Positions 1 through 41,052 of a stretch of DNA of 41,052 bases are shown here, one piece after another (position 1 is the first letter of the stretch; every line of letters begins with the position of its first letter). The notes beneath the pieces are model-generated. The model saw only the letters and a program-made list of their open reading frames with translations. It was not told the DNA's origin and did not search any database. The stretch is taken from NCBI GenBank assembly GCA_036387335.1, contig DASVTZ010000210.1, positions 1 to 41,052 on the forward strand, read 5' to 3'. The position numbers and the translations under genes are program-made. Origin of the DNA: Longimicrobium sp. Its GTDB lineage: Bacteria > Gemmatimonadota > Gemmatimonadetes > Longimicrobiales > Longimicrobiaceae.

Positions 1-2
1 CC

Positions 3-65
3 GCCGAGTGCGCCTCGATGCCGGAGCTGCCGCAGTGGAATGAGGGGGTGGAGTTCAGGCGGTGA
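3..65 (+). CDS. C-terminal end of an unidentified protein (partial)
   Basis: An open frame enters from the left edge and stops with TGA at 63-65. The last 20 residues read AECASMPELPQWNEGVEFRR. The composition looks like an ordinary soluble tail, and a repeat element begins right after the stop, as it does after several certain genes in this window. The fragment is too short to assign a family. It could be chance, since GC-rich DNA keeps frames open. Confidence 0.4.
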   Translation, partial: AECASMPELPQWNEGVEFRR

Positions 66-325
66 GGGGCCCCCTCCCCCCGACCCCCTCCCCCGCCTGC
101 GGGGGCGCAGGGCGGGGGAGGGGGAGAAAACCGTGTGCGCCCCACAGATCCGGTAGGGGCGCGATTTATCGCGCCCGTGGCCGGCGCGGCTCCGACCCCC
201 GTCCACCGGCACCCAAACCCGTAGGGGCTGCCCCACGTGGCTGCCCGTGCCCGCCCCGGCGCCACCGCCCGCCTCACGCGCAAGGCCCAACCATTCCCCA
301 TTCCCGATTCCCCATTCCCCGCAGT
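66..325 (+). repeat. Composite intergenic repeat A: C/G-rich block plus two-unit hairpin array
   Basis: No gene is seen here. A C/G-rich block (about 66-125) is followed by two hairpin units. The first (157-176) has a perfect 9-bp stem, GGGCGCGAT with ATCGCGCCC. The second (225-246) has an imperfect stem. Both are preceded by GTAGGGGC and followed by GTG, and their stems start 68 bp apart. The stretch ends with near-perfect 7-bp ATTCCCC repeats (293-320) close to the stop codon of the minus-strand response regulator. Block plus first hairpin recur almost unchanged at 11010-11125. Confidence 0.8.
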
Positions 326-1683
<1,358 letters not shown>

Positions 1684-1687
<4 letters not shown>

Positions 1688-2913
1688 GATTCGGCCTGGA
1701 CGGTGGGGAAGCAGACGGAGAAGACGGCGCCGCCCCCCTCCGCGGAGGAGGCTTCGATGCGCCCTCCGAATTCTGCCACGGTGCTGGCGACGATGGCAAG
1801 CCCGAGCCCCGTTCCCTCCCCCGGCGCGCGGGTGGTGAAGAACGGGTCGAAGATGTGCTCGATGTTCTCGGCCAGGATCCCCACCCCCGTATCCGAGATC
1901 ACCGTGCGCACGATGGGCGTGCCGGGCTCGATGCGCGTGGCGTCGCGCACGGAGGCGAAGCGCGGGCGGCGCAGGTGCGCGTACGTGATCCCCGGCGGGT
2001 CGTCCGCGCGGCGCGAGGGGATCGGGCGGTCGATGCGGTACTCCTCCAGGATCGTCCTCACCACCAGCTTGCCGCGCCCGTTCATCGCGTTGCAGGCGTT
2101 GTCCATCAGGTTGAGGAAGATCTGGTCGAGGAGGTGCGGATCGGCCACGATCGCCGTGTCGCCGGGATCGAGCTTCATCTCCACTTCCACCTCGCCCAGC
2201 CGCTCCTGCGCCTGGAGGAGACCGAGCACGCGGCGCAGCGACTCGTTGACCTCCACCGGCTCGCGGTGCGCGGGGGCGGGGCGGGAGTAGTCCAGCAGGG
2301 CGCGCACGATGCGGTCGATGCGCCGAGCCTCGCGATCCAGCCCGTCCACCAGCTCGGCCTCCGCGCCGCGCTTGCGCAGGAGCGAGGTGTAGCCGAGCAC
2401 CGCGCCGAGCGGGTTGCCGATCTCGTGCGCCACGCCGGCCGAGAGGCGTCCGATGGAGGCCAGCTTTTCCGCCTGCACCAGGTCGCGCTGCGTGGCCAGG
2501 AGGATGCGGTTGGTCTCGTCGAGGGAGTGGACGTTGTGCGAGAGGCGCTCCTGGTTCTCCAGGAGCTGGTCGGTCATGCGGTTGATGGCGCCGGCGAGCG
2601 CCGCCATCTCCCGCGTGTCGCCGACGGGTACGCGGCGCTCGTAGTCGCCCCCCGCGATGGCCTCGGCGGCGCCGACGGCCTGCGAGATGGGGCGCATCAC
2701 GTGGCGCTGGATGAGGTGGCTTCCCAGGAAGACGAAGGCGAGCACGTCCACCGCCAGGAGGATCCAAACCAGGAGGCTGGAGTTGGGCGCGGCCACGCGG
2801 ACCACGGTCAGCGTCCAGACGGCCAGGAGGAGCGCGGCGCCGCAGAGGAAGGCGAGGCTGAAGAGGATCTCGCCACGCAGAGAGCCCCGGCGCTTTTCGC
2901 CGGGGCTCTGCAC
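1684..2913 (-). CDS. Membrane sensor histidine kinase (NtrB/AtoS-like)
   Basis: The 409-residue protein has two membrane helices (about 15-40 and 47-70) with almost no loop between them, so it probably senses a membrane or cytoplasmic signal. A HAMP region (about 70-125) and coiled linker follow, then a HisKA domain with His163 in the motif AHEIGNP, and an ATPase domain with N box (NLMDNACNAM), G1 (DTGVGI) and G2 (GEGTGLGLAI). It is the partner of the overlapping NtrC-type regulator. The chosen start is GTG. A perfect hairpin covers codons 2-11, so a start further in, near LRGEILFS, is possible and would leave both helices intact. Confidence 0.92.
2881..2909 (-). other. Perfect 12-bp stem-loop at the start of the kinase gene
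   Basis: AGAGCCCCGGCG is followed by a 5-nt loop and its exact reverse complement. The structure lies inside the first codons of the kinase, 52 nt past the stop of the upstream small gene. There is no T-tract on either strand, so a classic intrinsic terminator is unlikely. It may attenuate or mask translation of the kinase, or mark that the kinase really starts downstream. Confidence 0.7.
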
Positions 2914-2960
2914 GGTGCCCTCTCCGGGCTCGTCGCGGGCGCGCCGGCCGGCGGGGGTGC

Positions 2961-3149
2961 TCAGACGTCCACCGGCTCGGGCGGGCGGACGGCCTTCTTA
3001 CGCGCGTCGCCCTCGAACGCTTCCTTTTCCACGAAGTGCCAGAGACGGTCCACCACCGTCCCGATCGGCTCGTCGATGCGGATCATCCCCTCGCCCATGA
3101 CCTGCTCGAGCGACCTGCGCAGCGCGTGCTTGCTCACCGGCTTCCTCAT
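2961..3149 (-). CDS. Small 62-residue protein of unknown function
   Basis: The ATG at 3149 is preceded by a strong ribosome site (GGGAGGGGAAGCC). The product starts MRKPVSKHALRRSLEQV and ends PPEPVDV. It is charged and mostly helical in look, without a membrane segment or signal peptide. It lies 47 nt upstream of the kinase gene on the same strand, so it may be the first gene of a three-gene signalling operon. I do not recognise the family. A small adaptor or kinase modulator is possible, but that is only a guess from position. Confidence 0.7.
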   Translation of the reverse strand: MRKPVSKHALRRSLEQVMGEGMIRIDEPIGTVVDRLWHFVEKEAFEGDARKKAVRPPEPVDV

Positions 3150-3433
3150 GGCTTCCCCTCCCAGCGTGAGTGCTTGCTCTCTCGACCGCGGGCCTGCGTT
3201 CTGATGGTAACACCCCCGCGGGGGTGGGGGAAGGCGGCGGGGGCCCCCTCCCCCGCTCGTTCCTCGCGGCCCCTCCCCAAACTGCGGGGGAGGGGCGGTA
3301 CGCGGGCATCTCCGCGCGTTTCGCACGGGTCCCATCACCGGGCGCCGCTCCGTCGCCCATTGCGCGCAACAACGCCCGGTAGGGGCAGACCTGCGTGTCT
3401 GCCCTCCGTCGCGCCCACGGGTATGCCGCGACG
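3150..3433 (+). repeat. Composite intergenic repeat D: C/G-rich block plus one hairpin unit
   Basis: No convincing gene is present. The C/G-rich block (about 3225-3300) has its near reverse complement at 35660-35730. One hairpin unit follows at 3383-3404, with stem GGGCAGAC/GTCTGCCC and loop CTGCGT, preceded by GGTAG. The end lies 30 bp from the stop codon of the minus-strand gene at 3434, the same geometry as in the other copies. The stretch must also hold the promoter of the small gene at 3149, but I see no clear boxes. Confidence 0.75.
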
Positions 3434-4168
3434 CTATTCGCCGGTCGGCGTGTTCAGGATGACCATCTTCTGCCACACCTTTGCGGAGAGGCCGGTGGTG
3501 AGCGTCTCGACCTCGTCGACGGCGGCGAGGACGACGGGGTCGTCGAAGTTCTGGGCGTAGAGGGCGGCGAGCTTGCTGTTGAGGGCCAGCATCTCCGAGC
3601 AGTAGTCGAGGTACCGGGAGAGCTCGTAGCGGCTGAGGGTGCGGCGCGGGGAGGAGGGGGTGTCGCTGCCCACGTTGACGAGGGTGCCCGGATCCTTCGT
3701 GAGCTGGTGCATGTCCACGATGTGGGCCACGGCGCGCAGATCGCGGATGAAGCGCAGGGCACGGCGGCGCTTGACCCTCGCCTCGGCGCTCGCCAGGAAG
3801 TAGACGGCGGCGCCCAGCAGGATCACGTCGTTGATGGCGCTCTCGGTCGTCTGGAGGAGCTCCACGATGGTGAGCCCCGCGGCGGGCGCGTCCATGCGCA
3901 GCACCAGCGAGACGAGCGCGGCCGCCAGGAGCGCGATCGCCGCCCATCCACCGACACGCAGCGGCAGGTGCGGGCGCGCCACCCAGCGGAGCTGCTCCCC
4001 CGTCGCTTCGGCGATGCGCAGCAGGTCGGTCGAGAGACGCTCCAGGCCGCTGCCGGGGAAGCGCTCGTGGATGCGCGTACGCAGGGCGCTCACGGTGGCG
4101 ATGATCTGCTCGGGGCTGAGCTGGGGGCCGGGATGGCGGCCCGTCGCGATGCGGGGCATGGCGGACAA
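3434..4168 (-). CDS. Two-helix membrane protein of unknown function
   Basis: The protein is 244 residues long. Two hydrophobic segments (about 72-92 and 100-125) are followed by a basic patch (ARVKRRRALRF) and a long soluble helical tail, predicted cytoplasmic. The TTG start at 4168 is chosen because AGAGG lies 5 nt upstream; an in-frame ATG at 4160 has that site too far away. The ribosome site overlaps the stop codon of the GMC oxidoreductase gene, so the two are probably translated together. It might anchor or assist that oxidoreductase, but this is inferred from position alone. I do not recognise a family. Confidence 0.8.
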   Translation of the reverse strand: MSAMPRIATGRHPGPQLSPEQIIATVSALRTRIHERFPGSGLERLSTDLLRIAEATGEQLRWVARPHLPLRVGGWAAIALLAAALVSLVLRMDAPAAGLTIVELLQTTESAINDVILLGAAVYFLASAEARVKRRRALRFIRDLRAVAHIVDMHQLTKDPGTLVNVGSDTPSSPRRTLSRYELSRYLDYCSEMLALNSKLAALYAQNFDDPVVLAAVDEVETLTTGLSAKVWQKMVILNTPTGE

Positions 4169-4169
4169 G

Positions 4170-6437
4170 CTAACCTCTTAGCCGGGCGGCGAGGCGCTCG
4201 GCGGCGCGGGCGCAGACGGCCCACATGGTGAGCGTGGGGTTGACGCCGTGGCAGGAGGGGAAGACGGCCGTGCCGAACACGTGCAGCCCCGGCGTGTCGT
4301 GGACCTCGAGATCCAGATCGACGACCGAGGTGGCGGGGTCGTGCCCCATCCGGCAGCCGCCCAGCTCGTGGCTGCTCACCACGCCGGCGAAGCGGGGGCC
4401 GCGCCACGTGCGTGCGGCCCCCATGGCGCGCAGGATCTTCTCCGCCTCGCCTTCCATGAACTCGGACATGCGGTGCTCGTTGGGCTGCATGTCGTAGGTG
4501 ATGCGCAGCAGCGGGAGCCCCAGGCCGCTGCGGTCGCGGTGGAGCGGGTCCAGCTCCAGGTAGTTGGCGTGGTACGGGAGCGTGTCCGGCTGCAGGCGCA
4601 CGGCGGCCACGTGCTGCCACTCGCGCAGGTGGTCGCGGTACGGGCGGCCCCACGAGCGCACCTCCGGCGGCAGCGCTTCGCGGCTGATCTGGATGGGGAG
4701 GCGCTGGTTCTCCACGTTGGGCGCCGCGCCGCCGATGAACCCGTGCGCCGCCGAGTCGAAGCCCGCGGAGATGTAGTCGTCCAGGCTCCACATCTGCGCG
4801 GCGGGGCCGGTGTGGGCGTTGAAGACGACGCCGGGGAAGTGGCCCGAGACGTCTGACCACAGCTTGCTCATCACGTGCTTCCCCACCTGCCCCGCATCGT
4901 TCCCCACCCCGTGCGGATGCTGGCCGCTCCCCGAAAGGAGCATCAGCCGCACGTTCTCGAACGTGTAGCTGCACAGGATGACCGTGCGCGCCTCCTGAAT
5001 CCGCGCGGTGCCGTTGGCGTCCACGTACTCCACGCCGCTCGCGTGCCCGTCGACGTCGGTGAGGACGCGGAGGACGCGGCAGTGGGTGCGCAGGTCGAAG
5101 TTGCCGGTCGCGAGCGCCCGGGGGACCCAGGTCTGCCCCGGATGCCAGCGCTCGTCGTTGAAGGGGCCGAAGCCGCCGCTCCACGCGCAGTAGGTGATGG
5201 CCGGGTTGCCGTTGTACGGCTCGCTGTTGACGGCCACGGGGGTGGGGTACGGATGCAGCCCCAGCGACTCTGCCCCCTGGCGAAAGAGCTCGCCCATGCG
5301 AAAGGGGCGCACGGGCGGCAGCGGGTACCCGCCGGAGCGCGGCACGAACGGGTTGGCGCGCGCGTCGCCTGCCACGCCGATGTGGTGCTCCAGCGCCGCG
5401 TAGTACGGCTCCAGCTCGTCGTACGACACCGGCCAGTCGGCCAGCGTGTGGCCCTCGGGAAGAAGCCGGTCCGCGCCCGTCTCGCGCAGGTGAGAGAGGA
5501 AACGGAAGTGATGCGGATGGCAGCGGCGGAGCGCGCCGCCCCAGTGGATGACGGAGCCGCCGACCCCGTTCATCATCCGCCCCAGCGTGAAAGTAGCGGG
5601 GCGGGTGGGCTCGTGCTCGTTGCGGCGCCAGCGCGGCGTCTCGGCCAGGAACTTGGGGCCCATTCCGCCGCGGCAGTAGTACGAGGAGCCCAGCTCGTCC
5701 GGCACGAAGTCGCGGCTGGTGCGCCACGGACCGGCCTCCAGCCCCACCACGCGCAGCCCTGCTTTGCAGAGGATGGACGCCGCCATCGACCCCGCCGCTC
5801 CCACGCCTACCAGCACGACGTCCGCGGCGCCCGGGGGCTCGGCGCCGCGCTGCGGATCGTAGCCGGGGATCTCCACGGGCTCGCGCGGGCCGCCGTCCAG
5901 CGAGTAGCCCACGTCGGCCAGCGAGAGGATGATCCCGTTCTTGGTGGCGGGCTCGGTGGCGAGGTTCTCCTCGGCCGTATTCTCGAACCAGACGCCCGGG
6001 TGCCCCAGGAAGCGCCACCCCGCCTTCCCCCGGTTGCCGCCGTACGCGGGATCGGCGAAGAGCCCTTCCTGCAGGTGCTGCCGCAGCATGGCGAAGAAGT
6101 CGCGCGGCGGCGGCACGCGGAAGCCGTCCAGCGTCCCCGCCTCCAGCTCGGCCAGGAGCGCGTCCTGCTCGGCGGGCGCGCAGTCGGCGAACGGGCGGTC
6201 GTGGCGGCGGCAGGCGGCGCGGTCGAAGCTCGCCAGCCCCGTGCGGTACTCGTCCACCCGGTCGCGGTAGGCGCCGGCGAGCGCGCGGTCCACGTAGGCC
6301 AGCACGCCCAGCTCGGCGGCGCCCGGGCCGTGCTCGTCGGCCGGGAACATCCGCTCGAAGACCGCCGCCGCGGTGCGCGCCTCGTACGGGTTGAGCGCCA
6401 GGAGCGCGGGGTCCGCCGGGCCGGGGTACGGCTGCAC
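4170..6437 (-). CDS. GMC-type flavin oxidoreductase with fused gluconate 2-dehydrogenase subunit-3-like domain
   Basis: This 755-residue protein probably oxidises a sugar or polyol. Residues about 1-150 resemble the small subunit 3 of membrane gluconate/sugar dehydrogenases (PYEARTAAAVFERMFPADEHG at the start, NRGKAGWRFLGHPG near its end). The rest is a GMC oxidoreductase with FAD motif GVGAAGS, the conserved ELGGCRMG region and a C-terminal His/Asn region (CHGVNPTLTMW). Subunit 3 normally is a separate exported protein; here it is one chain without an evident signal peptide. The GTG start at 6437 lies 2 nt after the upstream hydrolase stop. No cytochrome c subunit gene is nearby. The substrate is unassigned, but the context suggests an aldose. 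Confidence 0.88.
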   Translation of the reverse strand: MQPYPGPADPALLALNPYEARTAAAVFERMFPADEHGPGAAELGVLAYVDRALAGAYRDRVDEYRTGLASFDRAACRRHDRPFADCAPAEQDALLAELEAGTLDGFRVPPPRDFFAMLRQHLQEGLFADPAYGGNRGKAGWRFLGHPGVWFENTAEENLATEPATKNGIILSLADVGYSLDGGPREPVEIPGYDPQRGAEPPGAADVVLVGVGAAGSMAASILCKAGLRVVGLEAGPWRTSRDFVPDELGSSYYCRGGMGPKFLAETPRWRRNEHEPTRPATFTLGRMMNGVGGSVIHWGGALRRCHPHHFRFLSHLRETGADRLLPEGHTLADWPVSYDELEPYYAALEHHIGVAGDARANPFVPRSGGYPLPPVRPFRMGELFRQGAESLGLHPYPTPVAVNSEPYNGNPAITYCAWSGGFGPFNDERWHPGQTWVPRALATGNFDLRTHCRVLRVLTDVDGHASGVEYVDANGTARIQEARTVILCSYTFENVRLMLLSGSGQHPHGVGNDAGQVGKHVMSKLWSDVSGHFPGVVFNAHTGPAAQMWSLDDYISAGFDSAAHGFIGGAAPNVENQRLPIQISREALPPEVRSWGRPYRDHLREWQHVAAVRLQPDTLPYHANYLELDPLHRDRSGLGLPLLRITYDMQPNEHRMSEFMEGEAEKILRAMGAARTWRGPRFAGVVSSHELGGCRMGHDPATSVVDLDLEVHDTPGLHVFGTAVFPSCHGVNPTLTMWAVCARAAERLAARLRG

Positions 6438-6439
6438 GG

Positions 6440-7306
6440 CTACGCGGCGGCGACCGTGTTGCGCAGCACGCCGATGCGCTCGATCTCCGCCTCCAGCACG
6501 TCGCCCGGCTTGAGCCACGTCTGCGGATCCAGCCCCATCCCCACCCCGCTGGGCGTGCCGGTCGAGACCACGTCGCCCGCCTCCACCGTCTGCCCGCGCG
6601 AGAGCACGGCGATGATGGTGGGGATGTCGAACACCAGGTCGCGCGTGCGGCTGTCCTGCATCGTCTTTCCATTGAGCCGCAGCGAGAGCGCGAGGTCGCC
6701 CGCGTCCGGCAGCTCGTCCGCGGTGACGATGCACGGGCCCATGGGGCAGGTGCCGTCCAGGCTCTTCCCCTTGAAGAACTGCTGGTGCCGGTTCTGGAGG
6801 TCGCGCGCGGAGACGTCGTTGATGACGGTGTAGCCAAAGATGTAGCCGAGCGCGTCTTCGCGGGCGATGTTCTTTCCCGTGCGCCCCAGTACGAACCCGA
6901 GCTCCACCTCCCAGTCGAGCTGCGTGGTGATCGCGGCGTCGAGCGGGATCTCGGCACCGGGGCCGATGACCGTGGTGGGTGACTTGGTGAAGAAGACGGG
7001 GTGTTCGGGGAGCTTCTCCGGCAGCCCCTTCGCCCGCGCCGACTCGTAGGCGTGCGCCGCGTAGTTCATCCCCAGGCACACGATGTTCTTGCGCGGCCGC
7101 GGGATGGGTGCGAGGAGGCGCACGCGCTCCATCGGGAGGACCTCGCTCGCCGCTTCCACCGCGGCGCGGGCCTCGTCCAGCCCCGCCTCGCCGCGCTCGA
7201 TCAGCGACAGCATGTCCGCCGCGACGGTTCCCAGGTCCACCACTCCGCCCTCGACGAGCGCGCCGATACGCGCGCGGCCCTGTGCATCGTACGTCACCAG
7301 CTTCAT
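6440..7306 (-). CDS. Fumarylacetoacetate hydrolase-family protein, probable 2,4-diketo-3-deoxy-aldonate hydrolase
   Basis: The protein is 288 residues long. The FAH catalytic fold shows GMNYAAHA near residue 80, the metal-binding acidic pair in WEVELGFVLG, NDVSARDLQ, and the GDVVSTGTPSGVGMG loop. Family members cleave C-C bonds of diketo acids or hydrate ketoacids. With an enolase-type dehydratase and an SDR upstream, the best fit is the last step of a non-phosphorylative deoxy-sugar or pentose route, giving pyruvate plus lactate or glycolate. A 2-keto-3-deoxy-pentonate dehydratase role is the main alternative. The ATG has GGAG 8 nt upstream. Confidence 0.88.
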   Translation of the reverse strand: MKLVTYDAQGRARIGALVEGGVVDLGTVAADMLSLIERGEAGLDEARAAVEAASEVLPMERVRLLAPIPRPRKNIVCLGMNYAAHAYESARAKGLPEKLPEHPVFFTKSPTTVIGPGAEIPLDAAITTQLDWEVELGFVLGRTGKNIAREDALGYIFGYTVINDVSARDLQNRHQQFFKGKSLDGTCPMGPCIVTADELPDAGDLALSLRLNGKTMQDSRTRDLVFDIPTIIAVLSRGQTVEAGDVVSTGTPSGVGMGLDPQTWLKPGDVLEAEIERIGVLRNTVAAA

Positions 7307-7423
7307 CGCGTGCTCCGGTTGTGGGCCCCACCCCCAGCGTCGCTCCGCGACGCATCCCCCTCCCCCAAAACTGCCTGGGGGAGGGGGAGGTTGGAAAGGG
7401 GGCGGGTGGGGTGTTGTATCGCG
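7307..7423 (+). repeat. C/G-rich intergenic repeat block
   Basis: No gene. The segment about 7320-7395 is nearly the reverse complement of 35735-35790 and contains the short inverted repeat AGCGTCGCTCCGCGACGC. It lies between the stop of the LarA-like gene and the start of the FAH-family gene, so any shared transcript carries it. No hairpin array follows this copy. Confidence 0.75.
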
Positions 7424-8686
7424 CTATGCGGCTACGTGGGCTACGGTCTGTGGGCCCTCTGGCAGGACGGCGACGCGGGCGGTGGGGCCGTAGCGGCGGA
7501 GCAGTGCGTCGAGGGTCGCTTCGATGTCGGTGCTGGGGATGAGCATGGCGGAGCGGACGGTGTCGGGGGGGAGGGTGGAGAAGAGGTGCACTTCGGCGCG
7601 GCGCTGCACGAGCGCCTGACACTGCGCCTGCCACTGGTCGTGCATCTCGAAGCCGGGCTCCTCGATCATGCGCAGGAGATCTTCGGCGGTCTCGCGCATG
7701 CGCAGGAGGTCCTTGAAGCTGCCATGGTTGGGGAGGCCGTCGCTGCACTCGGCGGCGACGACGATGGCGCCGCCGGGCTTCACGATGCGCGCGGCGGCGC
7801 TCATCCCCTTCACCGCCTGATAGACGCTCTGGTCGAGCGGGTAGCCGCTGTTCGTGGAGAGGACCACGTCGAACGCGTGGTCCACCGCGCGGGTGGCGTG
7901 GCGCGCGACGAAGCGGCACGCATCCTCGTGCGCCCGCAGATAGTGGCCCGCCCACACGCCCGTGATCTCGCGGCGCGGATTGATGGCGACGTTGACCAGG
8001 AAGTGCGGCGGCGCCATCGCCACGGCGGCGCGGATCTCCTCCTGCACCGGGTTCCCCTCCAGCCGCGCCCAGGTGGAGCCCGGGTCGCCGATCATGCGCG
8101 CGCTGTGGAGGTGCTTGATGGTGCGGATCCCCGCCAGCGCCGGGATCACCCCCTTGGCGCCGCCGCTGAATCCCGCGAAGAAGTGCGGCTCCACGAAGCC
8201 CGTCACGATCCGGACGCCCGCGCGCAGCCACTCGTCGCTCACCCACACCTCGCCACCCAGCGGGGTGTCGCCCACGCGGGTGAGCCCCGACTCCGCGAAG
8301 GCGTCGTGGTTGACGATGCGAACGGTGTCCACGATCTCCGCGCCGAGCATCGTCACCAGCTCGTCGCGCGTGTTGGGGCGGTGCGAGCCGGTGCCGTTCA
8401 GGATGACGAAGTTCTCGCGCGGCACGTGCGCCAGCTCCGCCATGATCCAGGGGACCAGGCGCTCGCTGGGGGTGGGGCGCGTGATGTCCGAGATGGAGAT
8501 GGCGACGGTGGAGCGCTCCGTCGCCAGCGCGCGGAGCGGCGCGGCGGCGACCGGCGCGCGCACGGCTTCCAGGAACGCGGCGTGCTCGTCCGGCAGCCCC
8601 GGGAACTCGCGCGGGGAGATCACCACCGCATCGTCGGGGACGGCTACCTGCAGCCGGCCGCGGCCGTAGGCGAGCGAGACGTGCAT
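7424..8686 (-). CDS. larA: LarA-family nickel-pincer racemase/epimerase
   Basis: The 420-residue protein matches lactate racemase LarA in its key residues: Arg70 in DITRP, His102 in GTGSHRPN, His168 in EPHFFAG, Lys178 in GGAKG (the lysine that carries the nickel-pincer nucleotide) and His194. The family swaps the configuration at C2 of 2-hydroxyacids, and some members act on sugar acids. It lies 3 nt after the AldA-like gene. In this cluster it could racemise lactate made by the FAH-family step, or epimerise an aldonate. The cofactor genes larB, larC and larE are not in the window and would have to be elsewhere. Confidence 0.88.
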   Translation of the reverse strand: MHVSLAYGRGRLQVAVPDDAVVISPREFPGLPDEHAAFLEAVRAPVAAAPLRALATERSTVAISISDITRPTPSERLVPWIMAELAHVPRENFVILNGTGSHRPNTRDELVTMLGAEIVDTVRIVNHDAFAESGLTRVGDTPLGGEVWVSDEWLRAGVRIVTGFVEPHFFAGFSGGAKGVIPALAGIRTIKHLHSARMIGDPGSTWARLEGNPVQEEIRAAVAMAPPHFLVNVAINPRREITGVWAGHYLRAHEDACRFVARHATRAVDHAFDVVLSTNSGYPLDQSVYQAVKGMSAAARIVKPGGAIVVAAECSDGLPNHGSFKDLLRMRETAEDLLRMIEEPGFEMHDQWQAQCQALVQRRAEVHLFSTLPPDTVRSAMLIPSTDIEATLDALLRRYGPTARVAVLPEGPQTVAHVAA

Positions 8687-8689
8687 CCG

Positions 8690-10204
8690 CTACTGCGGCG
8701 GCAGCGGGGCGGCGGCCGATCCGTACGGCATCATCCCCTCCGTGGATCCGTCGCCGTAGCTCACGTAGACGGTCTTCTTGCGGAAGTAGTGGGCGTAGCC
8801 GTGGTGGCCGTCGTCGCCGCCCATGCCGCTGAGGCCGTAGCCCGCGTGGAAGCCCTGGAACTGCTCGGGCCCGATCTTGTTGATGTACACCTCGCCGCAG
8901 CGCAGCGCATTCACGGCGCGCATCATCTTCTTGAGGTCGCTCGTGAAGAGGTAGGCGCTCAGGCCGTACGGCGTGTCGTTGGCGAGCGCGATCGCCTCGT
9001 CGAAGTCGTCGAACGCCATCACCGGCGACACCGGGCCGAAGACCTCCTGCTGCATGATCTCCATGTCGTTGCGCACCCCGGTGAGCACCGTCGGCTGGTA
9101 CCAGAAGCCGCGCCCGAACTCGCCGCCCTCGGGACGCCGGCCGCCCAGCACCACCTCCGCGCCCTGCTGGAGTGCGCGTGCCACCATTGCGTCCACTTTG
9201 ACCACTTCAGCTTCGTTGACCTTGGGGCCCAGGTCGACGTCGGTGCGCATCGGGTCGCCCATGCGCAGCCCGCCGGCCAGCGTCACGTAGCGCTCCAGGA
9301 AGTGGTCGAAGACGCGGCGGTGGACGTACGTGCGCTCGTTGCAGGTGCACACCTGGCCGCAGTTCACGAAGCGCGCGTGGATGGCGTGGCGCACCGCGAG
9401 CTCCACGTCGGCATCCTCCATCACGATGAAGGGCGCCTTGCCGCCCAGCTCCAGCGAAACGACGGTGATGTTCTCGGCGGCGGCGGCCAGGATCTCGCGG
9501 CCGGCCCGCACGGAGCCGGTAACCGTCACCAGGTTGGTGTTGCGGTCGCGGACCAGCGCGTCGCCCACCTCGCGCCCGGCGCCCGTCACCACGTTGACGA
9601 CGCCCGGCGGCAGCCCCGCCGCCTCGCAGACGCGGGCCAGCTCCAGGGCGCTGAGCGGGGTGTCTTCGTGCGGCTTCACCACGATGGTGTTCCCGGCCAT
9701 CAGCGCCGGCGCCACCTTGCGGGCAAAGAGCGCCGCCGGGTAGTTCCACGGGATGATGGCCACCACCACGCCGTAGGGAACGCTGCGGATCCAGATGTCC
9801 TCGTCCGGCGCGTCGGAGGGGAGGATCTCGCCGGCGGGGGCGCGCGCAAAGCTGGTGAAGTAGTCGAAGAAGCCCGCCGCGCCGCCAATCTCGCCGCGCG
9901 CCTCCACCAGCGGCTTCCCCTGCTCGCGCACCACCACGCGCGCCAGCCGCTCGGAGTCCGCCTCGATCGCGCGCGCAATGCGGGCGAGGTACGCGCCGCG
10001 CTGCACGCCGCTGAGCGCTTCCCAGGCGGGCTGCGCGGCGCGGGCGGCTTCCAGCGCGGCGCGTGCGTCGTCGCGCGTCCCCTCCGGCACCTCCGCGAAC
10101 GCTTCGCCGGTGGCCGGGTTGAGCACCGGCCGCACCGCGCCCCCCGCGGCGCCGCGCCACTCCCCGCCGATGAGCATCGCGTGGCTTTCGAGACGTGCGT
10201 CCAT
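8690..10204 (-). CDS. aldA: Aldehyde dehydrogenase, AldA (lactaldehyde/glycolaldehyde dehydrogenase)-like
   Basis: This is a 504-residue NAD(P)-dependent aldehyde dehydrogenase. The oxyanion motif PWNYP, the glutamate motif LELGGKAP and catalytic Cys286 in CGQVCTC are intact. From memory it resembles E. coli AldA closely along its length, including the C-terminal stretch QGFHAG..SG.GG.DG.HG. A role in oxidising lactaldehyde or glycolaldehyde fits a sugar-acid pathway that makes a C2 or C3 aldehyde. A 26-residue tail after the usual end is extra. The ATG has AAGGA upstream, and the gene is 15 nt after the SDR. Confidence 0.92.
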   Translation of the reverse strand: MDARLESHAMLIGGEWRGAAGGAVRPVLNPATGEAFAEVPEGTRDDARAALEAARAAQPAWEALSGVQRGAYLARIARAIEADSERLARVVVREQGKPLVEARGEIGGAAGFFDYFTSFARAPAGEILPSDAPDEDIWIRSVPYGVVVAIIPWNYPAALFARKVAPALMAGNTIVVKPHEDTPLSALELARVCEAAGLPPGVVNVVTGAGREVGDALVRDRNTNLVTVTGSVRAGREILAAAAENITVVSLELGGKAPFIVMEDADVELAVRHAIHARFVNCGQVCTCNERTYVHRRVFDHFLERYVTLAGGLRMGDPMRTDVDLGPKVNEAEVVKVDAMVARALQQGAEVVLGGRRPEGGEFGRGFWYQPTVLTGVRNDMEIMQQEVFGPVSPVMAFDDFDEAIALANDTPYGLSAYLFTSDLKKMMRAVNALRCGEVYINKIGPEQFQGFHAGYGLSGMGGDDGHHGYAHYFRKKTVYVSYGDGSTEGMMPYGSAAAPLPPQ

Positions 10205-10219
10205 CTGCTTTCCTTGTGA

Positions 10220-10981
10220 TCAGGCGGCGGTCCAGCCGCCGTCGAGTACGATGGAGGTGCCGGTCACGAACGCCGCGTCGTCGGAGGCCAGGTAGAGCGC
10301 GGCGGCGGCGACCTCCTCGGGCGTGCCCAGGCGGCCCATCGGCTGGCGGGCTTCGAGGGCGGCGCGCGCTTCGGCCTTGTCCTCGACGCCGGCCAGCAGG
10401 CGCTCCACCCAGGGCGAGTCCACCGTCCCTGGACAGACGCAGTTGACGCGGATCCCCTGCTTCACGAAGTCCATCGCCACCTGCCGGGTGAGCGCGATGA
10501 CGGCGCCTTTGCTGGCGCAGTACGAGGCGCGCTTCGGCACCCCCACCATCCCCGCCACGGAGGCGGTGTTGACGATGGCGCCGCGCCCCCGCTTCACCAT
10601 GTGCGGCAGCGCGTACTTGCACCCCAGGAAGACGCTGCGGACGTTGACCGCCATCACGCGGTCCCAGTCCTCCGGCTCGCACTCCACCACATCGGTGGTG
10701 GAGCCGATCCCGGCGTTGTTGCACAGCACGTCGATGCGTCCCATCTCGGAGATCGCCGTCTCGATCATACGGCGCACCTGCTCCGGCTCGCTGGCGTCCA
10801 CCGTGTGCGGCAGGCAGAGCCCGCCCTCCGCGTGCACCATCGCCGCGGTCGCCTCCGCCGCCGCGCCGTCGAGGTCCGCGGCCAGCACGCGGGCTCCTTC
10901 GCGCGCGAAGAGGAGCGCCATCGCCCTCCCGATCCCCGAACCGGCGCCCGTGATCACCGCCGTCTTGTCGTGTAGCCGCAC
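10220..10981 (-). CDS. Short-chain dehydrogenase, probable 2-keto-3-deoxy-aldonate 4-dehydrogenase
   Basis: The protein has 253 residues with classical SDR motifs: TGAGSGIG at 11-18, Asp36 (suggesting NAD rather than NADP), NNAG at 88-91 and the triad Ser141-Tyr154-Lys158. The C-terminal part (CPGTVDSPW, QPMGRLGTPEE, DGGW) resembles 2-keto-3-deoxy-L-fuconate dehydrogenases as I remember them. It would oxidise the C4 hydroxyl to the 2,4-diketo acid that the FAH-family enzyme cleaves. A sugar 1-dehydrogenase role is possible. The GTG start at 10981 has AAAGG upstream; the open frame continues upstream only through repeat DNA. Confidence 0.88.
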   Translation of the reverse strand: MRLHDKTAVITGAGSGIGRAMALLFAREGARVLAADLDGAAAEATAAMVHAEGGLCLPHTVDASEPEQVRRMIETAISEMGRIDVLCNNAGIGSTTDVVECEPEDWDRVMAVNVRSVFLGCKYALPHMVKRGRGAIVNTASVAGMVGVPKRASYCASKGAVIALTRQVAMDFVKQGIRVNCVCPGTVDSPWVERLLAGVEDKAEARAALEARQPMGRLGTPEEVAAAALYLASDDAAFVTGTSIVLDGGWTAA

Positions 10982-11363
10982 GCCGCCTTTGTGTTGGGTG
11001 TGGTGGGGCGGAGGGCCCCCTCCCCCCGGCCCCCTCCCCCGCCTGCGGGGGCGCAGGGCGGGTGAGGGGGAGAACTCCGCGCGCGTCGCACAGATCCGGT
11101 AGGGGCGCGATTTATCGCGCCCGTGCCCGCCGCCGCTCCGCCGCACTGCCCCACGCACACCGCCGCCCGGTAGGGGCAGACCTGCGTGTCTGCCCGCCCT
11201 CGCCCCGGCCGCGACTCTCGCCATTCGGCACCCACACCCCTTGGCGCAGACCTGCGTGTCTGCCCACCCTCGCCCGACCTCGACACTGGCGATTTGGGCA
11301 TCCACACCCGTAGGGGCAGCCCCACGTGGCTGCCCGTGCCCGCCGCGACGCCGTACCCTGCCT
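10982..11363 (+). repeat. Composite intergenic repeat B: C/G-rich block plus four-unit hairpin array
   Basis: No gene in 382 bp. After a C/G-rich block (about 11010-11075) come four hairpin units with stems starting near 11103, 11174, 11244 and 11314, so the period is 70-71 bp. Stems: GGGCGCGAT/ATCGCGCCC, GGGCAGAC/GTCTGCCC, a decayed copy of the latter, and GGGCAGCC/GGCTGCCC. The parts between stems are also weakly similar, ending in (C)CACACCCGTAG-like sequence. The last unit ends 28 bp from the enolase-family stop codon. Confidence 0.85.
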
Positions 11364-12551
11364 CTACGGACCGTGCCGCTCGACCCGGTACCGCTCCACC
11401 GTCTCCGGGTTCAGCGCCACGCCCAACCCCGGGCGTTCCGGAAGGGCCATGGTGCCGTCCGGGCGGACGGTGAGGGGCTCCTGGAAGAGCTCGGTGCGGA
11501 GAGGGTTGGGGTTTTGGTCCAGCTCCAGCCAGCTTCCGTTGGGGATGGAGGCGATGAAGTGCATGTTGGCGATCGCCGCCACCGCGGACGAGAAGTTGTG
11601 CGGGATCACCGGGAGGCCGTAGGCGTGCGCCAAGGCGGCGATCTTGCGCGTCTCGGTGATGCCGCCGGACCAGATCACGTCCGGCTGCACGATGTCCACC
11701 GCGCGGCGCGAGATCAGCTCGCGGAAGCCGGGGAGCGACGACTCCGTCTCGTAGCCGGCGACCGGCGTGGTCACCCGGTGCGCCACCAGCGCGGAGCCCT
11801 CGATGTCCTCCGTCCCCACCGGCTCCTCCAGCCAATAGATGTCCTGGTCCCTGACCGCCTCCATGAAGCGCAGCGCGAGCGACGGAGTCCACGCATTGTT
11901 GGCGTCGATCGCCAGCTTCACCTTCGGACCAATGGCGGCGCGGGCGGCGCGGACGCGCTCCACGTCTTCCTCGAAGGTGACGGTGGCGTAGTCCGGCGCC
12001 ATCATGTCAGGGAGGGGGTTGAGGAGGGCGTCCGGCTGGCGGCCCACCTTGATCTTGATGCAGCCGAAGCCCCGCTCCGCGTATCCGCCCACCTCCTCCG
12101 CCAGCGCCGCCGCATCCTTGCCCGCCGCGTAGAAGCCGGCGGAGGCGTACACGGGAAGGTGGTCGCGGTAGCCGCCCAGCAGCCGGTAGAGCGGGGTGCC
12201 CGTGGCCTGCCCCACGATGTCCCAGAGCGCGATGTCCACGCCGGAGATGGCCTGCATCAGCATCCCGCGGCGGCCGCGCTGGTGGGCGCGCGACGCCATC
12301 ATCTGCCAGAGCCGCTCGATGCGGAACGGGTCCTGGCCCACGACGGTGCGCTTCAGCTCGCCGAGGATGAGCGACTCGGTGCTCTCCAGGAACCCGCCGT
12401 ACGCCGCCGCCTCGCCCAGCCCCACGATCCCCGCATCCGTGTGCACCTGCACCAGCAGCGTGGGGCGCGAAGGCATGTAGTGGATGGCGTCCGCCATCGC
12501 CACGTCCATCGTGTAGTGCAGCTTCAGGGTGGTGACGTCGGTGATGATCAA
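11364..12551 (-). CDS. Mandelate racemase-type enolase superfamily protein, probable aldonate dehydratase
   Basis: The 395-residue protein has the full mandelate-racemase active site: KIK at 166-168, metal ligands Asp216, Glu242 and Glu268, and the Asp291-His318 dyad (QPDVIW, IPHNF). Such enzymes dehydrate acid sugars to 2-keto-3-deoxy acids. The substrate cannot be read from the sequence; L-arabinonate, L-fuconate, L-rhamnonate and galactonate are all candidates. The TTG start is supported by GGAG 7 nt upstream. It is separated from the SDR by 382 bp of repeats and from galK by 154 bp, so it may have its own promoter. Confidence 0.9.
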   Translation of the reverse strand: MIITDVTTLKLHYTMDVAMADAIHYMPSRPTLLVQVHTDAGIVGLGEAAAYGGFLESTESLILGELKRTVVGQDPFRIERLWQMMASRAHQRGRRGMLMQAISGVDIALWDIVGQATGTPLYRLLGGYRDHLPVYASAGFYAAGKDAAALAEEVGGYAERGFGCIKIKVGRQPDALLNPLPDMMAPDYATVTFEEDVERVRAARAAIGPKVKLAIDANNAWTPSLALRFMEAVRDQDIYWLEEPVGTEDIEGSALVAHRVTTPVAGYETESSLPGFRELISRRAVDIVQPDVIWSGGITETRKIAALAHAYGLPVIPHNFSSAVAAIANMHFIASIPNGSWLELDQNPNPLRTELFQEPLTVRPDGTMALPERPGLGVALNPETVERYRVERHGP

Positions 12552-12705
12552 CGGCGTGCTCCGGGTGCGTTAGGCAGGCGACGGTGACGGGGCGGGCACG
12601 GGCAGCCACGCCGGGCTGCCCCTACCAGGGATTTTTCCGCGACCAACATAGATCGCGGCGAGCGCCTCCCCCCTCTCTCGATAACAGAGGCGCCAGCCTC
12701 TGCTG
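12552..12705. repeat. Intergenic hairpins between galK and the dehydratase gene
   Basis: Two structures are present. A minus-oriented unit of the GTAGGGGC hairpin family has stem GGGCAGCC/GGCTGCCC at 12600-12621. A second inverted repeat at about 12678-12711 pairs GATAACAG and AGGC with GCCT and CTGTTATC, with a 3-nt bulge, and runs into the galK stop codon. The latter may end galK transcripts, though there is no T-tract. Unlike the other copies, this GTAGGGGC unit points away from the preceding gene's stop codon. Confidence 0.65.
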
Positions 12706-13878
12706 TTATCGGGAGAGGGTCGGGGTGAGGGCCTCCACGCTCGCCCCGTCCGACGCGGAGCAGACGTAGACGCGCGGCTCCAGGCCGGCGCGGGCGCGGT
12801 ACTCGTCGGCCACGGTCTGCGCGAAATCGGGGGCGGATTCGGCGCGAACCAGGGCCACGGCGCAGCCGCCGAAGCCGGCGCCGGTCATGCGCGCGCCGTA
12901 GCAGCCGGGGTGCGCCTGGGCCAGCTCCACGATGGTGTCCAGCTCCGCGCGCGAGACCTCGAAGTCGTCGCGGAGCGAGGCGTGGCTGGCGTCCATCAGG
13001 CGGCCCACGGTGGTGGCGTCGCCGCGCTCCAGCGCGCCCGCGGCCTCCACGGTGCGCGCGATCTCGGTGACCACGTGGCGGGCGCGGCGGCGCATCACCG
13101 GCTCGATCTCGCCGGCGCGGGCCTCGAAGGCTTCCGGCGTCACGTCGCGGAGGGCACGGACGTGCAGCACGCCGGCCGCCTGCTCGCAGTGCCGCCGCCG
13201 CTCGTTGTACGCCGAGTCCACCAGACCGCGCCGGGTGGCGGTGTCCAGAATCACCACCGAGGTCCCCGGCGGCAGGGGGACGGCGCGCGTATCGAGCGAG
13301 CGGCAGTCGATCAGCAGCGCGTGCCCCGCGCGGCCGGAGGCGGAGATCATCTGGTCCATGATCCCGCAGTAGACGCCCACCCACTCGTTCTCCGCGCGCT
13401 GGGCGAGCTGCGCCATCTCGCGCGGGTTCCAGGCGAAGCCCGCCATCGCCGCGAAGGCGCGCGCGGTAGCCAGCTCCAGCGCCGCGCTGGACGAGAGGCC
13501 GGCGCCGATGGGCACGTCGCCGGCGGTGACGCCCTCCCAGCCCACGAGGCCGCGGTCCTTTTTCTGGAGCGCCCACGCCATCGCCTGCAGGTACTCGATC
13601 CACCCGTTCCCGCTGCTGGCCAGGTGGCCGATGTCGAACGACCGCTCTTCGCCGAAGTCCAGCGAGTGGACGGAGACGACGCGGTCGCTGCGGGGGCGGA
13701 GGGCGATCCACACGGCGCGGTCGATGGCCATGGGAAGGACGAAGCCCTCGTTGTAGTCCGTGTGCTCGCCGATCAGGTTCACCCGTCCGGGCGCGCGCAC
13801 CACCGCGGCGGGCGGCTCGCCGAAGCGCTCCTCGAACGCGCGCACCACGGTGGCCTGGAGGGAGTCGTTGCTCGTCAT
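12706..13878 (-). CDS. galK: Galactokinase
   Basis: GalK (390 residues) phosphorylates alpha-D-galactose at C1 in the Leloir pathway. The galactokinase signature GRVNLIGEHTDYN lies at 31-43, followed by the ATP loop VPIGAGLSSSAALE, the catalytic Asp in CGIMDQM, and the GHMP motif GAGFGGCAVAL. The start lies 7 nt after galE and the order galT-galE-galK is continuous. The last residues (EALTPTLSR) read into the repeat-like inverted sequence past the gene, so the natural stop seems to have been displaced by a repeat. Confidence 0.96.
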   Translation of the reverse strand: MTSNDSLQATVVRAFEERFGEPPAAVVRAPGRVNLIGEHTDYNEGFVLPMAIDRAVWIALRPRSDRVVSVHSLDFGEERSFDIGHLASSGNGWIEYLQAMAWALQKKDRGLVGWEGVTAGDVPIGAGLSSSAALELATARAFAAMAGFAWNPREMAQLAQRAENEWVGVYCGIMDQMISASGRAGHALLIDCRSLDTRAVPLPPGTSVVILDTATRRGLVDSAYNERRRHCEQAAGVLHVRALRDVTPEAFEARAGEIEPVMRRRARHVVTEIARTVEAAGALERGDATTVGRLMDASHASLRDDFEVSRAELDTIVELAQAHPGCYGARMTGAGFGGCAVALVRAESAPDFAQTVADEYRARAGLEPRVYVCSASDGASVEALTPTLSR

Positions 13879-13885
13879 GTGCGGG

Positions 13886-14872
13886 TCAGGGGGCGGGGGC
13901 GTAGCCGTGCGGGTGCGACCGGTGCCAGGCCCACGCGCTCTCGATGATGCCGCGCAGCTCCGGGTGGCGCGGCGCCCACCCCAGCTCCGCGCGGATGCGG
14001 TCGCTCGCGGCCACCAGCACCGCGGGGTCGCCGGGGCGGCGCGGGCTCACGCCGGCGGGTATGGGGTGGCCGGTGACGGCGCGCGCGGTCTCGATCACCT
14101 CGCGCACGCTGAATCCGCGGCCGTTCCCCAGGTTGTAGGTGCGGCTTCCGTCGTCCAGCGCGTGCAGCGCCAGCACGTGCGCCTGCGCCAGGTCGCTCAC
14201 GTGCACGTAGTCGCGCACGCAGGTGCCGTCCGGCGTGTTGTAGTCGTCGCCGAAGACCATCACCCGCTCGCGCTGCCCCAGCGCCACCTGCAGAACCAGG
14301 GGGATCAGGTGCGTCTCCGGATGGTGGTCCTCCCCCAGGTCGGGCGACACGGCGCCTGCGGCGTTGAAGTAGCGCAGCGCGGCGTAGCGCATCCCGAAGC
14401 GGTCGTCCATCCAGTGCAGCATCCTCTCCAGGATGTACTTCCCCTCGCCGTACGGGCTGCCGGGGGTGATGGGCGCCGTCTCGTCGATGGGGATGCGGTC
14501 CGGGATGCCGAACAGGTTGGCGGTGGAGGAGAGGATGAAGCGCCGCACTCCGTGCGCGGCGGCGCTCTCCATCAGGTTCAGCCCGCAGCGCACGTTGTCG
14601 CCCAGGTACAGGAAGGGCTTCTCCATCGACTCGCCCACCAGCGTGTGCGACGCGAAGTGGAGGATCCCCTCCGGCCGGTGCTCCGCCAGCGCACGGTCGA
14701 TCGCGGCGCGGTCCGCCAGGGTGCCGTTCACGAAGGCGGCGGCGGGGTGGAGCGCCTCGCGGTGCCCCTGCGACAGGTCGTCGAAGACGGTCACCTCGTG
14801 CCCCGCCTCGAGCAGCTCCACCACCGCGGCGCTGCCGATGTAGCCGGCGCCGCCCGTCACCAGCACCCTCAT
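13886..14872 (-). CDS. galE: UDP-glucose 4-epimerase
   Basis: GalE (328 residues) interconverts UDP-galactose and UDP-glucose. It is an extended SDR with the NAD loop TGGAGYIGS at 6-14, Thr117 in SSTANLFG, and the catalytic pair Tyr141-Lys145 in YGEGK. The substrate region [16 protein letters not shown] follows. The ATG at 14872 overlaps the galT stop (ATGA), so the two are coupled. The frame is open further upstream in antisense to galT, which is not part of the gene. Confidence 0.95.
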
Positions 14873-15927
14873 CGCGCGCCCCGCGTCTCGGGGAGGGCGC
14901 GCAGGCGCTCGGCGCTGCTCTCCGGGGTGACGTCGCGCTGCGGCTCGCCCAGCATCTCGTAGCCCACCATGAACTTCTTGACGGTGGCCGAGCGCAGAAG
15001 AGGCGGGTAGAAGTGCATGTGGAGGTGCCACTCCGGGTGCGGGCGGCCGTCGGTGGGCGCCTGGTGCACCCCGGCCGAATACGGAAAGGAGACGCCGAAC
15101 AGGTTGTCGTAGCGCCGCGTGAGCCGCCCCAGGATGTCCGCCAGCCCGTCGCGCTCCGCATCGTCCAGCTCCGGCAGCGAGGGCACGGGGCGGCGGGCGA
15201 CGACCAGCGTCTCGAACGGCCACACCGCCCAGAAGGGGACTAGGGCGACGAAGACATCGTTGGCGAGCACCACCCGCTCGCCGCTCGCCTCCTCCAGGCG
15301 CAGGTAGTCGGCCAGCAGGGTGCGGCTATGGCGCTCCCAGTGCTCGCCCATCCGCTGCGTCTCGCGGGCAGGAGCCTGCGGCACCGACTCCTGCGCCCAG
15401 ATCTGGCCGTGGGGATGCGGGTTGCTGCAGCCCATCATCTCGCCCTTGTTCTCAAAGATCTGCACGTGGCCGATCTCCGGGCGGCTGCCGAGGCGCGCGT
15501 ACTCCTCCGCCCACACGTCCACCACGCCGCGCATGGCCGCGAGCTCCAGATCCGGGAGCGAAAGGTCGTGTCGCGGCGAGAAGCAGATCACGCGGCACAC
15601 CCCCGGCTCGGCGCGCGCCACCAGCAGGCCGGCCACGTCCATCTCCGCCGGCTCCGCGCCGGGGCGCAGCGCGGCGAAGTCGTTGTCGAAGACGAAGACG
15701 CCCGTGTACTCCGGGTTGCGGTGGCCGCCCGCGCGCTCGTTGCCGGGGCACAGGTAGCACGCGGGGTCGTGCGCCGGGCGGTGGACGGGCGCGAGATCCT
15801 CCACCTGCCCCTGCCACGGCCGCAGCGCGCGGTGCGGCGACACCAGCACCCACTCCCCGGTCAGCGGGTTGAAGCGCCGGTGCGGCTGCTCGCGGAGCGC
15901 GCCGGGCAGATCGTGTGAAAGCTCCAT
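14869..15927 (-). CDS. galT: Galactose-1-phosphate uridylyltransferase
   Basis: GalT (352 residues) transfers UMP from UDP-glucose to galactose-1-phosphate. Zinc ligands Cys57 and Cys60 sit in CYLCPGN, and the active site is NPHPHGQIW with the nucleophile His173. The C-terminal half carries the second HIT-like motif ([13 protein letters not shown]). The ATG at 15927 is 7 nt past the GH43 stop; a GTG at 15945 overlapping that stop is an alternative. It is co-directional with galE and galK, so D-galactose is a product of the upstream glycosidases. Confidence 0.95.
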
Positions 15928-15934
15928 CTTCTCG

Positions 15935-17062
15935 TCAGCGGTCACACGGCTCGCCCGACGGCACACGCATCCGCACCCCGGACGCGACCGGCTCCCCGAA
16001 CTCCGGCGACCCGTCCGCCCGCCAGGTGAAGCGCTGTGCGCGGATCACGCGGTTCCAGTTGGGGAGCGTGTCGACCTTGGCGTGGTAGATGATCCAGTCC
16101 TCCGTGCCGTCCGGCGACTTCGTGAAGCCGTTGTGACCCGGCCCGTGCACCCCGTTGGCCGCGGCGAACACGGGGCCGCTCTTGGTCCAGCTCGAGCGCT
16201 GCATGGGATCCGCCGTGGGGCTGTTGAGGCGAAGCTGGCCCAGGCGGTACGCCGGCGTCCACGACTCACGCGTGGAGTAGATGATGAAGACCTGCCCGTT
16301 GCGCTCCAGGATCTGCGGCCCCTCGTTCAGGTCCAGCCCATCTTTCGGGTCCACGCGCCGCTCCCAGCTCTCGGTGGGGGCGGAGATCTGCGCGCGCGGC
16401 CCGCTGATGGTGTGCGGGTCGGACATGCGCGCCACGTAGATGTACTGCGGCGTGCGGGCCAGCGGCGTGTTGTTCTCCCACCCGGACCAGAAGCCGTAGA
16501 GCTGCCCGTTCAGCCGGTGCACCGTGAAGTCGATCGCCCACACGTCGTCCGCTCGCGTGGAGAGCTCGCCGCCGGTGTCGAGCTGGCCGAGGTCCTCCCA
16601 CGCGCCCTGCGGATTATCGCCCGTGGCGCGCAGTACCCCCGCGCGCTGGTAGATGAACGGCGCGTCGGCGGGGCCGGGGCGGCCTGCGGCGTAGTAGATG
16701 TACCAGCGGCCGTCCACGCGGCGGATCTCGGGGGCCCACACGTGCGTCTGGTTCCAGCCGCTGTCCGGCGACGTCCACACGCGCACGCTGTCGCGCATGG
16801 GATCGATGAGCTTCCTCGACCGGAAGACCCACACGCTGCTATTTTGCCCCTCGGGGTTCTTGGACTGCGCCATGTAGTACCAGCCGTCGCTCAGCTCCAC
16901 CCACGGGTCCGCCCCCCGCGCCACGGGGTTGGCGAACGTGCACGCGGCGGCCGATGGCGCCGGAGTGGCCGCGGGCGGCGGCGTGCACGCGCCGAGCAGG
17001 GCGAAGGCGAGCAGGGCGGTCCCATTGCGGGCGAGCATGATCCGACCACGATTGCGATTCAT
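15935..17062 (-). CDS. GH43-family glycosidase lipoprotein (copy 1)
   Basis: The 375-residue protein has a lipoprotein signal ([10 protein letters not shown], lipidated Cys26) and a five-bladed GH43 propeller. The likely catalytic set is Asp52 in GADPWV (base), Asp178 in WAIDFT and Glu247 in LNEGPQ (acid). Family members are mostly alpha-L-arabinofuranosidases, xylosidases and arabinanases, with some exo-galactanases. It is a clear paralogue of the plus-strand gene at 33083 (the motifs [19 protein letters not shown] and YSTRESW are shared). The start at 17062 is chosen for GGGGA 9 nt upstream. An ATG at 17038 would widen the gap to the divergent gene at 17066. Confidence 0.9.
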
Positions 17063-17065
17063 CTG

Positions 17066-18118
17066 ATGCATTCCCCAGAGCTTTTTGCGGCGCCGGCCAG
17101 CTACCGGCCCCTCTTTGCGGAAGACGCCGACCAGGGCGATCCGTACCTGCTCGCCATCCCGGACGGGGTGGCGGCGGAATTCCGCTACTACGTCTACGTC
17201 ACGCGCGACGAGACCAGCGACGGGCGCGGCGGCGTGGCTTCGGCGGGCGCCTTTCCCGCGTTCGGCTCGAACGACCTCGCCCGCTGGCACCCGTTGGGCC
17301 CCACCCTGCGCGGCGACGCCACCCGCCACGCGTACTGGGCGCCGTGCGTGCGCTACGTCCCCGGCCTGCCGCGCCCGTACGTCATGCTGTACTCGCACGG
17401 CATCGGCATCGGCGAGGAGGCGCACATCGGCCACGTCATCCGCCGCGCGGACAGCGAGCATCCGGAGGGTCCCTTCGTGGACAGCGGCCACGTGCTGACG
17501 CCGGACACCGACTTCGCCATCGACGCGGACGTGTACTCCGCGCCCGACGGCACGCTGCGGATGGCATACGCCACCGACTTCACGGACGACGAGCCGTACG
17601 GCACCGGCATCGTGGAGGTCGCGGTGAGCGATGACCTCACGCGCACCCTCTCGCCCCCCGCCCTGCTCGCGCGCCCGTCCGAGCTCTGGCACATCTTCGA
17701 CCCGGTCCGCCGCCTGCCGTGGAAGACGATCCCCGGCGTGGACTGGAGCACCGACCGTGTCGTGTGGAGCACGGTGGAGGGGCCGGTGGGAGGCCTCGTG
17801 TCTCCGGGCGGCCGGCGCGTCTACCTGTACAGCGGCGGCTGCTACTTCGGCTTCTACGCCGTGGGCGCGCTCGTCGAGGACGACGAGGGCCGGCTGGTGA
17901 ACGTGACCCGCGGCGACCGGCGCTTCGTGCTCCACACCATGCCGGAGCACGGCTTCTACGCTCCCGGCCACTGCGCCTGGTTCCGCACCCCCGACGGGCG
18001 CGAATGGCTCGTCACCCACGCCCGCTTCGGCTCCCCCACGGCGCCGCGCAACGCCACGCTCGTGGAGCTGCGCTGGGATGAGGACGATCTGCCGTACTGC
18101 CCGCCGCCGGAGTCCTAG
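17066..18118 (+). CDS. GH43-like glycosidase without signal peptide, inserted on the opposite strand
   Basis: The 350-residue protein looks like a GH43-type propeller: Asp25 in GDPYLLAI as possible base, a repeated blade pattern (RYVPG..YVMLYSHG, YSAPDGTLRMAY), an Asp in FAIDADVYSAP and a Glu in STVEGPVGGL. There is no signal peptide, so it should be cytoplasmic and act on imported oligosaccharides. It is the only plus-strand gene between 326 and 24545. Its ATG lies 3 bp from the minus-strand GH43 start, and its stop shares the palindrome CTAG with the stop of the gene at 18115. No ribosome site is obvious. The family assignment is moderate. Confidence 0.8.
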   Translation: MHSPELFAAPASYRPLFAEDADQGDPYLLAIPDGVAAEFRYYVYVTRDETSDGRGGVASAGAFPAFGSNDLARWHPLGPTLRGDATRHAYWAPCVRYVPGLPRPYVMLYSHGIGIGEEAHIGHVIRRADSEHPEGPFVDSGHVLTPDTDFAIDADVYSAPDGTLRMAYATDFTDDEPYGTGIVEVAVSDDLTRTLSPPALLARPSELWHIFDPVRRLPWKTIPGVDWSTDRVVWSTVEGPVGGLVSPGGRRVYLYSGGCYFGFYAVGALVEDDEGRLVNVTRGDRRFVLHTMPEHGFYAPGHCAWFRTPDGREWLVTHARFGSPTAPRNATLVELRWDEDDLPYCPPPES

Positions 18119-19299
18119 CGCGCCGCTGGCCGCGGCCGGGGCGTGGCCGAGGGGCCGCGGTCCACGCGCGGCCAGCCGTTGGCGTACACCAGCCGGTCGA
18201 TCAGCATCACCCGCCGCGAGTTGACGTCGTCGGTGGGCTTGCCGCGGGGCCGCCGCGCATCGACGGCGTGGTAGACGATCCAGTCGTCGCCGCGGGCGTC
18301 GGTGATGACGGAGTTGTGGCCCGGCGCCACCCACCAGCCGGCGCGCTCCAGGATCGCGCTGTTGCGTGCCCCCGTGGCGCTCGCCAGCGTCTCGAACGGG
18401 CCGGTGGCGCTGCGCGAGCGCGCGACCATGGCGGCGTAGTGCGCGCGCGGGCCGCAGCAGTTGTCGCCGGAGTAGAACAGGTAGTAAAAGGGCGCGCGGT
18501 ACCTCACCCACGCCCCTTCCACGAGCCGCTGGTAGTCCGTGGAGTCGGAAGTCGGCACGGTGTGCACCAGCTCCACGGGGCTGCTCCCCGGCGCGAACGA
18601 CACGCGGTCGGCGGCGAGCTCCTGCACCTTGATCGGGCCGAACCCGCTCCCCCAGTAGAGCAGGCGCTTTCCGGTGGCCGGATCGTCGAAGGCCATCGGG
18701 TCGATGTTGATGAAGCTGCGCCCGCACTGGAGCGGCTCCCCCTTGTCCACGAACGGCCCCTCGGGGCGGCGGGCGGTCGCCACGGCCAGGCACAACCCGC
18801 GGCTGGTGTCGCGCACCGCCGCGTCCGGCTTGGCCGAGTAGTACAGGTAGTAGGTACCGCCGTGTTCGGAGACGTGCGGCGCCCAGAAGTCCTGCGTCTC
18901 GCTCGCCCAGCGCGGCTTGGCCGGCAGCGCGTCGCCCAGCCGCTCCCACGCCACCAGGTCGCCGGACCGCGCCACCTGGATGTTGACGGGCGTGCCGTCG
19001 CGCTCCCCCTGCGTGGCGTACGCGTAGTACATCCCGTCCGCCGCGCGGATCACCGTGGGATCGGGAAAGTCCACGTCCAGCACGGGGTTGGTGTACGTCC
19101 CCGCATCCGTAGCGCGCGGCGCGGGCGTGGCGCACGCGGCAAGGGCGAGGAGGGCCAGCACCGGCGGTTGAAACCGCTGCAACGACCGCGGGAAGTCCCC
19201 CTTCGGGGACTCCGCCGCCGGGGCCGATGCCCGGCCCGGAGTCCGCGCAGGCGGACTTTGTGCTTTTGTTGCAGCGAGTTCACTCGCCATCTCACCCAT
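18115..19299 (-). CDS. GH43-family glycosidase lipoprotein (copy 2, alpha-L-arabinofuranosidase/xylosidase type)
   Basis: The protein has 394 residues from this start. The GH43 signature NPVLDVDFPDP gives base Asp80, FINIDPMAFDD supplies the second acid and VEGAWV the proton donor. The lipobox is ALLALAAC with Cys56. About 40 residues ahead of the hydrophobic core are encoded by a run of five small hairpins (19164-19287) and look like repeat DNA read as protein. True start is uncertain: ATGs at 19308, 19299 and 19290, or a GTG at 19161 that would give a very short signal peptide. It overlaps or abuts the permease stop (19301). Subfamily and substrate are not certain. Confidence 0.85.
   Translation of the reverse strand: MGEMASELAATKAQSPPARTPGRASAPAAESPKGDFPRSLQRFQPPVLALLALAACATPAPRATDAGTYTNPVLDVDFPDPTVIRAADGMYYAYATQGERDGTPVNIQVARSGDLVAWERLGDALPAKPRWASETQDFWAPHVSEHGGTYYLYYSAKPDAAVRDTSRGLCLAVATARRPEGPFVDKGEPLQCGRSFINIDPMAFDDPATGKRLLYWGSGFGPIKVQELAADRVSFAPGSSPVELVHTVPTSDSTDYQRLVEGAWVRYRAPFYYLFYSGDNCCGPRAHYAAMVARSRSATGPFETLASATGARNSAILERAGWWVAPGHNSVITDARGDDWIVYHAVDARRPRGKPTDDVNSRRVMLIDRLVYANGWPRVDRGPSATPRPRPAAR
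19164..19287. repeat. Run of five small hairpins within the GH43 leader
   Basis: Perfect stem-loops follow one another: 19164-19177 (GCGGTT/AACCGC), 19194-19211 (AGTCCCC/GGGGACT), 19221-19237 (GGGCCG/CGGCCC), 19241-19256 (GTCCGC/GCGGAC) and 19274-19287 (GCGAG/CTCGC). The composition and stem density resemble intergenic repeats rather than a signal peptide. The element lies between the permease and the GH43 propeller in one operon and could shape mRNA processing. Confidence 0.75.
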
Positions 19300-19300
19300 C

Positions 19301-20344
19301 TCAACCATGGACCGCCCGCTTCTGAAGGCGGCTCTGCACCACCACCACGCCGAGCAGGAAGACGCCGCGCAGCACGCCCTGCCACCAGGGGGTGATGGTG
19401 CCCTCCAGGTTGAACAGGTTGAAGATGACGCCCAGGAGCAGCACGCCCACCACCGTGGAGCCCACGCCACCCTGTCCCCCGCTCAGAAGCGTGCCGCCCA
19501 CCACCACTGCGGCGATGGCGTCCAGCTCCCAGCCGGTGCCGGCCACGGGCTGCCCCGCGCCCAGGCGCGCGGCGAGGACGACGCCGGCCATCGCCGCAAG
19601 CAGTCCGCTCAGCGCGTAGGTGGCGATCAGCACGCGGTCGATCTTGAGGCCGAGGAGCCGGGCGGCGTCCTGGTGGTCGCCGGCGGCGTAGATGTAGCGG
19701 CCGAAGCGCGTGTAGCGCAGCATCACCCATCCCACGAGGAACGCCAGCGCGGCGAGCACCACTGGCACCGGAATCCCCAGCAGCCGGCCGCGCCCCAGCC
19801 AGAGGAAGCCCTGCGCCGCGCGGTCCACACGCACCGAGTTCTCGCCGGTGACGCCCAGCGCCACGCCGCGCGCCGCGATCATCATGGCGAGCGTCACGAT
19901 GAACGGCTGGATGCGCGCGCGCGTGATGAGGAGGCCGTTGATCGTCCCCAGCAGCGCCCCGGCGGCCAGCCCGCCCGCCAGCGCCACCGCCGTCCCCTGG
20001 CCCGAGAGCGTGGCCGCGACGATCCCGGCCACGGCGAGCACGGCGCCCACCGAGAGGTCGATGCCTCCGGTGAGCACCACCAGCGTCATCCCCAGCGCCA
20101 CCATCCCCAGCATGCTGTTCTGCCGCAGCACGTTGAGGAGGTTCTCGGCGGAGGCGAAGGGCTCGTAGCGGATGACGCCGAAGACGCACACCGCCACCAG
20201 CGCCACCACCGCGCCCTGCCGCTGAAGGAGCGAGGCGGCCTTTGCGCGCAGCGCCGGAGTCCCGCGCGCGGGGATGCCGCTCCCGGCGCCGGGCGGCTGG
20301 CTCCCCGCCTCCGCGGCCCGCACGCCGAGCGCCGGGCCTCCCAT
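19301..20344 (-). CDS. yjfF: Sugar ABC transporter permease (YjfF-like)
   Basis: The 347-residue membrane protein of the RbsC/branched-chain permease group has about ten hydrophobic segments and the family motifs GMTLVVLTGGIDLSVGAV and AAVVVGGTLLSGGQGG. A second, different permease gene lies just upstream, and with the double ATPase and YtfQ-like binding protein this copies the E. coli galactofuranose importer YtfQRT-YjfF. The start ATG has AGGGG upstream; an overlapping GTG at the previous stop is possible. An N-terminal cytoplasmic extension of about 40 residues is rich in Gly, Ala and Pro. Confidence 0.88.
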   Translation of the reverse strand: MGGPALGVRAAEAGSQPPGAGSGIPARGTPALRAKAASLLQRQGAVVALVAVCVFGVIRYEPFASAENLLNVLRQNSMLGMVALGMTLVVLTGGIDLSVGAVLAVAGIVAATLSGQGTAVALAGGLAAGALLGTINGLLITRARIQPFIVTLAMMIAARGVALGVTGENSVRVDRAAQGFLWLGRGRLLGIPVPVVLAALAFLVGWVMLRYTRFGRYIYAAGDHQDAARLLGLKIDRVLIATYALSGLLAAMAGVVLAARLGAGQPVAGTGWELDAIAAVVVGGTLLSGGQGGVGSTVVGVLLLGVIFNLFNLEGTITPWWQGVLRGVFLLGVVVVQSRLQKRAVHG

Positions 20345-20361
20345 CTGCCCCTGGTGTTCCA

Positions 20362-21339
20362 CTAGACGCGCCTCGGTCGCTGGAGGTAGACGGCGAAGAG
20401 GATGATGAACGCCTTTAAGGCGAGCGCCCAGGCGTAGGGCACCAGGAGCATGTTGAAGCTGGTGGCGATCACCTGCATGATGAGCGCGCCCACCACCGTG
20501 CCCAGCAGCGTGGCGCGCCCGCCGCTCAGCAGCGTGCCCCCCACCACCACGGCGGCGATGGCGTCCAGCTCCACGTTCTGGCCGATGCGCGCGGCGGCGC
20601 TCGCCCCGAGCCGCGCCGCCTGCACCAGCCCCGCCAGCCCCGCCAGCATCCCGCTGATGACGTAGACGGAGACGACTGTGCGGCTCACGGGGACGCCGGC
20701 CAGCCGCGCCGCCGCCGGGTTGCCGCCGGCCGCCAGCACGTACCGTCCGAACGGAGTGGCGCGCAGCACGAAGACGGCGAGCGCCACCACCAGCGCCGCA
20801 ACCAGCACCTGCACCGGCACCGGCCCGATGTGGCCGCGCCCCAGCGCCAGGAAGTTCGGGTTGTCGATCGCGATCAGCGCGCCGTCGCGGTTGATGATCT
20901 GCGCCAGCCCGCGCCCCGCCAGCAGCGTCGCCAGCGTGACCACGATCGCCTGCACCTTGAAGTACGAGACGAAGGCGCCGTTCAGCAGCCCCACCGCCAT
21001 CGCGACGATCAGCGCAGTCGGCACGGCCACGGCGATCCCCCGGTCCAGCGTGACCGCCGCCACCGCCGCCGAGATCGCCATCACCGAGCCCACGGAGAGG
21101 TCGATGCCGCCGGTGGCGATCACCAGCGTCATCCCCACCGCCACCAGCAGCGTGACGGAGAGCTGGAACAGGACGTTCCAGAAGTTTCCCGCCGTGGCGA
21201 AGCTGGGGGTGAAGATCGCGTTGGCGGCCACGATGGCGACCAGCGCGATCACCGCTCCTCCGGTTGGTCCCATCGCGCTCCACCAGCGGCCCATCGTCCC
21301 GGCGCCCTGGGTGGGGCGCGCGGCTGCGGATGCCTCCAT
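20362..21339 (-). CDS. ytfT: Sugar ABC transporter permease (YtfT-like)
   Basis: The 325-residue permease has the motif GMTLVIATGGIDLSVGSV at about 93-110 and VELDAIAAVVVGGTLLSGG near 260, both typical of the ribose/galactofuranose permease family. It is paralogous to the next gene (19301-20344), so the pore is probably a heterodimer. It starts 3 nt after the ATPase gene, and the stop is 17 nt before the second permease start. Confidence 0.9.
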   Translation of the reverse strand: MEASAAARPTQGAGTMGRWWSAMGPTGGAVIALVAIVAANAIFTPSFATAGNFWNVLFQLSVTLLVAVGMTLVIATGGIDLSVGSVMAISAAVAAVTLDRGIAVAVPTALIVAMAVGLLNGAFVSYFKVQAIVVTLATLLAGRGLAQIINRDGALIAIDNPNFLALGRGHIGPVPVQVLVAALVVALAVFVLRATPFGRYVLAAGGNPAAARLAGVPVSRTVVSVYVISGMLAGLAGLVQAARLGASAAARIGQNVELDAIAAVVVGGTLLSGGRATLLGTVVGALIMQVIATSFNMLLVPYAWALALKAFIILFAVYLQRPRRV

Positions 21340-21342
21340 CGG

Positions 21343-22890
21343 TCAGCTCTCCAGGGCGGGGGCGGCGGCCGCGCTTCCTTCGGCCATCGCGTGGATGATC
21401 GACTGCTGCGAGATCTCCGCGCCGCGCAGCTCGGCCACGTTCTGGCCGTCGCGCAGCACCACCACCCGCGAGCTCCCCTCCACCAGCTCCTCCAGCTCCG
21501 ACGAGATCATCAGCACGCCGAGCCCGGTGCCGGCCAGCTCGTTGATCAGCGCCTGGATCTCCGCCTTGGCGCCGATGTCGATGCCGCGGGTGGGCTCGTC
21601 CAGGATGAGGAGCGCGGGGTTCATGCAGAGCCAGCGGGCCAGCAGCACCTTTTGCTGGTTGCCGCCGGAGAGCTCGCGGATCTTCTGGTCGGCGCTGGTG
21701 GCCTTGATCCCCAGCCGCCGCATGAAGCGGTCGACGATCTCCCGCTGCTTCGCCCGGTCCACCACGCCGGCCCGCGTGAGGGTGGGGAGCGCCGCCAGCG
21801 TCAGGTTCTCGCGCACCGAGAGCTCGGGGATGATCCCTTCGCCCTTGCGGTCCTCGCTGACGAAGGCGATGCCGGCGCGGATGGCGTCGTCGGGGGTGCG
21901 GGGGTCGAGGCGCTTGCCGTCCATCTGCATGGCGCCCTCCTGCGGCGGGTCCGCGCCGAAGATGGCGCGCGCCGTCTCGGTGCGTCCCGAGCCCAGCAGC
22001 CCGGCCACCCCCAGGATCTCGCCCTTGCGCACGTCCAGCGTCACGCCGCGCAGCTTCTGCCCGCGCCGCAGCCCCTCTGTGCGCAGCAGCGGCGCCGCGG
22101 CGGATGCTTCGACCGGGTGCCCCGTGAATGCCGTGGTGCCCTGCCGCAGCGCCTCGCGCGGCTTCCCCAGCATCAGGCAGACGAGGTCGAGCCGCTCCAG
22201 ATCGGCCAGGCGGTGCGTGCCGACCAACTTCCCGTCGCGCAGCACGGTGACCCGGTCGCAGACCGCGTACAGCTCGTCGAAGCGGTGGCTGATGTAGACG
22301 ATGGCGGTGCCTTCCGCCTGGAGCTGCCGGATGAGGTCGTACAGGATGGCGACTTCGCGCTCGGCCAGCGAGCTGGTGGGCTCGTCCAGCACCAGCACCT
22401 TTGCGCCCAGCGACACGCCCCGCGCGATCGCCACCATCTGCTGCTGCGCGGTGCTGAGCGCGCCGAGCGTGGCGCCGGGGTCGATGTCCAGCCCCAGCCG
22501 GCGGAGGAGCGCGCCCGTCTCCGTGGTCATGCGGCCCCAGTCCACGAACCCCCATCTGCGCGGCTCGCGCCCCAGGTACACGTTCTCCGCGACCGTGCGG
22601 AAGCTGAGCAGGTGGATCTCCTGGTGCACGGCGATCACCCCGGCCGCCTGCGCGTCGGCGGGCGACCCGAAGTGCACGGGCTCGCCCTCCAGCCACATCT
22701 GCCCGCCGTCGCGGCGGTACGCGCCGGTCATGATCTTGATGAGGGTGCTCTTCCCCGCCCCGTTCTCCCCCACCAGCGCGTGCACCTCGCCCCTGCGCAG
22801 CGTGAAGTCCACGCCGTCGAGCGCCGTTGCGCCCGCGAAGCGCTTGACGATGCCTTCGAGGCGGAGGATTTCGGGGGCGGGTTCGGTCAT
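21343..22890 (-). CDS. ytfR: Sugar ABC transporter ATPase with two nucleotide-binding domains (YtfR-like)
   Basis: This 515-residue fused ATPase is of the RbsA/MglA/YtfR type. Domain 1 has Walker A GENGAGKST at about 37-45, signature LSTAQQQ and Walker B VLVLDEPTSSL. Domain 2 has the degenerate P-loop GLLGSGRTE usual in this family, signature LSGGNQQK and LLILDEPTRGID. It powers import of a monosaccharide, by context arabinofuranose or galactofuranose. It is separated from the binding-protein gene by 301 bp of repeats, so expression after the repeat element may be lower. An 8-bp tandem repeat lies right at its start codon. Confidence 0.94.
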   Translation of the reverse strand: MTEPAPEILRLEGIVKRFAGATALDGVDFTLRRGEVHALVGENGAGKSTLIKIMTGAYRRDGGQMWLEGEPVHFGSPADAQAAGVIAVHQEIHLLSFRTVAENVYLGREPRRWGFVDWGRMTTETGALLRRLGLDIDPGATLGALSTAQQQMVAIARGVSLGAKVLVLDEPTSSLAEREVAILYDLIRQLQAEGTAIVYISHRFDELYAVCDRVTVLRDGKLVGTHRLADLERLDLVCLMLGKPREALRQGTTAFTGHPVEASAAAPLLRTEGLRRGQKLRGVTLDVRKGEILGVAGLLGSGRTETARAIFGADPPQEGAMQMDGKRLDPRTPDDAIRAGIAFVSEDRKGEGIIPELSVRENLTLAALPTLTRAGVVDRAKQREIVDRFMRRLGIKATSADQKIRELSGGNQQKVLLARWLCMNPALLILDEPTRGIDIGAKAEIQALINELAGTGLGVLMISSELEELVEGSSRVVVLRDGQNVAELRGAEISQQSIIHAMAEGSAAAAPALES

Positions 22891-22892
22891 GG

Positions 22893-22924
22893 AGGAGTGC
22901 GTGAGTGCGTGAGTGCGTGAGTGC
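22893..22924. repeat. 8-bp tandem repeat GTGAGTGC at the ATPase start
   Basis: Three exact copies (22901-22924) and one partial copy of GTGAGTGC lie immediately upstream of the ytfR-like ATG at 22890 on the minus strand. The transcript side is CU-rich and lacks a normal ribosome site. Copy number could change by slippage. Confidence 0.85.
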
Positions 22925-22934
22925 GCTTTTCTTA

Positions 22935-23129
22935 TGTCATCCTGAGGGAGCCGCCGGCTCCAACGCCCGAGACGCGCACCGTACTCCCTGCGGCGACCGA
23001 AGGATCTAGCCGGCGAGGCGGGAGGTCAGTGGGCAACAGCGGTCCCCTCGGTACGCGCAGTAGATCCTTCGCTGCGCGCCAGAGATTGGAGACGGGTCGA
23101 GGTCAGAGAAGCGCGCGCTCAGGATGACA
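22935..23129. mobile_element. Non-coding MITE-like element with nested inverted repeats
   Basis: The outer ends are exact 12-bp inverted repeats, TGTCATCCTGAG at 22935-22946 and CTCAGGATGACA at 23118-23129. An inner pair is exact over 11 bp, CGAAGGATCTA at 22998-23008 and TAGATCCTTCG at 23061-23071. There is no open frame that looks coding. The 195-bp element interrupts the importer operon between the binding-protein and ATPase genes. I remember similar sequences as common dispersed repeats, but other copies are not in this window. No clear target-site duplication is visible. Confidence 0.75.
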
Positions 23130-23163
23130 AAATGGGGGGCGGCGGCTCAGGGTGCTGTGCCCC

Positions 23164-23191
23164 ATTCCCCATTCCCCATTCCCCATTCCCC
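23164..23191. repeat. Four tandem ATTCCCC repeats abutting a stop codon
   Basis: Four exact 7-bp copies end directly at the stop codon of the binding-protein gene (stop 23192-23194 on the minus strand). A slightly decayed run of the same unit (293-320) lies 5 bp from the stop of the response regulator at 326. Confidence 0.85.
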
Positions 23192-24157
23192 TCAGTACGC
23201 TTCCGCCACGAACCGCGCCGCATTGGTCCGGTCAAAAAACCGATCCTCGATCAGCTTCTTCGTCGGCACCTTTTCGCCCTTGCGCACCTGCTCGATGGTC
23301 TCGAAGGCGATGGGGCCGAAGCGGGGGTTGCTCTCGACGGTGGCGCCGAGCTCGCCGCGCTGGATGGCTTCGAGGGCGGCGCGCTGGCCGTCGATGGAGA
23401 CGATCTTGACCTGGGTGCCGGGGGTGAGCCCCGCGGCGCGCAGCGCCTGGATCGCGCCCAGCGCCATCTCGTCGTTGTGCGCGTAGACGGCGGTGATCTG
23501 CTTGCCCAGCGACTGAGCGATGTTCTGCATCACGCTCTGCCCCTGCGCCCGCGAGAACTCGCCCGTTTGCGAAGCCAGGATCTTCATCCCCGGGTGCCGG
23601 GCGATGACCTCGCGGAACCCCTTGGCGCGGTCGGCGGCCACCGAGGAGCCGGGAGTGCCGGTCAGCTCCACGATCCCCGCGGTGCCCCCCGTCTCCTTCA
23701 CCAGCCACTCCGCCGCCCGCTTCCCCTGGTCGATGAAGTTGGAGCCGAGGAAGGTGACGAAGTCCTCGCCCGGCGTCCCCTCCGCCTCGCGGTCCACCAG
23801 GATCACGGGGATGTTGGCGTCGCGGGCGGCCTGCAGCGCCGGGGCCAGTCCCTCGAACTCGCGCGGCGCCAGCAGGATGACGTCCACGCGCCGCGCGATC
23901 AGGTCCTCCACGTCCGCCACCTGCTTGGCCGTCTGGTCCTGCGCGTCGGTGACGACGAGCTCCACGCCGCGCTTCGCCGCCTCGGCGCGCAGGCTGGCCG
24001 TCTGCGCCATGCGCCAGGGGTTGTCGTGCCCCATCTGCGAGAAGCCCACGGTGAACTTGCCGTCGTCCGCGCTTTTGCGGCAGCCGGCCAGCGCGGCGAG
24101 GGCGAGCACGGGAAGCACTCCCGCGCGCATCAGGGTACGGAACCGGGGCAGGGGCAT
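23192..24157 (-). CDS. ytfQ: Sugar-binding lipoprotein of an ABC importer (YtfQ-like)
   Basis: The 321-residue periplasmic binding protein of the ribose/galactose type has a lipoprotein signal (VLALAALAGC). The mature part begins FTVGFSQMGHDNPWR and contains VYAHNDEMALGAIQAL, LTGTPGSSVAADRAKGF and SIDGQ. From memory these are close to E. coli YtfQ, the galactofuranose-binding protein. Related systems carry arabinose in its furanose form, so both sugars are candidates. It is first in its transcription unit, with a good promoter and operator upstream. The ATG at 24130 is an alternative start. Confidence 0.92.
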   Translation of the reverse strand: MPLPRFRTLMRAGVLPVLALAALAGCRKSADDGKFTVGFSQMGHDNPWRMAQTASLRAEAAKRGVELVVTDAQDQTAKQVADVEDLIARRVDVILLAPREFEGLAPALQAARDANIPVILVDREAEGTPGEDFVTFLGSNFIDQGKRAAEWLVKETGGTAGIVELTGTPGSSVAADRAKGFREVIARHPGMKILASQTGEFSRAQGQSVMQNIAQSLGKQITAVYAHNDEMALGAIQALRAAGLTPGTQVKIVSIDGQRAALEAIQRGELGATVESNPRFGPIAFETIEQVRKGEKVPTKKLIEDRFFDRTNAARFVAEAY

Positions 24158-24240
24158 CGGGAAGCTCGGGCAGGTGGGGGGCTGGATTTCCGGCGGTCCG
24201 GACCGGCCGCATCGCCAGGCAGTCCGCGGATACGAACTTT

Positions 24241-24265
24241 CTTGAAACGTTTCAAATCGGTTCAG
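24241..24265. promoter_or_regulatory. Operator candidate 1 (importer promoter)
   Basis: It contains the perfect 14-bp palindrome TTGAAACGTTTCAA (24242-24255) with the central CG typical of LacI-family sites, and a flanking CTGAACC motif on the minus strand. It sits at the expected transcription start, so a bound repressor would block the polymerase. It aligns with operator candidate 2. Confidence 0.75.
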
Positions 24266-24267
24266 AG

Positions 24268-24297
24268 ACAGTACGGCGGCGGGGTGCGCGCTGTCAA
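24268..24297 (-). promoter_or_regulatory. Promoter of the importer operon
   Basis: Read on the minus strand, TTGACA (24297-24292) and TACTGT (24273-24268) are separated by 18 bp. The -35 is perfect. The start codon is about 110 nt downstream, and a palindromic operator candidate begins 2 bp after the -10. Confidence 0.75.
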
Positions 24298-24448
24298 GAA
24301 CCTTTTTGGCGCGCCTGACGGCGCGTCGTAGCGGAGGATCGGCGACTTCGATGCAGCGCAACGAGATGCAGTGTTTCCCGGCCTTTTCGCGAGGGAGCGC
24401 GCGGAGTGGGCGGGCGTGGCGAGCCCTCCACCCAGAGAAACGGGATGC

Positions 24449-24477
24449 TTGACACTGTGGATGCCAACGTCTAACCT
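24449..24477 (+). promoter_or_regulatory. Promoter of lacI-type regulator and GH2 gene
   Basis: TTGACA at 24449-24454 and TAACCT at 24472-24477 are 17 bp apart. The -35 is perfect and the -10 keeps TA and final T. The LacI ATG lies 68 nt downstream, and operator candidate 2 overlaps the last base of the -10. Confidence 0.75.
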
Positions 24478-24500
24478 GAACCAATCGAACCCGTTCAATG
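24476..24500. promoter_or_regulatory. Operator candidate 2 (regulator promoter)
   Basis: It begins CTGAACC and contains CGAACCCGTTCAA, an imperfect palindrome (GAAC, 2 nt, GTTC). The order and spacing of the two parts match operator 1 read from the other strand. The position just after the -10 predicts autorepression. Confidence 0.7.
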
Positions 24501-24544
24501 ATGTTCAAGCCGGGCATCTTCCGCGCCCTCCCCGACCCATCCGC

Positions 24545-25663
24545 ATGACCACCAGGCAGTCCACCATCAACGACGTCGCGCGGCTGGCGGGGGTCTCCAA
24601 GGCCACCGTCTCGGCCGTTCTCAACGATACGGGCACGGTGAAGCGCTCCACCCGCGAGCGCGTGCTCTCGGTGATCGAGTCGCTCAACTACCGCAAGAGC
24701 GGCCCCGACCGGCGCAGCACGGGGCAGCAGGTGCGCAGCCTGGCGCTGGTCATCAAGGAGATCGACAACCCGTTCTACGGCGAGGTCATCACCGGCGCGC
24801 GCGCGGCGGCGGACGATGCGGGCTACACCTTGCTGGTGATCAGCTCGGAGGGCGGCCACGAGGCGGAGCGCCGCGCCGTGGAGCTGCTCCAGCGCAAGGA
24901 GGTCGACGGCCTGATCCTGACGCCGGTGCTGGACGCGGACGCGGACCTCTCGCACCTGTTCGAGCTGAAGCGGCGCAACTTCCCCTTCGTCCTGCTGGAG
25001 GAGGTGCGCGGGGTGCCGGGGAGCCTGATCGACGTGGACAACGAGGCCGCCTCGCGCAAGGCCGTGGAGTTCCTGATCGGGCAGGGCCACACGCGCATCG
25101 TCCACTTCGCGGGGCCGGGCTACTCGTCGCACAGCCAAGAGCGCATCGATGGGGTGCGGCGGGCGTGCAGCGGGTCGCACGTCATCTTCACCGACCACGA
25201 CGTGGTGCGCGCCGGAGCCCATCTGGAAGACGGCTACCGCACCGGGCTCGAGTTCTTTCGCGAACGGCCTGCCGCCGAGCGTCCCACGGCGGTCACGTGC
25301 TACAACGACCTGGTGGCGATCGGCCTCTGCCGCGCGCTGGCGGAGCTGGGGCTGAGCGTGCCCGGCGACGTGTCCGTGATCGGCTTCGACGACATCGCGC
25401 TTCTCGACTACCTGCCGCTGCGCCTGACGACGGTGCGCATGCCCAAGGGTGAGATGGGCCGGCTCTCCGCGCAGCTCCTCATCCGCCACATCGAATCGCG
25501 CGAGGCGGTGCCGCCCGAAAAGGTGTACCTGGAGGCCGAGCTGGTGGTGCGCGACTCCACCCGCGCGCTCAACGGGGCCGCCGCGGAGCGCCCGGTGCGC
25601 GTGCGCGTGGCCAGCGGCGATGGGGAAGGCGCGCGGCGCACCCTGAGCCCCGCATCGCGATGA
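24545..25663 (+). CDS. LacI-family transcriptional regulator
   Basis: The 372-residue protein has an N-terminal LacI helix-turn-helix (TINDVARLAGVSKATVSAVLND, residues 7-28), a hinge, then a periplasmic-binding-protein-like effector domain (SLALVIKEIDNPFYGEVI, NDLVAIGLCRAL, VIGFDDIALLDYLPLRLTTV). It probably represses both divergent units and is released by the transported sugar or a metabolite. The position between two matching operators supports this. It overlaps the GH2 gene by ATGA. The last 20 residues beyond the family's normal end are disordered-looking. Confidence 0.93.
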   Translation: MTTRQSTINDVARLAGVSKATVSAVLNDTGTVKRSTRERVLSVIESLNYRKSGPDRRSTGQQVRSLALVIKEIDNPFYGEVITGARAAADDAGYTLLVISSEGGHEAERRAVELLQRKEVDGLILTPVLDADADLSHLFELKRRNFPFVLLEEVRGVPGSLIDVDNEAASRKAVEFLIGQGHTRIVHFAGPGYSSHSQERIDGVRRACSGSHVIFTDHDVVRAGAHLEDGYRTGLEFFRERPAAERPTAVTCYNDLVAIGLCRALAELGLSVPGDVSVIGFDDIALLDYLPLRLTTVRMPKGEMGRLSAQLLIRHIESREAVPPEKVYLEAELVVRDSTRALNGAAAERPVRVRVASGDGEGARRTLSPASR

Positions 25664-28164
25664 ACGCCGCGACGGTGGCCGGCATGGGAGCGTGGATCGG
25701 GATGCCGCCGGCCGCCGCGCGCGCGGAGCCGTCGTGGCGCCCCGCGCCCGGCCCGCTGCTGACCCGCTGGGCCGCCGACGTGGACCCCGCGAACCCCCTC
25801 CCCGAGTACCCGCGCCCGCAGATGGTGCGCCCGCGCTGGCAGAACCTGAACGGGCTCTGGCAGTTCTCCGTGCTTGGCGAAGGGGACGAGATCCCGTTCG
25901 GGCGCGCACTCCCCGAGCGCATCCTGGTGCCCTACCCCGTCGAGTCCGCGCTTTCCGGTGTGGGGCGGCGCGCGACGCGCGTGGTGTACCGGCGCACGTT
26001 CCGGGCGGATTGCGCGGAGGGCGAGCGGCTCCTCCTCCACTTCGGCGCGGTGGACTGGCGCGCGCGGGTCTTCGTGAACGGGCGTCAGCTCGCGGAGCAC
26101 ACGGGCGGCTTCGACGCCTTCACCGTGGACGTGACCGAGGCGCTCCGAGGCGGCCGCGAGCAGGAGCTGGTGGTGGCGGTGGACGATCCCACGGACGGCT
26201 TCGGACAGCCGCGCGGCAAGCAGGCCACGGAGCCGCACCCGATCTTCTACACGCCCGTCACCGGCATCTGGCAGACGGTGTGGCTGGAGCCCGTCCCCGC
26301 CGCCTCCATCGAGTCGCTGCGCATGACGCCCGACGTGGCGGGTGAGGCGCTGCGGCTGACCGTGCGCGCTCCCGCGGGGATCGCCGTGGAGGCGATCGCG
26401 CTGGCGGACGGGCGCGAGGTTGGGCGGGCGCGGGGCGTGGCCGGGAGCGAGATGCGCGTCCCCGTGCCCGCGCCACGGCTTTGGGGGCCGGACGATCCGT
26501 TTCTCTACGACCTGCGCGTGTCGCTGCTGGACGGCGAGCGGATAGTGGACCAAGTGGACAGCTATTTCGGGATGCGCACGGTGGGGCTGGAGCGCGACGC
26601 GCGCGGCTTCACCCGTATCGCGCTGAACGGCGAGCCGTGGTTCCACGTGGGGCCGCTCGACCAGGGCTGGTGGCCGGACGGGCTCTACACCGCCCCCACC
26701 GACGAGGCGCTGCGTTGGGACGTGGAGCGGACCAAGGCGCTGGGCTTCAACTTCACCCGCAAGCACATCAAGGTGGAGCCGGCCCGCTGGTACCATCACG
26801 CCGACCGCATTGGCCTTCCCGTTTGGCAGGACATGCCGTGCGGCTGGAACGACACCGACGAGGCGCGCGGCCACTTCGCCCGCGAGCTGGCCGCTATGAT
26901 GGAGGGGCTGCACAACCACCCGTCGGTCATCGTCTGGGTGCCGTTCAACGAGAAGTGGGGCCAGTGGTCGGAGGAGGGCACACGCGAGACGGTGGCGGCG
27001 ATGCGGCTGGCCGATCCGTCGCGCCTGATCGACGACGCGAGCGGCTGGCAGCACACGGGATGCGGCGACGTGATCGACGTCCACCGCTACCGCGGCCCGC
27101 AGGCGCTGGTGCCGTCCAATGAAAAAGCCACCGTCGTGGGCGAATTCGGCGGGCTCGGCCTCCCGATCGAGGGCCACCTCTGGCGCGAGCGCGACGAGGA
27201 CAACTGGGGCTACGGCGGCGCCTTCCAGTCGCTGCGGGAGATGAACGGCGAGTACGACCTGCTGATGAAGCGAATGTACCGCCTGCGCGACACACACGGG
27301 ATGAGCGCGGCCGTCTACACGCAGCTCACCGACGTGGAGACGGAGGTCAACGGGATCTTCAGCTACGACCGCGCCGTCCTCAAATTCGATGCGGCACGCC
27401 TTGCGGCTGTCAACCGCGGCCTGGCGCCCTTCATCCTCCCCGAGTACCGCGACTTCACGGACTCGGTGGAGGTTTCCGTGCACCAGGGCACCCCCACCGA
27501 GCTGCGCTTCACCACGGATGGAACCGAGCCGACGGCGGAGAGCCCTCTCTTGCAGCCGTTCACCCTGCGCGTCGGCGCCACCGTGCGCGTGACGTCGTTC
27601 GTGGACGGCCGCGCGGTAGCCTCGGCCAGCGCGAAGTTCCAGAAAGTGGACGGACACGCGCCGGCCGGCGAGATCAGCGTGGTGCCCGGGATCGAATACG
27701 CGTACTTCCGCGACGACTCCCCCGAGCCCCCGTTCCGCCTCGATTGGCCCGTGCGGCAGCGGCTGGAACGACTCGAGGCGCGTCCCGACGATCCGGAGCC
27801 GACCTTCAGCGGAACGCTCGACTCCTTTTCCCTGGCGCCGCGCGACAGGAACGAGCTGTTCGGCTTCCGCTACACGGGCTTCCTGCGCATCCCCGAAACC
27901 GGCGTCTACACGTTTGCGGCGCGGTCGGACGACGGCGTCGCGCTGTGGATCGGCGAGGAGCAGGTGATGTGGTCGATGGGGCAGTCGCCGGCCGCGCAGG
28001 AGGACGAGGGCGCGATCGCGCTGCGGGCCGGGCTGCACCCCTTCACCCTCAGCTACCACCAGGCGTACGGCGCGATGGTGCTGGAGCTGTTCGCGGAGGG
28101 CCCCCGGATGCCGCGGCAGCGCATCCCTGAGACGATGCTGTTCCGCGCCTCGCCGGCGCGGTGA
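25660..28164 (+). CDS. GH2-family glycosidase with C-terminal CHB_HEX-like and PA14-like domains
   Basis: The 834-residue enzyme has a GH2 sugar-binding domain (about 50-200, LNGLWQF), an immunoglobulin-like domain, and a TIM barrel with acid/base Glu431 in FNEKW and nucleophile Glu495 in GEFGG. Residues about 600-660 (LRFTTDGTEPT) resemble the chitobiase C-terminal domain, and about 670-830 (GFLRIPETGVYTFAARSDDGVALWIG) a PA14 domain that may bind sugar. Beta-galactosidase is likely from context, but GH2 also covers mannosidases, glucuronidases and arabinosidases. The N-terminus is weakly hydrophobic with AARA near 22, so export is uncertain. The start overlaps the lacI stop. Confidence 0.9.
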   Translation: MNAATVAGMGAWIGMPPAAARAEPSWRPAPGPLLTRWAADVDPANPLPEYPRPQMVRPRWQNLNGLWQFSVLGEGDEIPFGRALPERILVPYPVESALSGVGRRATRVVYRRTFRADCAEGERLLLHFGAVDWRARVFVNGRQLAEHTGGFDAFTVDVTEALRGGREQELVVAVDDPTDGFGQPRGKQATEPHPIFYTPVTGIWQTVWLEPVPAASIESLRMTPDVAGEALRLTVRAPAGIAVEAIALADGREVGRARGVAGSEMRVPVPAPRLWGPDDPFLYDLRVSLLDGERIVDQVDSYFGMRTVGLERDARGFTRIALNGEPWFHVGPLDQGWWPDGLYTAPTDEALRWDVERTKALGFNFTRKHIKVEPARWYHHADRIGLPVWQDMPCGWNDTDEARGHFARELAAMMEGLHNHPSVIVWVPFNEKWGQWSEEGTRETVAAMRLADPSRLIDDASGWQHTGCGDVIDVHRYRGPQALVPSNEKATVVGEFGGLGLPIEGHLWRERDEDNWGYGGAFQSLREMNGEYDLLMKRMYRLRDTHGMSAAVYTQLTDVETEVNGIFSYDRAVLKFDAARLAAVNRGLAPFILPEYRDFTDSVEVSVHQGTPTELRFTTDGTEPTAESPLLQPFTLRVGATVRVTSFVDGRAVASASAKFQKVDGHAPAGEISVVPGIEYAYFRDDSPEPPFRLDWPVRQRLERLEARPDDPEPTFSGTLDSFSLAPRDRNELFGFRYTGFLRIPETGVYTFAARSDDGVALWIGEEQVMWSMGQSPAAQEDEGAIALRAGLHPFTLSYHQAYGAMVLELFAEGPRMPRQRIPETMLFRASPAR

Positions 28165-28195
28165 GAGGAGATCGCGTGGGTGGCGCGTCCAGAAA

Positions 28196-28214
28196 GGGCG
28201 CTCCACCCGCGCCC
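28196..28214 (+). terminator. Terminator-like hairpin after the GH2 gene
   Basis: GGGCGC and GCGCCC enclose a 7-nt loop; flanking AAA and CTTT extend the pairing with one bulge. There is only a short T-run. It lies 32 nt past the GH2 stop and separates this unit from susC. Confidence 0.5.
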
Positions 28215-28319
28215 GCTTTGCGGGGCCGCCCTTCCGGACGGCCCTTCCGGTGACCCGCTACCCGCGGAGCCCATGACCGCCAGCAGCCACAGCCGGGCGC
28301 CGCCCGCAGCACGAGCAGC

Positions 28320-28338
28320 CGCCGGACGCCGTCCGGCG
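28320..28338. promoter_or_regulatory. 19-bp perfect palindrome upstream of susC
   Basis: CGCCGGACG and CGTCCGGCG flank a single C. It lies 53 bp before the susC ATG in a 227-bp gap that shows no other gene. It may be an operator for a separate regulator or an mRNA hairpin. It does not resemble the two LacI operator candidates. Confidence 0.45.
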
Positions 28339-28391
28339 ACGAGCGCTCCTTTCCTCACCGCACCATCACCCGCACCCCCGGAGGGGCTTTC

Positions 28392-31300
28392 ATGAACACC
28401 CCTGTCGTACCCAAGAGCAGGACCGCCGCCAAGGTGCTCTGCGCGCTGGCGTGCCTCGGCTCCTTCTCCGCCGCCGGCCTCAACCCCGCCGCGCCCACGG
28501 CGCTGGCGGCGCAGGCCACCGGCCAGATCAGCGGCACCGTGACCGCCGAGGGCGGCCGCGCCCTCCCCGGCGCCACCGTGGAGGTGGTCGGCACCGGCCG
28601 GCGCACCGTCACCGGGCCCGACGGCAGCTTCACCCTCACCGGCATCGCGCCGGGGAGCCACACCCTGCGCGTGACGGCGCTGGGCCATGCCGCGCGCACG
28701 CAGACGGTCACGGTGAGCGCCAACACCCCCGCCACCGTCAACATCTCCCTCGCCGCGCAGGCGGTGGGGCTGGAGGGGCTGGTGGCGGTGGGCTACACGC
28801 AGCAGCGCCGCACCACGGTGAGCGACGCCGTGTCCGAGGTTTCCGCCGCCACGCTGCGCGACCGCCAGACGGCCACGCTCGAAGAGGCGCTGCGTGGACG
28901 CGTGGCGGGCGTCACCATCGCGTCGTCCGGCCAGCCGGGGCGCGAATCGCAGGTGATCGTGCGCGGCCAGAACTTCCTGGGCAACGTCTCGCCGCTGTAC
29001 GTGGTGGACGGGATGTACACGCGGCAGAACCCCAACCTGAACCCGCGCGACATCGAGTCCGTGCAGGTGCTCAAGGACGCGTCGGCGGCGGCGCAGTACG
29101 GCGCGCAGTCGGCCAACGGGGTGATCGTCATCACCACCCGCCGCGGCCGCGCCGGCACGCCCCGGGTGTCGGTCAACTCGTACTACGGCTACCAGGAGGT
29201 CCCGCGCCGCATCGAGTTCGTGAGCGGCGCGCGCTGGAGCGAGATCAACAACATGTCGCGCGTGAACGCGGGGCTGCCCGCGGACAACACCGCCATCCGC
29301 AGCAACACGGACTGGCAGGACGCCGTCTTCCAGCAGGGCGCCGTGCAGGACTACAACGCCAACGTCAGCGGCGGCGGCGACAACTCCAGCTACCTGATCG
29401 GCGGCGGCTACTTCAACCAGAAGGGCACCATCATCGAGACCGACTTCGAGCGGTTCTCGTTCAGGGTGAACTCCGAGGCGCGGGGCCGCCGCTGGCGCGT
29501 GGGGCAGAACGCCACGCTCGCCCGCAGCACGCGCAACAACCTGGTGGGCTTCCCCCTGGTGGACGTGGTGCGCCTGCAGCCGGGGATCCCGGTGCGCGAC
29601 CCCAGCAACGCGAGCGGCTACGGCTACGGCTCGGGCGGCGGGGCGCTGGCAACATTCGGCACCAACCCCGTGGGCGCCTTCGAGCGCGAGGACAACCGCG
29701 ACATCAGCAACCGCGTGCTGGGCAACGTCTTCGGCGAGTACTCGTTCCTCCCCTGGCTGCGCTACCGCGTCAACCTGGGCGTGGACTACGAGGACCTGAA
29801 CTACCGCCAGTTCGTGCGGCAGCAGCAGATCCGCCAGAACACGGTGCCCACCTTCAACGAGGGTACGGACCGGCGCGACAACAACATGGTGCTGCTGATG
29901 GAGCACCTGCTGAACTCCGAGGCCACTCGCGGCGAGCACTCCATCAGCGCGGTGGCGGGCGTGAGCAACCAGTCCGGCCGGTTCGAGCGGCTGGAGGCGT
30001 ACCGCCGCGGCTTCGCCAACGAGAACATCACCTCCATCGACGCGGGCACGAGCAACTTCAACAACCGCGGCTTCGAGATCCCGAGCGGGCTGCTGGGGCT
30101 GCTGGCCCGCGCCAACTACTCGTACGCGGACCGCTACCTCCTTACCGGCACGGTGCGCCGCGACGGCTCGTCGCGCTTCGGGCCGGGGAACAAGTACGGC
30201 ACCTTCCTTTCCGGCTCGGCCGGGTGGGTGGTGAGCGACGAGAGCTTCTACGAGGGGCTGCCGGTGCTGGGTAGCTCGGTGCCCACCCTGAAGCTGCGCG
30301 CCAGCTACGGCTCGCTGGGCAACCAGGACATCGGCGACTTCCAGTACGCGGCGTCGGTGATCTCCAACCAGAGCTACCTGTTCGGCGGCTCCATCGCGTC
30401 GGGCGCCACGCAGCTGCGGCTGGCCAACCCGGACATCCGCTGGCAGGACCAGACGCAGACCAACTTCGGCATCGACCTGGGGCTGCTGGACGACCGGCTG
30501 CTGCTGACGGCCGACTACTACGTCTCCAAGTCCGACGGGCTGCTGGTGAACGCGCCGCTGCCGTGGAGCCTGGGCACGGCCTTCAACGACGCCACCGCGG
30601 CCCCCACGGTGAACGCGGGGAGCATCCGCAACCGGGGCTTCGAGCTGGGCGCCGAGTACCGCATCACCCGCGGCGACCTGCAGCTCAACACCAGCGCCAA
30701 CATCACCACCATCAACAACAAGGTGACGGCGCTGGGGAACGGCGGGCAGCCGATCTTCGCCGGCTTCAGCAACGTGTCGCGCACGGCGGTGGGCGGCAGC
30801 ATCGGCGAGTTCTTCGTGCTCAAGACGGACGGCATCTTCCAGAGCGACGCCGAGGTGCAGGGCTACAAGAACTCCACCGGACGCGTGGTGCAGCCGAACG
30901 CCAAGGCCGGCGACGTCCGCTACGCCGACCTGAACGACGACGGCGTGATCAACGACGACGACCGCTACGTGGCCGGGAGCCCCATCCCCGACTTCGAGGG
31001 CGGGCTGTCGCTGAACGCCACCTACCGCCGCTTCAACGTGGGGCTGGCCATGCGCGGCTCGCACGGGGCCGAGGTGTTCAACGTGGCGCGCTTCTGGACG
31101 GACCGGCTGGACGAGAACTCCAACTACCGGGCCGACCTGGACCCGTGGACGCCCACCAACACGAGCGCCCGCGACCCGCGCGCCGTCTTCGGCGCCGCCG
31201 GGGCGGACAACGCGCGCAGCAACACGGACCGCTGGATCGAGGACGGTTCGTACCTGCGCATCCAGAACCTGGTGCTGGGGTACGCGCTCCCCACCCGCTT

Positions 31301-31493
31301 CACCCGCCGCTTCGGGGTGGACCGCGAGGGATCGCGCATCTTCCTCAACATCCAGAACCTGCACACCTTTACGGGCTTCTCCAACTGGGACCCGGAGATC
31401 AACGCCGGCAACGCCCTCACGCGCGGGATCGACGACGGGACGATCTATCCCAACCCGCGGTCGGTCACCCTCGGCATCGACCTGAACCTGTGA
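28392..31493 (+). CDS. susC: SusC/RagA-type TonB-dependent outer-membrane transporter
   Basis: The 1033-residue protein has a signal peptide (cut near LAAQA), a carboxypeptidase-regulatory-like domain (about 43-125, ISGTVTAEGGRALPGATV), a plug domain (about 135-240, with YVVDGMY and SVQVLKDASAAAQYGAQSA) and a 22-strand barrel. It imports oligosaccharides across the outer membrane with its SusD lid. GGAGGGG lies 5 nt before the ATG. susD starts at its stop codon (TGATG). It is unusual next to a full ABC importer, since classical Bacteroidetes loci rely on other inner-membrane carriers. Confidence 0.95.
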   Translation: MNTPVVPKSRTAAKVLCALACLGSFSAAGLNPAAPTALAAQATGQISGTVTAEGGRALPGATVEVVGTGRRTVTGPDGSFTLTGIAPGSHTLRVTALGHAARTQTVTVSANTPATVNISLAAQAVGLEGLVAVGYTQQRRTTVSDAVSEVSAATLRDRQTATLEEALRGRVAGVTIASSGQPGRESQVIVRGQNFLGNVSPLYVVDGMYTRQNPNLNPRDIESVQVLKDASAAAQYGAQSANGVIVITTRRGRAGTPRVSVNSYYGYQEVPRRIEFVSGARWSEINNMSRVNAGLPADNTAIRSNTDWQDAVFQQGAVQDYNANVSGGGDNSSYLIGGGYFNQKGTIIETDFERFSFRVNSEARGRRWRVGQNATLARSTRNNLVGFPLVDVVRLQPGIPVRDPSNASGYGYGSGGGALATFGTNPVGAFEREDNRDISNRVLGNVFGEYSFLPWLRYRVNLGVDYEDLNYRQFVRQQQIRQNTVPTFNEGTDRRDNNMVLLMEHLLNSEATRGEHSISAVAGVSNQSGRFERLEAYRRGFANENITSIDAGTSNFNNRGFEIPSGLLGLLARANYSYADRYLLTGTVRRDGSSRFGPGNKYGTFLSGSAGWVVSDESFYEGLPVLGSSVPTLKLRASYGSLGNQDIGDFQYAASVISNQSYLFGGSIASGATQLRLANPDIRWQDQTQTNFGIDLGLLDDRLLLTADYYVSKSDGLLVNAPLPWSLGTAFNDATAAPTVNAGSIRNRGFELGAEYRITRGDLQLNTSANITTINNKVTALGNGGQPIFAGFSNVSRTAVGGSIGEFFVLKTDGIFQSDAEVQGYKNSTGRVVQPNAKAGDVRYADLNDDGVINDDDRYVAGSPIPDFEGGLSLNATYRRFNVGLAMRGSHGAEVFNVARFWTDRLDENSNYRADLDPWTPTNTSARDPRAVFGAAGADNARSNTDRWIEDGSYLRIQNLVLGYALPTRFTRRFGVDREGSRIFLNIQNLHTFTGFSNWDPEINAGNALTRGIDDGTIYPNPRSVTLGIDLNL

Positions 31494-32998
31494 TGCGCAC
31501 CCCAACGAAGGCCACCCGAGCCATGACAAAGATCAGCCGGACGGCATCGGCGCTGGTCCTGGGAGCCACCATGCTCGCGGGATGCGCCGACCTGACCCAG
31601 ACCGACCCCAACCAGCAGACCACCGACAGCTTCTGGAAGACGCAGCAGGACGCGCAGCTGGGGATCAACGCCGCCTACCGCGGCCTGCAGGAGAACGGCA
31701 CCTACGGCCGCTGGCTGCAGTTCGCCTACGACATCCGCTCGGACATCGGCTTCAGCCGCAGCCCCTGGGGCGACCTGGCGAACTTCACCAAGTCGGTGCT
31801 GGGGAGCTACGACTTCGAAGTGAACCGGGAGATCTGGCAGCACCACTACCAGACGATCTTCCGCGCCAACCAGGTGATCGCCAACGTCCCCGGCATCCAG
31901 ATGGACGCCGCCGTGCGCGACCGCATCGTGGGCGAGGCGAAGTTCCTGCGCGCGCTGATGTACTTCAACCTGATCAGCCTGTACGGCAACGTGCCGATGG
32001 TGCTGGAGCCGGCCGTGCCCACCGACCGTCCCGCGCAGGCCACGCCGGAGCAGGCGTGGGCGCAGGTGGAAAAGGACCTGACCGAGGCCCGCGCCGTGCT
32101 CCCGGCATCGTACCCGGCCAGCGAGGCGGGGCGGGCCACGAGCGGCGCCGCACTGGCGCTCCTGGGCCGCGCACAGCTCCAGCAGGCCAAGTGGGGGGCG
32201 GCCGCGCAGAGCTTCGCGCAGGTGATCCCCAGCTACCAGCTGCTGGGCAACTACGGCGACAACTTCCTGGACGCCAACGACAACAACCGCGAAACCATCT
32301 TCGAGGTGCAGTTCGGCGGCCCCGAAGTGCTGGCCGCGGGGAGCCGCGGGCAGAACATCATCAAGATGATGGGGCCCTGCGGCGTGGGCTTCTGCGACGG
32401 CGAGCCGACGCGCTGGTACTTCGACCAGCTCCGCTCGGAAACCACCACCACGGGCGCCGCGGACCCGCGGCTGGACGCAACGCTCTTCTACAACAAGCCG
32501 GGCGGGATGGACGTGTACGGCACCCCGTACGCCACCCGCTACCCGGACCGGCCGAACGACGCCTTCTGGAAGAAGTACGGCGAGTACCAGAAGCGCGAGC
32601 AGGACTGGGACAACCCGATCAACGTCAAGGTGCTGCGGCTGGGCGGGGTGCTGCTGATGCACGCCGACGCGCTCAACGAGAACGGGCAGACGCCGGCGGC
32701 CAAGCCGTTCGTGGACCAGGTGCGCGCGCGCGCCGGGCTGGCGCCGCTCCCCAACAACCTGTCGCAGGCCCAGATGCGCGACCGCATCGAGGCCGAGATC
32801 CTGAAGGAGATGGGGCTGGAGAACGAGCGCTTCCTCTGGCTCAAGCGGCACGGCTGGCTGACGGACGCGGGGAGGATCAACATCCTGAAGACGCACGACC
32901 CGGACTTCAACCTGTTCGAGCCGTTCCGGGCGGTGCTCCCCATTCCGGCGACGGAGACCAACCTGAACCCCAACGTCCACCAGAACACGGGCTGGTGA
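31493..32998 (+). CDS. susD: SusD/RagB-type substrate-binding lipoprotein
   Basis: The 501-residue surface lipoprotein has signal SALVLGATMLAGC and the SusD fold: DPNQQTTDSFWKT near the N-terminus, TPR-like helices (AKFLRALMYFNLISLYGNVPMV), and the C-terminal LPIPATETNLNPN. It caps the SusC barrel and binds the glycan. The start is coupled to the susC stop; an in-frame ATG at 31523 with GAAGG upstream would give a more compact signal peptide. Confidence 0.94.
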   Translation: MRTPTKATRAMTKISRTASALVLGATMLAGCADLTQTDPNQQTTDSFWKTQQDAQLGINAAYRGLQENGTYGRWLQFAYDIRSDIGFSRSPWGDLANFTKSVLGSYDFEVNREIWQHHYQTIFRANQVIANVPGIQMDAAVRDRIVGEAKFLRALMYFNLISLYGNVPMVLEPAVPTDRPAQATPEQAWAQVEKDLTEARAVLPASYPASEAGRATSGAALALLGRAQLQQAKWGAAAQSFAQVIPSYQLLGNYGDNFLDANDNNRETIFEVQFGGPEVLAAGSRGQNIIKMMGPCGVGFCDGEPTRWYFDQLRSETTTTGAADPRLDATLFYNKPGGMDVYGTPYATRYPDRPNDAFWKKYGEYQKREQDWDNPINVKVLRLGGVLLMHADALNENGQTPAAKPFVDQVRARAGLAPLPNNLSQAQMRDRIEAEILKEMGLENERFLWLKRHGWLTDAGRINILKTHDPDFNLFEPFRAVLPIPATETNLNPNVHQNTGW

Positions 32999-33020
32999 CG
33001 CGGGGCGCTGGCTGACTTTC

Positions 33021-33050
33021 TGCGGACGGCCGTGCATGCGGCCGTCCGCA
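33021..33050 (+). terminator. Terminator-like inverted repeat after susD
   Basis: TGCGGACGGCC and its exact reverse complement are separated by 8 nt, giving an 11-bp GC-rich stem 22 nt after the susD stop. No T-tract follows. It may lower read-through into the GH43 gene, or protect the susCD transcript end. Confidence 0.6.
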
Positions 33051-33082
33051 GCGTCGTTGCACTCACATCCACGGGTCGTACG

Positions 33083-34144
33083 ATGAACCGTTCCCACACC
33101 TCCGCCTGCGCCGCGCTGGCGCTGCTGCTGGCCGCCTGCTCGGGCGACAGCACGCCCCCGCCCATCGTGGAGCCGGTGCAGTGCACCTTCAGCAACCCGC
33201 GCGCGTCGGGCGCGGACCCGTGGGTGGTGCGGGACGGCGGCGCGTACTACATGGTGCAGTCGCGCGACAACGGCATCCACGTGTCGCGCTCCGCGAACCT
33301 CACCGAGGTCGCGGGGACGGGGGTGCGCGTGTGGGCCGCGCCGGACACGGGGTGGAACCGCACCAACATCTGGGCGCCGGAGCTTCACCACGTCGGTGAC
33401 CGCTGGTACATCTACTACGCGGGCGGCCGGGCGGGGCCGCCTTACGTCCACCAGCGCGCGGGCGTGCTGGAATCCGTGGGCACCGATCCGCAGGGCGCCT
33501 ACGTGGACCGCGGGATGCTCTACACGGGCGACGACCTGGCCGGCGGCGCGCCCAGCCGCTGGGCGATCGACCTGACGGTGGGGGAGGTAAACGGGCAGCG
33601 CATCGCCGTCTGGTCGGGCTGGGAGACGGACGCCACCACCGACCGCACGCCGCAGCACCTGTACGCCGCGCCGATGTCCAACCCCTACACCATCAGCGGC
33701 AACCGCGTGCGCATCAGCTCGCCGGTGGAGGCGTGGGAGCGCGGCACCGAGCTGGACCTGCAGGAGGGGCCGCAGTTCCTGAAGCACGGCGGGGCGACCT
33801 TCCTCATCTACTCCACGCGCGAGTCGTGGCTGGAGCACTATCGCCTGGGCCAGCTCCGCCTGACCGGCACCGACCCGCTCCGGGCGGCGAGCTGGACGAA
33901 GAGCGGCCCCGTCTTCCAGCCGATTCCCGGCGTTCCGGGCGTGGGCCACGCCAGCTTCACCGTCTCTCCGGACGGCACGGAGGACTGGATCGTGTACCAC
34001 GCCAAGACCAGCACCACGCCGGGATGGGACCGGGTGATCCGCATGCAGAAGTTCACCTGGAACGCGGACAACTCGCCCAACTTCGGCTCCCCCGCCGAGT
34101 CGGGCCGCCTCCTCACGAGGCCCTCTGGGGAGTGCACGCCCTGA
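33083..34144 (+). CDS. GH43-family glycosidase lipoprotein (copy 3)
   Basis: The protein has 353 residues with lipobox ALLLAAC (Cys19). Probable catalytic residues are Asp45 in GADPWV, Asp163 in WAIDLT and Glu228 in LQEGPQ. It is a paralogue of the minus-strand gene at 15935-17062, sharing ordered motifs along the whole length. Being next to susCD it probably trims side chains at the cell surface. An arabinofuranosidase role fits the furanose importer, but the subfamily is not certain. The ATG at 33083 is chosen because the signal peptide starts there. Confidence 0.92.
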   Translation: MNRSHTSACAALALLLAACSGDSTPPPIVEPVQCTFSNPRASGADPWVVRDGGAYYMVQSRDNGIHVSRSANLTEVAGTGVRVWAAPDTGWNRTNIWAPELHHVGDRWYIYYAGGRAGPPYVHQRAGVLESVGTDPQGAYVDRGMLYTGDDLAGGAPSRWAIDLTVGEVNGQRIAVWSGWETDATTDRTPQHLYAAPMSNPYTISGNRVRISSPVEAWERGTELDLQEGPQFLKHGGATFLIYSTRESWLEHYRLGQLRLTGTDPLRAASWTKSGPVFQPIPGVPGVGHASFTVSPDGTEDWIVYHAKTSTTPGWDRVIRMQKFTWNADNSPNFGSPAESGRLLTRPSGECTP

Positions 34145-34153
34145 ACTGCTGGC

Positions 34154-34328
34154 CTCACGCGGAGGCGCGGAGACGCGGGGAGAGAACTGCATGGCTCACA
34201 CAGAGACACAGAGCCACAGAGAGAACGGCAAAAGGTGTTTTCCCTGTGGCTTCCAGTTCCTTCCGTGCCCTCCGTGTAACGCCTTTTCTCTGTCGTTCTT
34301 TCTCTGCGTCTCCGCGCCTCCGCGTGAG
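34154..34328. repeat. Long inverted repeat with 23-bp perfect arms
   Basis: The arms at 34154-34176 and 34306-34328 are exact reverse complements (the left arm begins CTCACGCGGAGGCGCGGAGA). The 129-bp centre is AC/GT-rich and unlike the coding sequence around it. The 234-bp gap between GH43 and galM shows no gene. The same kind of arm with one mismatch recurs at 40592-40664. Confidence 0.85.
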
Positions 34329-34378
34329 ATTGCTGTTCGGCGGCTTCACGATGTCACACCCTGGCCGGAGGCGGATCG

Positions 34379-35434
34379 GTGAGTTCGGAGATCGGCGGCG
34401 GAACGGTTTTCGGCACGCTACCCGGCGGTGAGCCCGTGGAAGCGTTCACGCTGCGGAGCTCCGGCGGGGTGGAGGCGCAGGTGATCGCGTTCGGCGGGGC
34501 GATCGTCTCGTTGCGCGTGCCGGACCGCGAGGGTCGGGTGGAGGACGTGGTGCTGGGCTACGACTCGCTGGAGGGCTACCTGGCCGACGATGCGTACTTC
34601 GGCGCGCTGATCGGCCGCTACGCCAACCGCATCCGCGGCGGCCGCTTCTCGCTGGACGGCGTGGAGCACGCGCTGGACGTGAACAACGGCCCCAACCACC
34701 TCCACGGCGGGCGGGGCGGCTTCCACAAGGTGCTCTGGAAGGCCGAGCAGGCGGACGGCGCCCTCACCCTCTCGCACTCCAGCGCGGACGGCGAGCAGGG
34801 CTACCCGGGCGCGCTGCACGCCCGTGTCACCTACCGCCTGACCGACGCCAACGAGCTGGTGGTGGACTACGCCGCGACCGCGGAGCGCCCCACGCCGGTG
34901 AACCTGACGCAGCACTCCTACTTCAACCTGACCGGCGACCCCACCCGCGACATCCTCTCCCACGAGCTGCAGGTGGAGGCCGACTTCATCACGCCCGTCG
35001 ACGCCACGCTGATCTCCACCGGCGAGCTGAGGCCGGTGGAGGGCACCGCGTTCGACTTCCGCCGCCCCACCCCCATCGGCGCCCGCATCGCCGACGCCGA
35101 CGCGCAGTTGGCGCACGCGGGCGGCTACGACCACAACTTCGTGCTCCGCCGCAACGGCGCGGGACCCTCGCTGGCCGCGCGCGTGCACGACCCCTCCAGC
35201 GGCCGCACGCTGGAGGTGCTGACCACCGAGCCGGGAATCCAGTTCTACTCCGGCAACTTCCTGGACGGCGCGGTGCGCGGCAAGAACGGCGTGCGCTACG
35301 CCCACCGCTGCGGCCTCTGCCTCGAGCCGCAGCACTTCCCCGATTCCCCCAACCACCCCACCTTCCCATCCGTCATCCTGCGCCCCGGCGAGCGGTACAC
35401 GTCGCGCACGGTGTACCGGTTTCTGACGGATTGA
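34379..35434 (+). CDS. galM: Aldose 1-epimerase (galactose mutarotase)
   Basis: GalM (351 residues) interconverts alpha and beta galactose for GalK. Motifs are GRYANRIRGGRF, NHLHGG with the first catalytic-site His, NLTQHSYFNL with the catalytic His, GYDHNFVL, and the C-terminal Glu in CLEPQHFPDSPNHP. There is no signal peptide, so it is cytoplasmic. The GTG start has GGAGG 8-9 nt upstream. It completes the Leloir set, although it lies in the plus-strand arm with susCD. Confidence 0.95.
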   Translation: MSSEIGGGTVFGTLPGGEPVEAFTLRSSGGVEAQVIAFGGAIVSLRVPDREGRVEDVVLGYDSLEGYLADDAYFGALIGRYANRIRGGRFSLDGVEHALDVNNGPNHLHGGRGGFHKVLWKAEQADGALTLSHSSADGEQGYPGALHARVTYRLTDANELVVDYAATAERPTPVNLTQHSYFNLTGDPTRDILSHELQVEADFITPVDATLISTGELRPVEGTAFDFRRPTPIGARIADADAQLAHAGGYDHNFVLRRNGAGPSLAARVHDPSSGRTLEVLTTEPGIQFYSGNFLDGAVRGKNGVRYAHRCGLCLEPQHFPDSPNHPTFPSVILRPGERYTSRTVYRFLTD

Positions 35435-35790
35435 ACGCGGGCGTCACGCCCCGATCGCCGGCGACGGCGCGTGCGCGGGGCACGGGCAGCCACGTGGGGC
35501 AGCCCCTACGGAGATCTGCGTGCGATACGGGCGTCGGGGGCACGCGAAAGGCGGGCGGACACGCAGGTCCGCCCCTACGAGGTTGGCGCGCGCCGGCGCG
35601 AGGTCGGGGACGCGATCTGTGCGCCGCGCAGTCGTCGAAGCCGCGCACGGATGCACACCAAACGCCCCTCCCCCGCGGTTTGGGGGAGGGGCCGCGAGGA
35701 ACGAGCGGGGGAGGGGGCCCTTCTCCCCCTCCCCCGGGCGGTTTCGGGGGAGGGGGATGCGTCGCGGAGCGACGCTGGGGGTGGGGCCCT
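35435..35790 (-). repeat. Composite intergenic repeat C: C/G-rich blocks plus two-unit hairpin array
   Basis: No gene in 356 bp between two convergent genes. Read on the minus strand, C/G-rich blocks (35790 to about 35655) precede two hairpins, 35574-35553 (GGGCGGAC/GTCCGCCC) and 35505-35484 (imperfect), starting 69 bp apart. The blocks match those at 3225-3300 and 7320-7395. The array ends 50 bp from the galM stop. Confidence 0.8.
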
Positions 35791-36351
35791 TTACGGCCCG
35801 AACCGCCCCCGCTCCACGCGCGGCGCGCCCGTCCGCGGGATGACGACGCGGAAGAGGTCGCCGTAGTCGGCTTCGGTGAGGGCGGGAGCGGGGCCGCCGC
35901 TCAGCGCCGCCACGATGGCCGGCACCGTGTTGCTGTGGCCGACCACCACCACCGTCTGCCCGGCGTGCTCCGCCAGGATCTCGCGGGCGAGGTCCTGCGC
36001 GTAGGTGGCGGAGTTGGCGGCGCTGGCCGGGCGGGTCGTGACCGTGAGGCCCATGGCGGCGGCCAGCGGCGCCGCCGTCGCCCGGGTGCGGCGGTACTGC
36101 GTGCTGTAGATGGCGGTCACGCGCCCCGCGTCGCGCACGGCCCGCGGGAGCGCTTCGGCGCGCGCCTGCCCCGCGGGGGTCAGCCCGGGATCGGCGGCGG
36201 GCTCGGCCGCGCGCTCGGCGTGGCGCACCACGAACACGGTGGTCGCGGGCTCGGCGGCGGGCGCGGGGACGCTCACGCCCGCCGCGCAGCCCGCGAGCGT
36301 GAGGAGGGCGGCGCCCACGAACCAGCGCCGGGTGAAGGCAGGTCTCGTCAT
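35791..36351 (-). CDS. Histidine phosphatase-family lipoprotein
   Basis: The 186-residue protein of the SixA/phosphoglycerate-mutase type has the catalytic motif VVRHAERA, a second His in VVVGHSNTV, and a basic tract YRRTRATA. The N-terminus (RRWFVGAALLTLAGC) is a lipoprotein signal, so it acts outside the cytoplasm. The substrate is unknown. It has no evident link with the sugar genes. Confidence 0.88.
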   Translation of the reverse strand: MTRPAFTRRWFVGAALLTLAGCAAGVSVPAPAAEPATTVFVVRHAERAAEPAADPGLTPAGQARAEALPRAVRDAGRVTAIYSTQYRRTRATAAPLAAAMGLTVTTRPASAANSATYAQDLAREILAEHAGQTVVVVGHSNTVPAIVAALSGGPAPALTEADYGDLFRVVIPRTGAPRVERGRFGP

Positions 36352-36461
36352 CAGGAGTGCTCGGGTGAGGGGGAGATGGCCCACGCCCCAACATAGCGCG
36401 CCGTCCCCTCTCGTGCATGCCTCCCGTCCGCGAGCTACGCGGCGGCGACTACCGGAGCCCC

Positions 36462-36668
36462 TCAGGCGTGCATGGCTACGCGCCCGCGCCGGGGGCGCAT
36501 CTCGGGCCATGCACGATCGATGTACGCCAGGCACTCGTCCTTGTGCCCCGCCTTCCCCACGTCGCGCCATCCCGCCGGCACCGCGCCGTTGACCGGCACG
36601 ATGGAGTACTGGCCGCCGCCGTTGACGAGCAAACGGTAGATCGTGGAGTCTTCGCGGCCCTGGCTCAT
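36462..36668 (-). CDS. MbtH-like protein
   Basis: The 68-residue protein has the MbtH pattern: LLVNGGGQYSIVP, VPAGW, ECLAYIDRAW and EMRPR. Two of the three signature tryptophans are kept; the first (normally SLWP) is Val. MbtH proteins bind and activate adenylation domains of non-ribosomal peptide synthetases. No synthetase gene is in the window, so it is either an orphan serving a distant cluster or has another role. The upstream gap carries a small hairpin CGGAGT/ACTCCG at 36714-36728. Confidence 0.85.
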   Translation of the reverse strand: MSQGREDSTIYRLLVNGGGQYSIVPVNGAVPAGWRDVGKAGHKDECLAYIDRAWPEMRPRRGRVAMHA

Positions 36669-36807
36669 CGTACGCTCTGGTGTGGCGTTGTCGGGACCGC
36701 GGAAGCCCGGGTGCGGAGTGTGACTCCGGCCCGTGCCCGCAAAATGAAAACGTTTGGTGGCGACTCTGATAGAAATGCGGCCGCGACCGGCCGGACGCAA
36801 GAGTGTT

Positions 36808-36827
36808 GCGAGATACGGGTATCCCGC
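36808..36827 (-). terminator. Short inverted repeat after the alpha/beta-hydrolase gene
   Basis: GCGGGATAC pairs with GTATCTCGC across 2 nt, with one G-U in RNA. It lies 5 nt past the hydrolase stop on the minus strand. There is no T-tract, so it is a weak call. Confidence 0.35.
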
Positions 36828-36832
36828 ACCCA

Positions 36833-38569
36833 TCAATTGGCGGATGCGGTCCGGGTGAACCGCTCCGGCGGCGCCCCGCCCTCCTCCAGCGTGAAGCCCG
36901 TCACCGCGCAGCCCTCGCGGTGGAAGGTGATCGACAGGTGCGGCACGCCCAGGAAGCGAAAGGTGGCGGGTCCCACCGGGATCATGGCGAAGTCCTGCCC
37001 GGGAATCAGGGCATGGAGCCGCCCTTCGCGCACCCGCATCTCCAGCTTCAGGCCGTGCTCCCCCGCGAATGCGCCGGTGAACCGCTCCAGCTCCGCGGCG
37101 GACATCGCGACGGGCGTGGTGGCCAGCGTGCGCACCGGAAAGGGCGGCCGGCGGATGGAGGCGACGCACGACGCGTCCAGCCCCTTCGCGTCCGCCGTGC
37201 GGATGAACGCCACCAGCAGCGGCGTGATGCACTCGTTGGTCCCCTGCAGCCCGTCGAAGCCGTGCCCCGCGCTGGGCACGACGATGTGGCGGCCGTTGGG
37301 AAGGGTGCGGATGGCCTCGTCGCCCTGCGCGGGCGGGGTGGCCGGGTCCCACTGGCCGGTCAGCGCCAGGACGGGCGCATCGGAGCGCACCGGTTCCAGG
37401 AAGGTGCGCTCCACGGGCCGCACCGGCCACGCCGCGCACGCCGCCTTCTGGTTCCTGACGCGGTAGTCGCCCAGGTAGCTCGCCTGCGCCTCCGTCGCCG
37501 CTGCCGCCTCCTCGAAGAACGGTACGTCCTCCGCGCAGGTGACGGAGAGGTAGAGGCCGTGGCTGCCCTCGTCCACGATGAAGCGGCGGCCGAAGAGCGC
37601 CTGCTCCGCCGCGGGCCCGAAGTCGCCGCGGCTGGCCTGGTGGATCACGGCCGGTACCAGCGACGCCGCGCTGGCGCCGTACGTCATGTAGCGCAGCCCC
37701 TCGGCGAAGAGGTTGCGGGTGAGCGTCAGCCTCGCCGGCTCGCCGCTCTTGGGGTCGATGACGGTGACCTCGACGGGTTCGCGGGCGAGCCGCTCCACCA
37801 CGGCGCGCAGCTTGTCCCTGAGACCGGGGTAGGCCGCGTTGCACGCCGGCTCGCGCTCGCACTCGCCGAGTACGCCTTCGATGGCGCGCTGCGCGTCGGG
37901 CGCGGTGCGGCTCGGCATCCGCACGCCCGTGGGCACCACGCCGTGCAGGATGCTGGTGCGCACGCCCTGCGGGTACCTGCGCATGTAGACGAGCGCGGCG
38001 CGCGTGCCGTACGAGGTGCCGTACAGGTTCAGCCGCTCGTACCCCAGCGCCGCCCGCAGCTCGTCCAGGTCCTCCGCCATGTTGTCGGTGGTGTACGCGC
38101 TCAGGTCCGCCTTCCCGCTCCACTCCGCGGCGCAGCGGCGGACGCGCTCGGCGGGGTAGAAGTCGCCCAGGTACTCGGCCAGCGTGGGTCCGTAGAGGGA
38201 GCATCGGAGCAGGTTGGAGCCGCCGGTGCCGCGTGCGTCCACCAGGAGGATGTCGCGCGTGTCCCTCAGCTCCTTCAGCTCCTCGGCCAAACCCGCGGCC
38301 CCGTCCGTGGTCGCCTGTCCCGGCCCGCCCGCGATGGGCACGATGGGGTCCCTGGATGCCGTGCCGGTCGCGGGAAGGACGATGAAGCGGATGGGGATCT
38401 TGCGCCCGCTGCGCGCCGCCCGGTTCTCCCACACCTGCAGCGTTCCGCAGCGCGCCGCCCCCGCGCCCGGCACCTCGCAGGGCTCCACGCGGAGGCCGGG
38501 GTTCGCCTGCGCGTGGAGCGGGGCCGCGAGGGCGAGCGTTGCCGCGGCGGCAAGGGCGGTTCGGCGCAT
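36833..38569 (-). CDS. Secreted alpha/beta-hydrolase, TAP-like (proline iminopeptidase/tripeptidyl aminopeptidase type)
   Basis: The 578-residue protein has a Sec signal peptide (LALAAPLHAQA). An alpha/beta-hydrolase core has the oxyanion region PIAGGPGQA, nucleophile Ser in GTSYGT, Asp in GQWDPATPP and His in SAGHGFD. The TAP-like C-terminal segment surrounds the Asp and His. A further domain (about 480-578, ELERFTGAFAGEHGLKLEMRVREG) resembles the C-terminal module of some serine hydrolases. It probably cleaves N-terminal residues from peptides or hydrolyses esters in the periplasm. Confidence 0.9.
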   Translation of the reverse strand: MRRTALAAAATLALAAPLHAQANPGLRVEPCEVPGAGAARCGTLQVWENRAARSGRKIPIRFIVLPATGTASRDPIVPIAGGPGQATTDGAAGLAEELKELRDTRDILLVDARGTGGSNLLRCSLYGPTLAEYLGDFYPAERVRRCAAEWSGKADLSAYTTDNMAEDLDELRAALGYERLNLYGTSYGTRAALVYMRRYPQGVRTSILHGVVPTGVRMPSRTAPDAQRAIEGVLGECEREPACNAAYPGLRDKLRAVVERLAREPVEVTVIDPKSGEPARLTLTRNLFAEGLRYMTYGASAASLVPAVIHQASRGDFGPAAEQALFGRRFIVDEGSHGLYLSVTCAEDVPFFEEAAAATEAQASYLGDYRVRNQKAACAAWPVRPVERTFLEPVRSDAPVLALTGQWDPATPPAQGDEAIRTLPNGRHIVVPSAGHGFDGLQGTNECITPLLVAFIRTADAKGLDASCVASIRRPPFPVRTLATTPVAMSAAELERFTGAFAGEHGLKLEMRVREGRLHALIPGQDFAMIPVGPATFRFLGVPHLSITFHREGCAVTGFTLEEGGAPPERFTRTASAN

Positions 38570-38669
38570 GAGACGGTCCCGGGGTGAGATGTTGGCGGAA
38601 AGCGGTGCCGGCGGCGGGCGGCCCTCACCCGATTGGACACGCGGCGGGGCGAAATGGTTTGTAGCGCGG

Positions 38670-38698
38670 TTGACACCGGCACGCAATCCCGCGATCAT
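38670..38698 (+). promoter_or_regulatory. Promoter of the MFS-tetR unit
   Basis: TTGACA at 38670-38675 and GATCAT at 38693-38698 are 17 bp apart. An AT-richer stretch (GTTTAAAAC) follows at 38708-38717, where the TetR protein encoded downstream might bind. The ribosome site GAGGTGA lies before the ATG at 38740. Confidence 0.6.
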
Positions 38699-38739
38699 CG
38701 AGCATCTGTTTAAAACGCTTGTTTGATCGAGGTGATTGG

Positions 38740-39975
38740 ATGTCGGTCGTACTTTCGGGACGGATCGGGCGCGGGCCGCTGGTGGCGATGCTGGCGGGGC
38801 TGACGGGGATCACGGCGCTCTCCATCGACATGAGCCTGCCGGCGATGCCGCAGCTCCAGCGGGTGTTCGGCGCGGACGTGGGATCGACGCAGCTCACGCT
38901 CAGCCTCTTCCTGGTCGGATTCGCTGTTGGGCAGCTCGTCTGCGGGCCGCTGTCGGACCGGGTGGGGCGGAAGCCGGTGCTGCTGTCGGGGCTGGCGCTC
39001 TTCGTGGCGGCGGGGCTCGCGTGCTCCGCCAGCCCATCGCTGGCGCTGCTGGTGGCCGGGCGGTTCGTGCAGGGGCTGGGCGCGAGCGTCGGGCCGATCC
39101 TGGCGCGCGCCATCGTCCGCGACACCTTCGAGGAGCGGGACGCGTCCGGAGTGCTGTCGCAGATCACGCAGGTGATGATCGTGGCGCCGCTGGTGGCGCC
39201 CACGGTGGGCGGCTACATCCTGGCGTTCTCCGGCTGGCGGTCGATCTTCCTGGCACTCGCCGCCGCGGGCCTCCTCCTGTGGATGGTGGGCTGGCGGCTC
39301 CTTCCCGAGACGCGCAGGCCGCACGCGGAGCGGCCGCCCGCGCTGCTGGAGAGCTACCGCGCGGTGCTGACGCACGCCGCCAGCCTGCGCAACGTGCTGA
39401 CCGTCTGCTTCTCGTACGCGGGGATGTTCGCGTACATCAGCGGCTCGCCGTTCGTGCTCATCGACGCGTTCGGGGTCCCGCGCGAGCTCTTCGGCCTCCT
39501 CTTCGCCCTGCCGGCGGGGGCGCTGCTGGCGGGCGCCACGCTCAACCGCATCCTGGTGAAGCGGATGGAGTCCGCGCGGCTCCTGCGAATCGGCGTGCTG
39601 CTGGTGTTCGCGGCGGCGGTGACGATCTCGGCGCTGGCGGCGCTGGGGCTGGGCGGCCTGCCGGGGGTGCTGGGGCCGATGATGCTGTACATGCTGGGGA
39701 TGGGCCTGGTGCAGCCCAACGCCACCGCCGCCGCCATGGCGCCGCACGGCCGCCTCGCGGGTGTGTCGTCGTCCATCATCGGCTCGCTGCAGACGGTGGG
39801 CGGGGCGCTATCGGGGTACGTGGTGGGCACCTTCTACGACCACTCGCCGCGCTCCCTCGCCCTCACGGTTGGCACGATGGGTGTGGCGACGCTCCTGGTG
39901 CACGCGACCACCCGCGCCCGTCCGCGCGACGCCATGCGCGAGGCTGCCGGCCCGCCGCTGGCCGCCGAGGCATGA
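38740..39975 (+). CDS. Bcr/CflA-family MFS multidrug exporter
   Basis: The 411-residue, 12-helix transporter has the Bcr/CflA start (ITALSIDMSLPAMPQL), motif A GPLSDRVGRKPVLL and RFVQGLGASVGP. It exports small hydrophobic compounds by proton antiport. The ATG at 38740 is chosen for GAGGTGA upstream rather than the TTG at 38719. It overlaps the tetR gene by ATGA, so pump and regulator form one operon. Confidence 0.92.
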   Translation: MSVVLSGRIGRGPLVAMLAGLTGITALSIDMSLPAMPQLQRVFGADVGSTQLTLSLFLVGFAVGQLVCGPLSDRVGRKPVLLSGLALFVAAGLACSASPSLALLVAGRFVQGLGASVGPILARAIVRDTFEERDASGVLSQITQVMIVAPLVAPTVGGYILAFSGWRSIFLALAAAGLLLWMVGWRLLPETRRPHAERPPALLESYRAVLTHAASLRNVLTVCFSYAGMFAYISGSPFVLIDAFGVPRELFGLLFALPAGALLAGATLNRILVKRMESARLLRIGVLLVFAAAVTISALAALGLGGLPGVLGPMMLYMLGMGLVQPNATAAAMAPHGRLAGVSSSIIGSLQTVGGALSGYVVGTFYDHSPRSLALTVGTMGVATLLVHATTRARPRDAMREAAGPPLAAEA

Positions 39976-40574
39976 GCGGCGAGGCGCGAAAGAGCGCGCG
40001 CGAGGCGCTCCTGGACGCGGCGGAGCGGCTCTTCGCCGAGAACGGCGTCGCGGAGACCTCCGTGCGCGCCATCACGGCGGCGGCGGGGGCGAACGTTGCC
40101 GCCATCAACTACTACTTCGGCTCGCGCGAGGCGCTGATCGAGGCGCTGCTGGCGCGGCGCCTGGAGCCGCTGAACGCCGTGCGCCTGCGCCTGCTGGAGG
40201 AGCGCGCGCCGCGCACCGCGTCCGGCGTGCTGTACGCGCTCGCGGTGCCGGCGCTGGAGCTCTGCTTCCGGCACCCGCATTTCGCCCGCCTCGCCAGCCG
40301 CCTGCGCGCCGACACGGACCCGCGCGTGTGGGAGCAGTACCGTCTCCACCAGGCGCCTTTCCTCGAGACTTTCCGCGCCGCCCTCGCCGCCACGCGCCGC
40401 GACCTCCCCGCGGACGAATCGGCGCGGCGCCTGCACTACGTTCTCGGCGCCATCCACCACGTGTGGGCGCACGCGCCGCTCCCGCCGGAGGAGTCCCCCG
40501 AGCTCCTGGTGAAGAGCTTCCTCGCCTTCTACGGCACCGCCCTGGACGCTCCCGCTCCCCCCACGCTGCCGTGA
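39972..40574 (+). CDS. TetR-family transcriptional regulator
   Basis: The 200-residue protein has the TetR helix-turn-helix at about 10-55 (LLDAAERLFAENGVAETSVRAIT, NVAAINYYFGSREALIEA), followed by a helical ligand domain with a C-terminal DUF1956-like feel. It is coupled to the exporter gene and likely represses it until a substrate binds. Confidence 0.92.
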   Translation: MSGEARKSAREALLDAAERLFAENGVAETSVRAITAAAGANVAAINYYFGSREALIEALLARRLEPLNAVRLRLLEERAPRTASGVLYALAVPALELCFRHPHFARLASRLRADTDPRVWEQYRLHQAPFLETFRAALAATRRDLPADESARRLHYVLGAIHHVWAHAPLPPEESPELLVKSFLAFYGTALDAPAPPTLP

Positions 40575-40591
40575 TCCGGCCCAACAGCAAG

Positions 40592-40664
40592 TCTCACGCA
40601 GAGGCGCAGAGACGCGGGAGCGGGCGCGGAGTTCTCTCCTGCGTCTCTGCGTCTCTGCGTGAGA
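40592..40664. repeat. Inverted repeat with 24-bp arms
   Basis: The arms at 40592-40615 and 40641-40664 pair with one mismatch. The left arm starts TCTCACGCAGAGGCGCAGAG, the same family as the arms at 34154 and 34306. It lies between tetR and the EamA gene and may act as a bidirectional terminator. Confidence 0.8.
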
Positions 40665-40689
40665 TTGTCTTTTCCCGGACGGCATCGCG

Positions 40690-41052
40690 ATGATGGGGAT
40701 GTGGGTCTTCCTCGCCCTGATGTCCGCGTGCTGCTCGGCGGGGACGAGCTTCTCGCTGAAGCGGGCCGTGGGGCACGGCGGCGCCATCGTGACCACGGTG
40801 TCGGCGCGGCTGGTGGCGGGGATGCTGCTGCTGGGGCTCGTGGCGGCGTTGGGCGTGTGGCCGGAGCTGTCGCCGGCCTACTGGCGCGCGGCGGGGATGG
40901 TGCTGGTTCCCGAGGTGCTGGGCACGATCTTCCTCACGCTCGCCCTGCGCGCGGGCGACCTGTCGCTAGTGCAGCCGCTGCTGGGCCTGCTTCCGCCGCT
41001 GGTGATGGCGGGCGGCGTCGTTTTCCTGGACGAGGTGCCCACGCGCGAGGCG
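40690..41052 (+). CDS. EamA/DMT-family membrane transporter (partial, cut by the window edge)
   Basis: The first 121 residues are open to the edge. The protein begins MMGMWVFLALMSACCSAG and shows four hydrophobic segments with the EamA pattern, including LALRAGDLSLVQPLLGLLPPLV and FLDEVPTREA, which matches the usual LGE.lt..q region of drug/metabolite transporters. Two tandem ATGs are possible starts. Substrate unknown. Confidence 0.8.
   Translation, partial: MMGMWVFLALMSACCSAGTSFSLKRAVGHGGAIVTTVSARLVAGMLLLGLVAALGVWPELSPAYWRAAGMVLVPEVLGTIFLTLALRAGDLSLVQPLLGLLPPLVMAGGVVFLDEVPTREA

Follow-up and report, generated by a model that had tools for sequence, protein, structure and literature searches.

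A predicted catabolic operon carrying a LarA gene

The window, by which we mean the whole 41,052-nucleotide stretch analyzed here (contig DASVTZ010000210.1 of assembly GCA_036387335.1, Longimicrobium sp.), carries on its minus strand the gene order galT-galE-galK-MR dehydratase-SDR-AldA-LarA-FAH hydrolase-(Gluconate_2-dh3+GMC), all as intact open reading frames that match the expected families by Pfam or NCBIfam profiles. The original prediction had placed an MR dehydratase, an SDR, a FAH hydrolase and AldA at the core of a non-phosphorylative sugar pathway to which LarA and a GMC oxidoreductase are added, and all of these genes were found; its range, 7424-12551, holds the genes from the dehydratase to LarA but omits those for the FAH hydrolase (6440-7306) and the GMC protein (4170-6437). 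The enzyme types are known singly, but their combination was not found in the literature searched. The host is a soil-type bacterium.

The full operon core is present in three related genomes. Because the order from the MR dehydratase to the GMC gene is identical in G251 (L024) and AVDCRST_MAG68 (L017), in line with the comparison of neighbourhoods proposed at the outset, the grouping is more than chance. Measured against these two relatives, dN/dS is 0.07-0.27 for the six operon genes and galK, with values of 0.16 and 0.27 for LarA, and the dehydratase is 97.7% identical to that of L024 and 90.4% identical to that of L017. AldA and LarA are separated by 3 bases in the window and overlap by 4 bases in L017, and the inferred start of the GMC gene directly follows the FAH stop codon. 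The Leloir genes galT-galE-galK (12706..15966, minus strand; NCBIfam galT_1, galE and gal_kin, all over cut-offs) lie directly upstream of the dehydratase gene, at a galK-dehydratase gap of 154 bases, and in the same order in L017 and L024; they are likely to form one transcription unit with the operon. A promoter and terminator scan returned nothing useful.

Beyond the Leloir genes lie three GH43 genes, at 15935-17044 (minus strand; assigned by eye and by its resemblance to another GH43 gene, at 33032-34144), 17051-18115 (plus strand; Pfam Glyco_hydro_43) and 18115-19320 (minus strand; Glyco_hydro_43, with a weak match to the AbnA endo-arabinanase). They are followed by a sugar ABC importer (19301..24247, minus strand) with two permeases, an ATPase and a binding protein, which is YtfQ/YtfR-like by matches below the cut-offs (YtfR 598 bits, cut-off 850; YtfQ 266 bits, cut-off 510); the one permease tested is best matched, also below cut-off, by ribose/arabinose permeases, and the other was read by eye. 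The plus-strand stretch at 24539..35434 encodes, by profiles, a LacI-type regulator, a GH2 with PA14, SusC-like and SusD-like proteins (the latter by eye), a GH43 enzyme (33032-34144; best PDB match the alpha-L-arabinofuranosidase 3akf, 153 bits) and galM (34379-35434). The polysaccharide genes point to arabinose and galactose, and arabinan is the apparent target of the GH43 enzymes. Among the proteins scanned, none was recognized as a fucosidase, a rhamnosidase, a known fucose 1-dehydrogenase or a lactonase, nor was any sugar 1-dehydrogenase or lactonase recognized among the operon proteins scanned, which agrees with the remark in the original prediction that no lactonase is visible.

The sugar-acid enzymes

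The MR/enolase-superfamily sugar-acid dehydratase (11364..12551, minus strand; Pfam MR_MLE_N/C) is best matched in NCBIfam by the arabinonate dehydratase AraD_Arch (279 bits, below the cut-off of 650), while the rhamnonate dehydratase model scores 148 bits and no fuconate dehydratase model is among its NCBIfam matches. The residues K166-x-K168, D216, E242, E268, D291, H318 and E343 are all present, with roles that we take to be those of their mandelate racemase counterparts. The dehydratase relatives on plasmids are 36-39% identical at best among the matches listed, and the single neighbourhood of a relative that was opened (L035) did not point clearly to a substrate.

The SDR (10220..10981, minus strand, start inferred) is predicted to be of the 2-keto-3-deoxy-sugar-acid 4-dehydrogenase type (PRK06138, 334 bits, cut-off 312). 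Its best PDB matches are 4dqx (222 bits), which excerpts of PMC11199699 place next to type 2 L-KDFDH, and 8xwk/8y11/8y4j (194 bits), the H. huttiense L-KDFDH of the same source. The residues S144-Y157-K161, R154, T189, R215 and W253 are present, and the equivalents of the L-KDFDH ligands Arg148, Thr183 and Arg214, together with Trp252, are all found; three of the four Arg148, Thr183, Arg192 and Arg214 type ligands are thus kept, with Leu at the Arg192 position (R-T-L-R), where the type 2 pattern in the available part of PMC11199699 is R-T-Y-R. The protein is an SDR with most ligands of a 2-keto-3-deoxyfuconate 4-dehydrogenase. Part of the pattern also occurs in other SDRs of the fetched loci, for example L021 and L036.

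The predicted 2,4-diketo-3-deoxy-sugar-acid hydrolase of the FAH family (6440..7306, minus strand; Pfam FAA_hydrolase, 244 bits) is best matched in NCBIfam by 2,4-didehydro-3-deoxy-L-rhamnonate hydrolase (NF053535, 200 bits, below the cut-off of 500) and carries an NYxxHxxE motif with H85 and E88, the His/Glu pair of Route III hydrolases, which PMC6336799, as far as its available text goes, connects with the hydrolysis of a C-C bond. The solved chain closest to the protein, 8sky, bears the family name only. The one neighbourhood of a FAH relative that was opened (Leisingera, L034) was unrelated.

The AldA-type protein (8690..10204, minus strand; Pfam Aldedh) belongs to the lactaldehyde/glycolaldehyde/anhydrogalactose class, passing the PRK10090 cut-off of 500 with 541 bits. 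The last gene (4170..6437, minus strand, GTG start inferred) encodes a Gluconate_2-dh3 subunit fused to a GMC oxidoreductase (Pfam Gluconate_2-dh3, GMC_oxred_N/C), for which the large subunit of fructose dehydrogenase is the best PDB match (138 bits); it is possibly an aldose or sugar-acid dehydrogenase.

LarA, its cofactor and the fate of its product

Most LarA enzymes known so far come from anaerobes, and for many of them the natural role is unclear. The operon LarA (7424..8686, minus strand; Pfam Lar_N and LarA_C), a predicted nickel-pincer 2-hydroxyacid racemase, is the sole LarA of its genome and scores 479 bits to the NCBIfam nickel-dependent lactate racemase NF033504 (cut-off 460). As claimed originally, every pincer residue is there, and so are the catalytic ones: D67, R70, H102, H168, K178, H194 and K293 correspond to D72, R75, H108, H174, K184, H200 and K298 of L. 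plantarum LarA. The proposal that the operon serves non-phosphorylative use of a sugar acid and includes an entire LarA is supported. The specificity positions (175, 176, 358 and 359 of LarA1) are occupied by F169-F170-W352-Q353, which is the F, F, W, E/Q pattern of lactate racemases and not the E-V-A-H of gluconate 2-epimerases (excerpts of PMC11770544). Since the pocket is of the lactate/glycerate-racemase type, its substrate is most likely the small acid that the pathway finally releases rather than an aldonate; of the two roles proposed for it originally, inversion of lactate is favoured by the pocket and epimerization of an aldonate is disfavoured.

The genes for NPN biosynthesis, the presence of which was to be checked, are all in the window's genome, over their cut-offs and on contigs other than that of larA: larC on C97 (404 bits), larB on C63 (283.5 bits) and a LarE-type TIGR00268 gene on C81 (317.6 bits). 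The absence of larBCE, named in the original prediction as grounds for abandoning it, is thus not applicable.

No L-lactate dehydrogenase was recognized in the three operon-bearing genomes among the families searched (LUD, FMN_dh and NAD-LDH). The LUD domain is missing from all three; the FMN_dh matches are incomplete, and the two that were opened, from the window genome and G251, look by eye like IMP dehydrogenase; the NAD-LDH match is below cut-off in 3/3, and the protein behind it in the window's genome is malate dehydrogenase. LUD, however, is absent from 8/8 genomes of the genus, with or without LarA, and its contrast between LarA genomes (0/7) and others (104/388) is not significant (Fisher p 0.20), so that its absence is weakened as proof that LarA is needed. 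FAD-oxidase_C proteins, of D-2-hydroxyacid dehydrogenase types, occur in all three operon-bearing genomes, outside the operon and with scores below the glcD and YdiJ cut-offs. A DUF4147 glycerate kinase type is also present in all three.

Proposed pathway and its alternatives

We favour, with a probability of roughly 0.6, a reading in which a six-carbon sugar resembling L-fucose is broken down by Route III and LarA converts L-lactate (or L-glycerate) to its D form. In the order of reactions that we infer, the GMC protein is a candidate catalyst of the initial oxidation, the MR dehydratase would convert the sugar acid to a 2-keto-3-deoxy acid, the SDR would oxidize C4 of the latter, and the FAH hydrolase would split the 2,4-diketo acid into pyruvate and a short hydroxy acid. 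LarA would invert this acid, most likely L-lactate to D-lactate or, for a full hexose, L-glycerate to D-glycerate; D-lactate would pass to the flavin-type D-2-hydroxyacid dehydrogenases and D-glycerate to the glycerate kinase. AldA may supply L-lactate from lactaldehyde. The sugar most likely has the L-galacto configuration, as L-fucose does; that L-fucose-type substrates also fit had been noted originally, and the LarA pocket, the SDR ligands, the FAH His/Glu pair, the lack of a recognized L-lactate dehydrogenase in the families searched and the rhizobial loci described below speak for the reading as a whole. Against it stand an aldehyde dehydrogenase that has no step in Route III, a dehydratase nearest to an arabinonate model, a FAH protein below its family cut-off, polysaccharide genes that suggest arabinose and galactose, the lack of a recognized fucosidase, rhamnosidase, fucose 1-dehydrogenase or lactonase among the proteins scanned, and D-2-hydroxyacid dehydrogenases encoded outside the operon. 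For one LarA, a place within a sugar-acid pathway would supply a clear reason to exist, because the hydrolase would release a single mirror form and the dehydrogenases that the cell seems to have fit only the opposite one.

A sugar of the L-galactose or 3,6-anhydro-L-galactose type is an unlikely alternative. Oxidation by the AldA-like enzyme and then an MR step, either opening or dehydration, to 2-keto-3-deoxy-L-galactonate would lead into Route III with no need for a lactonase, giving pyruvate and L-glycerate, which LarA would turn into D-glycerate for the glycerate kinase type found in 3/3 operon-bearing genomes. This was raised by the best solved match of AldA, 6j75 (504 bits; E. coli AldA, 447 bits), which is 3,6-anhydro-L-galactose dehydrogenase (PMC10163077), and agrees with the Gln that takes the LarA1-T359 position here and in LarAH43, an enzyme with the F-F-W-E/Q pattern that prefers glycerate in the available part of PMC11770544, and with plasmids of R. 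ruizarguesonis and Rhodovastum in which LarA adjoins glycerate kinase. The agar pathway (6J75, 5XD7) likewise joins an AldA-family dehydrogenase to an MR-family enzyme, but it is weakened as a reading by the MR and GH43 comparisons: the window MR enzyme scores 137 bits with the anhydrogalactonate cycloisomerase 5xd7, less than with 3sjn (196), 4ggb (181) and many other MR enzymes, and no agarase-type or GH117 gene was recognized, the GH43 enzymes looking arabinan-directed. That LarA is a glycerate racemase in an aldehyde-dehydrogenase-first, lactonase-free Route III of an L-galactose-type sugar, possibly 3,6-anhydro-L-galactose, we regard as rather improbable; if true, the L-hexose pathway would be one not described before, and NPN glycerate racemases would gain a physiological role.

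Also unlikely is a pentose pathway, in which L- or D-arabinose would become arabinonate, the AraD-like enzyme would dehydrate it, and the product would be channelled either to alpha-ketoglutarate by a FAH-fold dehydratase and an aldehyde dehydrogenase (Route II) or to pyruvate and glycolate (Route III). The AraD_Arch match and the arabinan enzymes nearby speak for it, and a FAH-fold 2-keto-3-deoxyarabinonate dehydratase exists (2q18), but the latter scores 48.5 bits with the window FAH, which bears the His/Glu pair of the hydrolases and resembles other FAH enzymes far more closely, and AldA reaches 375-382 bits with the ketoglutaric-semialdehyde dehydrogenase models (cut-offs 750-770). Route II, which leaves no role for a 4-dehydrogenase-type SDR or a racemase, was set aside on the His/Glu pair and the class of the aldehyde dehydrogenase. 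L-arabinose had been found attractive originally, and the arabinose-type GH43 enzymes are real, but as a substrate it is weakened because the Route III product of pentoses is glycolate (excerpts of PMC6336799), which is achiral and would leave LarA idle.

Finally, that LarA is a sugar-acid C2-epimerase admitting a second aldonate to the dehydratase step is quite improbable and was set aside, even though LarA shares an operon with the dehydratase and gluconate/mannonate-epimerizing relatives exist and the broad LarAH10 is active on D-mannonate too (Table 1; excerpts of PMC7583248 and PMC11770544), for the pocket is bulky, dehydration erases C2 stereochemistry anyway and no source of a second aldonate is visible. 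GntE, a D-gluconate 2-epimerase of the superfamily, also has the nickel pincer and can sit in sugar-acid gene contexts, but its E-V-A-H pocket is absent here; where gene context suggests aldonate epimerization by a LarA, the pocket residues should be checked first.

Returning to the L-fucose-like reading, the L-fucose Route III of Xanthomonas, Herbaspirillum and Paraburkholderia (FucA-B-C-F-G) ends in pyruvate and L-lactate and, in the available parts of PMC11199699 and PMC6336799, has a dehydratase, an SDR 4-dehydrogenase and a FAH hydrolase, types to which the proteins of the window operon are predicted to belong. This operon differs in having no recognized fucose dehydrogenase or fuconolactonase, in adding LarA, AldA and the Gluconate_2-dh3/GMC fusion, and in the R-T-L-R of its SDR in place of R-T-R-R or R-T-Y-R. 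The L-rhamnose pathway with LRA5/LRA6 has the same reaction types and the same FAH family (NF053535), but the window FAH is below that family's cut-off and the dehydratase is matched better by the arabinonate than by the rhamnonate model. In rhamnose regulons the L-lactate dehydrogenases lldD/lldEFG (PMC3870299) extend the deoxyhexose route past L-lactate to pyruvate, as we propose here, although in the window by way of D-lactate. The available portions of the literature on L-fucose/L-rhamnose non-phosphorylating pathways make no mention of a lactate racemase. With the lactate racemases of L. plantarum and LarAH42/43/51 the window LarA shares the pincer and catalytic residues, the pocket and the genomic larBCE; in contrast to them, it is encoded in a sugar-acid catabolic operon, with larB, larC and larE on other contigs.

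Outside the genus, the operon is absent from the other LarA loci (5/5 in the phylum and 6/6 of L018-L023), and therefore these LarAs say little about it. Among the eight plasmid LarA loci fetched, of 15 records, four, all rhizobial (L033, L039, L040 and L041), hold LarA, LarC, LarE-like and LarB proteins together with the Route III types FAH (that of L033 scores 414 bits, cut-off 500, with the model of the L-rhamnonate-route hydrolase) and SDR, a GlcD-like flavoenzyme and a protein resembling L-fuconolactonase (205 bits in L033, cut-off 400). As close relatives they count as roughly one event, and they are an independent parallel to the combination of LarA with Route III; because two unrelated lineages, Gemmatimonadota and rhizobial plasmids, show LarA with Route III genes, the idea is directly testable. 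In L025 and L028, LarA adjoins a GlcD/FeS-type protein of 961-962 aa.

A conserved and rare operon

The window (contig C210 of an assembly of 5.82 Mb in 265 contigs, 95.65% complete) carries on its minus strand, as judged from the reading of ORFs and from family profile matches, the gene order galT-galE-galK-MR dehydratase-SDR-AldA-LarA-FAH-GMC. AldA and LarA are separated by 3 bases, and the inferred GMC start lies directly after the FAH stop codon. The original prediction placed the pathway at 7424-12551, which spans dehydratase to LarA but omits FAH and GMC, located at 4170-7306. The surroundings comprise GH43 enzymes, a YtfQ/YtfR-like sugar importer, a LacI regulator, GH2, SusC/SusD-like genes and galM.

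The operon is real, conserved and rare. The six-gene core, from dehydratase to GMC, is entire in three genomes: that of the window, G251 (locus L024) and AVDCRST_MAG68 (locus L017), a near relative whose LarA is 84% identical to that of the window and by which the window can be assigned to the Gemmatimonadota. Purifying selection acts on galK as well as on each core gene (dN/dS 0.07-0.27; LarA, 0.16 and 0.27). Since LarA is found in only 7 of 395 genomes of the phylum sample (E<=1e-60) and the dehydratase in 2 (E<=1e-90), the operon was probably acquired. It is absent from the other LarA loci of the phylum (0/5) and from loci of other phyla (L018-L023; 0/6).

Several features of these loci deserve mention. 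At 4170-6437, Gluconate 2-dehydrogenase subunit 3 is joined to the N-terminus of the GMC oxidoreductase; by eye there is no obvious Tat signal, which suggests that the fusion may be a cytoplasmic sugar dehydrogenase. The GH43 genes at 15935-17044 and 33032-34144, in opposite orientation and with stretches 75-79% alike (inverted repeats I1, I2 and I4), appear to form a paralogous pair. G+C-rich repeats of about 50-146 nt are dispersed between genes, also inside the operon (67-275, 3363-3415, 7323-7389, 11013-11364, 12567-12625 and 35680-35789); because the gaps that they occupy are not the same in L017 as in the window, they resemble mobile elements of the REP type. In other Gemmatimonadota, LarA adjoins a gene for a 961-962 aa FAD/FeS D-2-hydroxyacid dehydrogenase-like protein and an aminotransferase-like gene (L025:1759-6141 and L028:6377-10574), and in L027 (G286:C397) a LarA 49-51% identical to that of the window lies amid genes resembling glycoside hydrolases, another link between LarA and polysaccharide loci.

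Candidate sugars and their predicted cleavage

The dehydratase scores highest against archaeal arabinonate dehydratase (279 bits, under the cut-off of 650). Because D-arabinonate and L-fuconate share their C2-C4 configuration, this match is compatible with L-fuconate and L-galactonate too. The best structural match of AldA is 6J75 (504 bits; E. coli AldA, 447 bits), a 3,6-anhydro-L-galactose dehydrogenase (PMC10163077), and the GH43 enzymes resemble arabinan enzymes. The best solved relative of the SDR is 4DQX, close to which type-2 L-KDF 4-dehydrogenases have been placed (PMC11199699, in excerpt), and the H. huttiense enzyme of this activity stands a few places below. Important residues of these dehydrogenases include Arg148, Thr183, Arg192, Arg214 and Trp252 (same excerpt); the window SDR has equivalents at four of the five, with Leu replacing Arg192, a pattern partly common to two of the other SDRs of the fetched loci (L021 and L036) in what is a small control. 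FAH carries the His/Glu pair (H85 and E88) described for hydrolases of Route III, the pathway of dehydration, C4 oxidation and cleavage into pyruvate and a short hydroxy acid (PMC6336799, in excerpt); against the L-rhamnonate-route hydrolase model it scores 200, below the cut-off of 500.

Excerpts of the literature give L-lactate as the Route III product of a 6-deoxyhexose such as L-fucose (PMC11199699) and glycolate as that of pentoses (PMC6336799); a full L-hexose, reacting in the same way, would yield L-glycerate. Only the 6-deoxyhexose or the full L-hexose gives LarA an acid to invert. In falling order of likelihood, the candidate sugars are an L-fucose-like deoxyhexose, then an L-galactose-like hexose and a pentose, these two about equally likely. 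The L-fucose-type substrates originally allowed for therefore come first, but L-arabinose, then thought attractive, falls lower, as glycolate leaves LarA nothing to invert.

A nickel-pincer racemase, probably for the released acid

LarA is single-copy in the window genome and has all catalytic residues and, in line with the original prediction, all nickel-pincer (NPN) residues. The genome check proposed with that prediction found larB, larC and larE, which score above the curated cut-offs and lie on three further contigs; the NPN pathway is therefore present, and the operon LarA is the sole LarA client found for it. Its four specificity positions read F, F, W, Q. At these positions F, F, W, E/Q is typical of lactate racemases and E, V, A, H of gluconate epimerases, and LarAH43, which carries Q, is best on glycerate (PMC11770544, in excerpt). 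The pattern separates small-acid racemases from aldonate epimerases; it makes no choice between lactate and glycerate, because W followed by Q/E occupies the last two positions in all 22 aligned LarAs, which also keep the catalytic lysine.

As to the fate of the acid, no LUD-domain protein was found in the three operon-bearing genomes (0/3), where FMN_dh matches are partial (by eye, the ones inspected, in the window genome and in G251, read as IMP dehydrogenase) and NAD-LDH matches fall below the cut-off in all three (that of the window genome, the sole one identified, is malate dehydrogenase). All three have FAD-oxidase_C proteins of the D-2-hydroxyacid dehydrogenase type and a DUF4147-type glycerate kinase. 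The lack of recognised L-lactate routes should not be overread, since LUD is absent from all eight same-genus genomes, with or without LarA, and, in the phylum sample, from all seven LarA genomes versus presence in 104 of 388 others (p 0.20). In some rhamnose regulons, lldD or lldEFG meet the corresponding need, taking the route on from L-lactate (PMC3870299, in excerpt). The nickel-pincer racemase most likely completes the route, inverting the hydroxy acid that cleavage sets free, and the operon, as read from its sequence, would represent a novel form of Route III. Our literature search found no paper joining lactate racemase with fuconate or fumarylacetoacetate; titles and abstract openings of the broader matches listed link LarA to no Route III-type pathway, and the searched parts of two such papers mention mandelate racemase only, or no racemase.

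Rhizobial plasmid clusters

LarA occurs in 15 plasmid records, eight of which were fetched. Four rhizobial ones (L033, L039, L040 and L041) hold LarA, LarC, LarE-like, LarB, FAH and SDR together, with an L-fuconolactonase-like protein, two aldo/keto reductases and a GlcD-like flavoenzyme; L039-L041 are without annotation and were read by comparison to L033. An MR gene lies inside the fetched stretch in two (L033 and L041). Their LarA is about 34-35% identical to that of the window, with an F-M-W-Q pocket, and the SDRs readable in one piece (L033, L040 and L041) have the type-1 R-T-R-R pattern. In L039 (Rhizobium sp. BG4), the SDR alignment falls into two pieces at 16720-17269, which may reflect a broken reading frame in this record. 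These probable L-fucose clusters with their own nickel racemase form a parallel to the window operon that arose independently; being closely related to each other, the four amount to roughly a single event. They would lend themselves to experiments better than the window does.

Of the other four records fetched, L032 is an unrelated locus and L037 has SDR and flavoenzyme without FAH. In L036:9992-15322 and L038:2656-9034, LarA is followed directly by LarC, LarE-like, LarB and glycerate kinase, a clustering pointing to glycerate racemase as the natural role of these LarAs; L038 also has a KdgT-like permease.

Follow-up and report, generated by a model that had tools for sequence, protein, structure and literature searches.

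Hairpins in the window

The window, by which we mean the whole stretch of 41,052 nucleotides analysed here, carries ten short hairpins, each of which belongs to one of three REP types (A, B, and C, described below). They stand singly or in AC, ABBC, and BC arrays, and a palindromic module lies to the left of two of the arrays. The features are as follows.

67..152, + strand: P2-type palindromic module to the left of the AC array; resembles 11013-11098
153..176, + strand: type A REP hairpin, opening the AC array
221..246, + strand: type C REP hairpin with a T.T mismatch, AC array, 68 bp past the A hairpin
3379..3404, + strand: type B REP hairpin, single; the orthologous site in genome G006 also has a B
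11013..11098, + strand: palindromic left module, P2 type; resembles 67-152
11099..11122, + strand: type A REP hairpin, opening the ABBC array
11170..11195, + strand: type B REP hairpin, ABBC array
11240..11265, + strand: type B hairpin, decayed (CTTGGCGC for GTAGGGGC), ABBC array
11310..11335, + strand: type C REP hairpin, ABBC array; the orthologous C is retained in G006
12600..12625, - strand: type C REP hairpin, single
35484..35509, - strand: type C REP hairpin with a T.T mismatch, second in the BC array
35553..35578, - strand: type B REP hairpin, opening a BC array between convergent genes

All ten copies listed in the first-pass annotation were found at their places in the window; the positions that it gave for the plus-strand copies are those of the GGGC of the stem, and the GTAG begins 4 bases before. 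Successive units in the window were spaced 68, 71, 70, 70, and 69 bp apart. When the window was compared with itself, 67-212 and 11013-11158 were 87% identical, and an Rfam search of the window gave no RNA family over the gathering score.

Three hairpin types of the REP kind

The genome to which the window belongs (G000) comprises 5.82 Mb in 265 contigs, and a sample of 1.48 Mb, a quarter of it, was used for hairpin types, array order, and gene context. The GTAGGGGC hairpins in the sample fell into three discrete types, with the sequences GTAGGGGCGCGATTYATCGCGCCC (type A), GTAGGGGCrGACCTGCGTGTCyGCCC (type B), and GTAGGGGCnGCCCCrCGTGGCyGCCC (type C). Exact patterns matched 172 A and 492 B/C hairpins genome-wide (664 in all), whereas a reversed control pattern gave no match in the same genome; the hairpins are thus not chance occurrences, and what was noticed in the window is real and genome-wide. 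In size they correspond to GTAG-type REP palindromes, which have 20 to 40 nt, a stem of 6 to 13 bp, and a short loop: they are 24 to 26 nt long with a stem of 8 to 9 bp and a loop of 2 to 6 nt. They share with REPs an unpaired 5' GTAG foot, each base of which was 95 to 100% conserved in all three types, as well as a high copy number and an extragenic location: none of the 97 arrays in the sample lay inside a predicted gene (self-trained codon model; coding fraction, 0.84). Predicted single-stranded DNA folds of the A, B, and C units matched the stems, and the T.T form folded worse.

It had been proposed that the stem arms differ between copies yet pair within each copy. This was borne out between the types and at one base pair within each type, but not throughout. 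Exactly one pair per type covaried, a result matched by 0 of 2000 shuffles: pair 10:19 in type A (C-G 40, T-A 5, other 4), pair 9:22 in type B (A-T 51, G-C 8, other 4), and pair 9:22 in type C (A-T 26, G-C 10). At this last pair, 37 of the 74 type C copies had a C.T or T.T mismatch, and in the window the type C copies at 225 and 35484 are not fully compensated because of the T.T mismatch in GGGCTGCC/GGCTGCCC. Most of the compensation reflects the contrast between the three discrete types. The proposal that hairpin structure is kept was supported.

Order and spacing of units

The arrays have an order that escaped the first-pass annotation. In the 1.48-Mb sample, the A-B-C order was kept strictly, with all units in one orientation, by 60 of 63 mixed-type clusters; 21.9 were expected, and none of 100,000 shuffles gave a value as high. 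Same-strand neighbors were BC in 45 cases, AB in 31, AC in 12, and any other combination in 5; altogether, 95 neighbors were on the same strand and 2 on opposite strands. Spacing was 64 to 74 bp in all but one of 93 same-strand neighbor pairs (the exception being 88), such that the unit of about 70 bp and the regular spacing described for the window extend beyond it. The order recurred in 15 of 15 multi-unit arrays of G006, and neighboring places in genome G004 agreed with it by inspection. A scan of a genome-contig collection for the ABC pattern returned one named genome, a Longimicrobium MAG; the window's own species is possibly absent from that collection.

The tails that follow the hairpins are also type specific in part. 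A GTG-type tail was present after 74 of 74 C hairpins and after 0 of 62 B hairpins, and A hairpins had either tail (41 and 12). Both tails were likewise found in AC arrays, which would follow from unit loss through recombination between imperfect repeats of 69 bp. Mantel tests gave no correlation among spacer similarities along ABC arrays, and we therefore rejected recent copying of whole ABC arrays en bloc as unsupported.

Units that come and go in 69-bp steps and A hairpins that carry B-type tails could also suggest an ordinary tandem minisatellite that grows by slippage, with the palindromes as a side effect. However, the units occur at hundreds of dispersed sites, as three discrete types in one order, and the dispersal already observed disfavors slippage. 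Moreover, the hairpins are nearly identical and the spacers diverged: mean pairwise identity was 93 to 96% for the hairpins versus 53 to 58% for the first 30 nt of the tail, where composition alone would give 37 to 39%. Cognate hairpins also occur in transposase genes (see below), and we regard slippage as a most improbable account of the family. CRISPR was ruled out by the pattern of repeats and spacers, in agreement with the original description of the locus as array-like but not CRISPR: regularly spaced repeats are common to both, but here there are three repeat types, the spacers are related, and the sites number in the hundreds, with 97 clusters in the 1.48-Mb sample alone.

RAYT genes with embedded hairpins

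A search for the REP-associated transposase family revealed a RAYT-like Y1/HUH gene in the same genome (G000:C181; protein P0001). Its only NCBIfam match was to REP_Tyr_transpos (NF047646), at 55.8 bits; this is below the curated cut-off of 80 because an insert of ~45 residues splits the match. The same family was matched by 19 of 19 aligned relatives. In the alignment of RAYTs, the HxH and WQR columns were invariant and the Y nearly so, as befits an HUH/tyrosine transposase, and the insert sat at one place. The sole PDB profile match was 4er8, a REP-associated transposase in complex with a REP hairpin, and Foldseek matched the AlphaFold model to 4er8 and to IS200/IS605 TnpA. In the model, the insert is predicted as an unstructured, low-confidence loop (residues ~95-138).

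The insert contains hairpins. In the middle of the P0001 gene, VGADLRVCP is a type B hairpin read in frame and GAHAGAPL is an inverted second hairpin, and the RAYT gene of G004 has the same pair, type B included; in the RAYT of G006, each end of the insert bears a type A hairpin. The pair within the gene consists of two inverted REPs with the GTAG outside. Its right-hand hairpin type was not found in the 1.48 Mb sampled, and type C was not seen embedded in any RAYT. A canonical REPtron arrangement was not found either, as no inverted REPs flanked the RAYT gene within 700 bp outside it in G000, G004, or G006.

A phylum-wide search gave RAYT matches in 39 of 395 genomes. Among the 25 RAYT frames recognized by motif, 15 had hairpins with a GTAG foot in the same loop, between the HUH and WQRxY motifs, and these had many different stems; another 3 had a hairpin elsewhere in the stop-to-stop frame, and several frames without a hairpin had hairpins outside but within 700 bp. 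RAYT genes across the phylum are recorded as L226-L255, and the stem of the loop hairpin varies between genera. At least 40 GTAGGGGC hairpin matches, as read off a per-genome table, were present in 22 of 39 genomes with a RAYT versus 5 of 356 without one (Fisher p = 5e-21, with genomes treated as unrelated). G005 has 30 type A copies and no RAYT match beyond IS200-like genes; this genome was outside the phylum-wide RAYT search.

IS200/IS605-type TnpA genes also occur in G000, at C169:5970-6308 (L047, with an in-frame TAG) and C7:3414-3752 (L031), and most congeners have similar genes. The two strong PF01797 genes were considered as the mobilizer and rejected: they are IS200/IS605 TnpA-like, of a kind common to congeners that lack the repeats, and a search for GTAG hairpins flanking them gave only chance or distant ones.

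Formally, the ABC composite might be a PATE-like MITE, a miniature transposon of an IS200/IS605 element, whose mobilizer would be the IS200-type TnpA of C7 or C169 and not the RAYT. The genome does have two IS200-like TnpA genes, and IS200/IS605 elements likewise recognize hairpins marked by a guide tetranucleotide on the 5' side (PMC8266576). However, IS200-like genes are equally present in congeners without the repeats, the C7 copy has no flanking GTAG hairpins and the nearest one to the C169 copy is ~1 kb off, and hairpin abundance instead tracks the presence of a RAYT. A miniature transposon of this kind therefore seems to us quite unlikely. We favor the RAYT: association, together with the known activity of its family, suggests that P0001 moves the A, B, and C units.

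Gene context and turnover between species

The arrays are placed unevenly with respect to genes. Their contexts were codirectional in 45 cases, convergent in 32, and divergent in 4, against a background of 351 codirectional, 102 convergent, and 141 divergent gaps of at least 100 bp; arrays are thus enriched in convergent gaps and avoid divergent ones (p = 2e-8). Between codirectional genes their orientation was random (22 versus 23).

Comparison with G006, which is syntenic with G000 and has ~93% DNA identity in genes, revealed turnover of units at orthologous sites. Orthologous gaps held ABBC in our genome versus a decayed A and C in G006, ABC versus AB, and B versus none, and one orthologous C had the opposite orientation in G006. 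For 14 shared units, mean identity was 92% in the hairpins, 71% in the tails, and 66% in the 40 nt upstream (shuffled, ~59%), and orthologous gaps without repeats had a median of 89%; array spacers thus change faster than ordinary intergenic DNA, and the hairpins do not. A break of homology exactly at the GTAG (14 sites, p = 0.03; clear by eye at four) is only suggestive. The hairpin family is lineage specific, being absent from several congeners.

These contrasts bear on whether a host RNA or DNA function is what chiefly maintains the hairpins, with the RAYT as their origin only. Candidate functions are stabilization of mRNA 3' ends, transcription termination, and binding of a nucleoid protein or of gyrase. 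The conservation of orthologous hairpins amid adjoining 40-nt stretches that are poorly conserved even by the standard of ordinary gaps would fit such a function, as would the preference for convergent gaps over divergent (promoter) gaps, and the fixed order invites the idea of a functional module. Yet a host function sits poorly with the random orientation between codirectional genes, with hairpins that are not followed by a T run, with the complete lack of the family in close congeners, and with unit content that varies between species so similar in their genes. We consider a primary host function possible but rather unlikely; recognition by the transposase is probably what keeps the hairpins uniform.

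Relation to known REP systems and a model for the arrays

The features that define GTAG REPs with RAYTs (PMC2817692, PMC3733652, PMC8266576) match those found here. As in the GTAG REP/REPtron system (Nunvar 2010, PMC2817692; PMC3733652), a short palindrome with an unpaired GTAG foot is extragenic and present in high copy number, convergent and codirectional gaps are preferred, a RAYT has cognate hairpins, and abundance follows the RAYT. There are differences, however. Di Nocera 2013 listed Proteobacteria, Cyanobacteria, Chloroflexi, and PVC as hosts, and Gemmatimonadota are not among the phyla listed; RAYTs in that survey had flanking REPs or REPs overlapping the gene ends, and REPs were mostly inverted dimers (PMC3733652), whereas here the REP pair is within the RAYT coding sequence and the three types have a fixed order. 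BIMEs are likewise mosaics of REP types with regular spacing, type-specific spacers, and lengths that vary between strains, but their REPs alternate in orientation, unlike the co-oriented units of the present arrays with their set sequence of types. REPINs (Bertels and Rainey 2011, PMC3116915) resemble the inverted pair inside the RAYT gene and can occur in clustered arrays; the intergenic arrays here are instead made of single units head to tail, without inverted doublets, and REPIN clusters in tandem consist of near-identical copies (PMC3116915), in contrast with A-B-C. In the literature, of which our coverage was incomplete, we found no report of a fixed order of types or of RAYT genes with a REP pair in their middle. 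The phylum, the fixed order, and the REP pairs inside RAYT genes are new, and we conclude that the hairpins constitute a new set of REP families from a phylum not previously listed, with two unusual organizational features.

The reading that best accounts for these observations, and that we hold with considerable confidence, is that the hairpins are RAYT-dispersed REPs in unidirectional, ordered composite arrays. They belong to a Longimicrobium lineage. Each REP, a GTAG foot followed by a GC-rich stem of 8 to 9 bp, would fold in single-stranded DNA and be dispersed by the RAYT; this protein falls in the REP-associated group of Y1/HUH single-strand transposases, and its own gene holds cognate hairpins. 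A unit consists of a hairpin and a C-rich tail of ~43 nt, and units are laid out in one direction between genes in the order A-B-C. The ancestral composite was probably ABC, and whole units would be gained or lost when the 69-bp direct repeats recombine or slip, converting ABC into AC, BC, AB, or ABBC and leaving some A hairpins with a B-type tail. The paired differences in the stems would arise as intact types spread and unpaired mutants were purged or not copied. Of the two possibilities raised initially, spread through a mechanism rewriting both arms fits best, in the form of whole REP hairpins linked to a RAYT transposase.

More speculatively, the RAYT gene of Gemmatimonadota may house its own substrate, with a REP pair, read in frame within one surface loop, that has been kept through many hairpin types and genera and that keeps the gene and its cognate REP linked or allows autoregulation; the A-B-C order might then be a selected module and not a historical accident. 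We doubt this extended proposal more than we credit it. Few bacterial repeats are as abundant as REPs, and their mode of spread and the reason for their clustering still call for an explanation. A fixed order of three co-oriented types provides a natural record of unit gain and loss in arrays. Since REP pairs embedded in the loop, with stems that vary by genus, tie each transposase to its own hairpin without a guess from proximity, RAYT-REP coevolution becomes directly testable.

Other palindromes and repeats

Two further families of intergenic palindromes, without a GTAG foot, often lie just upstream of REP arrays. One has GCCCCTCCCCC..GGGGGAGGGGC with a AGCGAGGAACGAGC linker, and the other has CTCTCTCGATAACAG..TGTTATCGGGAGAG; in the window, the two families occupy 67-152, 11013-11098, 3226-3318, 35642-35789, 7323-7389, and 12630-12700. 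Such a palindrome was present within 150 bp upstream of 53 of 90 arrays and downstream of 18 of 90, compared with 47 of 361 random intergenic windows. Elsewhere in the window, short CCATTCCCCATTCCC tandem repeats stand beside gene ends at 291-336 and 23162-23207, and the stretches 16217-16943 and 33181-33871 are inverted paralogs with 75 to 79% identity, probably duplicated genes. At 40583-40673, a 38-nt inverted repeat with a CTCTGCGTCTCTGCGTGAGA core is followed by a T-rich stretch and resembles a terminator.
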